This document shows positions 1 to 40,825 of a DNA stretch of 40,825 nt, piece after piece. How positions within the stretch are numbered: position 1 is the first letter of the stretch; each line of letters opens with the position of its first letter. The notes below the pieces were generated by a model. It was not told the DNA's origin and did not search any database. It saw nothing but the letters and a program-made list of their open reading frames with translations. Source of the DNA: Candidatus Woesearchaeota archaeon (GTDB lineage: Archaea > Nanobdellota > Nanobdellia > Woesearchaeales > UBA9989); the NCBI GenBank assembly GCA_013329045.1, contig DUKZ01000041.1, forward strand, positions 1 to 40,825, given 5' to 3'. Both the position numbers and the translations under genes were made by a program.

Positions 1-53
1 AATGTTTTATTATTTAAGAGATTAGCTATTATTTGCATAAGATTGCAACATCA

Positions 54-406
54 AGACGGTAACAGAGTTACGAGTGAATGAAATGAACGAGTTTACTCGG
101 TTACCGTCCTAAATATTTTTCTTCTTACTGCTTGCATTCTAAGATTGCATCAAGACGGTAACAGAGTTACGAGTGAATGAAATGAACGAGTTTACTCGGT
201 TACCGTCCTTCTAATTCGTGCAGAGTGTTTGCATCGAGAGCGTAATCCAGACGGTAACAGAGTTACGAGTGAATGAAATGAACGAGTTTACTCGGTTACC
301 GTCCTTGTTATTTCACTTCTACATACTTGTAATACAAGACTGCAACGAGACGGTAAACGAGCTCCGAACGAAGCAAAGCGAAGTGAGATTGCTCGGTGAG
401 CATCCT
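54..406. repeat. Tandem array of 57-bp hairpin repeats (3 intact + 1 degenerate)
   Basis: Three near-identical 57-bp units lie at 54-110, 153-209 and 249-305. A decayed fourth unit at 348-406 keeps only its two ends. Start-to-start distances are 99, 96 and 99 bp, leaving 42, 39 and 42 bp between units. Each unit begins AGACGGTAAC and ends GTTACCGTCCT, so its ends form a 9-bp perfect stem that continues for about four pairs after one mismatch. The intervening segments are not unrelated: several carry a TTGCAT...AGATTGCA-like motif. No long reading frame runs through the array; in-frame stops follow unit 2. It is not a normal CRISPR, because the units are long, the spacers are partly related and no cas gene is present. 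Function unknown. Confidence 0.85.
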
Positions 407-432
407 TGTTGTCTTATTGAAAACGGAGAAAA

Positions 433-520
433 AACAACAGTAATGGCCACAAACTGGTTTTTCTCTCTGCTCAAAAAGCCTTCGCTAAGAGGCTTGGCAA
501 TCTGTGCTAGTGTTGTTTTT
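433..520 (+). repeat. Dispersed palindromic element, copy A (diverged)
   Basis: This segment begins ACAACAGTAATGGCCACAA and ends CTGTGCTAGTGTTGTTTT. It matches both ends of the better preserved copies at 4231-4323 and 40121-40265: an ACAACA...ATGGC start, a C/T-rich CTTTTC-like middle, then an AAGCC...CTGTGC...GTTGTT end. It is non-coding; short frames on both strands have no counterpart in known proteins and are not shared in frame with the other copies. Identity is clearly lower than between B and C, so it is probably an old copy. Confidence 0.55.
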
Positions 521-566
521 TCAGATAGGATAATTAGTGCAATTATCAAGAAGAGAATGATAAGAA

Positions 567-1235
567 TTACCTGTGCCTTCTCAGATCAACAAGTTCTGTT
601 TCAACAACAACTGCTGTCTTTGTAGCTTCATAGCAATGGTGGCATTCAGGGGTAACAGTAAAATAATTGAAGAAGATTGGATCAGATTCTCTCAGGGCAG
701 GATGTTGTGGTATGCCGTCAATGTCCCCTAGTAACCCAAGATTGAGTATATTTGCCCGTGCTGTCAAGGTAGGGTTGAAAAGGCCAGGTTCACTCACAGC
801 AACAATCCCATATAAGGGCAACCCTGCCGTTCTGGTAAAATGATTGATATATTGTGTTGCAAGATAAGCCCAATCTTGTCCGCAGGAATCACATAGAGGG
901 ATTTCACCATAAACATGAAGTGCTCTACCATCCCCTAGAGGATCAACATAGAAGATGCAGTTATCATCTCTTATGGCATAATTATCTTGTTTAAAAAGCT
1001 CCAAGAGCCCCATCTCGATCTCCCCATCACCAACGACGACAACCCCATGGCCATTGATATCGACGATTGATCCAGCTCCAACCAATAATCCTACCGCTTG
1101 CATCCTTGCAAGTTGGTCATCTCCTGCCTCAAGGAGCTGTTCGTAAAAGCTATCATGATTCTGTTTGTATTCTTCAGGATCAAAATGTCCAAGCAAGAGA
1201 TCAGTGAGCTGTTGCCTTCTATCTATTGGTTCCAT
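567..1235 (-). CDS. Orphan protein with two CxxC pairs
   Basis: A 222-residue soluble protein that I do not recognise. It has no signal peptide or membrane segment. Cysteine pairs CDSC (about residue 115) and CHHC (about residue 200) could bind one metal ion. The stretch with GVVVVGDGEIEMG followed about 15 residues later by AIRDD loosely recalls the P-loop and DD region of HPr-kinase/PEPCK-like folds, but the P-loop lysine is missing, so this is only a hint. The ATG at 1235 lies about 25 nt downstream of a TTTAAAAA box, consistent with a leaderless transcript. It stands alone, between the repeats and the MinD group. Confidence 0.75.
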   Translation of the reverse strand: MEPIDRRQQLTDLLLGHFDPEEYKQNHDSFYEQLLEAGDDQLARMQAVGLLVGAGSIVDINGHGVVVVGDGEIEMGLLELFKQDNYAIRDDNCIFYVDPLGDGRALHVYGEIPLCDSCGQDWAYLATQYINHFTRTAGLPLYGIVAVSEPGLFNPTLTARANILNLGLLGDIDGIPQHPALRESDPIFFNYFTVTPECHHCYEATKTAVVVETELVDLRRHR

Positions 1236-1255
1236 GCCCCAAGAAACCCGTCCCC

Positions 1256-1265
1256 CTTTAAAAAT
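1256..1265 (-). promoter_or_regulatory. TATA box of the 567-1235 gene
   Basis: The minus strand reads ATTTTTAAAG, centred about 25 nt before the ATG at 1235. This spacing fits a leaderless archaeal transcript. Confidence 0.5.
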
Positions 1266-1282
1266 CTTTCTTAATTAGCTAC

Positions 1283-1813
1283 TTATAAGTTACTAAATAA
1301 TCCTAGCTGTTTCTGTTTCCCAAACGAGATCAGGTAGGGCAGCACAAGCATCCCGACATACACGATCACGATCGGAACAGGGTTTTGAGGGATGTTAAGG
1401 GACAACAATGCTGCAAGAGAATTGGAAAAATGCACGATCACGAGAATATCGATGAGGGACACAAGAGGGATGAAAAACCCAGCAAAAATATGATGTTTTC
1501 GCTCAAGGTGCTCAATGTCCCAGATCACGATGTTGAAGAGCAGCCCGAATATGAGTCCAATCGATCCGATGATAAGATAGAGAGGCAGATAATTCAGGAC
1601 AAGGAACAATGGCACCATCACAAGCGATACAAGAAGGTTGCATGCAGTGAGCACAAGAAGCGCCATCCAATACAAAACCCGTTGAGAAGATTTCCTATAC
1701 ACGACATGCTTTTCCTGTTTTGCAGGGTCATCAAGGACGGAGATTGCCTGTTCGATGTCAGAGTCTTCCCACCCTTTTTTTCGAAGGCGCTCTCGGAGTG
1801 TTATCGTGTTCAT
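1283..1813 (-). CDS. Four-helix membrane protein, MinD-linked
   Basis: A 176-residue integral membrane protein. Residues 1-35 form a charged segment (LRERLRKKGWEDSDIEQAI) that resembles a small UBA-like helical motif. About four hydrophobic helices follow, roughly at residues 47-70, 76-100, 108-130 and 145-165. The start codon overlaps the stop of the MinD-like gene (ATGA, 1810-1813), so the two are probably translationally coupled and it is the last gene of a four-gene group. It could be the membrane partner of the ATPase (inference from coupling). No family is recognised. Confidence 0.8.
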   Translation of the reverse strand: MNTITLRERLRKKGWEDSDIEQAISVLDDPAKQEKHVVYRKSSQRVLYWMALLVLTACNLLVSLVMVPLFLVLNYLPLYLIIGSIGLIFGLLFNIVIWDIEHLERKHHIFAGFFIPLVSLIDILVIVHFSNSLAALLSLNIPQNPVPIVIVYVGMLVLPYLISFGKQKQLGLFSNL

Positions 1814-2541
1814 GATGGCTTGTACTTAAGGTTGGTATCATACCCTTGCCCGATCAGCAGCCCTGCGAGTTCCTTGTATGCAGTGCTGGACGCAGAGAAG
1901 GGAGCATGATAGACAACAGGGTGATGGAGGTGCTGGGCCTTCTTGACCGCTTCATCAAAAGGAATGCTGGAGAGGATTGGTGTTTCAAGTAAAGAGGAGA
2001 TGCTCTCTTTGCTCATCTCATAGTCTTTTTTGCGTGAGCCAACGATGATTGCGCCAATCACAGTTGAGTGAAGTTCTTCTGCTTTCACTTTTGTCTTGAT
2101 GGCATCGGTGACCGAGCTGATCTCTGGAGCGACAACAAGGAGGGTTTCATCGCTCGATTCCAGGATCGGAAGAGAATCAGTAAATCCTGGTGGGCAGTCA
2201 ATGATGACGACTTCAGCATGCCCATTCAGGGAATGGATATGTTTTTTGATATCCTCATAATTGATCCCTTCGATAAGCTTGATGCTGCCAGGGATGAGCC
2301 GAAGTCCGGAAGGGTGAAGATAGATTGCTTCAGTGATTTTCTTGTCTCCTGCAAGCACGTCATGGAAAGAACAGGGCACAAGGGGGCTGCCAAGGTGGAT
2401 GCCGATGTGTGGTGTGTGGATGTTCCCATCGACAAGGATCACATCCCGGCCAAAATTTGTCAGGGCAAGGGCGAGGTTGATGGAAGTGGTGGTTTTTCCA
2501 ACGCCTCCTTTTCCAGAAGCAATGGCAATGTATTTTGTCAT
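1810..2541 (-). CDS. MinD/ParA-family P-loop ATPase
   Basis: A 243-residue deviant Walker A ATPase of the SIMIBI MinD/ParA/Mrp class. The KGGVGKTTTS motif lies at residues 11-20, a switch region DGNIHTPHIG follows at about 39, and VIIDCPPG provides Walker B at about 112. Family members use ATP-driven dimerisation to position proteins or DNA or to load cofactors. The C-terminus does not show a clear amphipathic MinD membrane-targeting helix. It starts within the stop of the 2538-3047 gene and overlaps the membrane protein downstream, so it sits in the middle of a tightly packed operon with two helical proteins and one membrane protein. The exact cargo is unknown. Confidence 0.9.
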   Translation of the reverse strand: MTKYIAIASGKGGVGKTTTSINLALALTNFGRDVILVDGNIHTPHIGIHLGSPLVPCSFHDVLAGDKKITEAIYLHPSGLRLIPGSIKLIEGINYEDIKKHIHSLNGHAEVVIIDCPPGFTDSLPILESSDETLLVVAPEISSVTDAIKTKVKAEELHSTVIGAIIVGSRKKDYEMSKESISSLLETPILSSIPFDEAVKKAQHLHHPVVYHAPFSASSTAYKELAGLLIGQGYDTNLKYKPS

Positions 2542-3047
2542 GGTTTCTCGCCCGACAGGATAATGTCCCGGATGGCAGTCACAAACGCAATTGTCCTTCT
2601 GTTGAGTTCATACATGGCATCGATCGTAAGGTCGTGCGTTGCGCCATCAAGGGTGATTCTCATTGTCACATTTCTGCGGAATTCACCGAATCGCTCATAC
2701 TCTGACCTGTTCATGTTTCTCATATAGATATACAAGTTAATAAAACTGACGAGTTCTGGGCGCTCGCTTGCAAGGGAGCGGAAGGTGGAGATGCATTCCA
2801 TGACGGATCCTGGCATCTCGCCGAGCTTTTTCTTTTCTATCGCATAGAGAAGGTATGCATCAATAGCGCTTTTCGTGGCATTGATGAACCGGTTGAGAAT
2901 GTTCTTGATAACATCAACAGTCCGGGTATATTTCAGGCTGACATAGACCTGGTGATCTGCGCGCTTGAGCTCTTCGAGGGCGTTGATCAGCGCTTCACCG
3001 ATCGGGGTTTCTTCATCATACGCTTTTTTGTGCTGAGGTAATCTCAT
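2538..3047 (-). CDS. Conserved helical protein of the MinD operon
   Basis: A 169-residue, mostly alpha-helical soluble protein without cysteine motifs or membrane segments. No family is recognised. Its start lies inside the upstream gene (32-bp overlap) and its stop overlaps the MinD start by 4 bp, so it is very likely co-translated with both. Together with the upstream protein it may form the client or regulator of the ATPase; that is inference from position only. Confidence 0.75.
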   Translation of the reverse strand: MRLPQHKKAYDEETPIGEALINALEELKRADHQVYVSLKYTRTVDVIKNILNRFINATKSAIDAYLLYAIEKKKLGEMPGSVMECISTFRSLASERPELVSFINLYIYMRNMNRSEYERFGEFRRNVTMRITLDGATHDLTIDAMYELNRRTIAFVTAIRDIILSGEKP

Positions 3048-3495
3048 CTATGTCAAGGAAAAAGAGCCGGGCTCTGCTTATATACTTTTTGATTTCTTCC
3101 TCTGTGATCTTCCGGGTGGAATAGTCTTCCATGCAGATGATAAAGGAATTATCTCTTGTGAATTCTACGGGGCTTTTTCGGTGGGCAACAATCAGGTCTT
3201 TTATTTCCTGAAGGAGCTGGATGTGTTCTTCAGACCGCTCAAGGTATTTTGGTGCAATCTCCTTAAAAAGGGCAAATTTTGATTCGAACGTGTCCTCAAA
3301 GGAGTGCACGTCCGCTTCCATTGTCTCAGATGAGAGGAACGCTGCCATGAGGTTTGTCAGGCCGAGGAAAAGATGGTCCAGGACAGATAAGAAAAAGCGG
3401 GGATTATCGATGATGGGATACGTAACCGTCAGGAGATAATGTGCAGTGGAGAGATACTCGTTCGCTTTCTGAAGATACTCCCCCTCGGGCCCCAT
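3016..3495 (-). CDS. Conserved helical protein, first gene of the MinD operon
   Basis: A 159-residue, largely helical protein (YLQKANEYLSTAHYLL, DHLFLGLTNLMAAFL). The N-terminal part recalls HEPN/SAV2148-like helical bundles, but no catalytic RxxxxH motif is evident, so I leave it unnamed. The ATG at 3495 lies 27 nt from a TATA box, marking it as the first gene of the group 3495-1283. The promoter abuts the stop codon of the NAC gene. Confidence 0.75.
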   Translation of the reverse strand: MGPEGEYLQKANEYLSTAHYLLTVTYPIIDNPRFFLSVLDHLFLGLTNLMAAFLSSETMEADVHSFEDTFESKFALFKEIAPKYLERSEEHIQLLQEIKDLIVAHRKSPVEFTRDNSFIICMEDYSTRKITEEEIKKYISRARLFFLDIDEITSAQKSV

Positions 3496-3517
3496 AAATG
3501 ATTATCTGGAGTTTTAG

Positions 3518-3527
3518 ATTATAAATA
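3518..3527 (-). promoter_or_regulatory. TATA box of the MinD operon
   Basis: The minus strand reads CTATTTATAAT, centred about 27 nt before the ATG at 3495, immediately downstream of the NAC stop codon. Confidence 0.5.
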
Positions 3528-3528
3528 G

Positions 3529-3870
3529 TTATTGCTCTTGGAGTTCCAGGATGGCTGCCGCAAGATCTCCGGAGTGCTTTTCAAGAGTTTCGCGTGCTTC
3601 CTCTTTTGTGCAGCTGGTTTGTTCAACAACTGTAGAAACATCTTCCTCTGAGATTTCAGGTGCGCTCGATCGTTCTTCCTCGCTGATGGTGCCGGCGACC
3701 TGGAACGTCACCTGCCCTCCCATCTCAACTTGCTGCACGGAGGGATTGGAAACAATAATAGTCTTGTCAGGACACTTGATTACTACCTCAAGAGCATCCA
3801 CATCCTCTTGTTTGATACCAAGCTTTTTCATTGCTTGTTTCATCATCCGGGGGTCCATGCCAGGTATCAT
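3529..3870 (-). CDS. nac: Nascent polypeptide-associated complex protein (archaeal NAC)
   Basis: A 113-residue archaeal NAC, a ribosome-associated homodimeric chaperone that shields emerging nascent chains. The N-terminus MIPGMDPRMMKQAMKKLGI is typical of archaeal NACs. The NAC beta-barrel spans about residues 25-65 (VIKCPDKTIIV, QVTFQVAG). A C-terminal UBA domain lies at about 72-113 (EEDVSTVVEQTSCTKEEARETL...). Length matches the family. It lies 5 bp downstream of the Sec61-beta gene and probably shares its promoter, linking two proteins that act at the ribosome exit and at the translocon. Confidence 0.95.
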   Translation of the reverse strand: MIPGMDPRMMKQAMKKLGIKQEDVDALEVVIKCPDKTIIVSNPSVQQVEMGGQVTFQVAGTISEEERSSAPEISEEDVSTVVEQTSCTKEEARETLEKHSGDLAAAILELQEQ

Positions 3871-3875
3871 GGGGG

Positions 3876-4052
3876 TTATGGTGCTGCCAGCCAGCTGTTG
3901 CCATATGCGTGCAAGAAGAGCATGATGACCATTACAAGGATGATCATGATGATGATATGGCCAGGGGTAAACTCGATCTTGCTTTTGTACTCATCAAAAT
4001 ATCTGACAAGCCCCCCCATGCTCTGGGGCATTGATACTTTGTCTTTTGACAT
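3876..4052 (-). CDS. secG: Preprotein translocase subunit Sec61-beta (SecG)
   Basis: A 58-residue tail-anchored protein. The motif SMPQSMGGLVRYFDEYKSKI followed by a TPGH turn and one hydrophobic helix (about residues 32-52) is the archaeal Sec61-beta signature. It is the small non-essential subunit of the SecYEG/Sec61 channel. I chose the ATG at 4052 rather than the one at 4067, because a TTTATAAA box is centred 26 nt upstream of 4052 and the shorter form has the usual family length. It is first in a two-gene unit with NAC. Confidence 0.9.
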   Translation of the reverse strand: MSKDKVSMPQSMGGLVRYFDEYKSKIEFTPGHIIIMIILVMVIMLFLHAYGNSWLAAP

Positions 4053-4073
4053 GGGTGAGAGGAACAAACCGTT

Positions 4074-4083
4074 CTTTATAAAG
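4074..4083 (-). promoter_or_regulatory. TATA box of secG-nac
   Basis: CTTTATAAAG, centred 26 nt upstream of the ATG at 4052. Confidence 0.55.
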
Positions 4084-4164
4084 CTTGCTGATGAAAATAT
4101 CCCGAGGGATCAGAAAGCTTGCTGAAGAAAATAACCTGAAGAGTCAGAAATCTTCTTCTGTGAT

Positions 4165-4340
4165 ACAGCACCATCACCGCCGCTGGCAGGTGGACCGGTT
4201 TTTTCGCTCTGCTCAAAACGAAAGATAAAAGCAACACCACTGGCGCAGACGGCGAAGGATCTGAGCCGAGCTTTTCTGACCAAGGGAAAGAAAAGCGGTC
4301 TGCCGGCCGATGGTGGTGTTGCCGTAGAAATATTATTCAG
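4165..4340 (-). repeat. Dispersed palindromic element, copy B, with an adjacent half copy
   Basis: The core at 4231-4322 is bounded by perfect 10-bp terminal inverted repeats (GCAACACCAC / GTGGTGTTGC). Read on the minus strand it contains CAGACCGCTTTTC, AAAAGCTCGGCT, then GCCGTCTGCGCCA, in the same order and spacing as copy C at 40121-40265. The flank 4165-4220 resembles the left half of copy A (TGGC...TGGTTTTTTC.CTCTGCTCAAAA). The gap between the secG promoter and the RNase P RNA (about 350 bp) otherwise holds nothing I can identify; short frames here are not protein-like. Confidence 0.7.
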
Positions 4341-4430
4341 CACAAGTAAATAATCACCAGTAGTATTGTTGCCGAAAAATGAAAAGTGGCAGAATAAACT
4401 AATGAAGAAAAGCTATGCAAGAATAAAAAA

Positions 4431-4792
4431 GGGAACGTGGTAAGCCACCTTCTGTAGGGCCCAAAACCAGACAAGGATTGCCTGATCGATGACCCTTCTT
4501 CACATTCGTCTAAGCGCGTTTTCAGCTTGCACATGCCAGGGCTTGCCGTTTCACCTGCACCTGTGGAGACGTCGACGGGTTATCTCGAGCCTTGTCGCCA
4601 AGGCCTTCTCCATCTCATCCCATTCCACAGGGAGTGTCGTTGCTGTGCAGTTGCCGTCCATTGCTGGGCCTCTCTTCCAAGAGTGGCATTTTCCTCCCAA
4701 AACCAGGTATTGAGCCGCAGTTCTGGGGTCGTGTGGGTGGACTTTCCTCAGTGCTGCCGTCTTGGGCAGTCCGGTAGTGAAATCACGTTCCC
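4431..4792 (-). ncRNA. rnpB: RNase P RNA
   Basis: The catalytic RNA of RNase P, which removes tRNA 5' leaders. On the minus strand the molecule starts GGGAACGTG (from 4792) and ends CACGTTCCC (4431), giving a perfect 9-bp P1 helix. The universal CR-I sequence GAGGAAAGTCC lies at 4749-4739. Near the 3' end ACAGAA (4455-4450) and GGCTTA (about 4446-4441) match the conserved CR-V region just before P1. Length of about 362 nt is normal for archaeal type A. The region is more GC-rich than its surroundings, and all open frames inside it should be ignored. It is transcribed in the same direction as the THUMP methyltransferase upstream. Confidence 0.95.
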
Positions 4793-4848
4793 TTAAAGAG
4801 AAAGAATGGGTGGCTGTATATAAAGATGGTGCTAGATGATGCTCAGAA

Positions 4849-5946
4849 TCATGGCTTCTTTTCAAACCGGAGAACCATCCAGCAGTCCTTTCCAACCCCA
4901 ATAACCTGCTCCCCAAGCTTGGTAAAATACTCTCCAGCAACCATCTCAATAGGTTCTTTTTTCCGAACACAAACGCATAATATCCCTTTCTTCTTCAGCA
5001 CAAATGCTCCATTCCTGAAAAAATCTCTATAGACCTTCGCAATGATCTTCTCTTCATGGATGCGGGAAGGCTCCGGTGGTTGCGTCACGATATAATCAAC
5101 GCTCCCCTTATCGAACCGCAGATCCAGATCCTCGATATCGACCCGGGAAAAGGAAATATCCTTTATTCCCGCAATCGCTGCATTCTTTTTTGCGGCAGAG
5201 ACGTGCCGAAGTTGCCGGTCAAAGCCGGAGATGTTTCCGCACGTTTTTGCTTTCTTATCGCGCGCCGCAAAAACATTCTGCATCTCTTCTTTCATCAGAA
5301 AATCTTTTTTTCGGTACATGCAAACAGGCAAGCGGGAACAAAAGAACGCCGCTTCGATGGGGATGATGCCAGAGCCGCAGAAAGGATCAACAAGAACTTT
5401 TCCAGGCACATACCCAGACATCCGGACAATTCCATACCCAAGCGTCCCTCGAAGCGATGAGGGGTGTAAAAAGACTTTGTAATCCCTTTTTGATAAGTCA
5501 AACCCTGCAATATCTAGACCAAAATAGCATTGGTCGTCATTGATGATCAGCATCACCAGGTGCTGGTAGTTCTTGAGTGAAATCCTTCCCTGGAGAGTCT
5601 CCCGAAAACACGATAACGCCGTTTCTGTTGCATCGATGCTCTGGAAAGGATGGCTCCCTACCCTTATCGTTTGAATGCAGATCATCCCTTCAGAAGGAAA
5701 CACTAAGGGGGATACATTTGACAATTCTTTTTTGATGTCTTCGAGTGCAGTGATAGTAAAAGAGCGATAGAGTTTCAGGACCCGAAGGAATGATTGTCCT
5801 GCATAGGCAAGAGAGAACAGTTGTTCTGTATCAGCGCTAAGCATGCACATGCTCTTTCCGGCAACAGCTTCTGCTCCGATTATTTCTTTGATCTCTTGTG
5901 CTGCCACCTCTTCCATGCCGGGATGGGTGATGATCATGCCTTCCAT
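4849..5946 (-). CDS. THUMP-domain RNA methyltransferase (Trm14/TrmN-like)
   Basis: A 365-residue protein with an N-terminal ferredoxin-like/THUMP region (about residues 1-160) and a C-terminal Rossmann methyltransferase. SAM motif I is DPFCGSGIIPIEAA at about residue 190. Relatives make N2-methylguanosine in tRNA. The family's motif IV, usually (N/D)PPY, here reads TQPPEPSR (about residue 295), so the catalytic Asn/Asp and the aromatic residue are both replaced. Target or activity may therefore differ. I chose the ATG at 5946 because a TATTTAAG box is centred 26 nt upstream; an upstream in-frame ATG at 5961 is less likely. It lies directly before the RNase P RNA. Confidence 0.85.
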   Translation of the reverse strand: MEGMIITHPGMEEVAAQEIKEIIGAEAVAGKSMCMLSADTEQLFSLAYAGQSFLRVLKLYRSFTITALEDIKKELSNVSPLVFPSEGMICIQTIRVGSHPFQSIDATETALSCFRETLQGRISLKNYQHLVMLIINDDQCYFGLDIAGFDLSKRDYKVFLHPSSLRGTLGYGIVRMSGYVPGKVLVDPFCGSGIIPIEAAFFCSRLPVCMYRKKDFLMKEEMQNVFAARDKKAKTCGNISGFDRQLRHVSAAKKNAAIAGIKDISFSRVDIEDLDLRFDKGSVDYIVTQPPEPSRIHEEKIIAKVYRDFFRNGAFVLKKKGILCVCVRKKEPIEMVAGEYFTKLGEQVIGVGKDCWMVLRFEKKP

Positions 5947-5968
5947 AAGCACACAACTCATCCTAGCT

Positions 5969-5976
5969 ATTTAAGG
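5969..5976 (-). promoter_or_regulatory. TATA box of the THUMP methyltransferase gene
   Basis: CTTAAATA on the minus strand, centred about 26 nt before the ATG at 5946, in the short gap after gyrA. Confidence 0.4.
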
Positions 5977-5978
5977 GT

Positions 5979-8624
5979 TTAGAAAAAGTCTTCCTCGCTG
6001 ATGTTCTGCGAGATGATGTCGTCTTGGGATATTGTCTTGTCAACAGATGGTTCTTCATCATCTAGTTCATCTAGTTCATCTGGTATTCGAGGGGTACTCC
6101 TTGGTTCTTTTAGTTCTTTTAGTTCTTTTGAATTCTCACTATTCTCTTCTGGGTCGTCTTCTGGCGGTATCCGGGCAGCGCTTGCCACGCTGTCCTCCTC
6201 TTCAAGCTTCATGAGCCTGACCCCTTGGGTATTCCTGCCAATTGGCCGGATGGCTGCCGCGCTTGTCCTGATGACCACACCATTCTTTGAGATGAAAAGG
6301 ACCTGATCATTGTCAACAACAGATAATACTCCAACAACCACCCCATTCCTCTCAGAGCAGATGATGTTGCGAACCCCTGATGATCCTCGCGCAGTGAGGC
6401 GGTATTCGCTCATGGTCGTTCGCTTGCCATATCCTTGTTCAGTGATGGTGAGGAGATAATGGTCATCTTCCCCGAGCACCATCCCGACAACCTTGTCTTG
6501 CGCTTTGAGGCGAATGCCAATGACTCCCGATGCTCCTCGCCCCATCGGTCGCACTTCTTCTTCATTGAAGCGGTTTGCCATCCCTGATGTTGTCGCAAGG
6601 ATGACCTGTTGTTTTCCATCAGTCAGCTTCACTTCGATGAGGCTGTCTCCTTCGCGAAGGGTAATGCCGATGATCCCTCCCTTCCGCGGCCGTGAATATT
6701 CGATAAGGTTTGTCTTCTTGACAATGCCTTGTTCTGTTCCCATCAGGATGAAATGGTAATCATCAAACGTATCAACCGGCACGATTGCAGAGATGTTTTC
6801 TCCTTCAGAGAGGGAAATAAGGTTCACCACAGGTTTTCCCTTTGCATGCCGGGCAGTTTCTGGTATGTCATAGACCTTCAGCCAATGCACCATCCCTTTA
6901 TTCGTAAAGAAGAGCATGGTGTCATGGGTGTTTGCGACGAACACATCTTTGACAAAGTCTTCTTCTTTCGTGCCAGCAGCCTTAATCCCACGCCCCCCCC
7001 GCTTCTGTTCTCGGTAGAGCGCCATCGCTGTCCTCTTGATGTAGCCGGCATGCGTGATCGTCACGACCATCTGCTCAGGCTTGATGAGTGCTTCCCGATC
7101 GATTTCTTCAAAGTCTCCACTTTCAATGATTGTCCGCCGATCATCCCCATATTGAGTCATCGCTTCATCGAGCTCATCTATAATAATGCCAAAGATTTTT
7201 TCATTAGAGGAGAGGATGCCTTTCAATTCGGATATTTTCACTTTGAGTTCAGAGAGCTCAGTCCGGATTTTTTCCTGCTCCATTGAGGCAAGCCGTTGGA
7301 GGCGCATCTCAAGGATTGCTTTTGCCTGGAGTTCAGTGAGAGAATAATCTTTTTGGAGCATGGCAAGGGCAATTGGTGCGTCCCGTGATTTCTTGATCTT
7401 CTGCACGACAGCATCGATATTGTCAAGGGCGATAGTCAGGCCTTCGAGGATGTGCGCTCGCTCTTCTGCCTTCTTGAGGTCAAATGCAGTCCTTTTGTAG
7501 ACAACATCTTTCCGGTGGTCGATGAAGTGCTGCAGGAGCGCTTTGAGAGACAATGTCCTTGGCTGATTGTTGACGAGGGCAACAAAATTGATGCCGAAGG
7601 TTACCTGCAGCCGTGTATGTTTCAGCAGTTGGTTGAGCACAATATCAGGTTGTGCCCCCTTTTTGAGCTCAAAGATGACCCTGATCCCTTCCCTGTTTGA
7701 TTCATCCCGGATATCAGAAATATCTTCCAGTACCTTCTGTTGGATGAGTTCAGCAGTCTGTTCGACCATCGTCGCCTTATTGACCATATAGGGTATTTCC
7801 GTGATGACGATGGCCTGCTTGCCCCCGATCTCTTCGACGTGGGATTGTGAGCTGACTTTGATGAGCCCCCTGCCGTTTTTGTACGCTGATCGAATGCCTC
7901 CAACCCCTTTGATAATGCCTCCCGTGGGAAAGTCTGGTCCTGGCAGATATTCGATCAATTCATTCATGGACAGTTCAGGATTTTTAATAAGAGCAATTGT
8001 TGCTTTGCAAAGCTCCTTGAGATTATGGGGGGGGATGTTTGTGGCCATGCCAACAGCAATCCCGCTGCTGCCGTTCATGAGGAGTGATGGCAGCTTTGAG
8101 GGTAATACAGACGGCTCAGTTAAGCTATTGTCAAAATTCTGGGTAAAGGATACTGTTTCCTTGTCAATGTCCTGCAAGAGCTCTTCTGCGATCTTTTTGA
8201 GGCGCGCTTCAGTATAACGCATGGCTGCCGGGTTGTCTCCATCAACGCTGCCAAAGTTTCCCTGTCCATCAACAAGAGGGTATCTTAATGAGAAATCCTG
8301 CGCCATGCGGACAAGGGAATCATATACTGCTGTGTCGCCATGAGGATGATACTTGCCAAGCACTTCCCCTACGATTCTAGCAGATTTCTTGAATGGCTTG
8401 TTGTGCACAAGGCCCATGTCATTCATGGCGTAGAGTATGCGTCGGTGCACCGGCTTCATGCCGTCACGAACATCAGGAAGTGCCCGCCCGACAATCACGC
8501 TCATCGCATAGTCGACATAGCTTTGTTTCATCTCCTCTTCTATCTCACGGGGGAAGATGCGTGCTACTGGTTCCGTGGCCGATGGTTGAACAGAAGAGTG
8601 GCCTTCAGAAGACTCTTTTTCCAT
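5979..8624 (-). CDS. gyrA: DNA gyrase subunit A
   Basis: An 881-residue type IIA topoisomerase subunit that cleaves and rejoins DNA and, with GyrB, introduces negative supercoils. The N-terminal breakage-reunion domain has the active-site tyrosine in [10 protein letters not shown] (Tyr137). A gyrase-type box, [12 protein letters not shown] (about residue 540), at the start of the C-terminal beta-pinwheel marks it as gyrase rather than Topo IV. The last ~65 residues form an acidic tail with short tandem repeats ([18 protein letters not shown]). Gyrase in archaea is of bacterial origin (established). gyrB is not adjacent on either side. A TATA box lies about 34 nt upstream of the ATG, so any leader is very short. 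Confidence 0.97.
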
Positions 8625-8653
8625 ACTTAGTCAAGAAAAAGGAAGCAGGGATG

Positions 8654-8663
8654 CTTTATAAAG
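8654..8663 (-). promoter_or_regulatory. TATA box of gyrA
   Basis: CTTTATAAAG, centred about 34 nt upstream of the gyrA ATG (8624), predicting a leader of only a few nucleotides. Confidence 0.5.
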
Positions 8664-8753
8664 TTTTTGATTCTATTTTGCCTCTAGAAGGCCTGAAATG
8701 GCAAAATTTGGCAGTTTGAGAATATTAAAAATAAAAGAAAATAGTGGGAGGGG

Positions 8754-9065
8754 CTATCTTCCAGCAGCCGTGTCATAAGCGAGGCCGATTCTTGCCTTGA
8801 TTGTCTCATATGAGGTAGTAAGCCGTGCAAGAAGGTCGCCCTCAAGGGGTGTTCGAGGAAAGCAAGGATTTTCCCTCACAAGGTCTTGTACTGCGCTGTA
8901 GCTGTCATCCATCCAAAGGATTGTTCGGTGGAGACTGCCGGGCGTTGGCGAATGCCCATTGCCCTGCTTTTGCCGTCGATCGAGTAGTTTCCCTTCATAG
9001 CAATACCGATCAGCAAGAAGGCTCAGTTCACGGGGATCAAGCCCATAGTCTAATGTTTCTGTCAT
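8754..9065 (-). CDS. Orphan 103-residue protein
   Basis: A small, charged, soluble protein without recognised motifs, signal peptide or membrane segment. The ATG at 9065 is preceded by a good ribosome binding site (GGAGGAG, 8 nt away) and a TATATT-like box about 45 nt upstream, so it appears to be expressed with a short leader. It lies upstream of gyrA and is divergent from the AbrB-PhoU gene. Confidence 0.6.
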   Translation of the reverse strand: MTETLDYGLDPRELSLLADRYCYEGKLLDRRQKQGNGHSPTPGSLHRTILWMDDSYSAVQDLVRENPCFPRTPLEGDLLARLTTSYETIKARIGLAYDTAAGR

Positions 9066-9176
9066 GAAAATCTCCTCCAGTTTTTCTATGGCCCCAAAAA
9101 TTCAAGCATATATTCTTTTTCGATATATAATATATAAGAGAATAGTTGAATATTCATAATGACGAATCCAGTATCT

Positions 9177-9184
9177 TTATATAT
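9177..9184 (+). promoter_or_regulatory. TATA box of the AbrB-PhoU gene
   Basis: TTTATATA, centred 27 nt upstream of the ATG at 9207. It supports that start over the in-frame ATG at 9159, which lies upstream of the box. Confidence 0.55.
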
Positions 9185-9206
9185 CAGGGATTTGGAAAAG
9201 CAACAA

Positions 9207-10172
9207 ATGAAGCGTCGTCTGATTAAGCAGGGTGTGGACACGTTGACAGTGACCTTGCCAAAATCTTGGATAACGGCAAATAATCTCAGGTCTGGGGATG
9301 AGGTAGACATTGCTGAGCAGGATAATACCCTGCAGATTGCCTGCGAGAAGCGCCTCCTTGAAAAAAGAAAAACGATTGATATCTCCGGCCTCTCTAATCC
9401 CATCGTCTGGAGAAAATTCATCGGTGCCTACAGGACAGGATATGACGAGATAAAGATCATTTTTGAATCACAGAATAAGGAGTATGACATTGTTTATTCA
9501 AGCATTGCGCATATGGAAAGGCGCCTGAAGATGAAGACAATGGACATGCTCCAGGACATGGTCTATCGTTTTGTGGGAATGGAGATTACCGACCAGCAGC
9601 AGAATTTCTGTATTGTCAAGGACCTAGGAGGCGTGAGCAAGGACCAGTTTGACGACGCATTGAGAAGGATTTTTCTCCTCCTCATGAGCATGGTAGGAGA
9701 CCTCCAGCAGGCGATGCAAGAGAACAATCCTGAGATGCTGACAGGGATGGCAGGGACAGACACAAATATTGACCGATTCACGGATTATTGCCTTCGCTGC
9801 TTGAACAGGAAAGGGTATCATCGGTTCAGCAAGACCCCAACGATATATTCGTATATATTGACGCTCGAGCTGGTAGGTGATGAGTTAAAGAAAATGGCAG
9901 CACATCTCTCCTCTCAGCCGTTGTCAAACAGGAGATTCAAGCATATCCTAATTGAGCGAAATAAGCTTATCAGGTCCCTCTACGAGCTTCATTATGCCTA
10001 CAAGGTGCCAGTTATCATCGCAATCTTTGACAAAAATGCTGCATTGACGCTGGAGACAGATGGAGAGTTCAAGAAAGCATCGAATGGTGACCTTGAAGCA
10101 GCGCATCACATCAAGAAAGTGTCCGCTTTGATCACCCAGCTTCTTCAGCTGCAAATCGAGCTGGAATCATAG
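9207..10172 (+). CDS. AbrB-PhoU fusion protein, phosphate-uptake-type regulator
   Basis: A 321-residue protein. Residues 1-45 form a SpoVT/AbrB swapped-hairpin domain (RRLIKQGVDTLTVTLPKSWI, then SGDEVDIAEQ). The rest consists of PhoU-like three-helix bundles (about residues 90-320). Archaeal AbrB-PhoU proteins are thought to control phosphate uptake or related transcription; DNA binding would come from the AbrB part. No Pst transport genes are in the window, so the target is open. The start at 9207 was chosen from the TATA spacing and because homologues begin at the AbrB domain. Confidence 0.85.
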   Translation: MKRRLIKQGVDTLTVTLPKSWITANNLRSGDEVDIAEQDNTLQIACEKRLLEKRKTIDISGLSNPIVWRKFIGAYRTGYDEIKIIFESQNKEYDIVYSSIAHMERRLKMKTMDMLQDMVYRFVGMEITDQQQNFCIVKDLGGVSKDQFDDALRRIFLLLMSMVGDLQQAMQENNPEMLTGMAGTDTNIDRFTDYCLRCLNRKGYHRFSKTPTIYSYILTLELVGDELKKMAAHLSSQPLSNRRFKHILIERNKLIRSLYELHYAYKVPVIIAIFDKNAALTLETDGEFKKASNGDLEAAHHIKKVSALITQLLQLQIELES

Positions 10173-10185
10173 GATCTGGGAAAGG

Positions 10186-10329
10186 TCAGAGTTTCTTTAC
10201 GATATGTTCCCTGACAAGGAAGCCTTTTCCGCAGTACACGCATTGTTTTCTTTTCCCATCAAGGTAAGTCCCGCTGGTTTGGTATTGCATGCTATTCCCG
10301 CAGGAAGGGCACTTGAGGAGGAATCTCAT
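10186..10329 (-). CDS. 47-residue zinc-ribbon protein
   Basis: A very short gene, coding for MRFLLKCPSCGNSM, a middle stretch and then KQCVYCGKGFLV, ending at KKL. Two CxxC knuckles (Cys7/Cys10 and Cys30/Cys33), 20 residues apart, make a classic zinc ribbon, probably binding nucleic acid or a protein partner. Its ATG overlaps the stop of the methyltransferase gene (ATGA, 10326-10329), so it is the last cistron of the group starting at 12302. Its 3' end meets the end of the convergent AbrB-PhoU gene 14 bp away. Function unknown. Confidence 0.8.
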   Translation of the reverse strand: MRFLLKCPSCGNSMQYQTSGTYLDGKRKQCVYCGKGFLVREHIVKKL

Positions 10330-10952
10330 TTTCTGGCTTTCATCCGGAAGGTGATGCTCGAACAGGGAAAAGCGCTAAGAGGTGTCCCCTCATAGAGATC
10401 AGGTTTTTTGTTCGCAATCAATTCCACTGCATAATTCCAAAATTGTTTGCCTTTGGAAAAGTTCAACCTTGTCGAGATGAGTTCAAAATCACAAGTGAAG
10501 CCATAATCGTTCAGCCCGGCGTGGCGAATCATGTTCTTATCGACAAAATCCATGACGTGGGAATCATAAAAGCAGAGATGAAGGGGATTGTGTGCCCCGG
10601 GGGAAGTATAATGAGGAACGATGATGTCGATGAAAGCGCCTTTTCTCATGATACGCCAGAGCTCTTCTAGCACCGCGTAGGGATTTTTTAAGTGTTCAAA
10701 GACCATTCGAGAATAGACATATCCAAAATGGTTGTCCTTGAAGGGATATGGGAATGAGTCAAAATCAAAAACGATATTGTTGCCAAGGTTCATGATATCA
10801 GCATTGACAAAATCCTTGAGGGGCTTTTTGCCGCAGCCAAAATGAAGATAGGGTTTTGCTAAGCCATGTGGGATGATGACATCTTTTTCAAATCCTGAAT
10901 GGATAATGGGCGTGCTCATAAGTTCAGAGGGCAGATGCCTAATGGCAGTCAT
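10326..10952 (-). CDS. Class I SAM-dependent methyltransferase
   Basis: A 208-residue Methyltransf_11-type enzyme. Motif I is LHFGCGKKPL (about residue 36), the acidic end of strand beta2 is NADI, and the post-motif region is FDFDSFPYPFKDNHFGYVYS followed by VFEHL. The substrate cannot be told from sequence. It overlaps the ScpB gene upstream and the zinc-ribbon gene downstream by 4 bp each, so it is firmly in one operon with them. Confidence 0.85.
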   Translation of the reverse strand: MTAIRHLPSELMSTPIIHSGFEKDVIIPHGLAKPYLHFGCGKKPLKDFVNADIMNLGNNIVFDFDSFPYPFKDNHFGYVYSRMVFEHLKNPYAVLEELWRIMRKGAFIDIIVPHYTSPGAHNPLHLCFYDSHVMDFVDKNMIRHAGLNDYGFTCDFELISTRLNFSKGKQFWNYAVELIANKKPDLYEGTPLSAFPCSSITFRMKARK

Positions 10953-11698
10953 GAGACATCCTGCCCGTTCCCTCCTGTAGTTGTTTTCTCTGTCTGATTG
11001 GTGTGAGACGGGGGCTTTTCCGGTTCATGGGCGCGGGGTATGGAGTTTTCTGTTTCTTTTGCATCCAGGTCTATAGGCTCAAGATCGATAGTCCCATCCA
11101 TGAGCTGCTGCTGTTTCCTTTTTTCTTCAGCTTCCGTTTCTTTCAGCTTTTTGAGCTCTGCTGAAAGCCGTCTGGCCTCATCTTCTTTTGAAGTGATAAG
11201 TTGTTCGATGTTATCAAATTTGCCAAAGTGCTCCTTGAGCTTGTCTGGAGGCAGGTCAAAATAATCGAAGAACTTTGGTGCGAGCCTGATGAGCTTGGTT
11301 CGTCCTTTCTTGACCCGGCTGATGTATCCTTGCTCTTCTAGTTCAGCGAGATGGTCATATGCCTTGTTCGTTCGTATGGCAATAACATCGCTTTGGAGCA
11401 CTGGCGCTTTCCAGGCAACAACGGCCAATGTTTCGATGACTGTTTTTGGCAGGTCTGTTTTTGTCACGACATTTGACACGAGCGGAACAAATTTCTCTTG
11501 GACAGAAAGTTTCCAAGACCCGGGTTCTTCCTCGATGAGCATCAGGGATGATTGTTCATCATCCAGCCGCTTTTTTATCTCATGGAGCGCCAAGGCAATG
11601 TCCTCTTCATTATCCCGGGTGAGTTTTGCTAGCTCCTCAACAGTCATCTTTCTGCCGGAGGAAAACAGCAACGCTTCGAGTTCTTTATGGAGCCGCAT
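10949..11698 (-). CDS. scpB: Segregation and condensation protein B
   Basis: A 249-residue protein. Two winged-helix domains span about residues 1-160 (LEALLFSSGRKMTVEELAKL, IETLAVVAWKAPVLQSDV, LEEQGYISRVKKGRTKLI), diagnostic of ScpB, the kite subunit of SMC-kleisin condensin. A coiled-coil and disordered tail of about 85 residues (LKKLKETEAEEKRKQQQL, then Pro/Thr-rich) is longer than in most ScpB proteins. No smc or typical scpA is in the window; the coupled upstream gene (14-bp overlap) could be a functional partner. Confidence 0.92.
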   Translation of the reverse strand: MRLHKELEALLFSSGRKMTVEELAKLTRDNEEDIALALHEIKKRLDDEQSSLMLIEEEPGSWKLSVQEKFVPLVSNVVTKTDLPKTVIETLAVVAWKAPVLQSDVIAIRTNKAYDHLAELEEQGYISRVKKGRTKLIRLAPKFFDYFDLPPDKLKEHFGKFDNIEQLITSKEDEARRLSAELKKLKETEAEEKRKQQQLMDGTIDLEPIDLDAKETENSIPRAHEPEKPPSHTNQTEKTTTGGNGQDVS

Positions 11699-12302
11699 GT
11701 TTTTTTGGTTTCCTATACATCCCTTCCTCTTCTATGATGCTTTTCTCTTCGATGAGTTTGTCCAGGAAAGGCTGCAACTCTTTTGCGGGAACACCTGTCA
11801 ATTGCGCCAGTTCAGGTGTTGCTGCCGGATGGACCGCAATATGCACAAGGAGCGTGTTTGCCAGGAGGCGTTGGAAATTTTTCTTGAGAAAGTTTGTTTG
11901 GGACACTGATTCTTTGACTATCTTATCGATGTTATGGAGCTTTGCCTGGAGGTCATTGAGCATTGATGCCCAGTCGGAATTTGTGGCGGTTATCACCTCA
12001 GGCTCTTCTATCTCGACTGAAGAGGGCATGTAGTCAAAGCAAAAGCCGACAAGTGAAGGGATGTCTTTTATCCAGAAGAGAAGTTCTGCAAAGCAGCTGA
12101 AATAGCTGTCAGCTTCCTCATTGATTTCAGAATAGAATTCTTCTTCAAGCGTGATTTCCTTTTCATCGGATTTCATCTTCTCTATGAACTCCTTGAGTGT
12201 CTCGGTGACATGATCTTTTGGCTTCCCGAGCATCTCGATGATCACGCGTACCTTGAGGAACCCTTTTTCCTTGAATTGTTCAAGTTTTTCTTTTTCAACC
12301 AT
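11685..12302 (-). CDS. Conserved archaeal protein upstream of scpB
   Basis: A 205-residue protein. The N-terminal part (residues 1-90; VRVIIEMLGKPKDHV, GFCFDYMPSSVEIEEPE) looks like an alpha/beta domain. A helical linker and a C-terminal winged helix (about 145-195; TPELAQLTGVPAKELQPFL) follow. I recognise no named family. The fused winged helix and the 14-bp overlap with scpB suggest a role in chromosome organisation or kleisin-like bridging (inference). The ATG at 12302 sits 27 nt from a TATA box, so this is the first gene of the operon 12302-10186. Confidence 0.8.
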   Translation of the reverse strand: MVEKEKLEQFKEKGFLKVRVIIEMLGKPKDHVTETLKEFIEKMKSDEKEITLEEEFYSEINEEADSYFSCFAELLFWIKDIPSLVGFCFDYMPSSVEIEEPEVITATNSDWASMLNDLQAKLHNIDKIVKESVSQTNFLKKNFQRLLANTLLVHIAVHPAATPELAQLTGVPAKELQPFLDKLIEEKSIIEEEGMYRKPKKHAAP

Positions 12303-12323
12303 GGGGAAGGGGCAAGAGGTATC

Positions 12324-12335
12324 CTTTTATTAATG
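12324..12335 (-). promoter_or_regulatory. TATA box of the scpB operon
   Basis: CATTAATAAAAG on the minus strand, centred 27 nt before the ATG at 12302. Confidence 0.5.
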
Positions 12336-12791
12336 TTTTCCTGTCTGCTCAAAAAAGAAGGCAGACAGGAAGAGGGGAATACCGAGTCCGGAAATCAGGG
12401 GGAGGGATGAGAGCACTTTTTCTTGGCCGGTTTCATAAATAACCTCTCCGTCTTCAGAAAGCTCGACTAAAGCCTCGACTGTATGGCAATATGTACTGTT
12501 GAATGACGGAAAAGCAAGACACAAAGTGTAGTCTCCTGGCGCGCCCGCGCGAAAGCTTCCAAAACTGGTTTCTCCTGTAAGATAGATGGTTCCATTCCAA
12601 TACTGATGGTCATTGACAAGCAGGAGTGCTTCAGGAGAAGAGGGAATGCTTGTTTTCAGGGAAAAAACAGGGGAATAAAAGCTCGCAGGTGATAGCTTGG
12701 ATGGAAGAAGAAATTCTACTTGAGCCGGCCCAGGTTCTATCACCCCAACAGTTGTAGGAAGGGCAATGAGGAACAGCAGTGAGAGGGTCAT
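12330..12791 (-). CDS. Single-domain secreted or membrane protein, orphan
   Basis: An approximately 153-residue protein with a hydrophobic N-terminal segment (MTLSLLFLIALPTTVGV), an extracellular beta-rich domain with one cysteine pair (YTLCLAF...TYCHTV), and a C-terminal hydrophobic helix (SLPLISGLGIPLFLSAFFF). It is probably anchored at both ends or by the C-terminal helix. The frame stays open to 13016, but the AT-rich low-complexity DNA upstream of 12791 looks intergenic; ATGs at 12884 and 13016 remain possible. A perfect 9-bp inverted repeat (12340-12369) overlaps its last codons. No family is recognised. Confidence 0.6.
   Translation of the reverse strand: MTLSLLFLIALPTTVGVIEPGPAQVEFLLPSKLSPASFYSPVFSLKTSIPSSPEALLLVNDHQYWNGTIYLTGETSFGSFRAGAPGDYTLCLAFPSFNSTYCHTVEALVELSEDGEVIYETGQEKVLSSLPLISGLGIPLFLSAFFFEQTGKH
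12340..12369. repeat. Perfect 9-bp hairpin at the 3' end of the 12330 gene
   Basis: CCTGTCTGC and GCAGACAGG are separated by 12 nt. The hairpin covers the last codons of the minus-strand gene and lies next to the scpB operon promoter. It may mark the transcript end, but the following bases are not T-rich. Confidence 0.4.
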
Positions 12792-13070
12792 AAGGATAAT
12801 AGAGAGCGGGAGGTTAAAGAAGGTATGGGAAAAATAATGAAAAAATAATAAAAAGCGTGAATAAATGATGGTGTGAAACGCCATTCTTTCGAAAAACACA
12901 AGATCTGGCCGGTAATGAAACAAAAAAAACAAGGAAAAGATGGTATTGGTGCAGATATCTTGATGGTTTGTTGAAGCCGGAAAGGGTACTGTTAACGAAA
13001 GCATTAAGGATTGCAATTGGCAGATTTCTTTGTAGCGCTCTTCTGTTTATTTCTCTCCTGTTTATTTATG

Positions 13071-13622
13071 TCACCTTAGCACGGTAATGAGGAATGATTC
13101 TATCAAGGCAGCAAAGAGGAGGAGGGGGAGGATGAGTTTTACTAAGACAATAAATCCTTCCGCATATGCATCGGTGAGTTTATTCCTATGAAATAAGCAT
13201 GCCCGCCCGATCTTGATTGCGTACGCAAAGGAGAGCAGGATTGCTGGTAATTCAAAGATGCCATGAGGGAGCAGCAAGAAAAGCGTTCCTGGTGTGGCTG
13301 CGCGTACAACTGCACCGATGATGATGCCGTTGGTGAAGATGAAAAGGTATGGGGCAATGATAGAAGGGCCAAGGAGGATGGAAAGGAATGCAACTCGTGC
13401 ATTGTTAAAAAAGATGAAGAGAAAGAGGGGGAAAAACCCTTGGGAGGAAACAACACTCTTGAGGTTGTCAAAAAGTGGTGCAAGATACGTGAGCGTAAGG
13501 GAAGAAAACATTATTCCGAGGAGGAGTGAGCAAAAGAAGAGAAAGCTCACATGCCAAAACAAAGGCATGATATGAGTGAGTGATTCTTTTAGTTCCAAAC
13601 GCCAGGGATTGTTCTTCCGCAT
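13071..13622 (-). CDS. Stage II sporulation protein M-like (SpoIIM/DUF95) membrane protein
   Basis: A 183-residue integral membrane protein with about five hydrophobic helices. FFNNARVAFLSILLG, the NGIIIGAVV helix and LLPHGIFELPAILLSFAYA are the hallmark motifs of the SpoIIM/DUF95 family, which occurs widely in archaea with unknown function. The ATG at 13622 has a ribosome binding site (GGAGGG) 9 nt upstream; the frame also extends to a TTG at 13628. It begins inside the radical SAM gene (34-bp overlap), indicating co-expression. Confidence 0.88.
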   Translation of the reverse strand: MRKNNPWRLELKESLTHIMPLFWHVSFLFFCSLLLGIMFSSLTLTYLAPLFDNLKSVVSSQGFFPLFLFIFFNNARVAFLSILLGPSIIAPYLFIFTNGIIIGAVVRAATPGTLFLLLPHGIFELPAILLSFAYAIKIGRACLFHRNKLTDAYAEGFIVLVKLILPLLLFAALIESFLITVLR

Positions 13623-14593
13623 GGGCAAGTTCCCTCCACAAGATTGTTTCTGATGACATGATGCCAGGAGCGCTCTATCAGCAGCTTATTGCATGATGGG
13701 CAATACGTGTTTTGTCCTTCTTTTGAATGGATATTCCCTGTATACACATAGTGCAGTCCTTTTCCAAGCGCGATGTTCCTCGCATGTTCCACGGTTGCTG
13801 GCGGCGTTGGCGGCACGTCCATCATCAGATAGTCGGGATGAAACGCGGTAAAATGCAATGGCACATCCGGCCCCAGCTGTGCAAGGATCCAATCGCACAT
13901 CTTTTCTATCTCTTGGCCGCTATCATTTCGTCCAGGGATGAGGAGTGTTGTTAGTTCGCACCATATCCCTTGAGCATGCACATACTTGATGGTGTCGAGT
14001 ACAGGCTCTAGATGCGCTAAGGAGATATTCTTATAGAATTTTTCGCTAAAGCTTTTGAGGTCAATATTTGCGGCGTCAAGATGCGAATACACCGCTTCAC
14101 GGGCCTCAGGAGTGATATAGCCAGCAGTCACAAACACCCGCTTGATCCTTTTTTGTTGTGCAGCAGTGAATGTGTCCATGCAATATTCCGCAAAGATGGT
14201 AGGGTCATTATAGGTAAACGCGATGCTAAGGCAAGAGTGCTCCTTTGCGAGGAAAACAACATGTTCCGGACTAACCTGGTAGGAGAGCCTTAATTCATCT
14301 CGTGCTTTGCTAATGTCCCAATTCTGGCAAAATTTGCATCCGAGATTGCACCCAACTGTCCCGATGGAGAGCACAGCGCTTCCAGGGAGAAAATGGAACA
14401 ATGGTTTTTTCTCGATGGGGTCGATCGCAACCGAGCTCGGTTTCCCATAAGAGACGGCATAAAGCACTCCCCCTTCATTTTTTCTGATATAACAAAATCC
14501 CCGTTTCCCATCATTGATCACGCAATCCCTTGGACAGAGCGTGCAGTGTACCTTATTGTCTGCGAGCTTTTCATAGAAGAGTGCTTCGTGCAT
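13589..14593 (-). CDS. amrS: AmmeMemoRadiSam system radical SAM enzyme (AmrS-type)
   Basis: A 334-residue radical SAM protein of the AmrS/PflA-like group. The cluster motif CxxxCxxC is GCNLGCKFCQNWD (Cys82, Cys86, Cys89). Four cysteines near the N-terminus (Cys17, 20, 24, 34; CTLCPRDC...GFC) and the C-terminal CPSC/CPCG pairs probably bind a second metal site. The family is co-inherited with Memo and AMMECR1 proteins, neither of which is in the window; its reaction is not settled. The start at 14593 lies 25 nt from a TTTAATAAAA box; an upstream in-frame ATG at 14635 would place the box inside the gene. It is divergent from radB. Confidence 0.9.
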   Translation of the reverse strand: MHEALFYEKLADNKVHCTLCPRDCVINDGKRGFCYIRKNEGGVLYAVSYGKPSSVAIDPIEKKPLFHFLPGSAVLSIGTVGCNLGCKFCQNWDISKARDELRLSYQVSPEHVVFLAKEHSCLSIAFTYNDPTIFAEYCMDTFTAAQQKRIKRVFVTAGYITPEAREAVYSHLDAANIDLKSFSEKFYKNISLAHLEPVLDTIKYVHAQGIWCELTTLLIPGRNDSGQEIEKMCDWILAQLGPDVPLHFTAFHPDYLMMDVPPTPPATVEHARNIALGKGLHYVYTGNIHSKEGQNTYCPSCNKLLIERSWHHVIRNNLVEGTCPCGRTIPGVWN

Positions 14594-14613
14594 GCATAAG
14601 ATGAGGACTTGAG

Positions 14614-14623
14614 TTTTATTAAA
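14614..14623 (-). promoter_or_regulatory. TATA box of amrS
   Basis: TTTAATAAAA on the minus strand, centred 25 nt upstream of the ATG at 14593. Confidence 0.5.
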
Positions 14624-14648
14624 TGTATCGTCCAAAGCAAAGAAACCA

Positions 14649-14657
14649 TTTTATAAT
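14649..14657 (+). promoter_or_regulatory. TATA box of radB
   Basis: TTTTATAAT, centred 24 nt upstream of the ATG at 14677, back to back with the amrS promoter. Confidence 0.5.
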
Positions 14658-14676
14658 CCCTTCTTTTCTGAATGAT

Positions 14677-15327
14677 ATGACGATGATTCTTGGCAGCCCC
14701 CTTCTCACGAGATTCCTCGGAAGAGAAGACCAGCTCATCATCCTTTATGGTCCGGCAGCAACAGGGAAGACAACCCTCTGCTTTGAGGCGGCAATCAGTA
14801 AGGTGAAGGAAAAAAAGAAAGTGCTCTTCATCGATACCGAGCAGGGTTTTTCTGTCGAGAGGATTAAGCAGATGGCACCGTTTTGGACAGAGGAAATGTT
14901 CCAGCACATTATCTATCTGGACCCGGTCAATTTCTATAAGCAAAACCAATACATTAACCGCCTTCCGGCAATCTTAGACAGCTCAAGGATCAGCTTAGTT
15001 ATAGTCGACTCACTCAGCTATTTTTATCGTGCAGAATGGAAAAAAGACCCGGACCTCATGAATACCATCTTAAAAAAACAGCTCAGGACATTCCATGAAT
15101 TATCCCGCCTTCATAGGATCCCGTTTATCATCACCAATCAGGTATACGGCGCTCTTCGGAATCCCTACAAGGATTTTGAGATGATTGGGGCAAGGGTTGT
15201 AAAAGAGCAGGCAGATGCCATCATTGAGCTAAAGAAGGTGGGAGAAAAGAACTATGCATCCTTAATCCACCCAGAAACTAAAAAGTGCGAGATAAAAATA
15301 GAAAAGAATGGGATTTTTGTCCCATGA
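14677..15327 (+). CDS. radB: DNA repair and recombination protein RadB
   Basis: A 216-residue RecA-fold paralogue of RadA, lacking the helix-hairpin-helix N-terminal domain, as RadB proteins do. Walker A is GPAATGKTT (residues 25-33), Walker B is SLVIVDSLSY (about 110), and the ITNQVYG motif after it is the L2-proximal region. RadB is a recombination mediator in archaea. The start at 14677 is set by TATA spacing; the frame also opens at 14623. Its stop codon is directly adjacent to the stop codon of the convergent rpsB gene, with no base between them. Confidence 0.93.
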   Translation: MTMILGSPLLTRFLGREDQLIILYGPAATGKTTLCFEAAISKVKEKKKVLFIDTEQGFSVERIKQMAPFWTEEMFQHIIYLDPVNFYKQNQYINRLPAILDSSRISLVIVDSLSYFYRAEWKKDPDLMNTILKKQLRTFHELSRLHRIPFIITNQVYGALRNPYKDFEMIGARVVKEQADAIIELKKVGEKNYASLIHPETKKCEIKIEKNGIFVP

Positions 15328-15927
15328 TCATTCGCCCATGAAGTCATCCATGGAATACTTCATCTCTTTCTCATCCTTTATTTTTTCATGTTTCATGAGG
15401 TATTCCCTGGCAAGGATATAGAAGATGAGTCCAAGGCTCCTTTTCCCTTTGTTGTTGCAGGGCACAATGAGGTCTAGGTTGTTGCTTTGGTTGTTCGTAT
15501 CACAAAGGCCGATGATAGGGATGCCGACTTTAATCGCATCCTTGACAGCATTTCCATCAGGCCACGCATCAACGACCAGGAGCAGTTTCTTGTCCATGTA
15601 CGTCTTTAATTTTGGGTTCGTGAGCGTTCCGGGAGGATACCTGCCAGGAAAGATGGCAACACCAGTGAGTTCTGAAAAGAGCTTAACTGGTTTCCATGCA
15701 TTCTCTCGCCTGCCGCAGATGAGGATCTCATCTGGTGCATAATGCGAAAGAAGGTTTGCAGCATTGACAAGGCGTGCATCGATCTGCTGCAAATTGAGCA
15801 CAGAGAGTCCGTCGGGCCTCGTTTTATAGATGAATTTCTCCATGTATTTTGTCTTGAATTTTGTTCCGATGCTAATGCCGGATTTCAGGTACACATCTTG
15901 TGGCACTAAAAACTGTGGTTCTGTCAT
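15328..15927 (-). CDS. rpsB: 30S ribosomal protein S2 (uS2)
   Basis: A 199-residue archaeal-type uS2 of the small subunit. Recognisable blocks are IGTKFKTKYMEKFIYKTRPDG, QQIDARLVNAANLL, FPGRYPPGTLTNPKLK, LLLVVDAWPDGNAVKDA and GIPIIGLCDTNN. Length is normal. Unlike most genes here it has a strong Shine-Dalgarno (GGAGGA, 5 nt from the ATG) and a predicted leader of about 100 nt, since the best TATA box is at 16048-16058. Such a leader could allow translational control (inference). Confidence 0.96.
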   Translation of the reverse strand: MTEPQFLVPQDVYLKSGISIGTKFKTKYMEKFIYKTRPDGLSVLNLQQIDARLVNAANLLSHYAPDEILICGRRENAWKPVKLFSELTGVAIFPGRYPPGTLTNPKLKTYMDKKLLLVVDAWPDGNAVKDAIKVGIPIIGLCDTNNQSNNLDLIVPCNNKGKRSLGLIFYILAREYLMKHEKIKDEKEMKYSMDDFMGE

Positions 15928-16060
15928 AGTTTCCTCCGAGGCTCAAGAGAATCATGAGCTACGATTTTATTGCCCTCGTAGCGTCTCGCATCGGTCATCT
16001 GCTGATGTGCCCATGCTGAAAGGCAATATAATGGGGGGTAGAAGGGCATTTTTAAAGCTT
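15928..16060 (-). promoter_or_regulatory. rpsB leader and promoter
   Basis: A GCTTTAAAAAT box (16048-16058) predicts a start near 16027, giving a leader of about 100 nt. The leader contains a small hairpin (CTACGA...TCGTAG), a 14-codon upstream frame, and a strong Shine-Dalgarno GGAGGA at about 15933-15938. A ribosomal-protein binding site or attenuator is possible but not shown. Confidence 0.4.
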
Positions 16061-16137
16061 CCGGATACCTTGGCTTTGAAGAAAATGGTGGTGAGCATCA
16101 TCTTCCGAGGTTCTCTTAAAGGTGAAATGTAAGTCTG

Positions 16138-16216
16138 TGGGAGGTTTTAAGCAGATGAGGCCCGCCAATGAGCCTCGCCAGCGACCGATACCTTGCCTAG
16201 GTTTCCGGGAAGCGAG
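16138..16216. other. GC-rich intergenic segment, possible structured RNA
   Basis: About 80 bp between the rpsB promoter and the suf promoter are clearly more GC-rich than the flanks and contain a short stem (GAGGC...GCCTC) and several CC/GG runs. No open frame looks protein-like, and I see neither a tRNA TPsiC loop nor C/D boxes. Two direct copies of GTTGCTAACT follow at about 16242 and 16255. It may be a small RNA or regulatory region; strand is not decided. Confidence 0.25.
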
Positions 16217-16287
16217 ATTTTCTACAAAGCAGGATACATTAGTTGCTAACTATTGTTGCTAACTGTTTCCTTCCCAGAAAGCATAAC

Positions 16288-16296
16288 ATTTAAAAA
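16288..16296 (+). promoter_or_regulatory. TATA box of the suf operon
   Basis: ATTTAAAAA, centred 27 nt upstream of the ATG at 16319, predicting a leaderless transcript. Confidence 0.55.
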
Positions 16297-16299
16297 CAT

Positions 16300-16315
16300 C
16301 TTCACAATTGTGAAG
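16300..16315. promoter_or_regulatory. Palindromic operator in the suf promoter
   Basis: CTTCACAATTGTGAAG is a perfect 16-bp palindrome lying exactly between the TATA box and the start codon of the HTH regulator. A dimeric protein bound here would block polymerase or preinitiation complex assembly, so it is a strong candidate autoregulatory site for the first gene product. Confidence 0.65.
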
Positions 16316-16318
16316 TAT

Positions 16319-16702
16319 ATGCAGGAGCTCATTTATCCTCAGGAGATTGAAGTAAGATATGTCATTCCAGCGCTCAGGAATGCATTTGCCACAGAGTTCA
16401 AGAAAAAAGGCCTCTCCCAAAGAGAGATCGCTGGACTCCTCCAGGTAAGAGAATCGACAATCAGCCAATATTTGAGCAAGAAGAGGGGTGACAATGCATC
16501 TTTTAATCCCATAATCCAGAAGGCAATAGCTCAGGCAGTCAAAAGAATATCCACAAAAGAGGACCTCATCAGGGAATCTCAGCATATACTCCAGATGATT
16601 AGGGCAAAAGACACGATCATTTGTGATCTGCACAAGAAGCATGCAAACCTTCCAGCAGACTGCGCCCTCTGTTCACATCATAAAGGGGTGGCAAGGATAT
16701 GA
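16319..16702 (+). CDS. XRE-type HTH regulator of the SUF operon with C-terminal Cys/His cluster
   Basis: A 127-residue protein. The helix-turn-helix (KKKGLSQREIAGLLQVREST, then ISQYLSKKRG) spans about residues 18-58. A helical dimerisation region follows, and the C-terminus carries CDLHKKH...CALCSHH, a cysteine/histidine set able to hold an Fe-S cluster or zinc. It resembles the archaeal predicted regulators grouped as COG2522 (from memory). Its stop overlaps the sufB start (ATGA), so it is co-translated with the Fe-S assembly genes; a cluster-sensing repressor of this operon is the simplest model (inference). The ATG at 16319 was chosen from TATA spacing over an upstream one at 16253. Confidence 0.8.
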   Translation: MQELIYPQEIEVRYVIPALRNAFATEFKKKGLSQREIAGLLQVRESTISQYLSKKRGDNASFNPIIQKAIAQAVKRISTKEDLIRESQHILQMIRAKDTIICDLHKKHANLPADCALCSHHKGVARI

Positions 16703-18099
16703 CAGAAGCAATAACCATCAGCAGGGAGACATTTGACCATAAGAATGAGGAAAGGTCAATCTATAAGACAAAGGAAGGGCTCTCTGAAGAGATAGTTCGG
16801 GAGATATCAAGGCAAAAGCAAGAGCCAGAATGGATGCTCAAAAAACGCCTCCAAGGTTTAGAGCTTTTCAAAAAGGCAAAGATTCCCACCTGGGGTCCAA
16901 GCCTAAAAAAACTCGACCTGAACAACATAATCTATTTCAACCGTCCGGATTCCATAAAGAACGCGCAGGATTGGGAAGCCCTCCCTCAGGACATCAGGAA
17001 GACATTTGAGCGCCTTGGCATCCCTGAAGCGGAAAAAACAAAACTGTCTGGTGTTGGCGCGCAATATGAGTCTGATGTTGTTTATCACACGATAAAAAAA
17101 GAACTCGAAGAAAAAGGGGTTATCTTTTCAGACATGGACGTTGCAGTAAAAGAGCATCCAGAGCTCATAAAAAAATATTTCATGACAACCTGCGTCCCGA
17201 TAAATGACCATAAGTTCATCATGCTCCATGCAGCAGTATGGTCTGGCGGCACGTTCATTTATGTCCCAAAAGGAGTCCATGTCCCGCTCCCCTTGCAGGC
17301 ATATTTCAGGATGAATGCAAGGAAAGGCGGCCAGTTCGAGCATACTCTTATAATCATCGATGAAGGAGCATCAGTCCAATATATCGAAGGATGCTCCGCC
17401 CCGCAATACGATGTCAACTCTCTTCATGCAGGGTGTGTGGAGATATTTGTTCATAAAAATGCCAGATGCAGGTACTCAAGTGTTGAGAACTGGTCAAAAA
17501 ACACCTATAACCTGAACACAAAGAGAGCGATTGTTGATGAACAGGGGGTGATGGAATGGATCGGCGGCAATATGGGTTCTGGAGTGACAATGCTCTACCC
17601 TTCAACGGTCCTGAAAGGGGATTACAGCAGGGCTGATCATCTCTCCATTGCTTTTGCTGGGCCTGGCCAAAACCAGGATACCGGGGCAAAGATAATACAT
17701 ATCGGGAAGAAGACCGCATCCACAGTCACCGCAAAATCGATCAGCAGAGGTGATGGCATCACCACATACAGGGGACTCTTAAAAATCAATAAGAGCGCAG
17801 TTGGTGCAAAGTCAAATGTTGCCTGCGATGCCCTCCTCTTCGACAAGGAGTCAGTGACGAATACGTATCCGTACATCGACATCAAACAAAAGAATGTGGA
17901 TATCGGCCATGAAGCAACTGTTGGGAAGATAAGTGACCAGCAAATTTTCTACCTGATGAGCCGCGGCCTTTCAGAGCAGCAGGCGGTTCAGATGATCGTT
18001 TCTGGTTTCATTGAACCGATTATGAAAGCTCTTCCTTTGGAATATGCCGTAGAGCTCAACAAGCTCATTGAACTGGAGATGGAAGGGTCTGTTGGGTAA
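16699..18099 (+). CDS. sufB: Fe-S cluster assembly scaffold SufB
   Basis: A 466-residue SufB of normal length, the scaffold on which Fe-S clusters are built with SufC and SufD. The beta-helix core contains FIYVPKGVHVPLPLQAYFR. The C-terminal block NVACDALLFDKESV retains the cysteine equivalent to the essential E. coli Cys405 (here Cys376), and IGHEATVGKI retains the conserved HEAT motif. Ending LELEMEGSVG is typical. It overlaps the regulator gene by 4 bp and sufD follows 2 bp later. Confidence 0.97.
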   Translation: MTEAITISRETFDHKNEERSIYKTKEGLSEEIVREISRQKQEPEWMLKKRLQGLELFKKAKIPTWGPSLKKLDLNNIIYFNRPDSIKNAQDWEALPQDIRKTFERLGIPEAEKTKLSGVGAQYESDVVYHTIKKELEEKGVIFSDMDVAVKEHPELIKKYFMTTCVPINDHKFIMLHAAVWSGGTFIYVPKGVHVPLPLQAYFRMNARKGGQFEHTLIIIDEGASVQYIEGCSAPQYDVNSLHAGCVEIFVHKNARCRYSSVENWSKNTYNLNTKRAIVDEQGVMEWIGGNMGSGVTMLYPSTVLKGDYSRADHLSIAFAGPGQNQDTGAKIIHIGKKTASTVTAKSISRGDGITTYRGLLKINKSAVGAKSNVACDALLFDKESVTNTYPYIDIKQKNVDIGHEATVGKISDQQIFYLMSRGLSEQQAVQMIVSGFIEPIMKALPLEYAVELNKLIELEMEGSVG

Positions 18100-18101
18100 A
18101 A

Positions 18102-19205
18102 ATGGCAGAGTGGCTAGAGAAAAGGAGGAAGGAAGCAGAAAGGGCGTTCAACGATTTGCCAGTATTAGAGCTAAAGTATGGGATAGGGATTGAGATTGAC
18201 ACATCCTCACTGATGTTAGATGAGGATCGTCAGTGCCATTCTGAGTTAACAATCAGCGAGGATGAAAACATAGAAGTGATCACCTGGGAAAAAGCAATAG
18301 GCTTGAAAGAGAGCAAGGAATTGTTTTTTTCTACAATCAGCCCGAAGAAAAAGCTTTTTTATTATCATGTGATGAATGTGAGGAACGGGGCTCTAATCAG
18401 GGTCAAGAAAAAGTGCTCGGTAAAGACTCCGGTCACAATCACCACACTGCTGAAGGGAAGATCTCATGATCATCTGCTCATCATTTGTGAGGAAGGATCA
18501 AGCGCACAGTTCATTGAAATGATCACTGGATCCCCTGAGTTATATTCAAGGTCTGTGGAGGTATTTGTTCATGAAGGAGCAAAGGCTACGTATAGCACCG
18601 TCCAGGACATGAAGGATGGCGCATTCCTTTCCTGGAAGACGGCAACTGTCATGAAAGATGCCAGTTTCACCTGGGTCGATTGTATCCTTGGTTCTTCTTT
18701 GGTCCACAGCAATACAAGGAGCATCCTGGCAGGCCCTGGTGCAATGAGCAATAATCATGGGCTATATTGCAGTTCCAAAAGTCAGCAGTTTGATCTTGGG
18801 CTGGATGCAGTCCATGCAGCGCCGGATACTGCTTCAGATATAAAGCTCAAAGGTGCCCTGTTGGATAAGTCAAAGGCGTTGTTTCGGGGGCTCGTTGAGA
18901 TGCAGCCGCCCGCAGCAAGATCGAATGGGTATCAAAAAAGCGATGCCCTGATCTTATCAGATGATGCAAAAGCGGATGCAATACCAAATCTTGAGATCAA
19001 CACCGATGAGGTGAAATGTTCCCATGGGGCAACAATCGGGAAGGTTAGCGAGGAAATGGAGTATTACCTGATGAGCAGGGGGATTGATAAGGCAACGGTC
19101 ACAAGGATGATTGTGCAGGGATTTTTTGAGCAGATCATTGCTGAGGTGCCAGGGAAAGACGAGCAAGAGCTGATAAAAAATTTGATTGAGAGGAAGGTGC
19201 AATGA
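18102..19205 (+). CDS. sufD: SufD-like Fe-S assembly protein
   Basis: A 367-residue SufB/SufD-family protein, partner of SufB in the SufBC2D complex. The C-terminal motif VKCSHGATIGKVSEE, with His308 matching the functional SufD histidine, identifies it as SufD rather than a second SufB. The mid-region SNNHGLYCSSKSQQFDLGLD is also family-typical. It lies 2 bp downstream of sufB and overlaps sufS by 4 bp. Confidence 0.93.
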   Translation: MAEWLEKRRKEAERAFNDLPVLELKYGIGIEIDTSSLMLDEDRQCHSELTISEDENIEVITWEKAIGLKESKELFFSTISPKKKLFYYHVMNVRNGALIRVKKKCSVKTPVTITTLLKGRSHDHLLIICEEGSSAQFIEMITGSPELYSRSVEVFVHEGAKATYSTVQDMKDGAFLSWKTATVMKDASFTWVDCILGSSLVHSNTRSILAGPGAMSNNHGLYCSSKSQQFDLGLDAVHAAPDTASDIKLKGALLDKSKALFRGLVEMQPPAARSNGYQKSDALILSDDAKADAIPNLEINTDEVKCSHGATIGKVSEEMEYYLMSRGIDKATVTRMIVQGFFEQIIAEVPGKDEQELIKNLIERKVQ

Positions 19206-20392
19206 TTGATAATCAAAAGGTGCGAAAAGATTTCCCATTTCTCGAATCTGGACTGATCTATTTTGATAATGCTGCAACATCGCAAAAGCCAAGGCAGGTG
19301 ATTGAAAAGCTGGGAACATTCTATGAAAAGCACAATGCGAATGTCCACCGGGGTGTCTACCGGCTCAGTGAGGAAGCAACGGTGCTATACGAAAACGCAA
19401 GAAAACACATTTCTTCATTCATGAACGCGCTTCCAGAGGAGGTCATCTTCACAAAAAATACGACTGAATCATTGAATCTCTTGGCATATTCTCTCAAAAA
19501 ATCATTACGGGCGGGTGATGAGATCGTGCTGACAAGGTTAGAGCATCATTCTAATCTTGTTCCCTGGCAGCAAGTATGCAAGGAGACTGGTGCGATCCTG
19601 AGGTATATCGAACTCGACAAAGAAGGAAACATCGACTTCCCATCAGCAGAAAAAATGATCACGAAAAAAACCAGGATTGTAGCCACCACATACATTTCAA
19701 ACGTCCTTGGCACTATTGTTCCTGTAAAAGAAATCGTCAGGTTGGCAGGAAAGGCTGGGGCTATATCGATCATTGACGCAGCACAGGCCGCTCCCCATAT
19801 GCCAATTGATGTCAGGGACATTGGATGTGATTTCCTTGCTTTTTCAGCCCATAAGATGCTAGGGCCAACAGGCCTTGGAATATTGTATGGGAAAAAAGAG
19901 CGCTTAGAGTCCCTTCCCCCTTTCCTCTTTGGCGGGGACATGATCGAATCTGTCACGTACGAAAATGCGACATGGAACCTTCTGCCCTGGAAGTTTGAGG
20001 CAGGAACCCCTCCATTTGCCGAGGCTGTCATGTGCAGTGCCGCAATACATTATCTTGAGGGCATTGGAATGGAGAATATCCATCTGCATGAAGAGTCCCT
20101 TGTGAGAGAAGCAATGGAGCAATGGAAGACTGTTCCAGGACTCAGGATCATTGGTCCAAAAAAAAGGGCAGGCATCATCTCTTTCACGATTGATGGTATG
20201 CACCATCTTGATAGTGTTGCATTGTTGGATAAGGAGAATATTGCCGTTCGGGCAGGCCATCACTGTGCAATGCCATTGATGCACCATCTTGGCTTGAAAG
20301 GGTCAGTTCGGGCAAGTTTCTATCTGTATAACACAAAAGAAGAGATAAAAGCCGTAACAAAGGTGTTGAAAAAGATTCAGAAGATTAGGTGA
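19202..20392 (+). CDS. sufS: Cysteine desulfurase SufS
   Basis: A 396-residue PLP-dependent group II desulfurase that delivers sulfur from cysteine to the SUF scaffold. It starts KVRKDFPFLESGLIYFDNAA, the PLP lysine is in FSAHKMLGPTG (Lys218), and the persulfide cysteine is in RAGHHCAMPLM (Cys355), all intact. No SufE or SufU sulfur-transfer partner is in the operon. It overlaps sufD by 4 bp. Confidence 0.96.
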   Translation: MIDNQKVRKDFPFLESGLIYFDNAATSQKPRQVIEKLGTFYEKHNANVHRGVYRLSEEATVLYENARKHISSFMNALPEEVIFTKNTTESLNLLAYSLKKSLRAGDEIVLTRLEHHSNLVPWQQVCKETGAILRYIELDKEGNIDFPSAEKMITKKTRIVATTYISNVLGTIVPVKEIVRLAGKAGAISIIDAAQAAPHMPIDVRDIGCDFLAFSAHKMLGPTGLGILYGKKERLESLPPFLFGGDMIESVTYENATWNLLPWKFEAGTPPFAEAVMCSAAIHYLEGIGMENIHLHEESLVREAMEQWKTVPGLRIIGPKKRAGIISFTIDGMHHLDSVALLDKENIAVRAGHHCAMPLMHHLGLKGSVRASFYLYNTKEEIKAVTKVLKKIQKIR

Positions 20393-20399
20393 AAGAAAA

Positions 20400-21125
20400 G
20401 TGCTGCAGATTGAAAAGCTTCATGTAAACGTTGAAGGAAAGGAAATTGTAAAAGGGCTCAGCCTCGGGGTAAAAGAAGGGGAAACTGCTGCTATTATGGG
20501 GCCCAATGGCTCTGGAAAGTCCACCTTGTCACAGGCTATCATGGGCCATCCAGGTTATGAGATCACAAAAGGCAGGGTTATCCTTGATGGAAAGGACATC
20601 ACGGAGATGGAGCCAAATGAGCGGTCAATTGCAGGTTTATTCCTCTCATTCCAGTATCCGTTGGATATCCCAGGTGTATCAGTCAATAATTTCTTGAGGA
20701 CAGCACTCAATGCAAGGAGGAAATCACCAATCCCCCTGCCAGAGTTCAAGAAGCTTATCAAGAAGCAGATGGAAACGTTGAAGATTGATCCATTGTTCCT
20801 TCAAAGATATGTGAATGATGGTTTTTCTGGCGGGGAAAAAAAGAGGATGGAGATTCTCCAGCTGCTCACGCTAGACCCGACGACAGCAATTCTTGATGAA
20901 ACTGATTCTGGCCTGGACATTGATGCGCTAAAGATTGTTGCAAAGGGCATTAATACATTCAAGACAGAGAAAAAATCGGTCCTGCTGATAACCCACTACC
21001 AGCGCATCCTGTCTTATATCATTCCAGACACTATCCATGTCATGGTTGATGGCAGGATTGTCAAGTCCGGAGGAAAAGAGTTGGCAGAGCATCTGGAAGA
21101 ACATGGTTATGAGTGGGCAAGGTAG
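20400..21125 (+). CDS. sufC: SUF ATPase SufC
   Basis: A 241-residue ABC-type ATPase. Walker A GPNGSGKST, signature FSGGEKKRMEILQ and Walker B AILDETDSGLD are intact; the combination with FLSFQYPLDIPGVSV is SufC-specific. It powers the SufBC2D scaffold. The start is a GTG at 20400 preceded by an AGGTGA ribosome binding site that contains the sufS stop. Gene order regulator-B-D-S-C is unusual, since sufC more often leads the operon. Its 3' end overlaps the convergent thpR gene by 19 bp. Confidence 0.96.
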   Translation: MLQIEKLHVNVEGKEIVKGLSLGVKEGETAAIMGPNGSGKSTLSQAIMGHPGYEITKGRVILDGKDITEMEPNERSIAGLFLSFQYPLDIPGVSVNNFLRTALNARRKSPIPLPEFKKLIKKQMETLKIDPLFLQRYVNDGFSGGEKKRMEILQLLTLDPTTAILDETDSGLDIDALKIVAKGINTFKTEKKSVLLITHYQRILSYIIPDTIHVMVDGRIVKSGGKELAEHLEEHGYEWAR

Positions 21126-21646
21126 CGGTGGAGTTCAGTATAGGAAGGTCCCTCAGGGGTAAGGTCGCTCTTAAACAAGCAAAAAGAGCCCATGTCCATT
21201 TTCTCAGGCTGCAAAGTAAGATGATCCAGCATCTCCTCAAATTTTTTTGTGTTTTCTATATACTTGACGCGGGCAAGCGTGATATGGGGAGTGTAATCAT
21301 TTTCTTTGGTAAAACCAAGGGAAGCCAATCCTGCATCAATGCGTTGCTGTAAAGCTATGACATCAGTGCTCTCTTTCAAGCCTGCCCAGATGACTCGCGG
21401 TTTTCGTTTCGTTGGAAACCCTGAAACATCAGAAAGCGTCAGCCTAAAAGGGGAAAAAATAACATTCCTGAGGGCTCCATCTATCTCTTGGCGTTTTCTA
21501 TCATCAATGTCTCCAAGAAACTTCAGCGTCAAATGAAAATCTTTGACATAAGAAAGCTTGACATTGCGAAGGTAGAACCCGTTCTGCACACGGGAAAGTT
21601 CAGAGGTGATATGTCCCGGTAATGGCAACGCAATAAATGCTCGCAT
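21107..21646 (-). CDS. thpR: RNA 2',3'-cyclic phosphodiesterase (ThpR)
   Basis: A 179-residue 2H phosphoesterase ('2'-5' RNA ligase' family) that opens 2',3'-cyclic phosphates. Both catalytic HxT motifs are present: FHLTLKFLGD (His38) and TPHITLARV (His121). It begins MRAFIALPLP, as is typical. It follows the TRAM gene by 24 bp across a T-rich stretch and overlaps the end of sufC on the other strand. Confidence 0.95.
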   Translation of the reverse strand: MRAFIALPLPGHITSELSRVQNGFYLRNVKLSYVKDFHLTLKFLGDIDDRKRQEIDGALRNVIFSPFRLTLSDVSGFPTKRKPRVIWAGLKESTDVIALQQRIDAGLASLGFTKENDYTPHITLARVKYIENTKKFEEMLDHLTLQPEKMDMGSFCLFKSDLTPEGPSYTELHRYLAHS

Positions 21647-21670
21647 AAGAAAAAAAAATAAAAGAAAGAA

Positions 21671-22102
21671 TTAGTCTTTCTTCTCTTCGTCATCAAAATC
21701 TGAGTCCATATCGTCTTCAGATTCTGTATTTTCCAAATCATCAGTTGAGTTTTCAGAATCCACATCGTCAGATGGCTCATCGTCATCTTCACCAAAGTCT
21801 TCTGAGTCTTCTGGTCTGTCTTTGTCTGCTGGCGGTAGAACAACATCAGCCGCGCGCTTAGGACTAGATCCTCCTGCAATTGGCCCTTGAGCCTTGCCAA
21901 CGACCTCTCCAAACCCGACCTTGTTGAGCACTTTGTTCACTTTGACGCGAACTTCGTCGCCTTCATTGGTTCCTGGCACGAAGATGACAAATCCTTGGAT
22001 CTTAGCGATCCCATCGCCTTTGCCACCGACTGCTTCGATTCTCACATCAACTTCTTCCCCAACGCGAACGGGGGGCACTAAACTATCATTTCTACGGTTC
22101 AT
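21671..22102 (-). CDS. TRAM-domain RNA-binding protein with acidic tail
   Basis: A 143-residue protein. Residues 11-70 form a TRAM domain (GEEVDVRIEAVGGKGDGIAK, VPGTNEGDEVRVKV). Archaeal TRAM proteins bind RNA and have been linked to RNA chaperone activity (established for methanogens). From about residue 93 the tail is almost purely Asp/Glu/Ser, unlike the usual ~70-residue single-domain versions. The tail could autoinhibit or bind partners (inference). A ribosome binding site (AAGGTGA) precedes the ATG. Confidence 0.9.
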   Translation of the reverse strand: MNRRNDSLVPPVRVGEEVDVRIEAVGGKGDGIAKIQGFVIFVPGTNEGDEVRVKVNKVLNKVGFGEVVGKAQGPIAGGSSPKRAADVVLPPADKDRPEDSEDFGEDDDEPSDDVDSENSTDDLENTESEDDMDSDFDDEEKKD

Positions 22103-22134
22103 TTCCTTTTTTCACCTTATGTTATTTCGGCTAT

Positions 22135-22182
22135 GCTAGGCGTGCCTAGCGTCGATGAAAAAGTGCCTTTTGTTTATAAAGG
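22135..22182 (-). promoter_or_regulatory. TRAM gene promoter with palindrome at the transcript start
   Basis: A CCTTTATAAAC box at 22172-22182 predicts a start near 22151. Immediately after it lies the palindrome GCTAGGCGTGCCTAGC (22135-22150), a 7-bp inverted repeat with 2-nt centre. It would be a 5'-terminal hairpin in the RNA or a dimer-binding operator. Confidence 0.45.
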
Positions 22183-22208
22183 TTTGGTAAAAAGAGAAAA
22201 AAAAGGGA

Positions 22209-23240
22209 TTAGATATCCCGAAGCCCATCTGTAGTGATCACAAAGCCGCACTCGCTGTCTGGCAGGTTGGGAGAATCCACAAGCTTTGCCACGCGGGTGT
22301 TTTTCTTTCCCCGCCGAAGGTACATCCGAAACGTGCTGTTGTGTGCCACGATGTGGCCGCCGATTGATTCTGTGGGGTCGCCAAAGAATACATCTGGCCT
22401 TGCCATCACCTGATTCGTGACATAGACGACGAGGTTGTTGAGGGTTGCCAGCTTCGCGAGGACGTGCATGTGCTTGTTTAGTTTCTGTTGTCGATCAGCG
22501 AGTGTTCCTCTGCCGATGAATTCTGCCCGGAAATGTGCTGTTAGGCTATCAACGATGACTGCTTTCACATTTAGTCCCTGCTTCTTGATCAGATCTTCAA
22601 CCCGTTCAGCGAGCAGCATCTGGTGGTCAGAATTGAATGCACGGGCAACTTTGATGTTTTTGAGTACCTTATTTGGGTCTAATCCGGATCCTTTGGCAAT
22701 CTCTATGATCCTTTCAGGCCTAAAGGTGCCTTCGGTGTCAATATAGACAGCAACCCCATCAGCTCCGCCTTTATTGTGGGGAAGCTGGATATTTACAGCC
22801 AACACATGGGCAAGCTGTGTTTTGGAGCTCCCATATGCCCCGTAGCACTCGGTGATGCACCCAGATTCCAGCCCTCCAGCCAGCATTTCGTCGAATGCTT
22901 TGACGCCAGTTGTGATGTGGAGGACTTGTTCTCTTCTTTTGAGCACATCTTCTCCTGACTCAAAGCCCATATCAAGCATTGACCTGGCTCCCTGGATCAT
23001 CTTCCTTGCAGCAGCGTCAGTCACCCCGGCAACTTCCACGAGTTCGCCAGGGGTTGCAACCGCTATGGATATCAGGTCTACAAATCCTGCTGCTTCCAGT
23101 TTTTCTGCTGTTGCCGCCCCGACACCCGGAAGATCATATAATGTCTTTTCTTTCTTCATTTCTTTTGGTTCTTCTTTTGTCATTTTTGGTCGTAATTCAA
23201 TTGTTGGTTCTACTGCTTGGACATCGCCATTCTTTGCCAT
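22209..23240 (-). CDS. radA: DNA repair and recombination protein RadA
   Basis: A 343-residue archaeal RecA/Rad51 recombinase that forms filaments on ssDNA and catalyses strand exchange. An N-terminal helix-hairpin-helix domain (about 33-90; LPGVGAATAEKLEAAGF) precedes the ATPase core. Walker A here reads GAYGSSKT (residues 134-141) where the family has GxxGSGKT, so the glycine before the catalytic lysine is a serine; the bases read TCC. Walker B is VKAVIVDSLTAHFR, and YVTNQVMARPD is the L2-region motif. An acidic/Lys-rich N-terminal extension of about 30 residues is present. A GGTGA ribosome binding site precedes the ATG at 23240. Confidence 0.95.
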   Translation of the reverse strand: MAKNGDVQAVEPTIELRPKMTKEEPKEMKKEKTLYDLPGVGAATAEKLEAAGFVDLISIAVATPGELVEVAGVTDAAARKMIQGARSMLDMGFESGEDVLKRREQVLHITTGVKAFDEMLAGGLESGCITECYGAYGSSKTQLAHVLAVNIQLPHNKGGADGVAVYIDTEGTFRPERIIEIAKGSGLDPNKVLKNIKVARAFNSDHQMLLAERVEDLIKKQGLNVKAVIVDSLTAHFRAEFIGRGTLADRQQKLNKHMHVLAKLATLNNLVVYVTNQVMARPDVFFGDPTESIGGHIVAHNSTFRMYLRRGKKNTRVAKLVDSPNLPDSECGFVITTDGLRDI

Positions 23241-23410
23241 TGTCGTTCACCTTTTTTATTGATTTCGAGAAATCACACCAACCATTCTAGTGCAATGATG
23301 GTTTTTATGTGTTTCCCATTGATTGCCGTAATCATGACGGCTGGCAGGGAAATGTTGCTTTCCTTGCCGAATTTTTGCCGGAGATGGAATGTTAGCTCCG
23401 ACATTTGAGC

Positions 23411-23438
23411 GGAAAAAAAGGAAAAAAAAGGAAAAAAA
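23411..23438 (-). terminator. T-rich terminator of the 23439-23684 gene
   Basis: Directly after the TGA stop the minus strand reads three T runs of 7-8 bases separated by CC. This is a typical archaeal intrinsic terminator and separates the small gene from radA. Confidence 0.55.
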
Positions 23439-23684
23439 TCATGCTGCTTGCTGCAGCACGAGGTATTCGAACGCTTTTCTGATGACCACTTCCACCTTAG
23501 GAAGGTCTGCTGTTCGAAACGAGTGGGTGGTTTGCCACTCATCCTTCTTATCCTTGTAGGCGCGCTCTAAGGACACGCTAAAGTAAGAAGTCGGTTGTCC
23601 GTCTTTTCCGGTATTTTCGTTTTGCCACACTGTCGCACAGATTGCGCCAGCGCGAAATTTCGTTTGAGGTAGGTTTTTTTCCAT
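23439..23684 (-). CDS. Small conserved archaeal protein upstream of radA
   Basis: An 81-residue soluble protein (KFRAGAICATVWQNE, SYFSVSLERAYKDKKDEWQ, LPKVEVVIRKAFEYLVL). I recall similar short proteins being common in DPANN archaea and some bacteria without an assigned function; the pattern suggests a beta-sheet followed by one helix. The frame opens at 23777, but a GGTATATAAAC TATA box (23763-23773) lies inside that extension, so the ATG at 23684, preceded by GAGGG, is the likely start, with a leader of about 58 nt. Confidence 0.8.
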   Translation of the reverse strand: MEKNLPQTKFRAGAICATVWQNENTGKDGQPTSYFSVSLERAYKDKKDEWQTTHSFRTADLPKVEVVIRKAFEYLVLQQAA

Positions 23685-23762
23685 ATTACCCTCTTGCTTT
23701 TCGCTTTTTCTTTCAATTGAGGATAGACACCCGCAGATGTCAAAGAATAAGGGGAAAGGGTT

Positions 23763-23773
23763 GTTTATATACC
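23763..23773 (-). promoter_or_regulatory. TATA box of the 23439-23684 gene
   Basis: GGTATATAAAC on the minus strand. It implies a start near 23742 and rules out translation from 23777. Confidence 0.55.
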
Positions 23774-23838
23774 TCACATGAGGTTGTCCAGTGGGAAAAA
23801 TAGTGCTTTAAAGAGGAGAAGATAGGTGTCCTGTGAGG

Positions 23839-25173
23839 CTAAACTGTTTGAACCAGCTGCATCACACCATTCTTTTTCATCCAGACAAGTGAGGAGCCAG
23901 GAGGAGTGATCCCTTCACAGTTTTGATATCTGAGTTCTTTAGTACATCGGCCCTCATTTCTCATCTTCCCCCGCTCCGTTTGTTCTCCTTCGAGGGCATA
24001 GCTCCAATCAAGCCCCCTCTGATTATTAAACTCCTGAAGGTAACCTGGGAGATAGAAACAGACCGGGTCAAAACTTTTTTGTTCATCTCGCACGACCGCT
24101 CCACTATTTGGAAGGAAATTATAGACCCTGAAATCAAGATGAGGGCCCTCAGAATTCCCTGTATGTCCTCCTCTGCCGATACGGTCTTGTTTTGATACTA
24201 TTTGTCCTTCGTGGACAGCAATAGAGGAAAGATGGCTGTATTGGACATAATATTTGCCGGTTTGCAAGATGATATTATTGCCAAAAATGGAATTTCGCCC
24301 TACTTGTCTTATCGTTCCATCGGCAACAGCATAGATATCTTCTCCTTCAAAGGCGCTGCCAGGATTTCTGGTAAGGTCTAGCCCCCAGTGGGCATTTCCT
24401 CCTCGGTTTTCTCTAAAGCATCCTGTTATCCTATAACTTCGTTCATTTGTTGGCCATCGCCAGATGTTTTCATTTTGGGGATTTCTCGCACGGTCAGCCT
24501 GAACGCTCACAGTCCGCGAACCTGGTGTTGGTGTTTCAATTGATGTCTCAATAGTATACCGCCTGCATGAACTACTAGTGGGGGGAATATCAGCAATAAC
24601 TCTTCCAGTAAGGGAAGGGAGGGGACCGCCAGAGACAAGAGTGAGTACATTCCATAATGTAGAAAAATCAAGGGAGGGGCTATACTGTTCAATGAATGCT
24701 TCACAAGAACCTGCATTGCTAAACACATATCCCTCACCTTCTTTGATGAGGTCTAGCCCTTCTCCAATGCAAAGATGGAAAGATTCTTGCAGGGGATCAG
24801 AAGTGAGTGTTATTCGTTCAACGCATTCTTCCTGAGAACAAATAAGCCTGTCTGTCTCTTTGCAAAGAAAATGATGACTCATGCCTGAAGAGAATGATGG
24901 GGTGGCTTGGTACGCAATGTTTGCATCCTCTCCTTCTTTTTTCACAACGCAGACGCTTCCTAGCTGTGTGCTCTCAAAGCTTTCACCATAATTGCATCCT
25001 TCTTTAATGGCGATTATTGGTTTTTCAAGAACCTGCCCACCTGTCACATGATTATCCCCTGGACGAGCAAGCCCTTTTATCGCCTGGCCAGTGAGGGGGG
25101 AGACGCCAGGAATGAAGAGCGCACTGCACAGGAGAGCAACACTCAACAAAACAAAGATCCCTTCATGCAGCAT
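23839..25173 (-). CDS. Secreted M23 metallopeptidase with variable-type N-terminal region
   Basis: A 444-residue exported protein. Residues 1-22 are a signal peptide or anchor, followed by the LTGQAI motif frequent in DPANN surface proteins. Residues 35-230 form a cysteine-containing region homologous to that of the next gene (QVLEKPI, KEGC, TQLGSVC). Residues 235-355 form an LytM/M23 endopeptidase domain, which cuts peptide cross-links of peptidoglycan: HWGLD (His262, Asp266), YSHLSS (His314) and PHLDF (His345). The usual HxH is HxD here, so Asp347 replaces one zinc ligand. The C-terminal stretch with RC...CEGITPP matches the linker after the M23 domain of the 29935-31938 protein. Its promoter and leader are identical to those of the 25252-26559 gene. 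Confidence 0.85.
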   Translation of the reverse strand: MLHEGIFVLLSVALLCSALFIPGVSPLTGQAIKGLARPGDNHVTGGQVLEKPIIAIKEGCNYGESFESTQLGSVCVVKKEGEDANIAYQATPSFSSGMSHHFLCKETDRLICSQEECVERITLTSDPLQESFHLCIGEGLDLIKEGEGYVFSNAGSCEAFIEQYSPSLDFSTLWNVLTLVSGGPLPSLTGRVIADIPPTSSSCRRYTIETSIETPTPGSRTVSVQADRARNPQNENIWRWPTNERSYRITGCFRENRGGNAHWGLDLTRNPGSAFEGEDIYAVADGTIRQVGRNSIFGNNIILQTGKYYVQYSHLSSIAVHEGQIVSKQDRIGRGGHTGNSEGPHLDFRVYNFLPNSGAVVRDEQKSFDPVCFYLPGYLQEFNNQRGLDWSYALEGEQTERGKMRNEGRCTKELRYQNCEGITPPGSSLVWMKKNGVMQLVQTV

Positions 25174-25235
25174 AAAACACCTCTAAAAAGACACAGAAAA
25201 AAGACTATAAAAACCTATCCTTGCATATGCTTGAG
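25072..25235. repeat. 164-bp direct repeat, copy 1 (promoter + leader)
   Basis: Identical over all 164 bp to 26458-26621. It contains, in minus-strand order, the last codons of the RPA gene (AAGCATATGCAAGGATAG), a TATA box, a GAGGTG ribosome binding site, the start codon and codons 1-33 of the leader. Here the RPA codons have no gene in front of them, so this copy is derived from copy 2. Confidence 0.95.
25204..25215 (-). promoter_or_regulatory. Promoter of the M23 hydrolase gene (repeat copy 1)
   Basis: GGTTTTTATAGT on the minus strand, about 36 nt upstream of the ATG at 25173. A GAGGTG ribosome binding site lies 5 nt before the ATG, so the leader is about 10 nt. Confidence 0.5.
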
Positions 25236-25251
25236 CTCTGAAAGAAGAGAG

Positions 25252-26559
25252 TTATTGTTGAGGGTAACTATCGGAATGTTCTCCGGTAATCTCCAGATGA
25301 TATTTCCAGACATAGTTCATGAAAAGATAATTCCCCCCATCATTACAAGAATTTTGGTTGTTTAACTGGGTGCAGAGATGGGGTGTGTACATATAAAGAG
25401 AATATGTTGCAGCATTATCAATTCGTGTACTCACCCGTCTTCCAGCTTTTTGTAGGATCATTGGACTCTCAATTGGTTCATGATGATACCATTTGTTGTA
25501 TGTAGAAGCTGTGCATTTCAATTGTCCGGCAACACTCGCCCTTTGGCCAGACGCCCTGCTTCCCCGATCATTAAACCCGCAACCGGTTAAAGATGATGGA
25601 AGAGCTCTCCCAGACTCTATCCGTGAGCTCTCTACTTGAATACGGGCAAGAATAAGGAGGGGATTAACATCATATTCCCTTGAGAGGTGTTTTACATATT
25701 CAGCGAAGTCATGTTCCTCGCCGTCATAAGTAAAGGTGAGTGACTTGAGTCGTGATGGTTTGCTATTGATCCAATCTCTTATTTGAGTTATTGAAACACT
25801 TTCTTCTTGAGAAAATTCGCTTATTGAGAGGAGTTGATTCCAGTTTGGCTGTTTCCAAACATAACGATTCACAGTAGTAGTGGTTCTCGGACAACTATCA
25901 GAACCTGATAATCGCTGGAGGGCAGTAGAGTCAATAACCTGTGCAGTCGCTCTCGCTAAGCCGGTTCCAGGAAATAGCGCAAAGCTAATCGAGCGGATAT
26001 CATTAGTTGGATCACGGGTAATATGGCGATCTAAGAAGCGGTTGCATATCTCCAGTGATTGAAAATAATAGCTGTCATGATAGAGAGTTAAACCATTTTG
26101 GGCAAGGACACATGCTGAAGGGTTAGTATCTTCAATCATAAGAGGGATAACTGATGTGCTTTCTGGGCAAGAACCATCTTCTTGTATTTCATTACAGGAA
26201 TATGTAAAAGGAGGTGCAATATCATCTTCTCCAGACCCTCGCTTGCAGATTCCAAAAAGGGAGGCAGGAGTAGAAAGTGTTGAGGAAGTTGTCTCATATT
26301 CAACTCTTTTATCTTCTCCAGAGGGGTTCACTGCACAGACGCTTCCTAGCTGTGTGCCCTCAAAGCCTCCATCATAGGTGCATCCTTCTTTCACAGTGAT
26401 TATTGGTTTCTCAAGAACCTGTCCAGCAATCCGATAATTATCTCCGGGACTCGCAAACCCTTTTATCGCCTGGCCAGTGAGGGGGGAGACGCCAGGAATG
26501 AAGAGCGCACTGCACAGGAGAGCAACACTCAACAAAACAAAGATCCCTTCATGCAGCAT
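25252..26559 (-). CDS. Secreted lysozyme-like wall hydrolase with variable-type N-terminal region
   Basis: A 435-residue exported protein. The leader and first ~33 residues are nearly identical to the downstream M23 protein. A homologous Cys-containing region runs to about residue 230. The C-terminal domain (about 280-430) has YDVNPLLILARIQVESS with a candidate catalytic Glu310, then SLTGCGFND...QLKCTASTYNKWY and DNAATYSLYMYTPHLC. This matches a lysozyme-fold domain of actinobacterial and CPR wall hydrolases (NPxxLLxxxQxE ... TGYGCPD ... NxATxALYxYTP) and the domain in the 27740-29944 protein. Predicted to cut glycan strands. It lies directly downstream of RPA but has its own promoter. Confidence 0.8.
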   Translation of the reverse strand: MLHEGIFVLLSVALLCSALFIPGVSPLTGQAIKGFASPGDNYRIAGQVLEKPIITVKEGCTYDGGFEGTQLGSVCAVNPSGEDKRVEYETTSSTLSTPASLFGICKRGSGEDDIAPPFTYSCNEIQEDGSCPESTSVIPLMIEDTNPSACVLAQNGLTLYHDSYYFQSLEICNRFLDRHITRDPTNDIRSISFALFPGTGLARATAQVIDSTALQRLSGSDSCPRTTTTVNRYVWKQPNWNQLLSISEFSQEESVSITQIRDWINSKPSRLKSLTFTYDGEEHDFAEYVKHLSREYDVNPLLILARIQVESSRIESGRALPSSLTGCGFNDRGSRASGQRASVAGQLKCTASTYNKWYHHEPIESPMILQKAGRRVSTRIDNAATYSLYMYTPHLCTQLNNQNSCNDGGNYLFMNYVWKYHLEITGEHSDSYPQQ

Positions 26560-26621
26560 AAAACACCTCTAAAAAGACACAGAAAAAAGACTATAAAAAC
26601 CTATCCTTGCATATGCTTGAG
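26458..26621. repeat. 164-bp direct repeat, copy 2 (source copy)
   Basis: Identical to 25072-25235. Here the codons KHMQG and the stop belong to the intact RPA gene, so this is the original copy. It spans the RPA 3' end, the intergenic promoter and codons 1-34 of the lysozyme-like gene. Confidence 0.95.
26590..26601 (-). promoter_or_regulatory. Promoter of the lysozyme-like gene (repeat copy 2)
   Basis: The same GGTTTTTATAGT box, about 36 nt upstream of the ATG at 26559 and touching the RPA stop codon. Confidence 0.5.
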
Positions 26622-27602
26622 TTCTTCCTCAGGGTTTGGTGTGGGGTTTACATGATTCACCACAAACTCCATTCGGCCAAACATCTCATTGTGGGTCACT
26701 TTTCCTTTGACGGAGATGATATTGCCAAGGAGATCGTTCTTTACCGCTTCGAATTCCTCTGGAGATTTCCGGTAGGCAATGATTTCTGGATTCTTTTTCT
26801 GGAGTAGGTTTTCCAGCTGGTCCCGGAAGAACACCAATCGTATCGTCTCTGTCCCGTCATCTAAGACAGCATTCATCACATAAGAATATGCAGGAGCAAC
26901 TTTTCCATGGGTATCGCATGAAAACGCATCCTCTTTTGGCCGGGCTCGCTTTCCGCAATCAGGGCATACTTCAAAATAATTCGGTGAGAAAATTTGCACT
27001 AATGTGCCGAGCAGTTCAGCAGAACTCTCAGAAGGGATCAATTCAGCAATTTTCTTTCGTTGTGCAGTAATGACTGGTTTTGCCCCGCTTTTGACCTCGT
27101 TGATGACAACCCCAGGGGGGTTCAGGGTAACGCTTGCGCGTTCATTCAGATGGATCTCGACTGTTCCTTGATTGTCTCTTGTATAAGCATTGCTGATTTT
27201 CAGGATATCTCCGACGTTTGCACCAGAAAGGACATCTGCTTGTGCCCCCCAGCCAACGACTCTGAGAGATCCTGAATCATCGCCGAGCACGATATTCAAT
27301 ACCTTTCCCCCGCCTCCATCCTTTCGTGTAAATGTGCGAATATCATACTTATTCATGACCTTGCCTGTGACTTCAAACTCCCGAAGCCCCGGGAGCACCT
27401 TATTCAGCTTCACCTTGCCCTGGTACTCTTCAAAGAGATTTATGCCAAGCTCGTTTGCGATGATATGGGCAGCGCCTTCCTTGGATATCAATCCGGAGAG
27501 CTGGTCCATCTTCTGCCTTATTTTCCCTTTGAGATCTTCATCAGATAAGCCTGACTTTGCTTGGATAGTAGCCAGAACCTGTTCAAAAGGCAGTGAGATC
27601 AT
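26601..27602 (-). CDS. rpa: Replication protein A-like ssDNA-binding protein
   Basis: A 333-residue OB-fold protein. An N-terminal helical region (1-60) is followed by an OB fold (about 70-165; REFEVTGKVMNKYDIRTFTR, VLNIVLGDDSGSLRVVGWG) and a second OB fold holding a zinc finger (CPDCGKRARPKEDAFSCDTHG). This is the archaeal RPA41/RPA1-like layout. It protects ssDNA in replication, repair and recombination and would work with RadA. A TTATATAAAG box lies 26 nt upstream of the ATG at 27602. The extreme C-terminal codons are inside the duplicated 164-bp block. Confidence 0.92.
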   Translation of the reverse strand: MISLPFEQVLATIQAKSGLSDEDLKGKIRQKMDQLSGLISKEGAAHIIANELGINLFEEYQGKVKLNKVLPGLREFEVTGKVMNKYDIRTFTRKDGGGGKVLNIVLGDDSGSLRVVGWGAQADVLSGANVGDILKISNAYTRDNQGTVEIHLNERASVTLNPPGVVINEVKSGAKPVITAQRKKIAELIPSESSAELLGTLVQIFSPNYFEVCPDCGKRARPKEDAFSCDTHGKVAPAYSYVMNAVLDDGTETIRLVFFRDQLENLLQKKNPEIIAYRKSPEEFEAVKNDLLGNIISVKGKVTHNEMFGRMEFVVNHVNPTPNPEEELKHMQG

Positions 27603-27623
27603 TAGAAGGCGAATCAGCGCATG

Positions 27624-27633
27624 CTTTATATAA
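27624..27633 (-). promoter_or_regulatory. TATA box of rpa
   Basis: TTATATAAAG on the minus strand, centred 26 nt before the ATG at 27602. Confidence 0.55.
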
Positions 27634-27739
27634 TTTGTTGTTGTCAGATATATAGGGAGAACGAAGATTATTGGTGAGATCTTCCCGTAATAGATTTTTA
27701 GGAGAACACTGGTTGTTTATCTGAGAGGCATGTTATGGA

Positions 27740-29944
27740 TTATATGCAGGTGGGAAAAGATGCTTGCCGTATTGCCTCTCCCATTTTATCCCCTCCCTGC
27801 TGGTTTGGATGGAGTCCATCTCCTGTATCCTCTCCACCCATCTGCCCACTGCCATTATCAAGGGCAGCATACGTATCAACAACCACATCAACATTTTGTG
27901 GCTCTGAGAGTATCCATGAGTTGATTTGTTGTATCCTTTGTTTCGCGGTATCAGATGCCCCATTCCAGGGGGTGATAGTGAGCGCGATAACCTTTTTTCC
28001 TTCAGATTTTGCCTTTGCATACATCCGGGAAAGCGCTTCCTCAGTCACGGAAGGCTGCTGGTAGCTCACTTCATTTACTCCTGCAAGGATGATCACCGTA
28101 TCATAAGAATCAAGAGAAAATGATCCCACTTCCCCTTGGGGAGAAAGACAGTTTCGAAGACATGCTGCATTTGCTGATTGTCCATTGACAAAGCAGCTAG
28201 AGATGAGTTGTGCAGAACACCCTGAGTAGCCGATCTTATCAAACTGGATAGAAGGGCAGCGGGAAGAGAGGTAATTGAGAAAGTATCCATGCTGAGTGAT
28301 GGAATCTCCAACAGCGAGCACTCGTGAAGAGGGAGGAAGGGTCTGTTCTTCTCTGCGTTCTTCTGGAATCACAGGCATCTCTTCCTGTTCAGGTTCAAGC
28401 TCTAGCTGAGGGATGCACACAATATCATCATCTTCAGTATAGCCAATTTCTTTTTCTTTGGCTGTCCATGACGCGACAGTGATGCCCTGGCTTCTAATCG
28501 GCACTTCGTCTATCCCAACAACAGTAAAATAGTACGTTTTTTCAGGGACAAAGGGCTTATGTTCAACATTTCCATCTTCCTTGATGATATAGCCGCAATC
28601 AGGGATGAACATGCTGTTGCAAAGAGGTAACCCAATACCAACCCGCCTGATATCTTTTGCTTTTCTTGTGTTGATTGTCTTGAAATCGTCAGCGGAAAAT
28701 TCTTCATCTGAGCAATAGACCCGGTACTTTTCGATATCAGAGCTAGGGGAGTATCCCCAGGAGAGAAGAGCTCCTTTCCCATCAGCTGAGGGGATGGTGG
28801 ACCGGTCTTCATCGATAAAGCTCGTCCCGTCAGGCACAATGGGTGTTGGAGAGATAGTATCAGCGAGGAGGAGCCCAAATCTTCCAACACCAGCATCAAA
28901 GAGCAGGGCAAATGCTCCAGGTTCATCTTCTCCGGTAAGCTCATAACCTAATAAGAGCGGCCGCACCTGCCTTTTTGCAAACGCAGCACATGACTCTGCA
29001 TCGTTGTCTCCTTGGGGATTATCATTCCCGGCAACGTCGCTTCCTTTCTTCATGCACTCAAGGAATTGTTCTTTGACTCGTTGGGCCATCAGGATATATT
29101 CTCTATAAGAACTCAGGTGGGATGTAAGATCATAGTCGCCTTGTATCGTGAAAGAAGGATGAGTAATATACTGGAAGGGTGATGAAAAGGTAAGGATGGT
29201 AGTGGATTCTTCTCCTTCAGTTAGCTGGCCGCTTGTTTGTGGCAGCACCCCTAATTCTTGCATGTATCTTTGGTAGAGATTGATGAAAAGATAATTGCCG
29301 CCTCCAGGCGTCCTAAGATGGTAATCATAGGTATGGGGGGTATATTTATAGAGAGCGTAGGTTGCTGCATTCTTGACAGTCTGCTGGTTCTTTCCGGCAA
29401 TCCCCCAGTTGAAGTCTCTTCGTTCCCATTGATCTTGTGCAAACTCCCTTGGATATGTGAATCCTTTCCCGGTATCATACCATTTTCTATAGAGCTGTGC
29501 AGTACAGGTTAATTGCTCATAAACACCGCTATATTTAGGGTTGCACCCGCCAACATTAGGACAGCCACACCCAGTCAATGCAGTCCTTTGCCTCGCAGAA
29601 GGAGTCGATGTTTCCACCGCACTCTGCTCGGTTTGCATTCGTGCAAGGATAAGGAGGGGGTTCACTTTGTATTCTTCAGCGATCTGGGAGATGACCTCTG
29701 AGGGGTGCTTCCCTTCAAGAGGGTCCTTGAGCCAGGAATTCTTTTGCTCAAAAAAAAGTTGTATCTGGTCTTTTGTCGCACTGTCCCACCGTTCAAAGTC
29801 CTGGTCAGAGAGGAGGTTTGAGAAATCTGGCTCGCTCATCTGGTAGGTAACAAGACCGGTGATCGTAAAGGGAGCGGTAAAGACAACAATGATAAGGAAG
29901 ATCGTACTCATTCCAAAGATGACTTCTGGTATTCTTATTGACAT
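27740..29944 (-). CDS. Membrane-anchored lysozyme-like / SGNH esterase fusion
   Basis: A 734-residue protein with an N-terminal membrane anchor (about 10-33). A lysozyme-like domain (about 75-240) has YKVNPLLILARMQTEQS with candidate catalytic Glu106, ALTGCGCPN...YSGVYEQLTCTAQLYRKWY and NAATYALYKYTPHTYD, matching bacterial wall hydrolases. A middle domain of about 100 residues looks fibronectin type III-like. A C-terminal SGNH/GDSL hydrolase (about 545-734) has VLAVGDSITQHG, LAGVNE and DGLHPN, i.e. Ser, Asn and Asp-His all present. SGNH domains on wall enzymes often remove O-acetyl groups. I chose the ATG at 29944, which overlaps the upstream hydrolase stop by 10 bp. Confidence 0.85.
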   Translation of the reverse strand: MSIRIPEVIFGMSTIFLIIVVFTAPFTITGLVTYQMSEPDFSNLLSDQDFERWDSATKDQIQLFFEQKNSWLKDPLEGKHPSEVISQIAEEYKVNPLLILARMQTEQSAVETSTPSARQRTALTGCGCPNVGGCNPKYSGVYEQLTCTAQLYRKWYDTGKGFTYPREFAQDQWERRDFNWGIAGKNQQTVKNAATYALYKYTPHTYDYHLRTPGGGNYLFINLYQRYMQELGVLPQTSGQLTEGEESTTILTFSSPFQYITHPSFTIQGDYDLTSHLSSYREYILMAQRVKEQFLECMKKGSDVAGNDNPQGDNDAESCAAFAKRQVRPLLLGYELTGEDEPGAFALLFDAGVGRFGLLLADTISPTPIVPDGTSFIDEDRSTIPSADGKGALLSWGYSPSSDIEKYRVYCSDEEFSADDFKTINTRKAKDIRRVGIGLPLCNSMFIPDCGYIIKEDGNVEHKPFVPEKTYYFTVVGIDEVPIRSQGITVASWTAKEKEIGYTEDDDIVCIPQLELEPEQEEMPVIPEERREEQTLPPSSRVLAVGDSITQHGYFLNYLSSRCPSIQFDKIGYSGCSAQLISSCFVNGQSANAACLRNCLSPQGEVGSFSLDSYDTVIILAGVNEVSYQQPSVTEEALSRMYAKAKSEGKKVIALTITPWNGASDTAKQRIQQINSWILSEPQNVDVVVDTYAALDNGSGQMGGEDTGDGLHPNQQGGDKMGEAIRQASFPTCI

Positions 29945-31938
29945 TCTACGTGCCTGCAAAATTGATACACCGGATTCCACCATTTTCCAGGACCAAAGAG
30001 CTGCTCATATGTTCCATATTTTACTGGCCCAACTGAATGGATGAAGATATGTTTTCCGCCAGGGTCTGGTACAAATTCACCGTTTTCTATGTCTCCTTTC
30101 CCAACATATATTCCTGTATGTCCATATGCTGGCGATCCTCTGCTGTGAGCGGCGAACACATCCCCTGGCTGGAGCACATCAGGGTTTGTCCCAAGGGGGA
30201 TCATGAGTCCTGTATTTTTCCCGTTTATTATGGCCCCCGTTGCAACATTTCTGCTTGTGTAGGGGCATATGGCATTCCCATTGCCGGTAGGATTTTGCAA
30301 ACCGGCATAATGGAAAACTGATTGTACAAAGGTAGCGCATGTGGTACCAGCACTTCTCGCTTGTGCAGGGTTCACAAGTCCGCCTGCATGACGAGTATAG
30401 CCAGTGCCAAGGTATTCCTCCGCTTTATCTACAACATATTGGCATTTGGCAGGTTCAGTTGATTGTGTTATTTGAGAAGATGAACCGGCAGCTCTTGGCG
30501 GCCCGACATAGTCCATGATGCCCTGGGCAATTGCTTCTCCCATATCCCTGTCTTTCCCATTGGCCTTCGCAAGATCGTTCCTGTTATCATGAAAGAATAT
30601 CTCCACCAAAGTAGCCGGCATGAAGAGTCCTTCAAGGACGCCTGGATCTCCTCCCCAATATTGTTTTGTGGAAAAGCCAAAGTGTTGTGCAATTGCATCG
30701 GTAATCTTATGTGATAAGTCTTTTGATTGACTGGTTAAAGTGCCAGGCGGGCATTGTGTGTCGCTGGCATAATTGATATCTCCATCTTCCTTTACCCCTG
30801 GATGCTGGCATGCAACAATGCCAAGAGGCCCGCTCCCTCCCCCAGCATTTGAATGGATGCTCACAAAAGCTGCTGCATTATTGTTGATCGCTTTTCCTTT
30901 CCTGCAGAGGAAGTCTTCTTTGACTCGCGATTCAGGAATTGCGACCCCTACTGGATAGGTGTTTCCCAAACAATCCTTCCTGATATCATCGCGTGTCAGG
31001 ATAACAGTATATCCTCTGCTTTCCAGCACCCGTTGCACCTCTTTTGCAACAAGGAAGTTATGCCCTCCTTCAGTATATTCCAGTCCTTCCCCAAGATATC
31101 CCCTATCTTCTGTTGCATGGCCGGGGTCAAGGACGATGACTGTTCCGAGGCTCTCTTCACTGCAGGAAGATCTGGACACGGGTGGAGTGATTCCTTCACA
31201 GGTCTTTCGTTGCCGGGAGTCCTCGCAGCGACCAACCCTGTTGGATGCAAAGCCAGTATTTCGTGCGACCCATTGTGCATTGACTGTGTTGTCGATGTAC
31301 TCTTGAGGATACATGCAGAAAGGATCTATGTTTGTTTGGTATTCCCCCTCTGATGGCTCATGATCATATACCTTCATATCGAGATGTGCACCAAATGAAT
31401 AGCCGGTATTGCCAACTTTTCCAATGACCTGTCCTTGGGTGACATGTCCTCCTTCTTCAATGCCTTGTTCAACCCGTACCATATGATTATAGCGCACCCA
31501 ATAGTCCCCATGTTTGATGAGGACAAAGTTTCCATACCCATGCCCACACCGCTTATTCCCTGCAACGCATCCTCTCTGGACATACAGCACATCTCCATTC
31601 GCAACAGCATAGATAGGAGACCCTGCAGGTGCCCCAATATCAATGCCTGAGTGAAGGCTGTAGCTTCTTTGTTCATGCCAGCACGCAACAATTCTGTTCT
31701 GGTCAAAATCCAGTGGCCATCGCCATGCTTGGCCCCCTTCTTGGCATTGAGTGGATAGCATCTGTTCTCCTTCAGGTATTGCTCGATGGACAATGAGATC
31801 CTCTGATGCTGTCCCATACACCGCACCATTCCCCAAGGAAACGTGGAATTTTTCTGGGAGCACAATCTCTAATGGTGCAAGCGCATGAGCAAGTGGAACG
31901 AGGACAAGGAGAATGACGAAGGGTGCCGCCTTATCCAT
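29935..31938 (-). CDS. Triple-domain peptidoglycan hydrolase: M23 + Amidase_3 + NlpC/P60-like
   Basis: A 667-residue exported protein with a signal peptide (1-20; FVILLVLVPLAHA). An M23 endopeptidase domain (about 75-195) has HSGID (His96, Asp100), YNH (His152) and AHLDM (His185, Asp187; again HxD). An N-acetylmuramoyl-L-alanine amidase 3 domain (about 265-480) has all four expected residues: DPGH (His274), Glu290, SIHSN (His362) and LVEIFF (Glu446). A C-terminal NlpC/P60 or CHAP-like cysteine peptidase (about 500-667) has GTTCATFVQ (Cys534) and YGHTGIYVG (His607). Three activities against stem peptides in one archaeal protein is striking. The ATG at 31938 overlaps the upstream stop by 8 bp. 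Confidence 0.88.
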   Translation of the reverse strand: MDKAAPFVILLVLVPLAHALAPLEIVLPEKFHVSLGNGAVYGTASEDLIVHRAIPEGEQMLSTQCQEGGQAWRWPLDFDQNRIVACWHEQRSYSLHSGIDIGAPAGSPIYAVANGDVLYVQRGCVAGNKRCGHGYGNFVLIKHGDYWVRYNHMVRVEQGIEEGGHVTQGQVIGKVGNTGYSFGAHLDMKVYDHEPSEGEYQTNIDPFCMYPQEYIDNTVNAQWVARNTGFASNRVGRCEDSRQRKTCEGITPPVSRSSCSEESLGTVIVLDPGHATEDRGYLGEGLEYTEGGHNFLVAKEVQRVLESRGYTVILTRDDIRKDCLGNTYPVGVAIPESRVKEDFLCRKGKAINNNAAAFVSIHSNAGGGSGPLGIVACQHPGVKEDGDINYASDTQCPPGTLTSQSKDLSHKITDAIAQHFGFSTKQYWGGDPGVLEGLFMPATLVEIFFHDNRNDLAKANGKDRDMGEAIAQGIMDYVGPPRAAGSSSQITQSTEPAKCQYVVDKAEEYLGTGYTRHAGGLVNPAQARSAGTTCATFVQSVFHYAGLQNPTGNGNAICPYTSRNVATGAIINGKNTGLMIPLGTNPDVLQPGDVFAAHSRGSPAYGHTGIYVGKGDIENGEFVPDPGGKHIFIHSVGPVKYGTYEQLFGPGKWWNPVYQFCRHVECQ

Positions 31939-32503
31939 CTGGCACCTCTCCTGATATCCCCTCGATTCCAGAAGCATCCTCAGCAGGTACATATTCTTCA
32001 GCAGCAAGGTCTATTGGTTGAATCTCCTGTTCTTCAGCTTTTTTCAGGCGTTCTTCATAATCTTTCCTGCTGACCGTCCCAGGATAAGCCTCAAGATACT
32101 TTTTGAGCTCAAGGTTGAACTGGTTTTCAAATGCCTGTTCGAATGAGGATTTGGAAGGATAACATTCTTTTCCCATATCCTCCCAAAGGATATAGGGGCC
32201 TTCATTTTCCCCACCCCCATACGACCCGCATCCATTATCTGTGATAAACTCCCCGGGCCGCTCTGTTACCTTCTTGAATGCTTCATCTGCAGCATACAAC
32301 GCAGCAATCTCTAGGTATAATTGGAATTTTTCTGCTTCCTGGTATGACTTCACAAGCTCGAATTGCCTGCTGCCGATGGGCTCTTTTGTGATCTCACGGT
32401 ATTTGGAATGAAGCCCGATGAAGATGGTGGTCATAGCTATCATGAAGCCGATGACTATCATGACATTGAAGTACTGTGCCCTCTTTTTCATTCCTTTTTT
32501 CAT
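31931..32503 (-). CDS. Single-pass pilin-like surface protein
   Basis: A 190-residue protein: short basic N-terminus (KKGMKKRAQYF), one hydrophobic helix (about 13-30; VMIVIGFMIAMTTIF), then a charged extracellular domain with a Cys pair around residue 90-115 and a Gly-rich loop. The basic start plus hydrophobic helix fits a type IV-pilin-like or simple anchored protein. It lies 1 bp after the 32505 gene and overlaps the triple hydrolase, placing surface proteins and hydrolases in one transcription unit. No family is recognised. Confidence 0.75.
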   Translation of the reverse strand: MKKGMKKRAQYFNVMIVIGFMIAMTTIFIGLHSKYREITKEPIGSRQFELVKSYQEAEKFQLYLEIAALYAADEAFKKVTERPGEFITDNGCGSYGGGENEGPYILWEDMGKECYPSKSSFEQAFENQFNLELKKYLEAYPGTVSRKDYEERLKKAEEQEIQPIDLAAEEYVPAEDASGIEGISGEVPDG

Positions 32504-32504
32504 A

Positions 32505-33242
32505 TTATGAAGTCACGCCCTGTTCTTTTTCTTCGTAGATATCTTTCCCTCGCAGTGCCCAGAAATATTCTCCATAGCTGGATGCTGCAACGATTGCCTC
32601 TGGCTTGACCCGTTTGCATTCAGAAACAATATCAAACCCTGCCTCGGTCATCTTGAACCAGTCTTTAAAGCCGATGCTGATATTGATGAGTTTTGCATCT
32701 TTGGCAGGTATAGAAATTGTTGATACTTGATCGAGATACCCCATTTCATCACTGATGGGGCCGGTAATAGTTGAGGTTGCATCGGGCTCATAAGAATAAC
32801 CATAGATCATACGTCCATTGGGGAAGGTGATGGTGAGCCAGTAGCAGTCTGGCCCGATTGTAGTATCAAGGGTTGTTGCAACAGTTCGCCAAAGAGAGGT
32901 GATTCTTTCATCTTCATTGTTTTTGTTGAGGGTGATCTCTCCAGCAGCGGATTTTTCATAGATTTCCGTGAGTAGTTCTGAGAACATCACTGTCCTGTCA
33001 CGAAGAGGCACCGGTGTTCGGGCAAGGGCAAGGAGATAATCATTTTCCACAATGTCAAGAGTATAATTGCCAAGTACAGTGAATGTCTTTTGTTTTCCTT
33101 CGGGTGATGCCACATCATTCCCATGCACCCACACCCCAAGGTCTATCCTGATGGCAATAATAAAGAGGAGTGTTAGGACAAGGAAGACAAGTATGGCGAT
33201 GACATCAGGGATGACGGTGGTGATCTGTCCTTTTCTCTTCAT
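32505..33242 (-). CDS. Class III signal-peptide (pilin-like) protein, 245 aa
   Basis: It starts MKRKGQITTVIPDVIAILVF. RKG|Q followed by a hydrophobic helix is the archaeal class III signal cut by prepilin peptidases. The 200-residue extracellular part has a single Cys pair (DCYWL, SECKR) and no recognised domain. It overlaps the upstream gene by 4 bp. Probably a pilin-like subunit or surface adhesin (inference). Confidence 0.75.
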   Translation of the reverse strand: MKRKGQITTVIPDVIAILVFLVLTLLFIIAIRIDLGVWVHGNDVASPEGKQKTFTVLGNYTLDIVENDYLLALARTPVPLRDRTVMFSELLTEIYEKSAAGEITLNKNNEDERITSLWRTVATTLDTTIGPDCYWLTITFPNGRMIYGYSYEPDATSTITGPISDEMGYLDQVSTISIPAKDAKLINISIGFKDWFKMTEAGFDIVSECKRVKPEAIVAASSYGEYFWALRGKDIYEEKEQGVTS

Positions 33243-34375
33243 GACATCAGCACCTCCACAGTGAGCATTGCTGGCTTATAGTGCGGTTTCTCATATCGTT
33301 CCCCTGAAGGGGCTGGTAATTCCGCCAGATGAAGGGAATCGAGGAGGAATTGCTTTGCGAGGGCTTCGTTGATGGCAGTATGTTCCCGTAGAGCGATGGC
33401 ATGCCACTGGTCAATTGATGAGATAACCTGGTAGGTCTCTCCTGTATCAGTCTCTCCCCATACATGTTGCTCTCCCCCATTGACTTTTGGCCAATCGGCA
33501 TGGAGGGAAACGGTAGCTTCTGTTATTGCATGCCCCTCAGAATCACTCAGGGTATATCCTTGCCCGAGATGGACAGGAGGTGAATTTGGTGATCCAACAT
33601 GCTTTGGAATATTTTTTAATCTAAAGAGCAGGTTGATTGCCTTGTCTTCCACAAGCACTGGTTTTGTGTATGCTTGAAGGTTTGCATCATACGAGTTTGT
33701 GTTGAGGTTTGTGAGTTGTTTGTCCGATCCGATGACAATGGCAGTGCAGCATTCTTCGATGTTCCCCTCGGCCAACTGCTCAAAAGTGATGGAGTAATGG
33801 GGGATTCCTGAAGCAAGGGTCCTTATCTGTCCAAGGTCAGAGGGGGTCATGCAGAGTTTTACCGGGTCTGGATAGCTAGCCCGCGTCGCATCGCAGATCT
33901 TTGTTGTTGGCCTGTCTTTGACAAGGACATATCTTCTCTCGATGAATTGCTTCGGAGGTTGCCCTTCCATATACAAGAGTTCTTTCCAGATATGGTACCA
34001 GTCAGGATTAAAATAGATTTCTTCTTCCCGAGGCTCGCGAAGGAAATCCAGGGTCAATTTTGCTGCAAGATAATCGTTCCGGGGAAGGTCAAGCTTTGTC
34101 GCAAGGATAGTGGTGTTAAAATTGGCCATGTCCAGCGTCCCGACATAATTCTCTCCAGTGAGTGGATCAGTAGAGGAGAGCAGCCCTGGTGTTTGGAGCA
34201 ATCGTTCAGTAAAGAGCAATGATTCAGTGGCTGATGTGTCAATATTGGTGACAAAATACATACGGACAAGGGCAAGCATAGTGACAAGAACAAGTATCAT
34301 GAACATCAGGCGCAGGGTAAACGTGATCCAGAGGCTAAGCGTTAATTGCCCTTTCCGGAAGAATGGAGTGGTCAT
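33239..34375 (-). CDS. Class III signal-peptide (pilin-like) protein, 378 aa
   Basis: The N-terminus RKGQLTLSLWITFTLRLMF has the KG|Q processing motif followed by a hydrophobic helix to about residue 42. The extracellular part of about 335 residues is beta-rich and contains CC (about residue 210) plus two further cysteines. No recognised domain. It overlaps both neighbours by 4 bp, so translation is coupled along 35694-32505. Confidence 0.75.
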   Translation of the reverse strand: MTTPFFRKGQLTLSLWITFTLRLMFMILVLVTMLALVRMYFVTNIDTSATESLLFTERLLQTPGLLSSTDPLTGENYVGTLDMANFNTTILATKLDLPRNDYLAAKLTLDFLREPREEEIYFNPDWYHIWKELLYMEGQPPKQFIERRYVLVKDRPTTKICDATRASYPDPVKLCMTPSDLGQIRTLASGIPHYSITFEQLAEGNIEECCTAIVIGSDKQLTNLNTNSYDANLQAYTKPVLVEDKAINLLFRLKNIPKHVGSPNSPPVHLGQGYTLSDSEGHAITEATVSLHADWPKVNGGEQHVWGETDTGETYQVISSIDQWHAIALREHTAINEALAKQFLLDSLHLAELPAPSGERYEKPHYKPAMLTVEVLMS

Positions 34376-35694
34376 GGTGTAATTGGTATTGGCGCTTCAC
34401 CAGCAATTGATGGTCTGGCTGTTTGCAGCGATGCAAGGGATGATTGGAAAGCATTTGTGATAAGGTCTTGGTTTTCCTTGAGCATCATGAGCGATTCAGG
34501 GGATTTAGGTGAACCAATTGCTAATTTAACAGCGATTTTTCCAGTTGAGAGCACGTCATCTTCTCCTGTTGGAGTAATCGGCAAGGGTGGTGCGATCTGG
34601 AGTTGTGTTTCTGATAGTTCTGATTGGAGATTGTTGAGTAAACCGCAGGCAAATCGTGCATTGATGTTTTGGAGGGAATGATCATCTTGGTTTGAATAAT
34701 AGGCAAGGGCCGTTGGTTCTTCCTCATCATTGAGAGAAAGAGAGATGATCATATCTGCTTGTTGGGCAAGCCTCAAGCGTTTTAGTGGGATGAGAAAATG
34801 ATCGGGCGAAGCAAAGGGGATTGTTGCACCAGGGAGTGATGCCGCAAGTTGTTGGGCAAGAGGGAGCAGGTATGGTATCTTAGAGGCTCCCTCCCCCTGG
34901 TAGAGACGAGAAGTCAGCGTGCCATCTGAATAGAGTGAGTATCCTTGTCCATTTTTTTTCATTGAAATCCCTGTTCCAAGAGGAGTGCTCACCTCCTGTA
35001 ACTCTTCTTTCTCTCCAGTATCAGTCCTTGTCATCTCATAATGTCCTGTTTCCGGGTTGAGCACAGCAAAAATCCCAACACCGTCAGAGAAAGATGTGTA
35101 GTGGAGAAGGAGTGTCCTTGTCTGGAGTGATTGTGGATCTTCGACATAAAGGGTCGTGCTGTCCCCTCCAGAGCCAATATCTATAAGGATAGTAGAAAAG
35201 CTCAGCCCGCCATCAAGAGGAGCGCACGTCAATGAGTTTGTTGTAAACCGTTGATCCCCAAGGGCTATGGATACCTTCTTATTATCTTTGACAAAGGTGA
35301 TGGGGTACTTGTTAGTGCTCGGGGGTGCAATCTTCTTTTCTGTGACAGCAATCACGGGGTTTGAGATGTAAGGATACATGATTGGTATCTTGCTCTCGTC
35401 ATCCTCTTCAGATTCAACCTTATATTCTCCAAAGGTATATGCAAGGTTGTATTTTTTGGGGTCAATTGGGCCATATTTGTATGCCACCGTCCCGGGGGCC
35501 ATCTCCAATGTCTGCAGCTGTAAGGCAAATTGCCGGGAATGCCAGTTCTTCTCAAGGACTGTTGTCTTGACCATGCTCCTGGCAAAAGCGAGTGACCCAA
35601 CAAAGAAGAAGACAATGATGAGCAGGTAATACACGTGCATCATGATGATTTTTACTGCCGCATTCCCCTGTCTGCCCAGCCTCTTTTTCCTCAT
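34372..35694 (-). CDS. Membrane-anchored Amidase_3-like protein, probably inactive
   Basis: A 440-residue protein with one N-terminal helix (about 19-37). The extracellular part carries the landmarks of the N-acetylmuramoyl-L-alanine amidase 3 fold in order: STILIDIGSGGD (family: xVxIDPGHGG), LLPLAQQLAASLPGATIPF (family helix and strand before the TR motif), then LKRLRLAQQADMIISLSLND (family: R...AN...ADLFISIHAN). Both zinc-binding histidines are serine here (Ser175 and Ser320), so hydrolysis is unlikely; it may bind a glycan or act as scaffold. The fold call is my reading by motif order. A TATA box is centred 27 nt upstream of the ATG at 35694, so it heads the unit 35694-27740. Confidence 0.65.
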   Translation of the reverse strand: MRKKRLGRQGNAAVKIIMMHVYYLLIIVFFFVGSLAFARSMVKTTVLEKNWHSRQFALQLQTLEMAPGTVAYKYGPIDPKKYNLAYTFGEYKVESEEDDESKIPIMYPYISNPVIAVTEKKIAPPSTNKYPITFVKDNKKVSIALGDQRFTTNSLTCAPLDGGLSFSTILIDIGSGGDSTTLYVEDPQSLQTRTLLLHYTSFSDGVGIFAVLNPETGHYEMTRTDTGEKEELQEVSTPLGTGISMKKNGQGYSLYSDGTLTSRLYQGEGASKIPYLLPLAQQLAASLPGATIPFASPDHFLIPLKRLRLAQQADMIISLSLNDEEEPTALAYYSNQDDHSLQNINARFACGLLNNLQSELSETQLQIAPPLPITPTGEDDVLSTGKIAVKLAIGSPKSPESLMMLKENQDLITNAFQSSLASLQTARPSIAGEAPIPITP

Positions 35695-35715
35695 CAGCCA
35701 ATTTAAAGAAATGAC

Positions 35716-35726
35716 GTTTATAAATG
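35716..35726 (-). promoter_or_regulatory. TATA box of the hydrolase unit
   Basis: CATTTATAAAC on the minus strand, centred 27 nt upstream of the ATG at 35694; it predicts a leaderless transcript covering 35694-27740. Confidence 0.5.
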
Positions 35727-35727
35727 T

Positions 35728-36519
35728 TTACGGTTTGACAGCAGCTTGATGCTGTTCGCACTCGCTCATCTCGATTTTTGTGTCACGGGCAAAGCAGGGC
35801 TTCCCATCCCTGATATAATACTCGTAATTGTTTGCCCCAAAGAACCATACCCTGAGGTTTTTGCAGCAGATCTGTCCATTTTCTGCTGCTGCATTGATAA
35901 AGAGTGTATCACCTTCCCGAGACGCCATGAGACTTTGAAGGTTTGCCGCCCCCCGAAGGGCGCTCACATCAGGCAGGAAGACAAAATATTCGGCATTCGG
36001 ATGCATTGCCCTTCCAAGGCCATGATCTGCAATCATCTTTCCTTCATTCCCAACAAATCGCTGCTCGACAAAGATATAGTCAATGCCCATTCCAGGGAGA
36101 TTTTCGCAGATTGGCTTGTCCTGGCAGTCATTGTTTGATCCAGCCATCCTGTTGTTGCAGATGCAGATGCATGCTTGGTTCATGCATTTCAGGCTAGGGG
36201 GCCTTTTGATTTCCTGGTCCCGATTCCACGTGCCCGCATTATGATACACACTCCCATCCTTGTTGAACGCGATGACTGCCTTGTTTTGCTGGATGAAAAA
36301 AGGCACTGGACGCGACTGCCCGTCCTCTTTCAGGTCTGTCTTGATTGCTCCGACCAGGAAATCAAGGCTTCGCTGTGTTCCTTGGTTTGGCTTTGGTTGG
36401 AAGAACTCATAGATGCTGACGGTAAAAGAGACAAGAAAGACAATGATGAGTATTGTCACGAGGCCATAGATGATTTCCGTGAGGACAGCTGTATCCCCGC
36501 CACCTCTTTTCCTGAGCAT
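35728..36519 (-). CDS. Single-pass Cys-rich surface protein, 263 aa
   Basis: The N-terminus MLRKRGGGDTAVLTEIIYGL has a basic RKRG stretch followed by a D and a hydrophobic helix (about 16-36), similar to the KKGD starts of its neighbours. The extracellular part has a dense cysteine patch (CMNQACICICNN), further Cys at CCKN, and no recognised domain. The ATG at 36519 is 26 nt from a TTTAAA box; the in-frame TTG at 36525 is less likely. Confidence 0.75.
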   Translation of the reverse strand: MLRKRGGGDTAVLTEIIYGLVTILIIVFLVSFTVSIYEFFQPKPNQGTQRSLDFLVGAIKTDLKEDGQSRPVPFFIQQNKAVIAFNKDGSVYHNAGTWNRDQEIKRPPSLKCMNQACICICNNRMAGSNNDCQDKPICENLPGMGIDYIFVEQRFVGNEGKMIADHGLGRAMHPNAEYFVFLPDVSALRGAANLQSLMASREGDTLFINAAAENGQICCKNLRVWFFGANNYEYYIRDGKPCFARDTKIEMSECEQHQAAVKP

Positions 36520-36539
36520 GGCCAAGAATCAATATTTAG

Positions 36540-36549
36540 AGTTTAAAGG
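36540..36549 (-). promoter_or_regulatory. TATA-like box of the 35728-36519 gene
   Basis: CCTTTAAACT on the minus strand, centred 26 nt upstream of the ATG at 36519. Confidence 0.45.
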
Positions 36550-36558
36550 GTTTGTGGT

Positions 36559-37218
36559 TTATCCTTTAGTAAGAAAGACATTGACATATTCAAGACACTG
36601 CATCCAACGTAAGAACCCTGCCTGGTAGTTTGTATTGTGTACGATACCGCCAACAAGTGCAACCTTGTCATTTTCAGCATTATTCTGGGTTATATAGATC
36701 TTGCAATCAACTGTGCTCCCATCGTCTTTATTGTACCAACATGCCTTAAAGCGGTAGTCGCATCGTGCAGCTTTTCCAAGATATTTCACAGAGATCACAT
36801 AAGGGTCATTGCTGCCAAACCAGCACTGTGTATTCCTTGCGTCATCTCGATGAAAATCGTAATAGCTCCCAAACGCAGTACATGTACTGATGCTTGTGAG
36901 TGTTGGCGGCATATCAGCAAAATCACCCGCTTGGCCGGGAATGTTGGCAGGCCTTGTCGGATCTGCATCTCCTGTGTCCGCTGAACCATCATCAATGTCT
37001 GATTCCGTAGGGGTATCGCCATTGTTATCATTCAAGAACTCAGAAGAGTATTCTGCATTTTTATCAGAGAGTTCATTTCCCTGGTTCCCAAGATTTTTAA
37101 CCCAAGGGATACCATAGACAATAAGTGCGTAAGCCAGCGCAGCAAGCACCAATAATCCAAGGATGAGGTCAATGAGGTGGAATTCGCCGCTGCTGCCTTT
37201 CTTGTATAGTCGTTTCAT
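36559..37218 (-). CDS. Class III-like surface protein, 219 aa
   Basis: The N-terminus MKRLYKKGSSGEFHLIDLIL has a KKG motif, then one hydrophobic helix (about 15-40), an acidic Asp/Asn-rich spacer (DNNGDTPTESDIDDGSADTG) and a compact Cys-containing domain (CTAFGSYY, CWFGSND, CDYRFKACWYN). The frame extends to 37308, but the ATG at 37218 lies 1 bp after the upstream stop and places the KKG motif correctly. No family is recognised. Confidence 0.75.
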   Translation of the reverse strand: MKRLYKKGSSGEFHLIDLILGLLVLAALAYALIVYGIPWVKNLGNQGNELSDKNAEYSSEFLNDNNGDTPTESDIDDGSADTGDADPTRPANIPGQAGDFADMPPTLTSISTCTAFGSYYDFHRDDARNTQCWFGSNDPYVISVKYLGKAARCDYRFKACWYNKDDGSTVDCKIYITQNNAENDKVALVGGIVHNTNYQAGFLRWMQCLEYVNVFLTKG

Positions 37219-37219
37219 C

Positions 37220-37504
37220 TTAAGGGGAGGCTCCCGGTCCGCAACATCTTCCATTGAGGACTGATTCTGTTTTGCAATAAGATCCTGGAATGGTGCTTTC
37301 ACTTGCATCGCATGTTTCCTTGCAAGTGCTGCCCTCTAAACATGGTTGTTTAGTTGCTTCAGAGGTTGATTCATGGAACTTGGCCCAAATCGGACGGGCA
37401 ATGGAGATATAGACAAGTAAGAAGACAATAGCAAGGATAAAAAAAACCAACAATAGTGGCATTTCATTTCCTTTCTTGTTTAGGATTTTAGGGTAACGCA
37501 GCAT
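37220..37504 (-). CDS. Small anchored Cys-rich (CC-motif) protein, 94 aa
   Basis: ILNKKGNEMPLLLVFFILA gives a KKG|N class III-like site and one hydrophobic helix. The ~50-residue outer domain has seven cysteines (CLEG.TCKETC, YC, GRCCGP), a compact disulfide knot. It overlaps the preceding gene by 25 bp; an internal ATG at 37462 would remove the KKG motif, so I prefer 37504. It closely resembles the 37480 protein in layout. Confidence 0.7.
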   Translation of the reverse strand: MLRYPKILNKKGNEMPLLLVFFILAIVFLLVYISIARPIWAKFHESTSEATKQPCLEGSTCKETCDASESTIPGSYCKTESVLNGRCCGPGASP

Positions 37505-37752
37505 ATTTTTTCCTCAGTACATGATGATCCTTTATAGAGAAACCCATTTGTGCATTCACACCCTTCTCCTGTTTTGGTGTCACAGGCTGCCTTTGGTGGT
37601 TCACAAGTGCCTCCAAAAGTTGCACAATCTGATCCGGTCCTGCTAAATTCACCTGCATTTCTATTGATGAAGACTAATATGATTATAAGGATTACTGCTG
37701 CAATGATGAACCCGACGATCATGGCAAGAGAGAGCTCCCCTTTGTTATTCAT
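37480..37752 (-). CDS. Small pilin-like Cys-rich (CC-motif) protein, 90 aa
   Basis: It starts MNNKGELSLAMIVGFIIAA: NKG|E, then a hydrophobic helix (about 9-28). The outer domain has eight cysteines in about 50 residues, arranged C-x6-C, C, C-x-C, C, CC. This looks like a disulfide-knotted adhesion or carbohydrate-binding tip. The ATG at 37752 overlaps the stop of the preceding 41-residue gene (ATGA). Confidence 0.8.
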   Translation of the reverse strand: MNNKGELSLAMIVGFIIAAVILIIILVFINRNAGEFSRTGSDCATFGGTCEPPKAACDTKTGEGCECTNGFLYKGSSCTEEKICCVTLKS

Positions 37753-37874
37753 CCAACACCTCCAAGCCATGCGGTTGAGCTTTTGATATAATGAAGGATG
37801 ACAAATCCGATGCCAACACAGAGAAGTAATATAATGAGCCCGATGATAACCCAGTTCACTTCTCCTTTTTTCAT
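37749..37874 (-). CDS. 41-residue single-pass microprotein
   Basis: MKKGEVNWVIIGLIILL, then a continuation of the helix and a short tail ending GGVG. KKG|E class III-like start, one transmembrane helix, virtually no outer domain. Linked by 4-bp ATGA overlaps to both neighbours, which strongly supports that it is a real gene. Possibly a minor pilin-like core subunit or small partner of the larger proteins. Confidence 0.8.
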   Translation of the reverse strand: MKKGEVNWVIIGLIILLLCVGIGFVILHYIKSSTAWLGGVG

Positions 37875-38020
37875 CCTAGCCTCAGTATAGATTGAATTCT
37901 GGTGAATAAGCGTAACAATGCGGCTTTTCCTGGCCCCAAAATGACATACCCGGCTAATAAAAGCAATAACCCTGCAATGATTGAATAGAGGATTGTGTTT
38001 TGGTCACCTTTTTTATTCAT
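37871..38020 (-). CDS. 49-residue single-pass microprotein
   Basis: It starts MNKKGDQNTILYSIIAGLLL: KKG|D followed by a helix of about 20 residues and a basic tail (RLFTRIQSILRLG). The frame extends to 38068, but the ATG at 38020 places the KKGD motif at the N-terminus as in the neighbours. Its stop overlaps the next start by 4 bp. Confidence 0.8.
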   Translation of the reverse strand: MNKKGDQNTILYSIIAGLLLLLAGYVILGPGKAALLRLFTRIQSILRLG

Positions 38021-38064
38021 CATTCCCTTTATTCTCCAAAACAGCATATAAATAACTTTCGGGT

Positions 38065-39009
38065 TCAAGAGTCATACGACCCTTCCACGCTCTGTGCCAG
38101 TTCCTCGCATCCATAATATCTCATGTATCCTGCATCGTGGGGTATGAGCACCCTCATTGCAACCCACTCTGGCGGCTGCTCCGCAAAATAATGGTTATAG
38201 ACAACTGCTCCGATGATGACAGCTCCACCGACAATAAGCAGGGGCATTGCCACGGCGCTCAAGACAGCTCCTCCAGCCATGACAGCAGCAGCTCCGGGAG
38301 TGGCCGTTGCAGCCCCAACTGCCCCAACAGCCACCGTCGCTTCCACAATCGCCCCCCCAACATATCCAGCCCCAAGCCCTGCCGCAACTAGGCTGCCACC
38401 GCCAACTGCCCCAACAGCGACCGATTTTTGCCTGTTCCCTATTTCTTCAATAGCATCTTTTCCTTTGATATACACAAAGACAACATCATATCGGTCATAT
38501 TTTGACGTGTCTATCTCAAACGTCCCGATCTGTTCTGGAGAAAGGCTATATTCAGGTTCTTCAAAGCTCCCAAAGCTCCCTTCATATGTTTTCTTTTCAT
38601 CATCGGATGCGGGGAAGATATCAGCCAGGTTCACCGTCATCTTCTTGTTTTTCTTCAGGTGGATATGTGCGCACAAAGAGCAATATTTTCCATCTGAGGA
38701 ATAAAGCTCCTTTGTTCCCCATTGATACTGCCAGCCGCACCAGTACGCTTCCTCCTTGATGAGTTCTTTGAGGTGTGCATCTGTCATTCGTCCAACATTC
38801 CGAACAACTGTGCCGCATTGTAATTCCTTTTCTGCGTCGATATGCAATTGTTTTGACGTTGTATGGATATCTACAGAATCCCTGCACGTTTTGTGCGTCG
38901 CATATTCAGCAGCAGATTCCCTTGTCATGGAAACAACGTTCATCATCAGCCAGAGGAAAAGTAACCCTAAGACTAATGATACAAGGAGTTCCATTGACAT
39001 TTTTACCAT
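38065..39009 (-). CDS. Membrane protein with Cys cluster and glycine-zipper hairpin, 314 aa
   Basis: N-terminal hydrophobic helix (6-27), then an outer domain with WCGWQYQWG...KYCSLC, matching CWYQFGQG...AYCFVC in the 299-residue neighbour; the C-termini also match (VLIPHDAGYMRYYGCEEL and TPLTDINAIGC). The two are distant paralogues. Unique here is a stretch at residues 197-270 made almost only of Gly, Ala and Val with small-xxx-small spacing, enough for two or three glycine-zipper membrane helices. Such segments occur in pore-forming or membrane-inserting proteins. It starts 2 bp after the 299-residue gene. Confidence 0.75.
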   Translation of the reverse strand: MVKMSMELLVSLVLGLLFLWLMMNVVSMTRESAAEYATHKTCRDSVDIHTTSKQLHIDAEKELQCGTVVRNVGRMTDAHLKELIKEEAYWCGWQYQWGTKELYSSDGKYCSLCAHIHLKKNKKMTVNLADIFPASDDEKKTYEGSFGSFEEPEYSLSPEQIGTFEIDTSKYDRYDVVFVYIKGKDAIEEIGNRQKSVAVGAVGGGSLVAAGLGAGYVGGAIVEATVAVGAVGAATATPGAAAVMAGGAVLSAVAMPLLIVGGAVIIGAVVYNHYFAEQPPEWVAMRVLIPHDAGYMRYYGCEELAQSVEGSYDS

Positions 39010-39011
39010 TG

Positions 39012-39911
39012 TTAGTAGGGCATTTGCGTGCAGCCAATAGCATTGATATCGGTTAATGGTGTGAGGTACATCACCGCTGTCGGATTCGCGTTTTCCAGCA
39101 GCATATTTCTGTAATCCTCTGAATGGTCATAAAGGTAGAGAGAGAGAGGGACAGTAAGAATCCCTCCAGCAGCCATCGTTGCACCGATGTTCCCGCCATA
39201 GATATAGGGTGATATCTTTGCATATAGTGTAGGTGAGCTGTATACAAACACGAGCGCGTAATGTTGCGTGAGGTCAATTGATGCAGTTTCCATCTCTTCT
39301 TCATTTTTCTTCGTGACAAGATATCCTGAAAGGAGTATGTCCTCATACCACGAATAAGAGAAATAATCTGCATACGTTGTTTCGCTGGCGCTGGAGATCT
39401 TGTTCGTATCAATAAACGCCTTAAAGAACGCGTAATCAATCTGCCCTTCGAATTTCTCAGCGAGCTGGGGAGTGAAGGACATCTGCGAGCACACAAAACA
39501 ATATGCTTCCCCTTTCAGTTCATTCGACGGGAACGGATTTACCTTCCCCTGCCCGAACTGGTACCAGCAGGTATACATCTCATCAGCAATTCCCCTGACA
39601 GTTCCTTCCCACACCTTTTCTATGGAATCATCTTCGTATTTCACGATCTCTTTTTCATTTCCTTGAAGACGCTTGCTTCCTTTGGCGGTGAACTCGAGCG
39701 TTGAGGGATTGCAGGAGATCTTGTCGATGAACTCATTTGGCCCCACCCGAAGGTTTGCAGCAGCAAGAACGCTGATTCTGCATTTTTCTACCTCGACGGT
39801 TTTTGACAGCCAATTCTTTACCTCAACAACAACAAAAAGCAGGATGCCTCCAACTAATAAGATCAGGATAATCTTTACCAATGTCTCCATCAGGTCGCCT
39901 TTCTTGTTCAT
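39012..39911 (-). CDS. Class III signal-peptide surface protein, 299 aa
   Basis: It starts MNKKGDLMETLVKIILILLV: KKG|D with a Glu at +5 after the cut (D-L-M-E), as in type IV pilins, then a hydrophobic helix. The outer domain of about 260 residues has a cysteine set (CRISV, CNPS, CWYQFGQG, YCFVC, IGCTQ) shared in part with the 314-residue protein. No recognised family. It overlaps the 38-residue leader gene by 4 bp. Confidence 0.8.
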   Translation of the reverse strand: MNKKGDLMETLVKIILILLVGGILLFVVVEVKNWLSKTVEVEKCRISVLAAANLRVGPNEFIDKISCNPSTLEFTAKGSKRLQGNEKEIVKYEDDSIEKVWEGTVRGIADEMYTCWYQFGQGKVNPFPSNELKGEAYCFVCSQMSFTPQLAEKFEGQIDYAFFKAFIDTNKISSASETTYADYFSYSWYEDILLSGYLVTKKNEEEMETASIDLTQHYALVFVYSSPTLYAKISPYIYGGNIGATMAAGGILTVPLSLYLYDHSEDYRNMLLENANPTAVMYLTPLTDINAIGCTQMPY

Positions 39912-40024
39912 GGTCCATTGAACTTTTTAATGATGTTAATAAATAAGATGACTGTGACACCAGCAACTAACATAACAATAACCCATATAAGGGTCATATT
40001 CAACGCATCACCCTTTTTTTCCAT
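39908..40024 (-). CDS. 38-residue KKGD microprotein, first gene of the surface operon
   Basis: MEKKGDALNMTLIWVIVML, then a continued helix ending IIKKFNGP. KKG|D, one transmembrane helix, no outer domain. The ATG at 40024 is 25 nt from a TATATAAA box, so the transcript starts at the start codon, and its stop overlaps the next start (ATGA). It heads the operon running at least to 36559. Confidence 0.8.
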   Translation of the reverse strand: MEKKGDALNMTLIWVIVMLVAGVTVILFINIIKKFNGP

Positions 40025-40043
40025 ACCCCTGCATGATTTTCAG

Positions 40044-40053
40044 CATATATAAA
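40044..40053 (-). promoter_or_regulatory. TATA box of the surface-protein operon
   Basis: CTTTATATATG on the minus strand, centred about 25 nt before the ATG at 40024. Between it and the palindromic element (40121) there is a fragment at 40088-40110 that resembles one end of that element. Confidence 0.55.
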
Positions 40054-40120
40054 GATATCGCGGTTTAGAAGAAAGAAGTGTATACGCCAACACAACTGGC
40101 GCAGATGATTAAGAGGAATA

Positions 40121-40265
40121 ATTCAGCAACAACAATAATGGCATCAGACCGCTTTTCAAGGAAAAGCTCGGCTTAGAGACGCACAGAAATGCTTTGCATT
40201 TCTGGCACCCATAAAATCTTCGATTTTATTGGGCTAAGCCGTCTGTGCCATTGTTGTTGCTGAAT
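40121..40265 (+). repeat. Dispersed palindromic element, copy C (best preserved)
   Basis: 145 bp with perfect 15-bp terminal inverted repeats (ATTCAGCAACAACAA / TTGTTGTTGCTGAAT). Internally it has AGCTCGGCTTAG and CTAAGCC pairing across the centre, plus two small hairpins (CAGAAATG...CATTTCTG and CCCATAAAATC...GATTTTATTGGG). The motifs CAGACCGCTTTTC, AAAAGCTCGGCT and GCCGTCTGTGCCA occur in copy B in the same order. There is no reading frame. It could be a MITE-like non-autonomous mobile element or a structured RNA. It occupies the intergenic gap between the surface operon and the RNase J-like gene. Confidence 0.8.
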
Positions 40266-40316
40266 GGCTAGTAAAAGAAGAAGGAGAGGATGGCAACTGA
40301 ATTTTCATCCCATATA

Positions 40317-40325
40317 TTTTTATAC
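40317..40325 (+). promoter_or_regulatory. TATA box of the RNase J-like gene
   Basis: TTTTTATAC, centred about 26 nt upstream of the ATG at 40347. Confidence 0.55.
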
Positions 40326-40346
40326 CAACAGAAGAAAAACCATCAG

Positions 40347-40825
40347 ATGATCGAACACATTGTTCTTGGCGGCCATAATGATGTGGGCATGAACATGCAC
40401 GCAATCAAGGTAGGCAATGAGGTGATTCTCCTCGATATGGGACTCAACGTGGATAAGTTTGTCCAATACACTGAAGACAGGGAAGACCCGAATCTTGATC
40501 CAAAGATTCTCACCAGGATCGGTGCAATTCCGAACCTGACCCCAATAAAATCCTGGATGGGAGATATCAAGGTGATCATCCCAAGCCACGGGCACTTAGA
40601 CCACATCGGAGCGGTTCCTTATCTTGGAAAGAAAATCCCTCAAGACATCGTCGCAACACCATACACGATTGCAGTCATAAAGAAGATCCTTCAGGACAAC
40701 AATTATTCTATCCCAAACAAGCTCAAGGAAGTGCCGGTGAACGGCTCATACAAGGTATCTCCGACAATAACGGCTGAATTCATTAACATGACCCATTCCA
40801 TTCCTCACACCGCGATGGTCTGCCT
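40347..40825 (+). CDS. RNase J-like metallo-beta-lactamase ribonuclease (partial, cut by window end)
   Basis: The first 159 codons of a beta-CASP/metallo-beta-lactamase enzyme. It starts MIEHIVLGGHNDVGMNMHAI, and the metal motif HGHLDH lies at residues 81-86 (IIPSHGHLDHIGAV), with a YLGKKIPQDIVATPYT stretch after it, as in archaeal RNase J 5'-3' exonucleases. GGHNDVGMN corresponds to the family's GG..EIG.N. The C-terminal beta-CASP motifs lie outside the window. The start is supported by TATA spacing. Confidence 0.85.
   Translation, partial: MIEHIVLGGHNDVGMNMHAIKVGNEVILLDMGLNVDKFVQYTEDREDPNLDPKILTRIGAIPNLTPIKSWMGDIKVIIPSHGHLDHIGAVPYLGKKIPQDIVATPYTIAVIKKILQDNNYSIPNKLKEVPVNGSYKVSPTITAEFINMTHSIPHTAMVC

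Follow-up and report, generated by a model that had tools for sequence, protein, structure and literature searches.

A run of fifteen genes on the minus strand of a contig from a Candidatus Woesearchaeota archaeon probably provides the subunits and the tip for a distinct type IV filament (T4F) system, present in Woesearchaeota and related orders, whose displayed hydrolases would cut the wall of a contacted bacterium. By its features the locus would fall within the T4F superfamily, its platform protein being called from context and topology, and it is the coupling of pilins to hydrolases that sets it apart there. The components have already been published separately, and the joined archaeal locus appears to be new; no description of a coupled archaeal pilin–hydrolase locus was found among openly accessible papers, which leave out most subscription papers and preprints. 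A wider reading, plausible to us though we stop just short of favouring it, is that of a class-wide archaeal T4F whose minor pilins are exchangeable carriers of peptidoglycan-cutting enzymes and which breaches the walls of living bacteria. If true, a large DPANN lineage would have bacteria as its hosts or prey. Woesearchaeota and their relatives are for the most part uncultured, and the locus offers a concrete molecular link to bacteria: pilins joined to bacterial-wall enzymes, sometimes in one polypeptide, would make a cross-domain contact weapon or penetration device.

The gene run and its conservation

The window, i.e., the whole stretch of 40,825 nucleotides that was analysed, is an entire contig (G000:C31) of a 1.74-Mb archaeal genome that is 90% complete. 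Archaeal RNase P RNA, RPA and RadA are all encoded on it, and the gyrase A of the genome, closest to those of Woesearchaeota and Nanoarchaeia, groups it with Woesearchaeota; its taxonomic family is represented in the sample by the source genome only. The genes g1–g15 (Table 1) occupy positions 40024–27740 without interruption; neighbouring genes are spaced by −25 to +41 nt, and five pairs overlap by 4 nt. At least twelve co-directional genes, many with ATGA overlaps, had been described here in the initial annotation, and the fifteen genes found at that place bear this out. Just upstream of g1 there is a 171-nt element with perfect 16-nt inverted ends and a predicted RNA fold of −72.9 kcal/mol (z = −10). 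Diverged copies (pieces 71–86% identical) are present on several other contigs, which suggests a dispersed palindromic repeat or MITE.

Table 1. Features of the locus and its surroundings in the window, and hydrolase fusions of g13 in relatives (loci in place of positions)
Feature	Position	Strand	Description
Element upstream of g1	40105..40275		dispersed repeat- or MITE-like
g1	39908..40024	-	38 aa; MEKKGD class III-like start and one hydrophobic segment
g2	39012..39911	-	299 aa; KKGD start, Cys-containing ectodomain, C-terminal hydrophobic stretch; one family with g3
g3	38065..39009	-	314 aa; g2 paralogue; C-terminal half Gly/Ala-rich, hydrophobic; without KKG start
g4	37871..38023	-	50 aa; small pilin-like protein, KKGD
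g5	37749..37874	-	41 aa; small pilin-like protein, KKGE
g6	37480..37752	-	90 aa; NKGE start, Cys-rich tail; several family copies per locus in relatives
g7	37220..37504	-	94 aa; KKGN start, Cys-rich tail; falls into g6 profile
g8	36559..37218	-	219 aa; KKGS start, secreted domain
g9	35728..36519	-	263 aa (265 from TTG at 36525); KRG start; position ahead of g10 conserved
g10	34372..35694	-	440 aa; one N-terminal membrane segment; homologue fused to N-acetylmuramidase in 2 relatives
g11	33239..34375	-	378 aa; RKGQ start; N-terminal ~160 aa = locus marker family (profile A1)
g12	32505..33242	-	245 aa; RKGQ start
g13	31931..32503	-	190 aa; KKG...KKRA start; domain = profile A2; unfused in source genome
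g14	29935..31938	-	667 aa; Sec-type N-terminus; Peptidase_M23, Amidase_3 and weak CHAP/NlpC-like domain; 8-nt overlap with g13
M23 domain of g14	31360..31656	-	HLD in place of HxH
g15	27740..29944	-	734 aa (747 from ATG at 29983); N-terminal membrane segment, h2-like unassigned domain, C-terminal SGNH/GDSL
RPA-like single-strand DNA-binding protein	26601..27602	-	3' neighbour of the locus, conserved in several orders
h2	25252..26559	-	435 aa, secreted; C-terminal domain 38% identical to g15 unassigned domain
h1	23839..25173	-	444 aa, secreted; Peptidase_M23
M23 domain of h1	24118..24390	-	HLD in place of HxH
g13-SLT fusions	L130, L134, L136, L144, L147, L150, L155
g13-M23 fusions	L131, L140, L141, L144, L147, L154
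g13-NlpC/P60 fusions	L139, L154
g13-Amidase_2 fusion	L160
g13-M74 fusion	L143

The motif [KRN][KR]G followed by a hydrophobic stretch is present at the start of 11 of the 13 products of g1–g13, the exceptions being g3 and g10. A stricter start test was passed by 8 of 12 cluster ORFs and by 15 of 1755 other ORFs (~1%; Fisher p = 1e-13), the ORFs being automatically called and the background comprising the readable ~80–85% of the genome; chance occurrence of KKG starts was rejected on this basis, and the class III-like starts noted earlier in several of the genes are confirmed. This signal, predicted from the sequence, is present in most members of the g3, g6 and g9–g13 families, and within each family it is kept in approximately 75–90% of members, versus 11% among unlabelled neighbours and none among 20 RPA proteins. 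The products had also been described as single-pass, which does not fit g2 and g3, since both have a Gly/Ala-rich hydrophobic stretch at the C-terminal end that could insert into a membrane. Comparison of the g11 and g13 profiles with solved structures gave no credible match, and the weak matches of the g2/g3 profile to NPC1 (0.003) were not believed.

The Cys-rich tails of g6 and g7 resemble defensin or TIL domains (Pfam, below cut-off). In several loci, e.g., L137:4610-7723 and L161:14196-17123, a protein of ~1000 aa with internal hydrophobic hairpins (the "BIG" family) is located between g3 and g9; the two examined had no Pfam match.

Relatives of g11 were found by sequence search in 93 of the 241 genomes of the order and by profile search in 174, while g13 was found by profile in 205; g11 is present in other orders of the class as well (212 of 371 genomes of the phylum sample). 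Among the 120 g13 matches listed on a g11-bearing contig, 119 lie within 3.5 kb downstream of g11 on the same strand. The 35 neighbourhoods compared share the gene order U0-U1-U2-U3-U4, g3 (often twice), several g6, g9, g10, g11, g12 and g13, often followed by RPA. All 68 M23 and SLT matches located within 12 kb of the locus are on the locus strand, with approximately four expected that close under uniform placement, and the possibility that the hydrolases are unlinked neighbours was rejected. The synteny of the small membrane genes with hydrolases in DPANN genomes, proposed initially as a check, thus turned out strongly positive.

A prophage or other mobile lysis cassette lying beside unrelated membrane genes is a most improbable source of these enzymes. 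Tail and lysin proteins of phages show remote similarity to the M23 part (no more than ~25% of the query in the best matches), but the flanks are RadA, RPA, gyrase A and RNase P RNA, the ordered arrangement is conserved across the class, and g2, g10, g11 and g13 have no phage family match. No set of holin, endolysin and virion genes was present among the window ORFs read, and no virion genes were seen in the syntenic loci; a phage lysis cassette was rejected on the grounds of the housekeeping neighbours, the ordered conservation and the lack of virion genes seen. In one sister-order genome RadA is interrupted, apparently by an intein (L177:14386-16842; 818-aa open frame).

Assembly machinery

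The window encodes no assembly ATPase, platform protein or prepilin peptidase, from which it had been reasoned that these must be encoded elsewhere. A search of the rest of the genome for PilB, TadC and prepilin-peptidase genes found all three, the platform being assigned from context and topology. In sister orders the loci themselves include a PilB-type ATPase of ~770 aa (10 of 16) and a multi-membrane putative platform of ~720 aa (13 of 16), always upstream in the locus and on the same strand, with at least one of them present in 13 of 16. The platform, called TadC-like (a fused TadC) from its context and topology, has no Pfam T2SSF match. In the source genome the ATPase orthologue, with T2SSE over the cut-off, is located on contig C26 (58% identical over 760 aa), and the platform orthologue on C20 (49% identical over 737 aa). 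Two A24 prepilin peptidase genes, one of them with a GGGD motif, lie outside the locus on C52 and C29, and the latter contig also carries the pilin-like block U0–U4. In the proposed mechanism the class III pilin-like proteins g1–g13 would be processed by the A24 peptidases and assembled by the ATPase and the platform, and U0–U4 would constitute a second pilin-like block of the same system.

Archaeal type IV pili comprise a secretion ATPase, a TadC-like platform and many divergent class III pilins, encoded in loci that are often split (Makarova 2016, PMC4858521), and a pilin "dark matter" island was described in DPANN archaea (Makarova 2019, PMC6393860). The present locus resembles them in all these features, i.e., the ATPase, the putative TadC-like platform, the divergent class III pilins and the split loci, whereas no peptidoglycan hydrolases were reported in either case. 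The C26 ATPase and the C20 orthologue of the platform are also distinct from the two ordinary archaeal pilus loci of the source genome itself (on C17 and C20), whose ATPases are only 25–28% identical to that of C26. The putative platform of the present system is one fused protein of ~720 aa, Pfam T2SSF-negative.

The best functional analogue, by analogy only, would be the Kil system of Myxococcus, in which Tad-like machinery and pilins distributed over split loci are needed for contact-dependent killing (Seef 2021, PMC8460266). Kil is bacterial and includes a secretin, which is not expected in archaea, and the accessible part of that paper reports no pilin-fused hydrolase. VirB1-type and phage-tail lysozymes likewise place a wall hydrolase on an envelope-crossing machine for local opening; these are, however, different machines, similar at the domain level only.

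Hydrolase fusions and the bacterial wall as a probable target

In relatives, in-frame fusions with peptidoglycan hydrolases of several families (Table 1) begin with the class III-like g13 domain of ~160 aa, and in sister orders an Amidase_2 is present on one g13. In one of the two relatives with a g10–N-acetylmuramidase fusion, g10 is also fused to Amidase_2. Genes located 3′ of g13 add GH25, M15, SGNH, NAGPA, polysaccharide deacetylase and further M23 or NlpC domains. Altogether, a wall hydrolase over the cut-off is present in g10, g13 or the next genes in 17 of 32 complete loci of the order, with weak matches in three more. Roughly half of the loci sampled in the order, and almost every sister-order locus, lack a recognisable wall hydrolase; the apparatus therefore does not depend on hydrolysis everywhere. 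Sister orders retain the locus but mostly have no recognisable hydrolase in it, which suggests that the filament is older than the hydrolases and that these were added repeatedly in Woesearchaeales. The swap-in enzyme slot may record which walls each lineage meets.

In the source genome itself g13 is unfused and the N-terminus of g14 is of the Sec type, which leaves the operon as the only link there between pilin and enzymes. The claim of one apparatus coupling pilin-like proteins to wall hydrolases is supported by the synteny, the in-frame fusions and the ATPase and putative platform genes of sister-order loci, and for the source genome it goes as far as the shared operon. According to the mechanism envisaged, g13, the last pilin-like protein, would in relatives bring the hydrolase along as a C-terminal part of itself, and in the source genome it would be co-made with the separate g14 and g15; the hydrolases would be exposed on the cell surface or at, or close to, the tip of the filament, and the wall of a contacted bacterium would be cut locally, allowing the archaeon to attach, penetrate or lyse. 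The outcome of contact may be attachment, feeding, DNA uptake or killing.

A different arrangement, a type II-like secretion pseudopilus whose pilin-like proteins form a short piston and export soluble hydrolases to scavenge bacterial walls, with no contact device, seems unlikely. It would accommodate the ordinary secretion-type N-termini of g14, g15, h1 and h2 and the gathering of very different kinds of enzymes at the 3′ end of the locus, but in relatives the hydrolase belongs to the pilin-like, membrane-anchored g13 or g10 protein, which would tether the enzyme, and archaea with one membrane need no such exporter.

The initial annotation named as probable target a bacterial neighbour or host, or else an unknown envelope polymer, and bacterial walls are the best reading of the enzyme repertoire. 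SLT, M23, NlpC/P60, Amidase_2/3, M74, GH25 and muramidase have unrelated folds and all act on peptidoglycan; it is this common substrate of the swapped-in enzymes that points to a bacterial target. The alternative that they act on the archaeon's own envelope or that of an archaeal host, on a murein-like polymer, in the course of remodelling or filament passage, is improbable. Cultured DPANN have archaeal hosts as a rule, and a filament has to cross the surface layer, but at least seven unrelated hydrolase families differing in bond specificity, all of them peptidoglycan enzymes, occupy the same slot, and an archaeal polymer is an unlikely target since it would not be cut by all of these families.

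We give similarly little credence to a DNA-uptake or conjugation-like pilus, whose hydrolases would open the bacterial wall to reach DNA while RPA protects the incoming single strands. RPA follows g13 in 18 of the 30 assessable loci of the order and in 14 of 15 of sister orders, and nucleotide scavenging has often been proposed for DPANN; RPA is nevertheless a housekeeping gene with its own promoter-like spacing here (137 nt from g15), and in the source genome it is probably on its own transcript.

For the proposed contact-dependent filament that would cut bacterial walls, precedents are available on the enzyme side. Large murein-transglycosylase proteins (fam00969) were described in Woesearchaeota and Pacearchaeota (Castelle 2021, PMC8204110), and GH23 enzymes and "vampirism" were discussed (Vigneron 2022, PMC9723730). 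The organisms, the enzyme class and the idea of contact with bacterial walls are the same as here, but those reports concern single proteins or family modules, with no pilin locus, pilin fusion or range of enzymes. Archaeal peptidoglycan hydrolases, in which Nanoarchaeota are rich, were also reported to kill bacteria (Strock 2025, PMC12352652). These include M23 and other hydrolases aimed at bacteria, as those of the present locus would be; they were described as secreted, and linkage to a pilus was not mentioned. By the domain criterion for archaeal antibacterial hydrolases, M23 and Amidase_3 in g14 and M23 in h1 are over the cut-off.

Hydrolases of the source genome

The triple-domain M23/amidase/NlpC-like hydrolase recognised initially corresponds to g14, in which two of the domains are secure: Peptidase_M23 (8.5e-22) and Amidase_3 (4.4e-21) are both over the Pfam cut-offs, and the Amidase_3 motifs DPGH, TEGG, SIHSN and LVEI are readable in the sequence. 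The C-terminal domain is only weakly CHAP/NlpC-like (Pfam 0.0011 and 0.0065, below cut-off), its Cys and His being readable; it also matches a PHROG minor tail protein (1.3e-5), and its homologues occur at the same place in two relatives (L135, L159). A tblastn search with g14 against the genome contigs gave no named relatives. In a genome-wide search M23 was found twice, in g14 and h1, both on the window contig, and SLT was not found. In both M23 domains Asp replaces the second His of the HxH zinc motif (HLD), whereas HLH or HVH is present in 5 of 7 relatives checked, so the M23 activity is in doubt.

Of the lysozyme/SGNH protein, the SGNH/GDSL half stands: this domain of g15 scores 5.3e-12, with readable GDS and DGLH motifs. 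The presumed lysozyme part, shared by g15 and h2, showed no Pfam match, an hhalign probability of 3.5% to SLT and no match among solved structures, nor did the g15 domain match phages or plasmids; its only resemblance is a short motif similar to the catalytic-Glu helix of SLT. Single-sequence AlphaFold models reached a pLDDT of 38 for this domain and 33 for the C-terminal domain of g14, and were set aside.

Beyond RPA there are two additional hydrolase-like genes, h2 and h1 (26559–23839). Their products have nearly identical N-termini, the same 30 nt precede both genes, and the catalytic parts differ, which, as judged from these similarities, is a recent duplication with domain exchange. It is also worth mentioning that in g15, h1 and h2 the hydrophobic segment at the N-terminus is succeeded by a TG-hydrophobic motif (ITGLVTY, LTGQAIKG, LTGRVIAD), which may serve as a signal for processing or anchoring.
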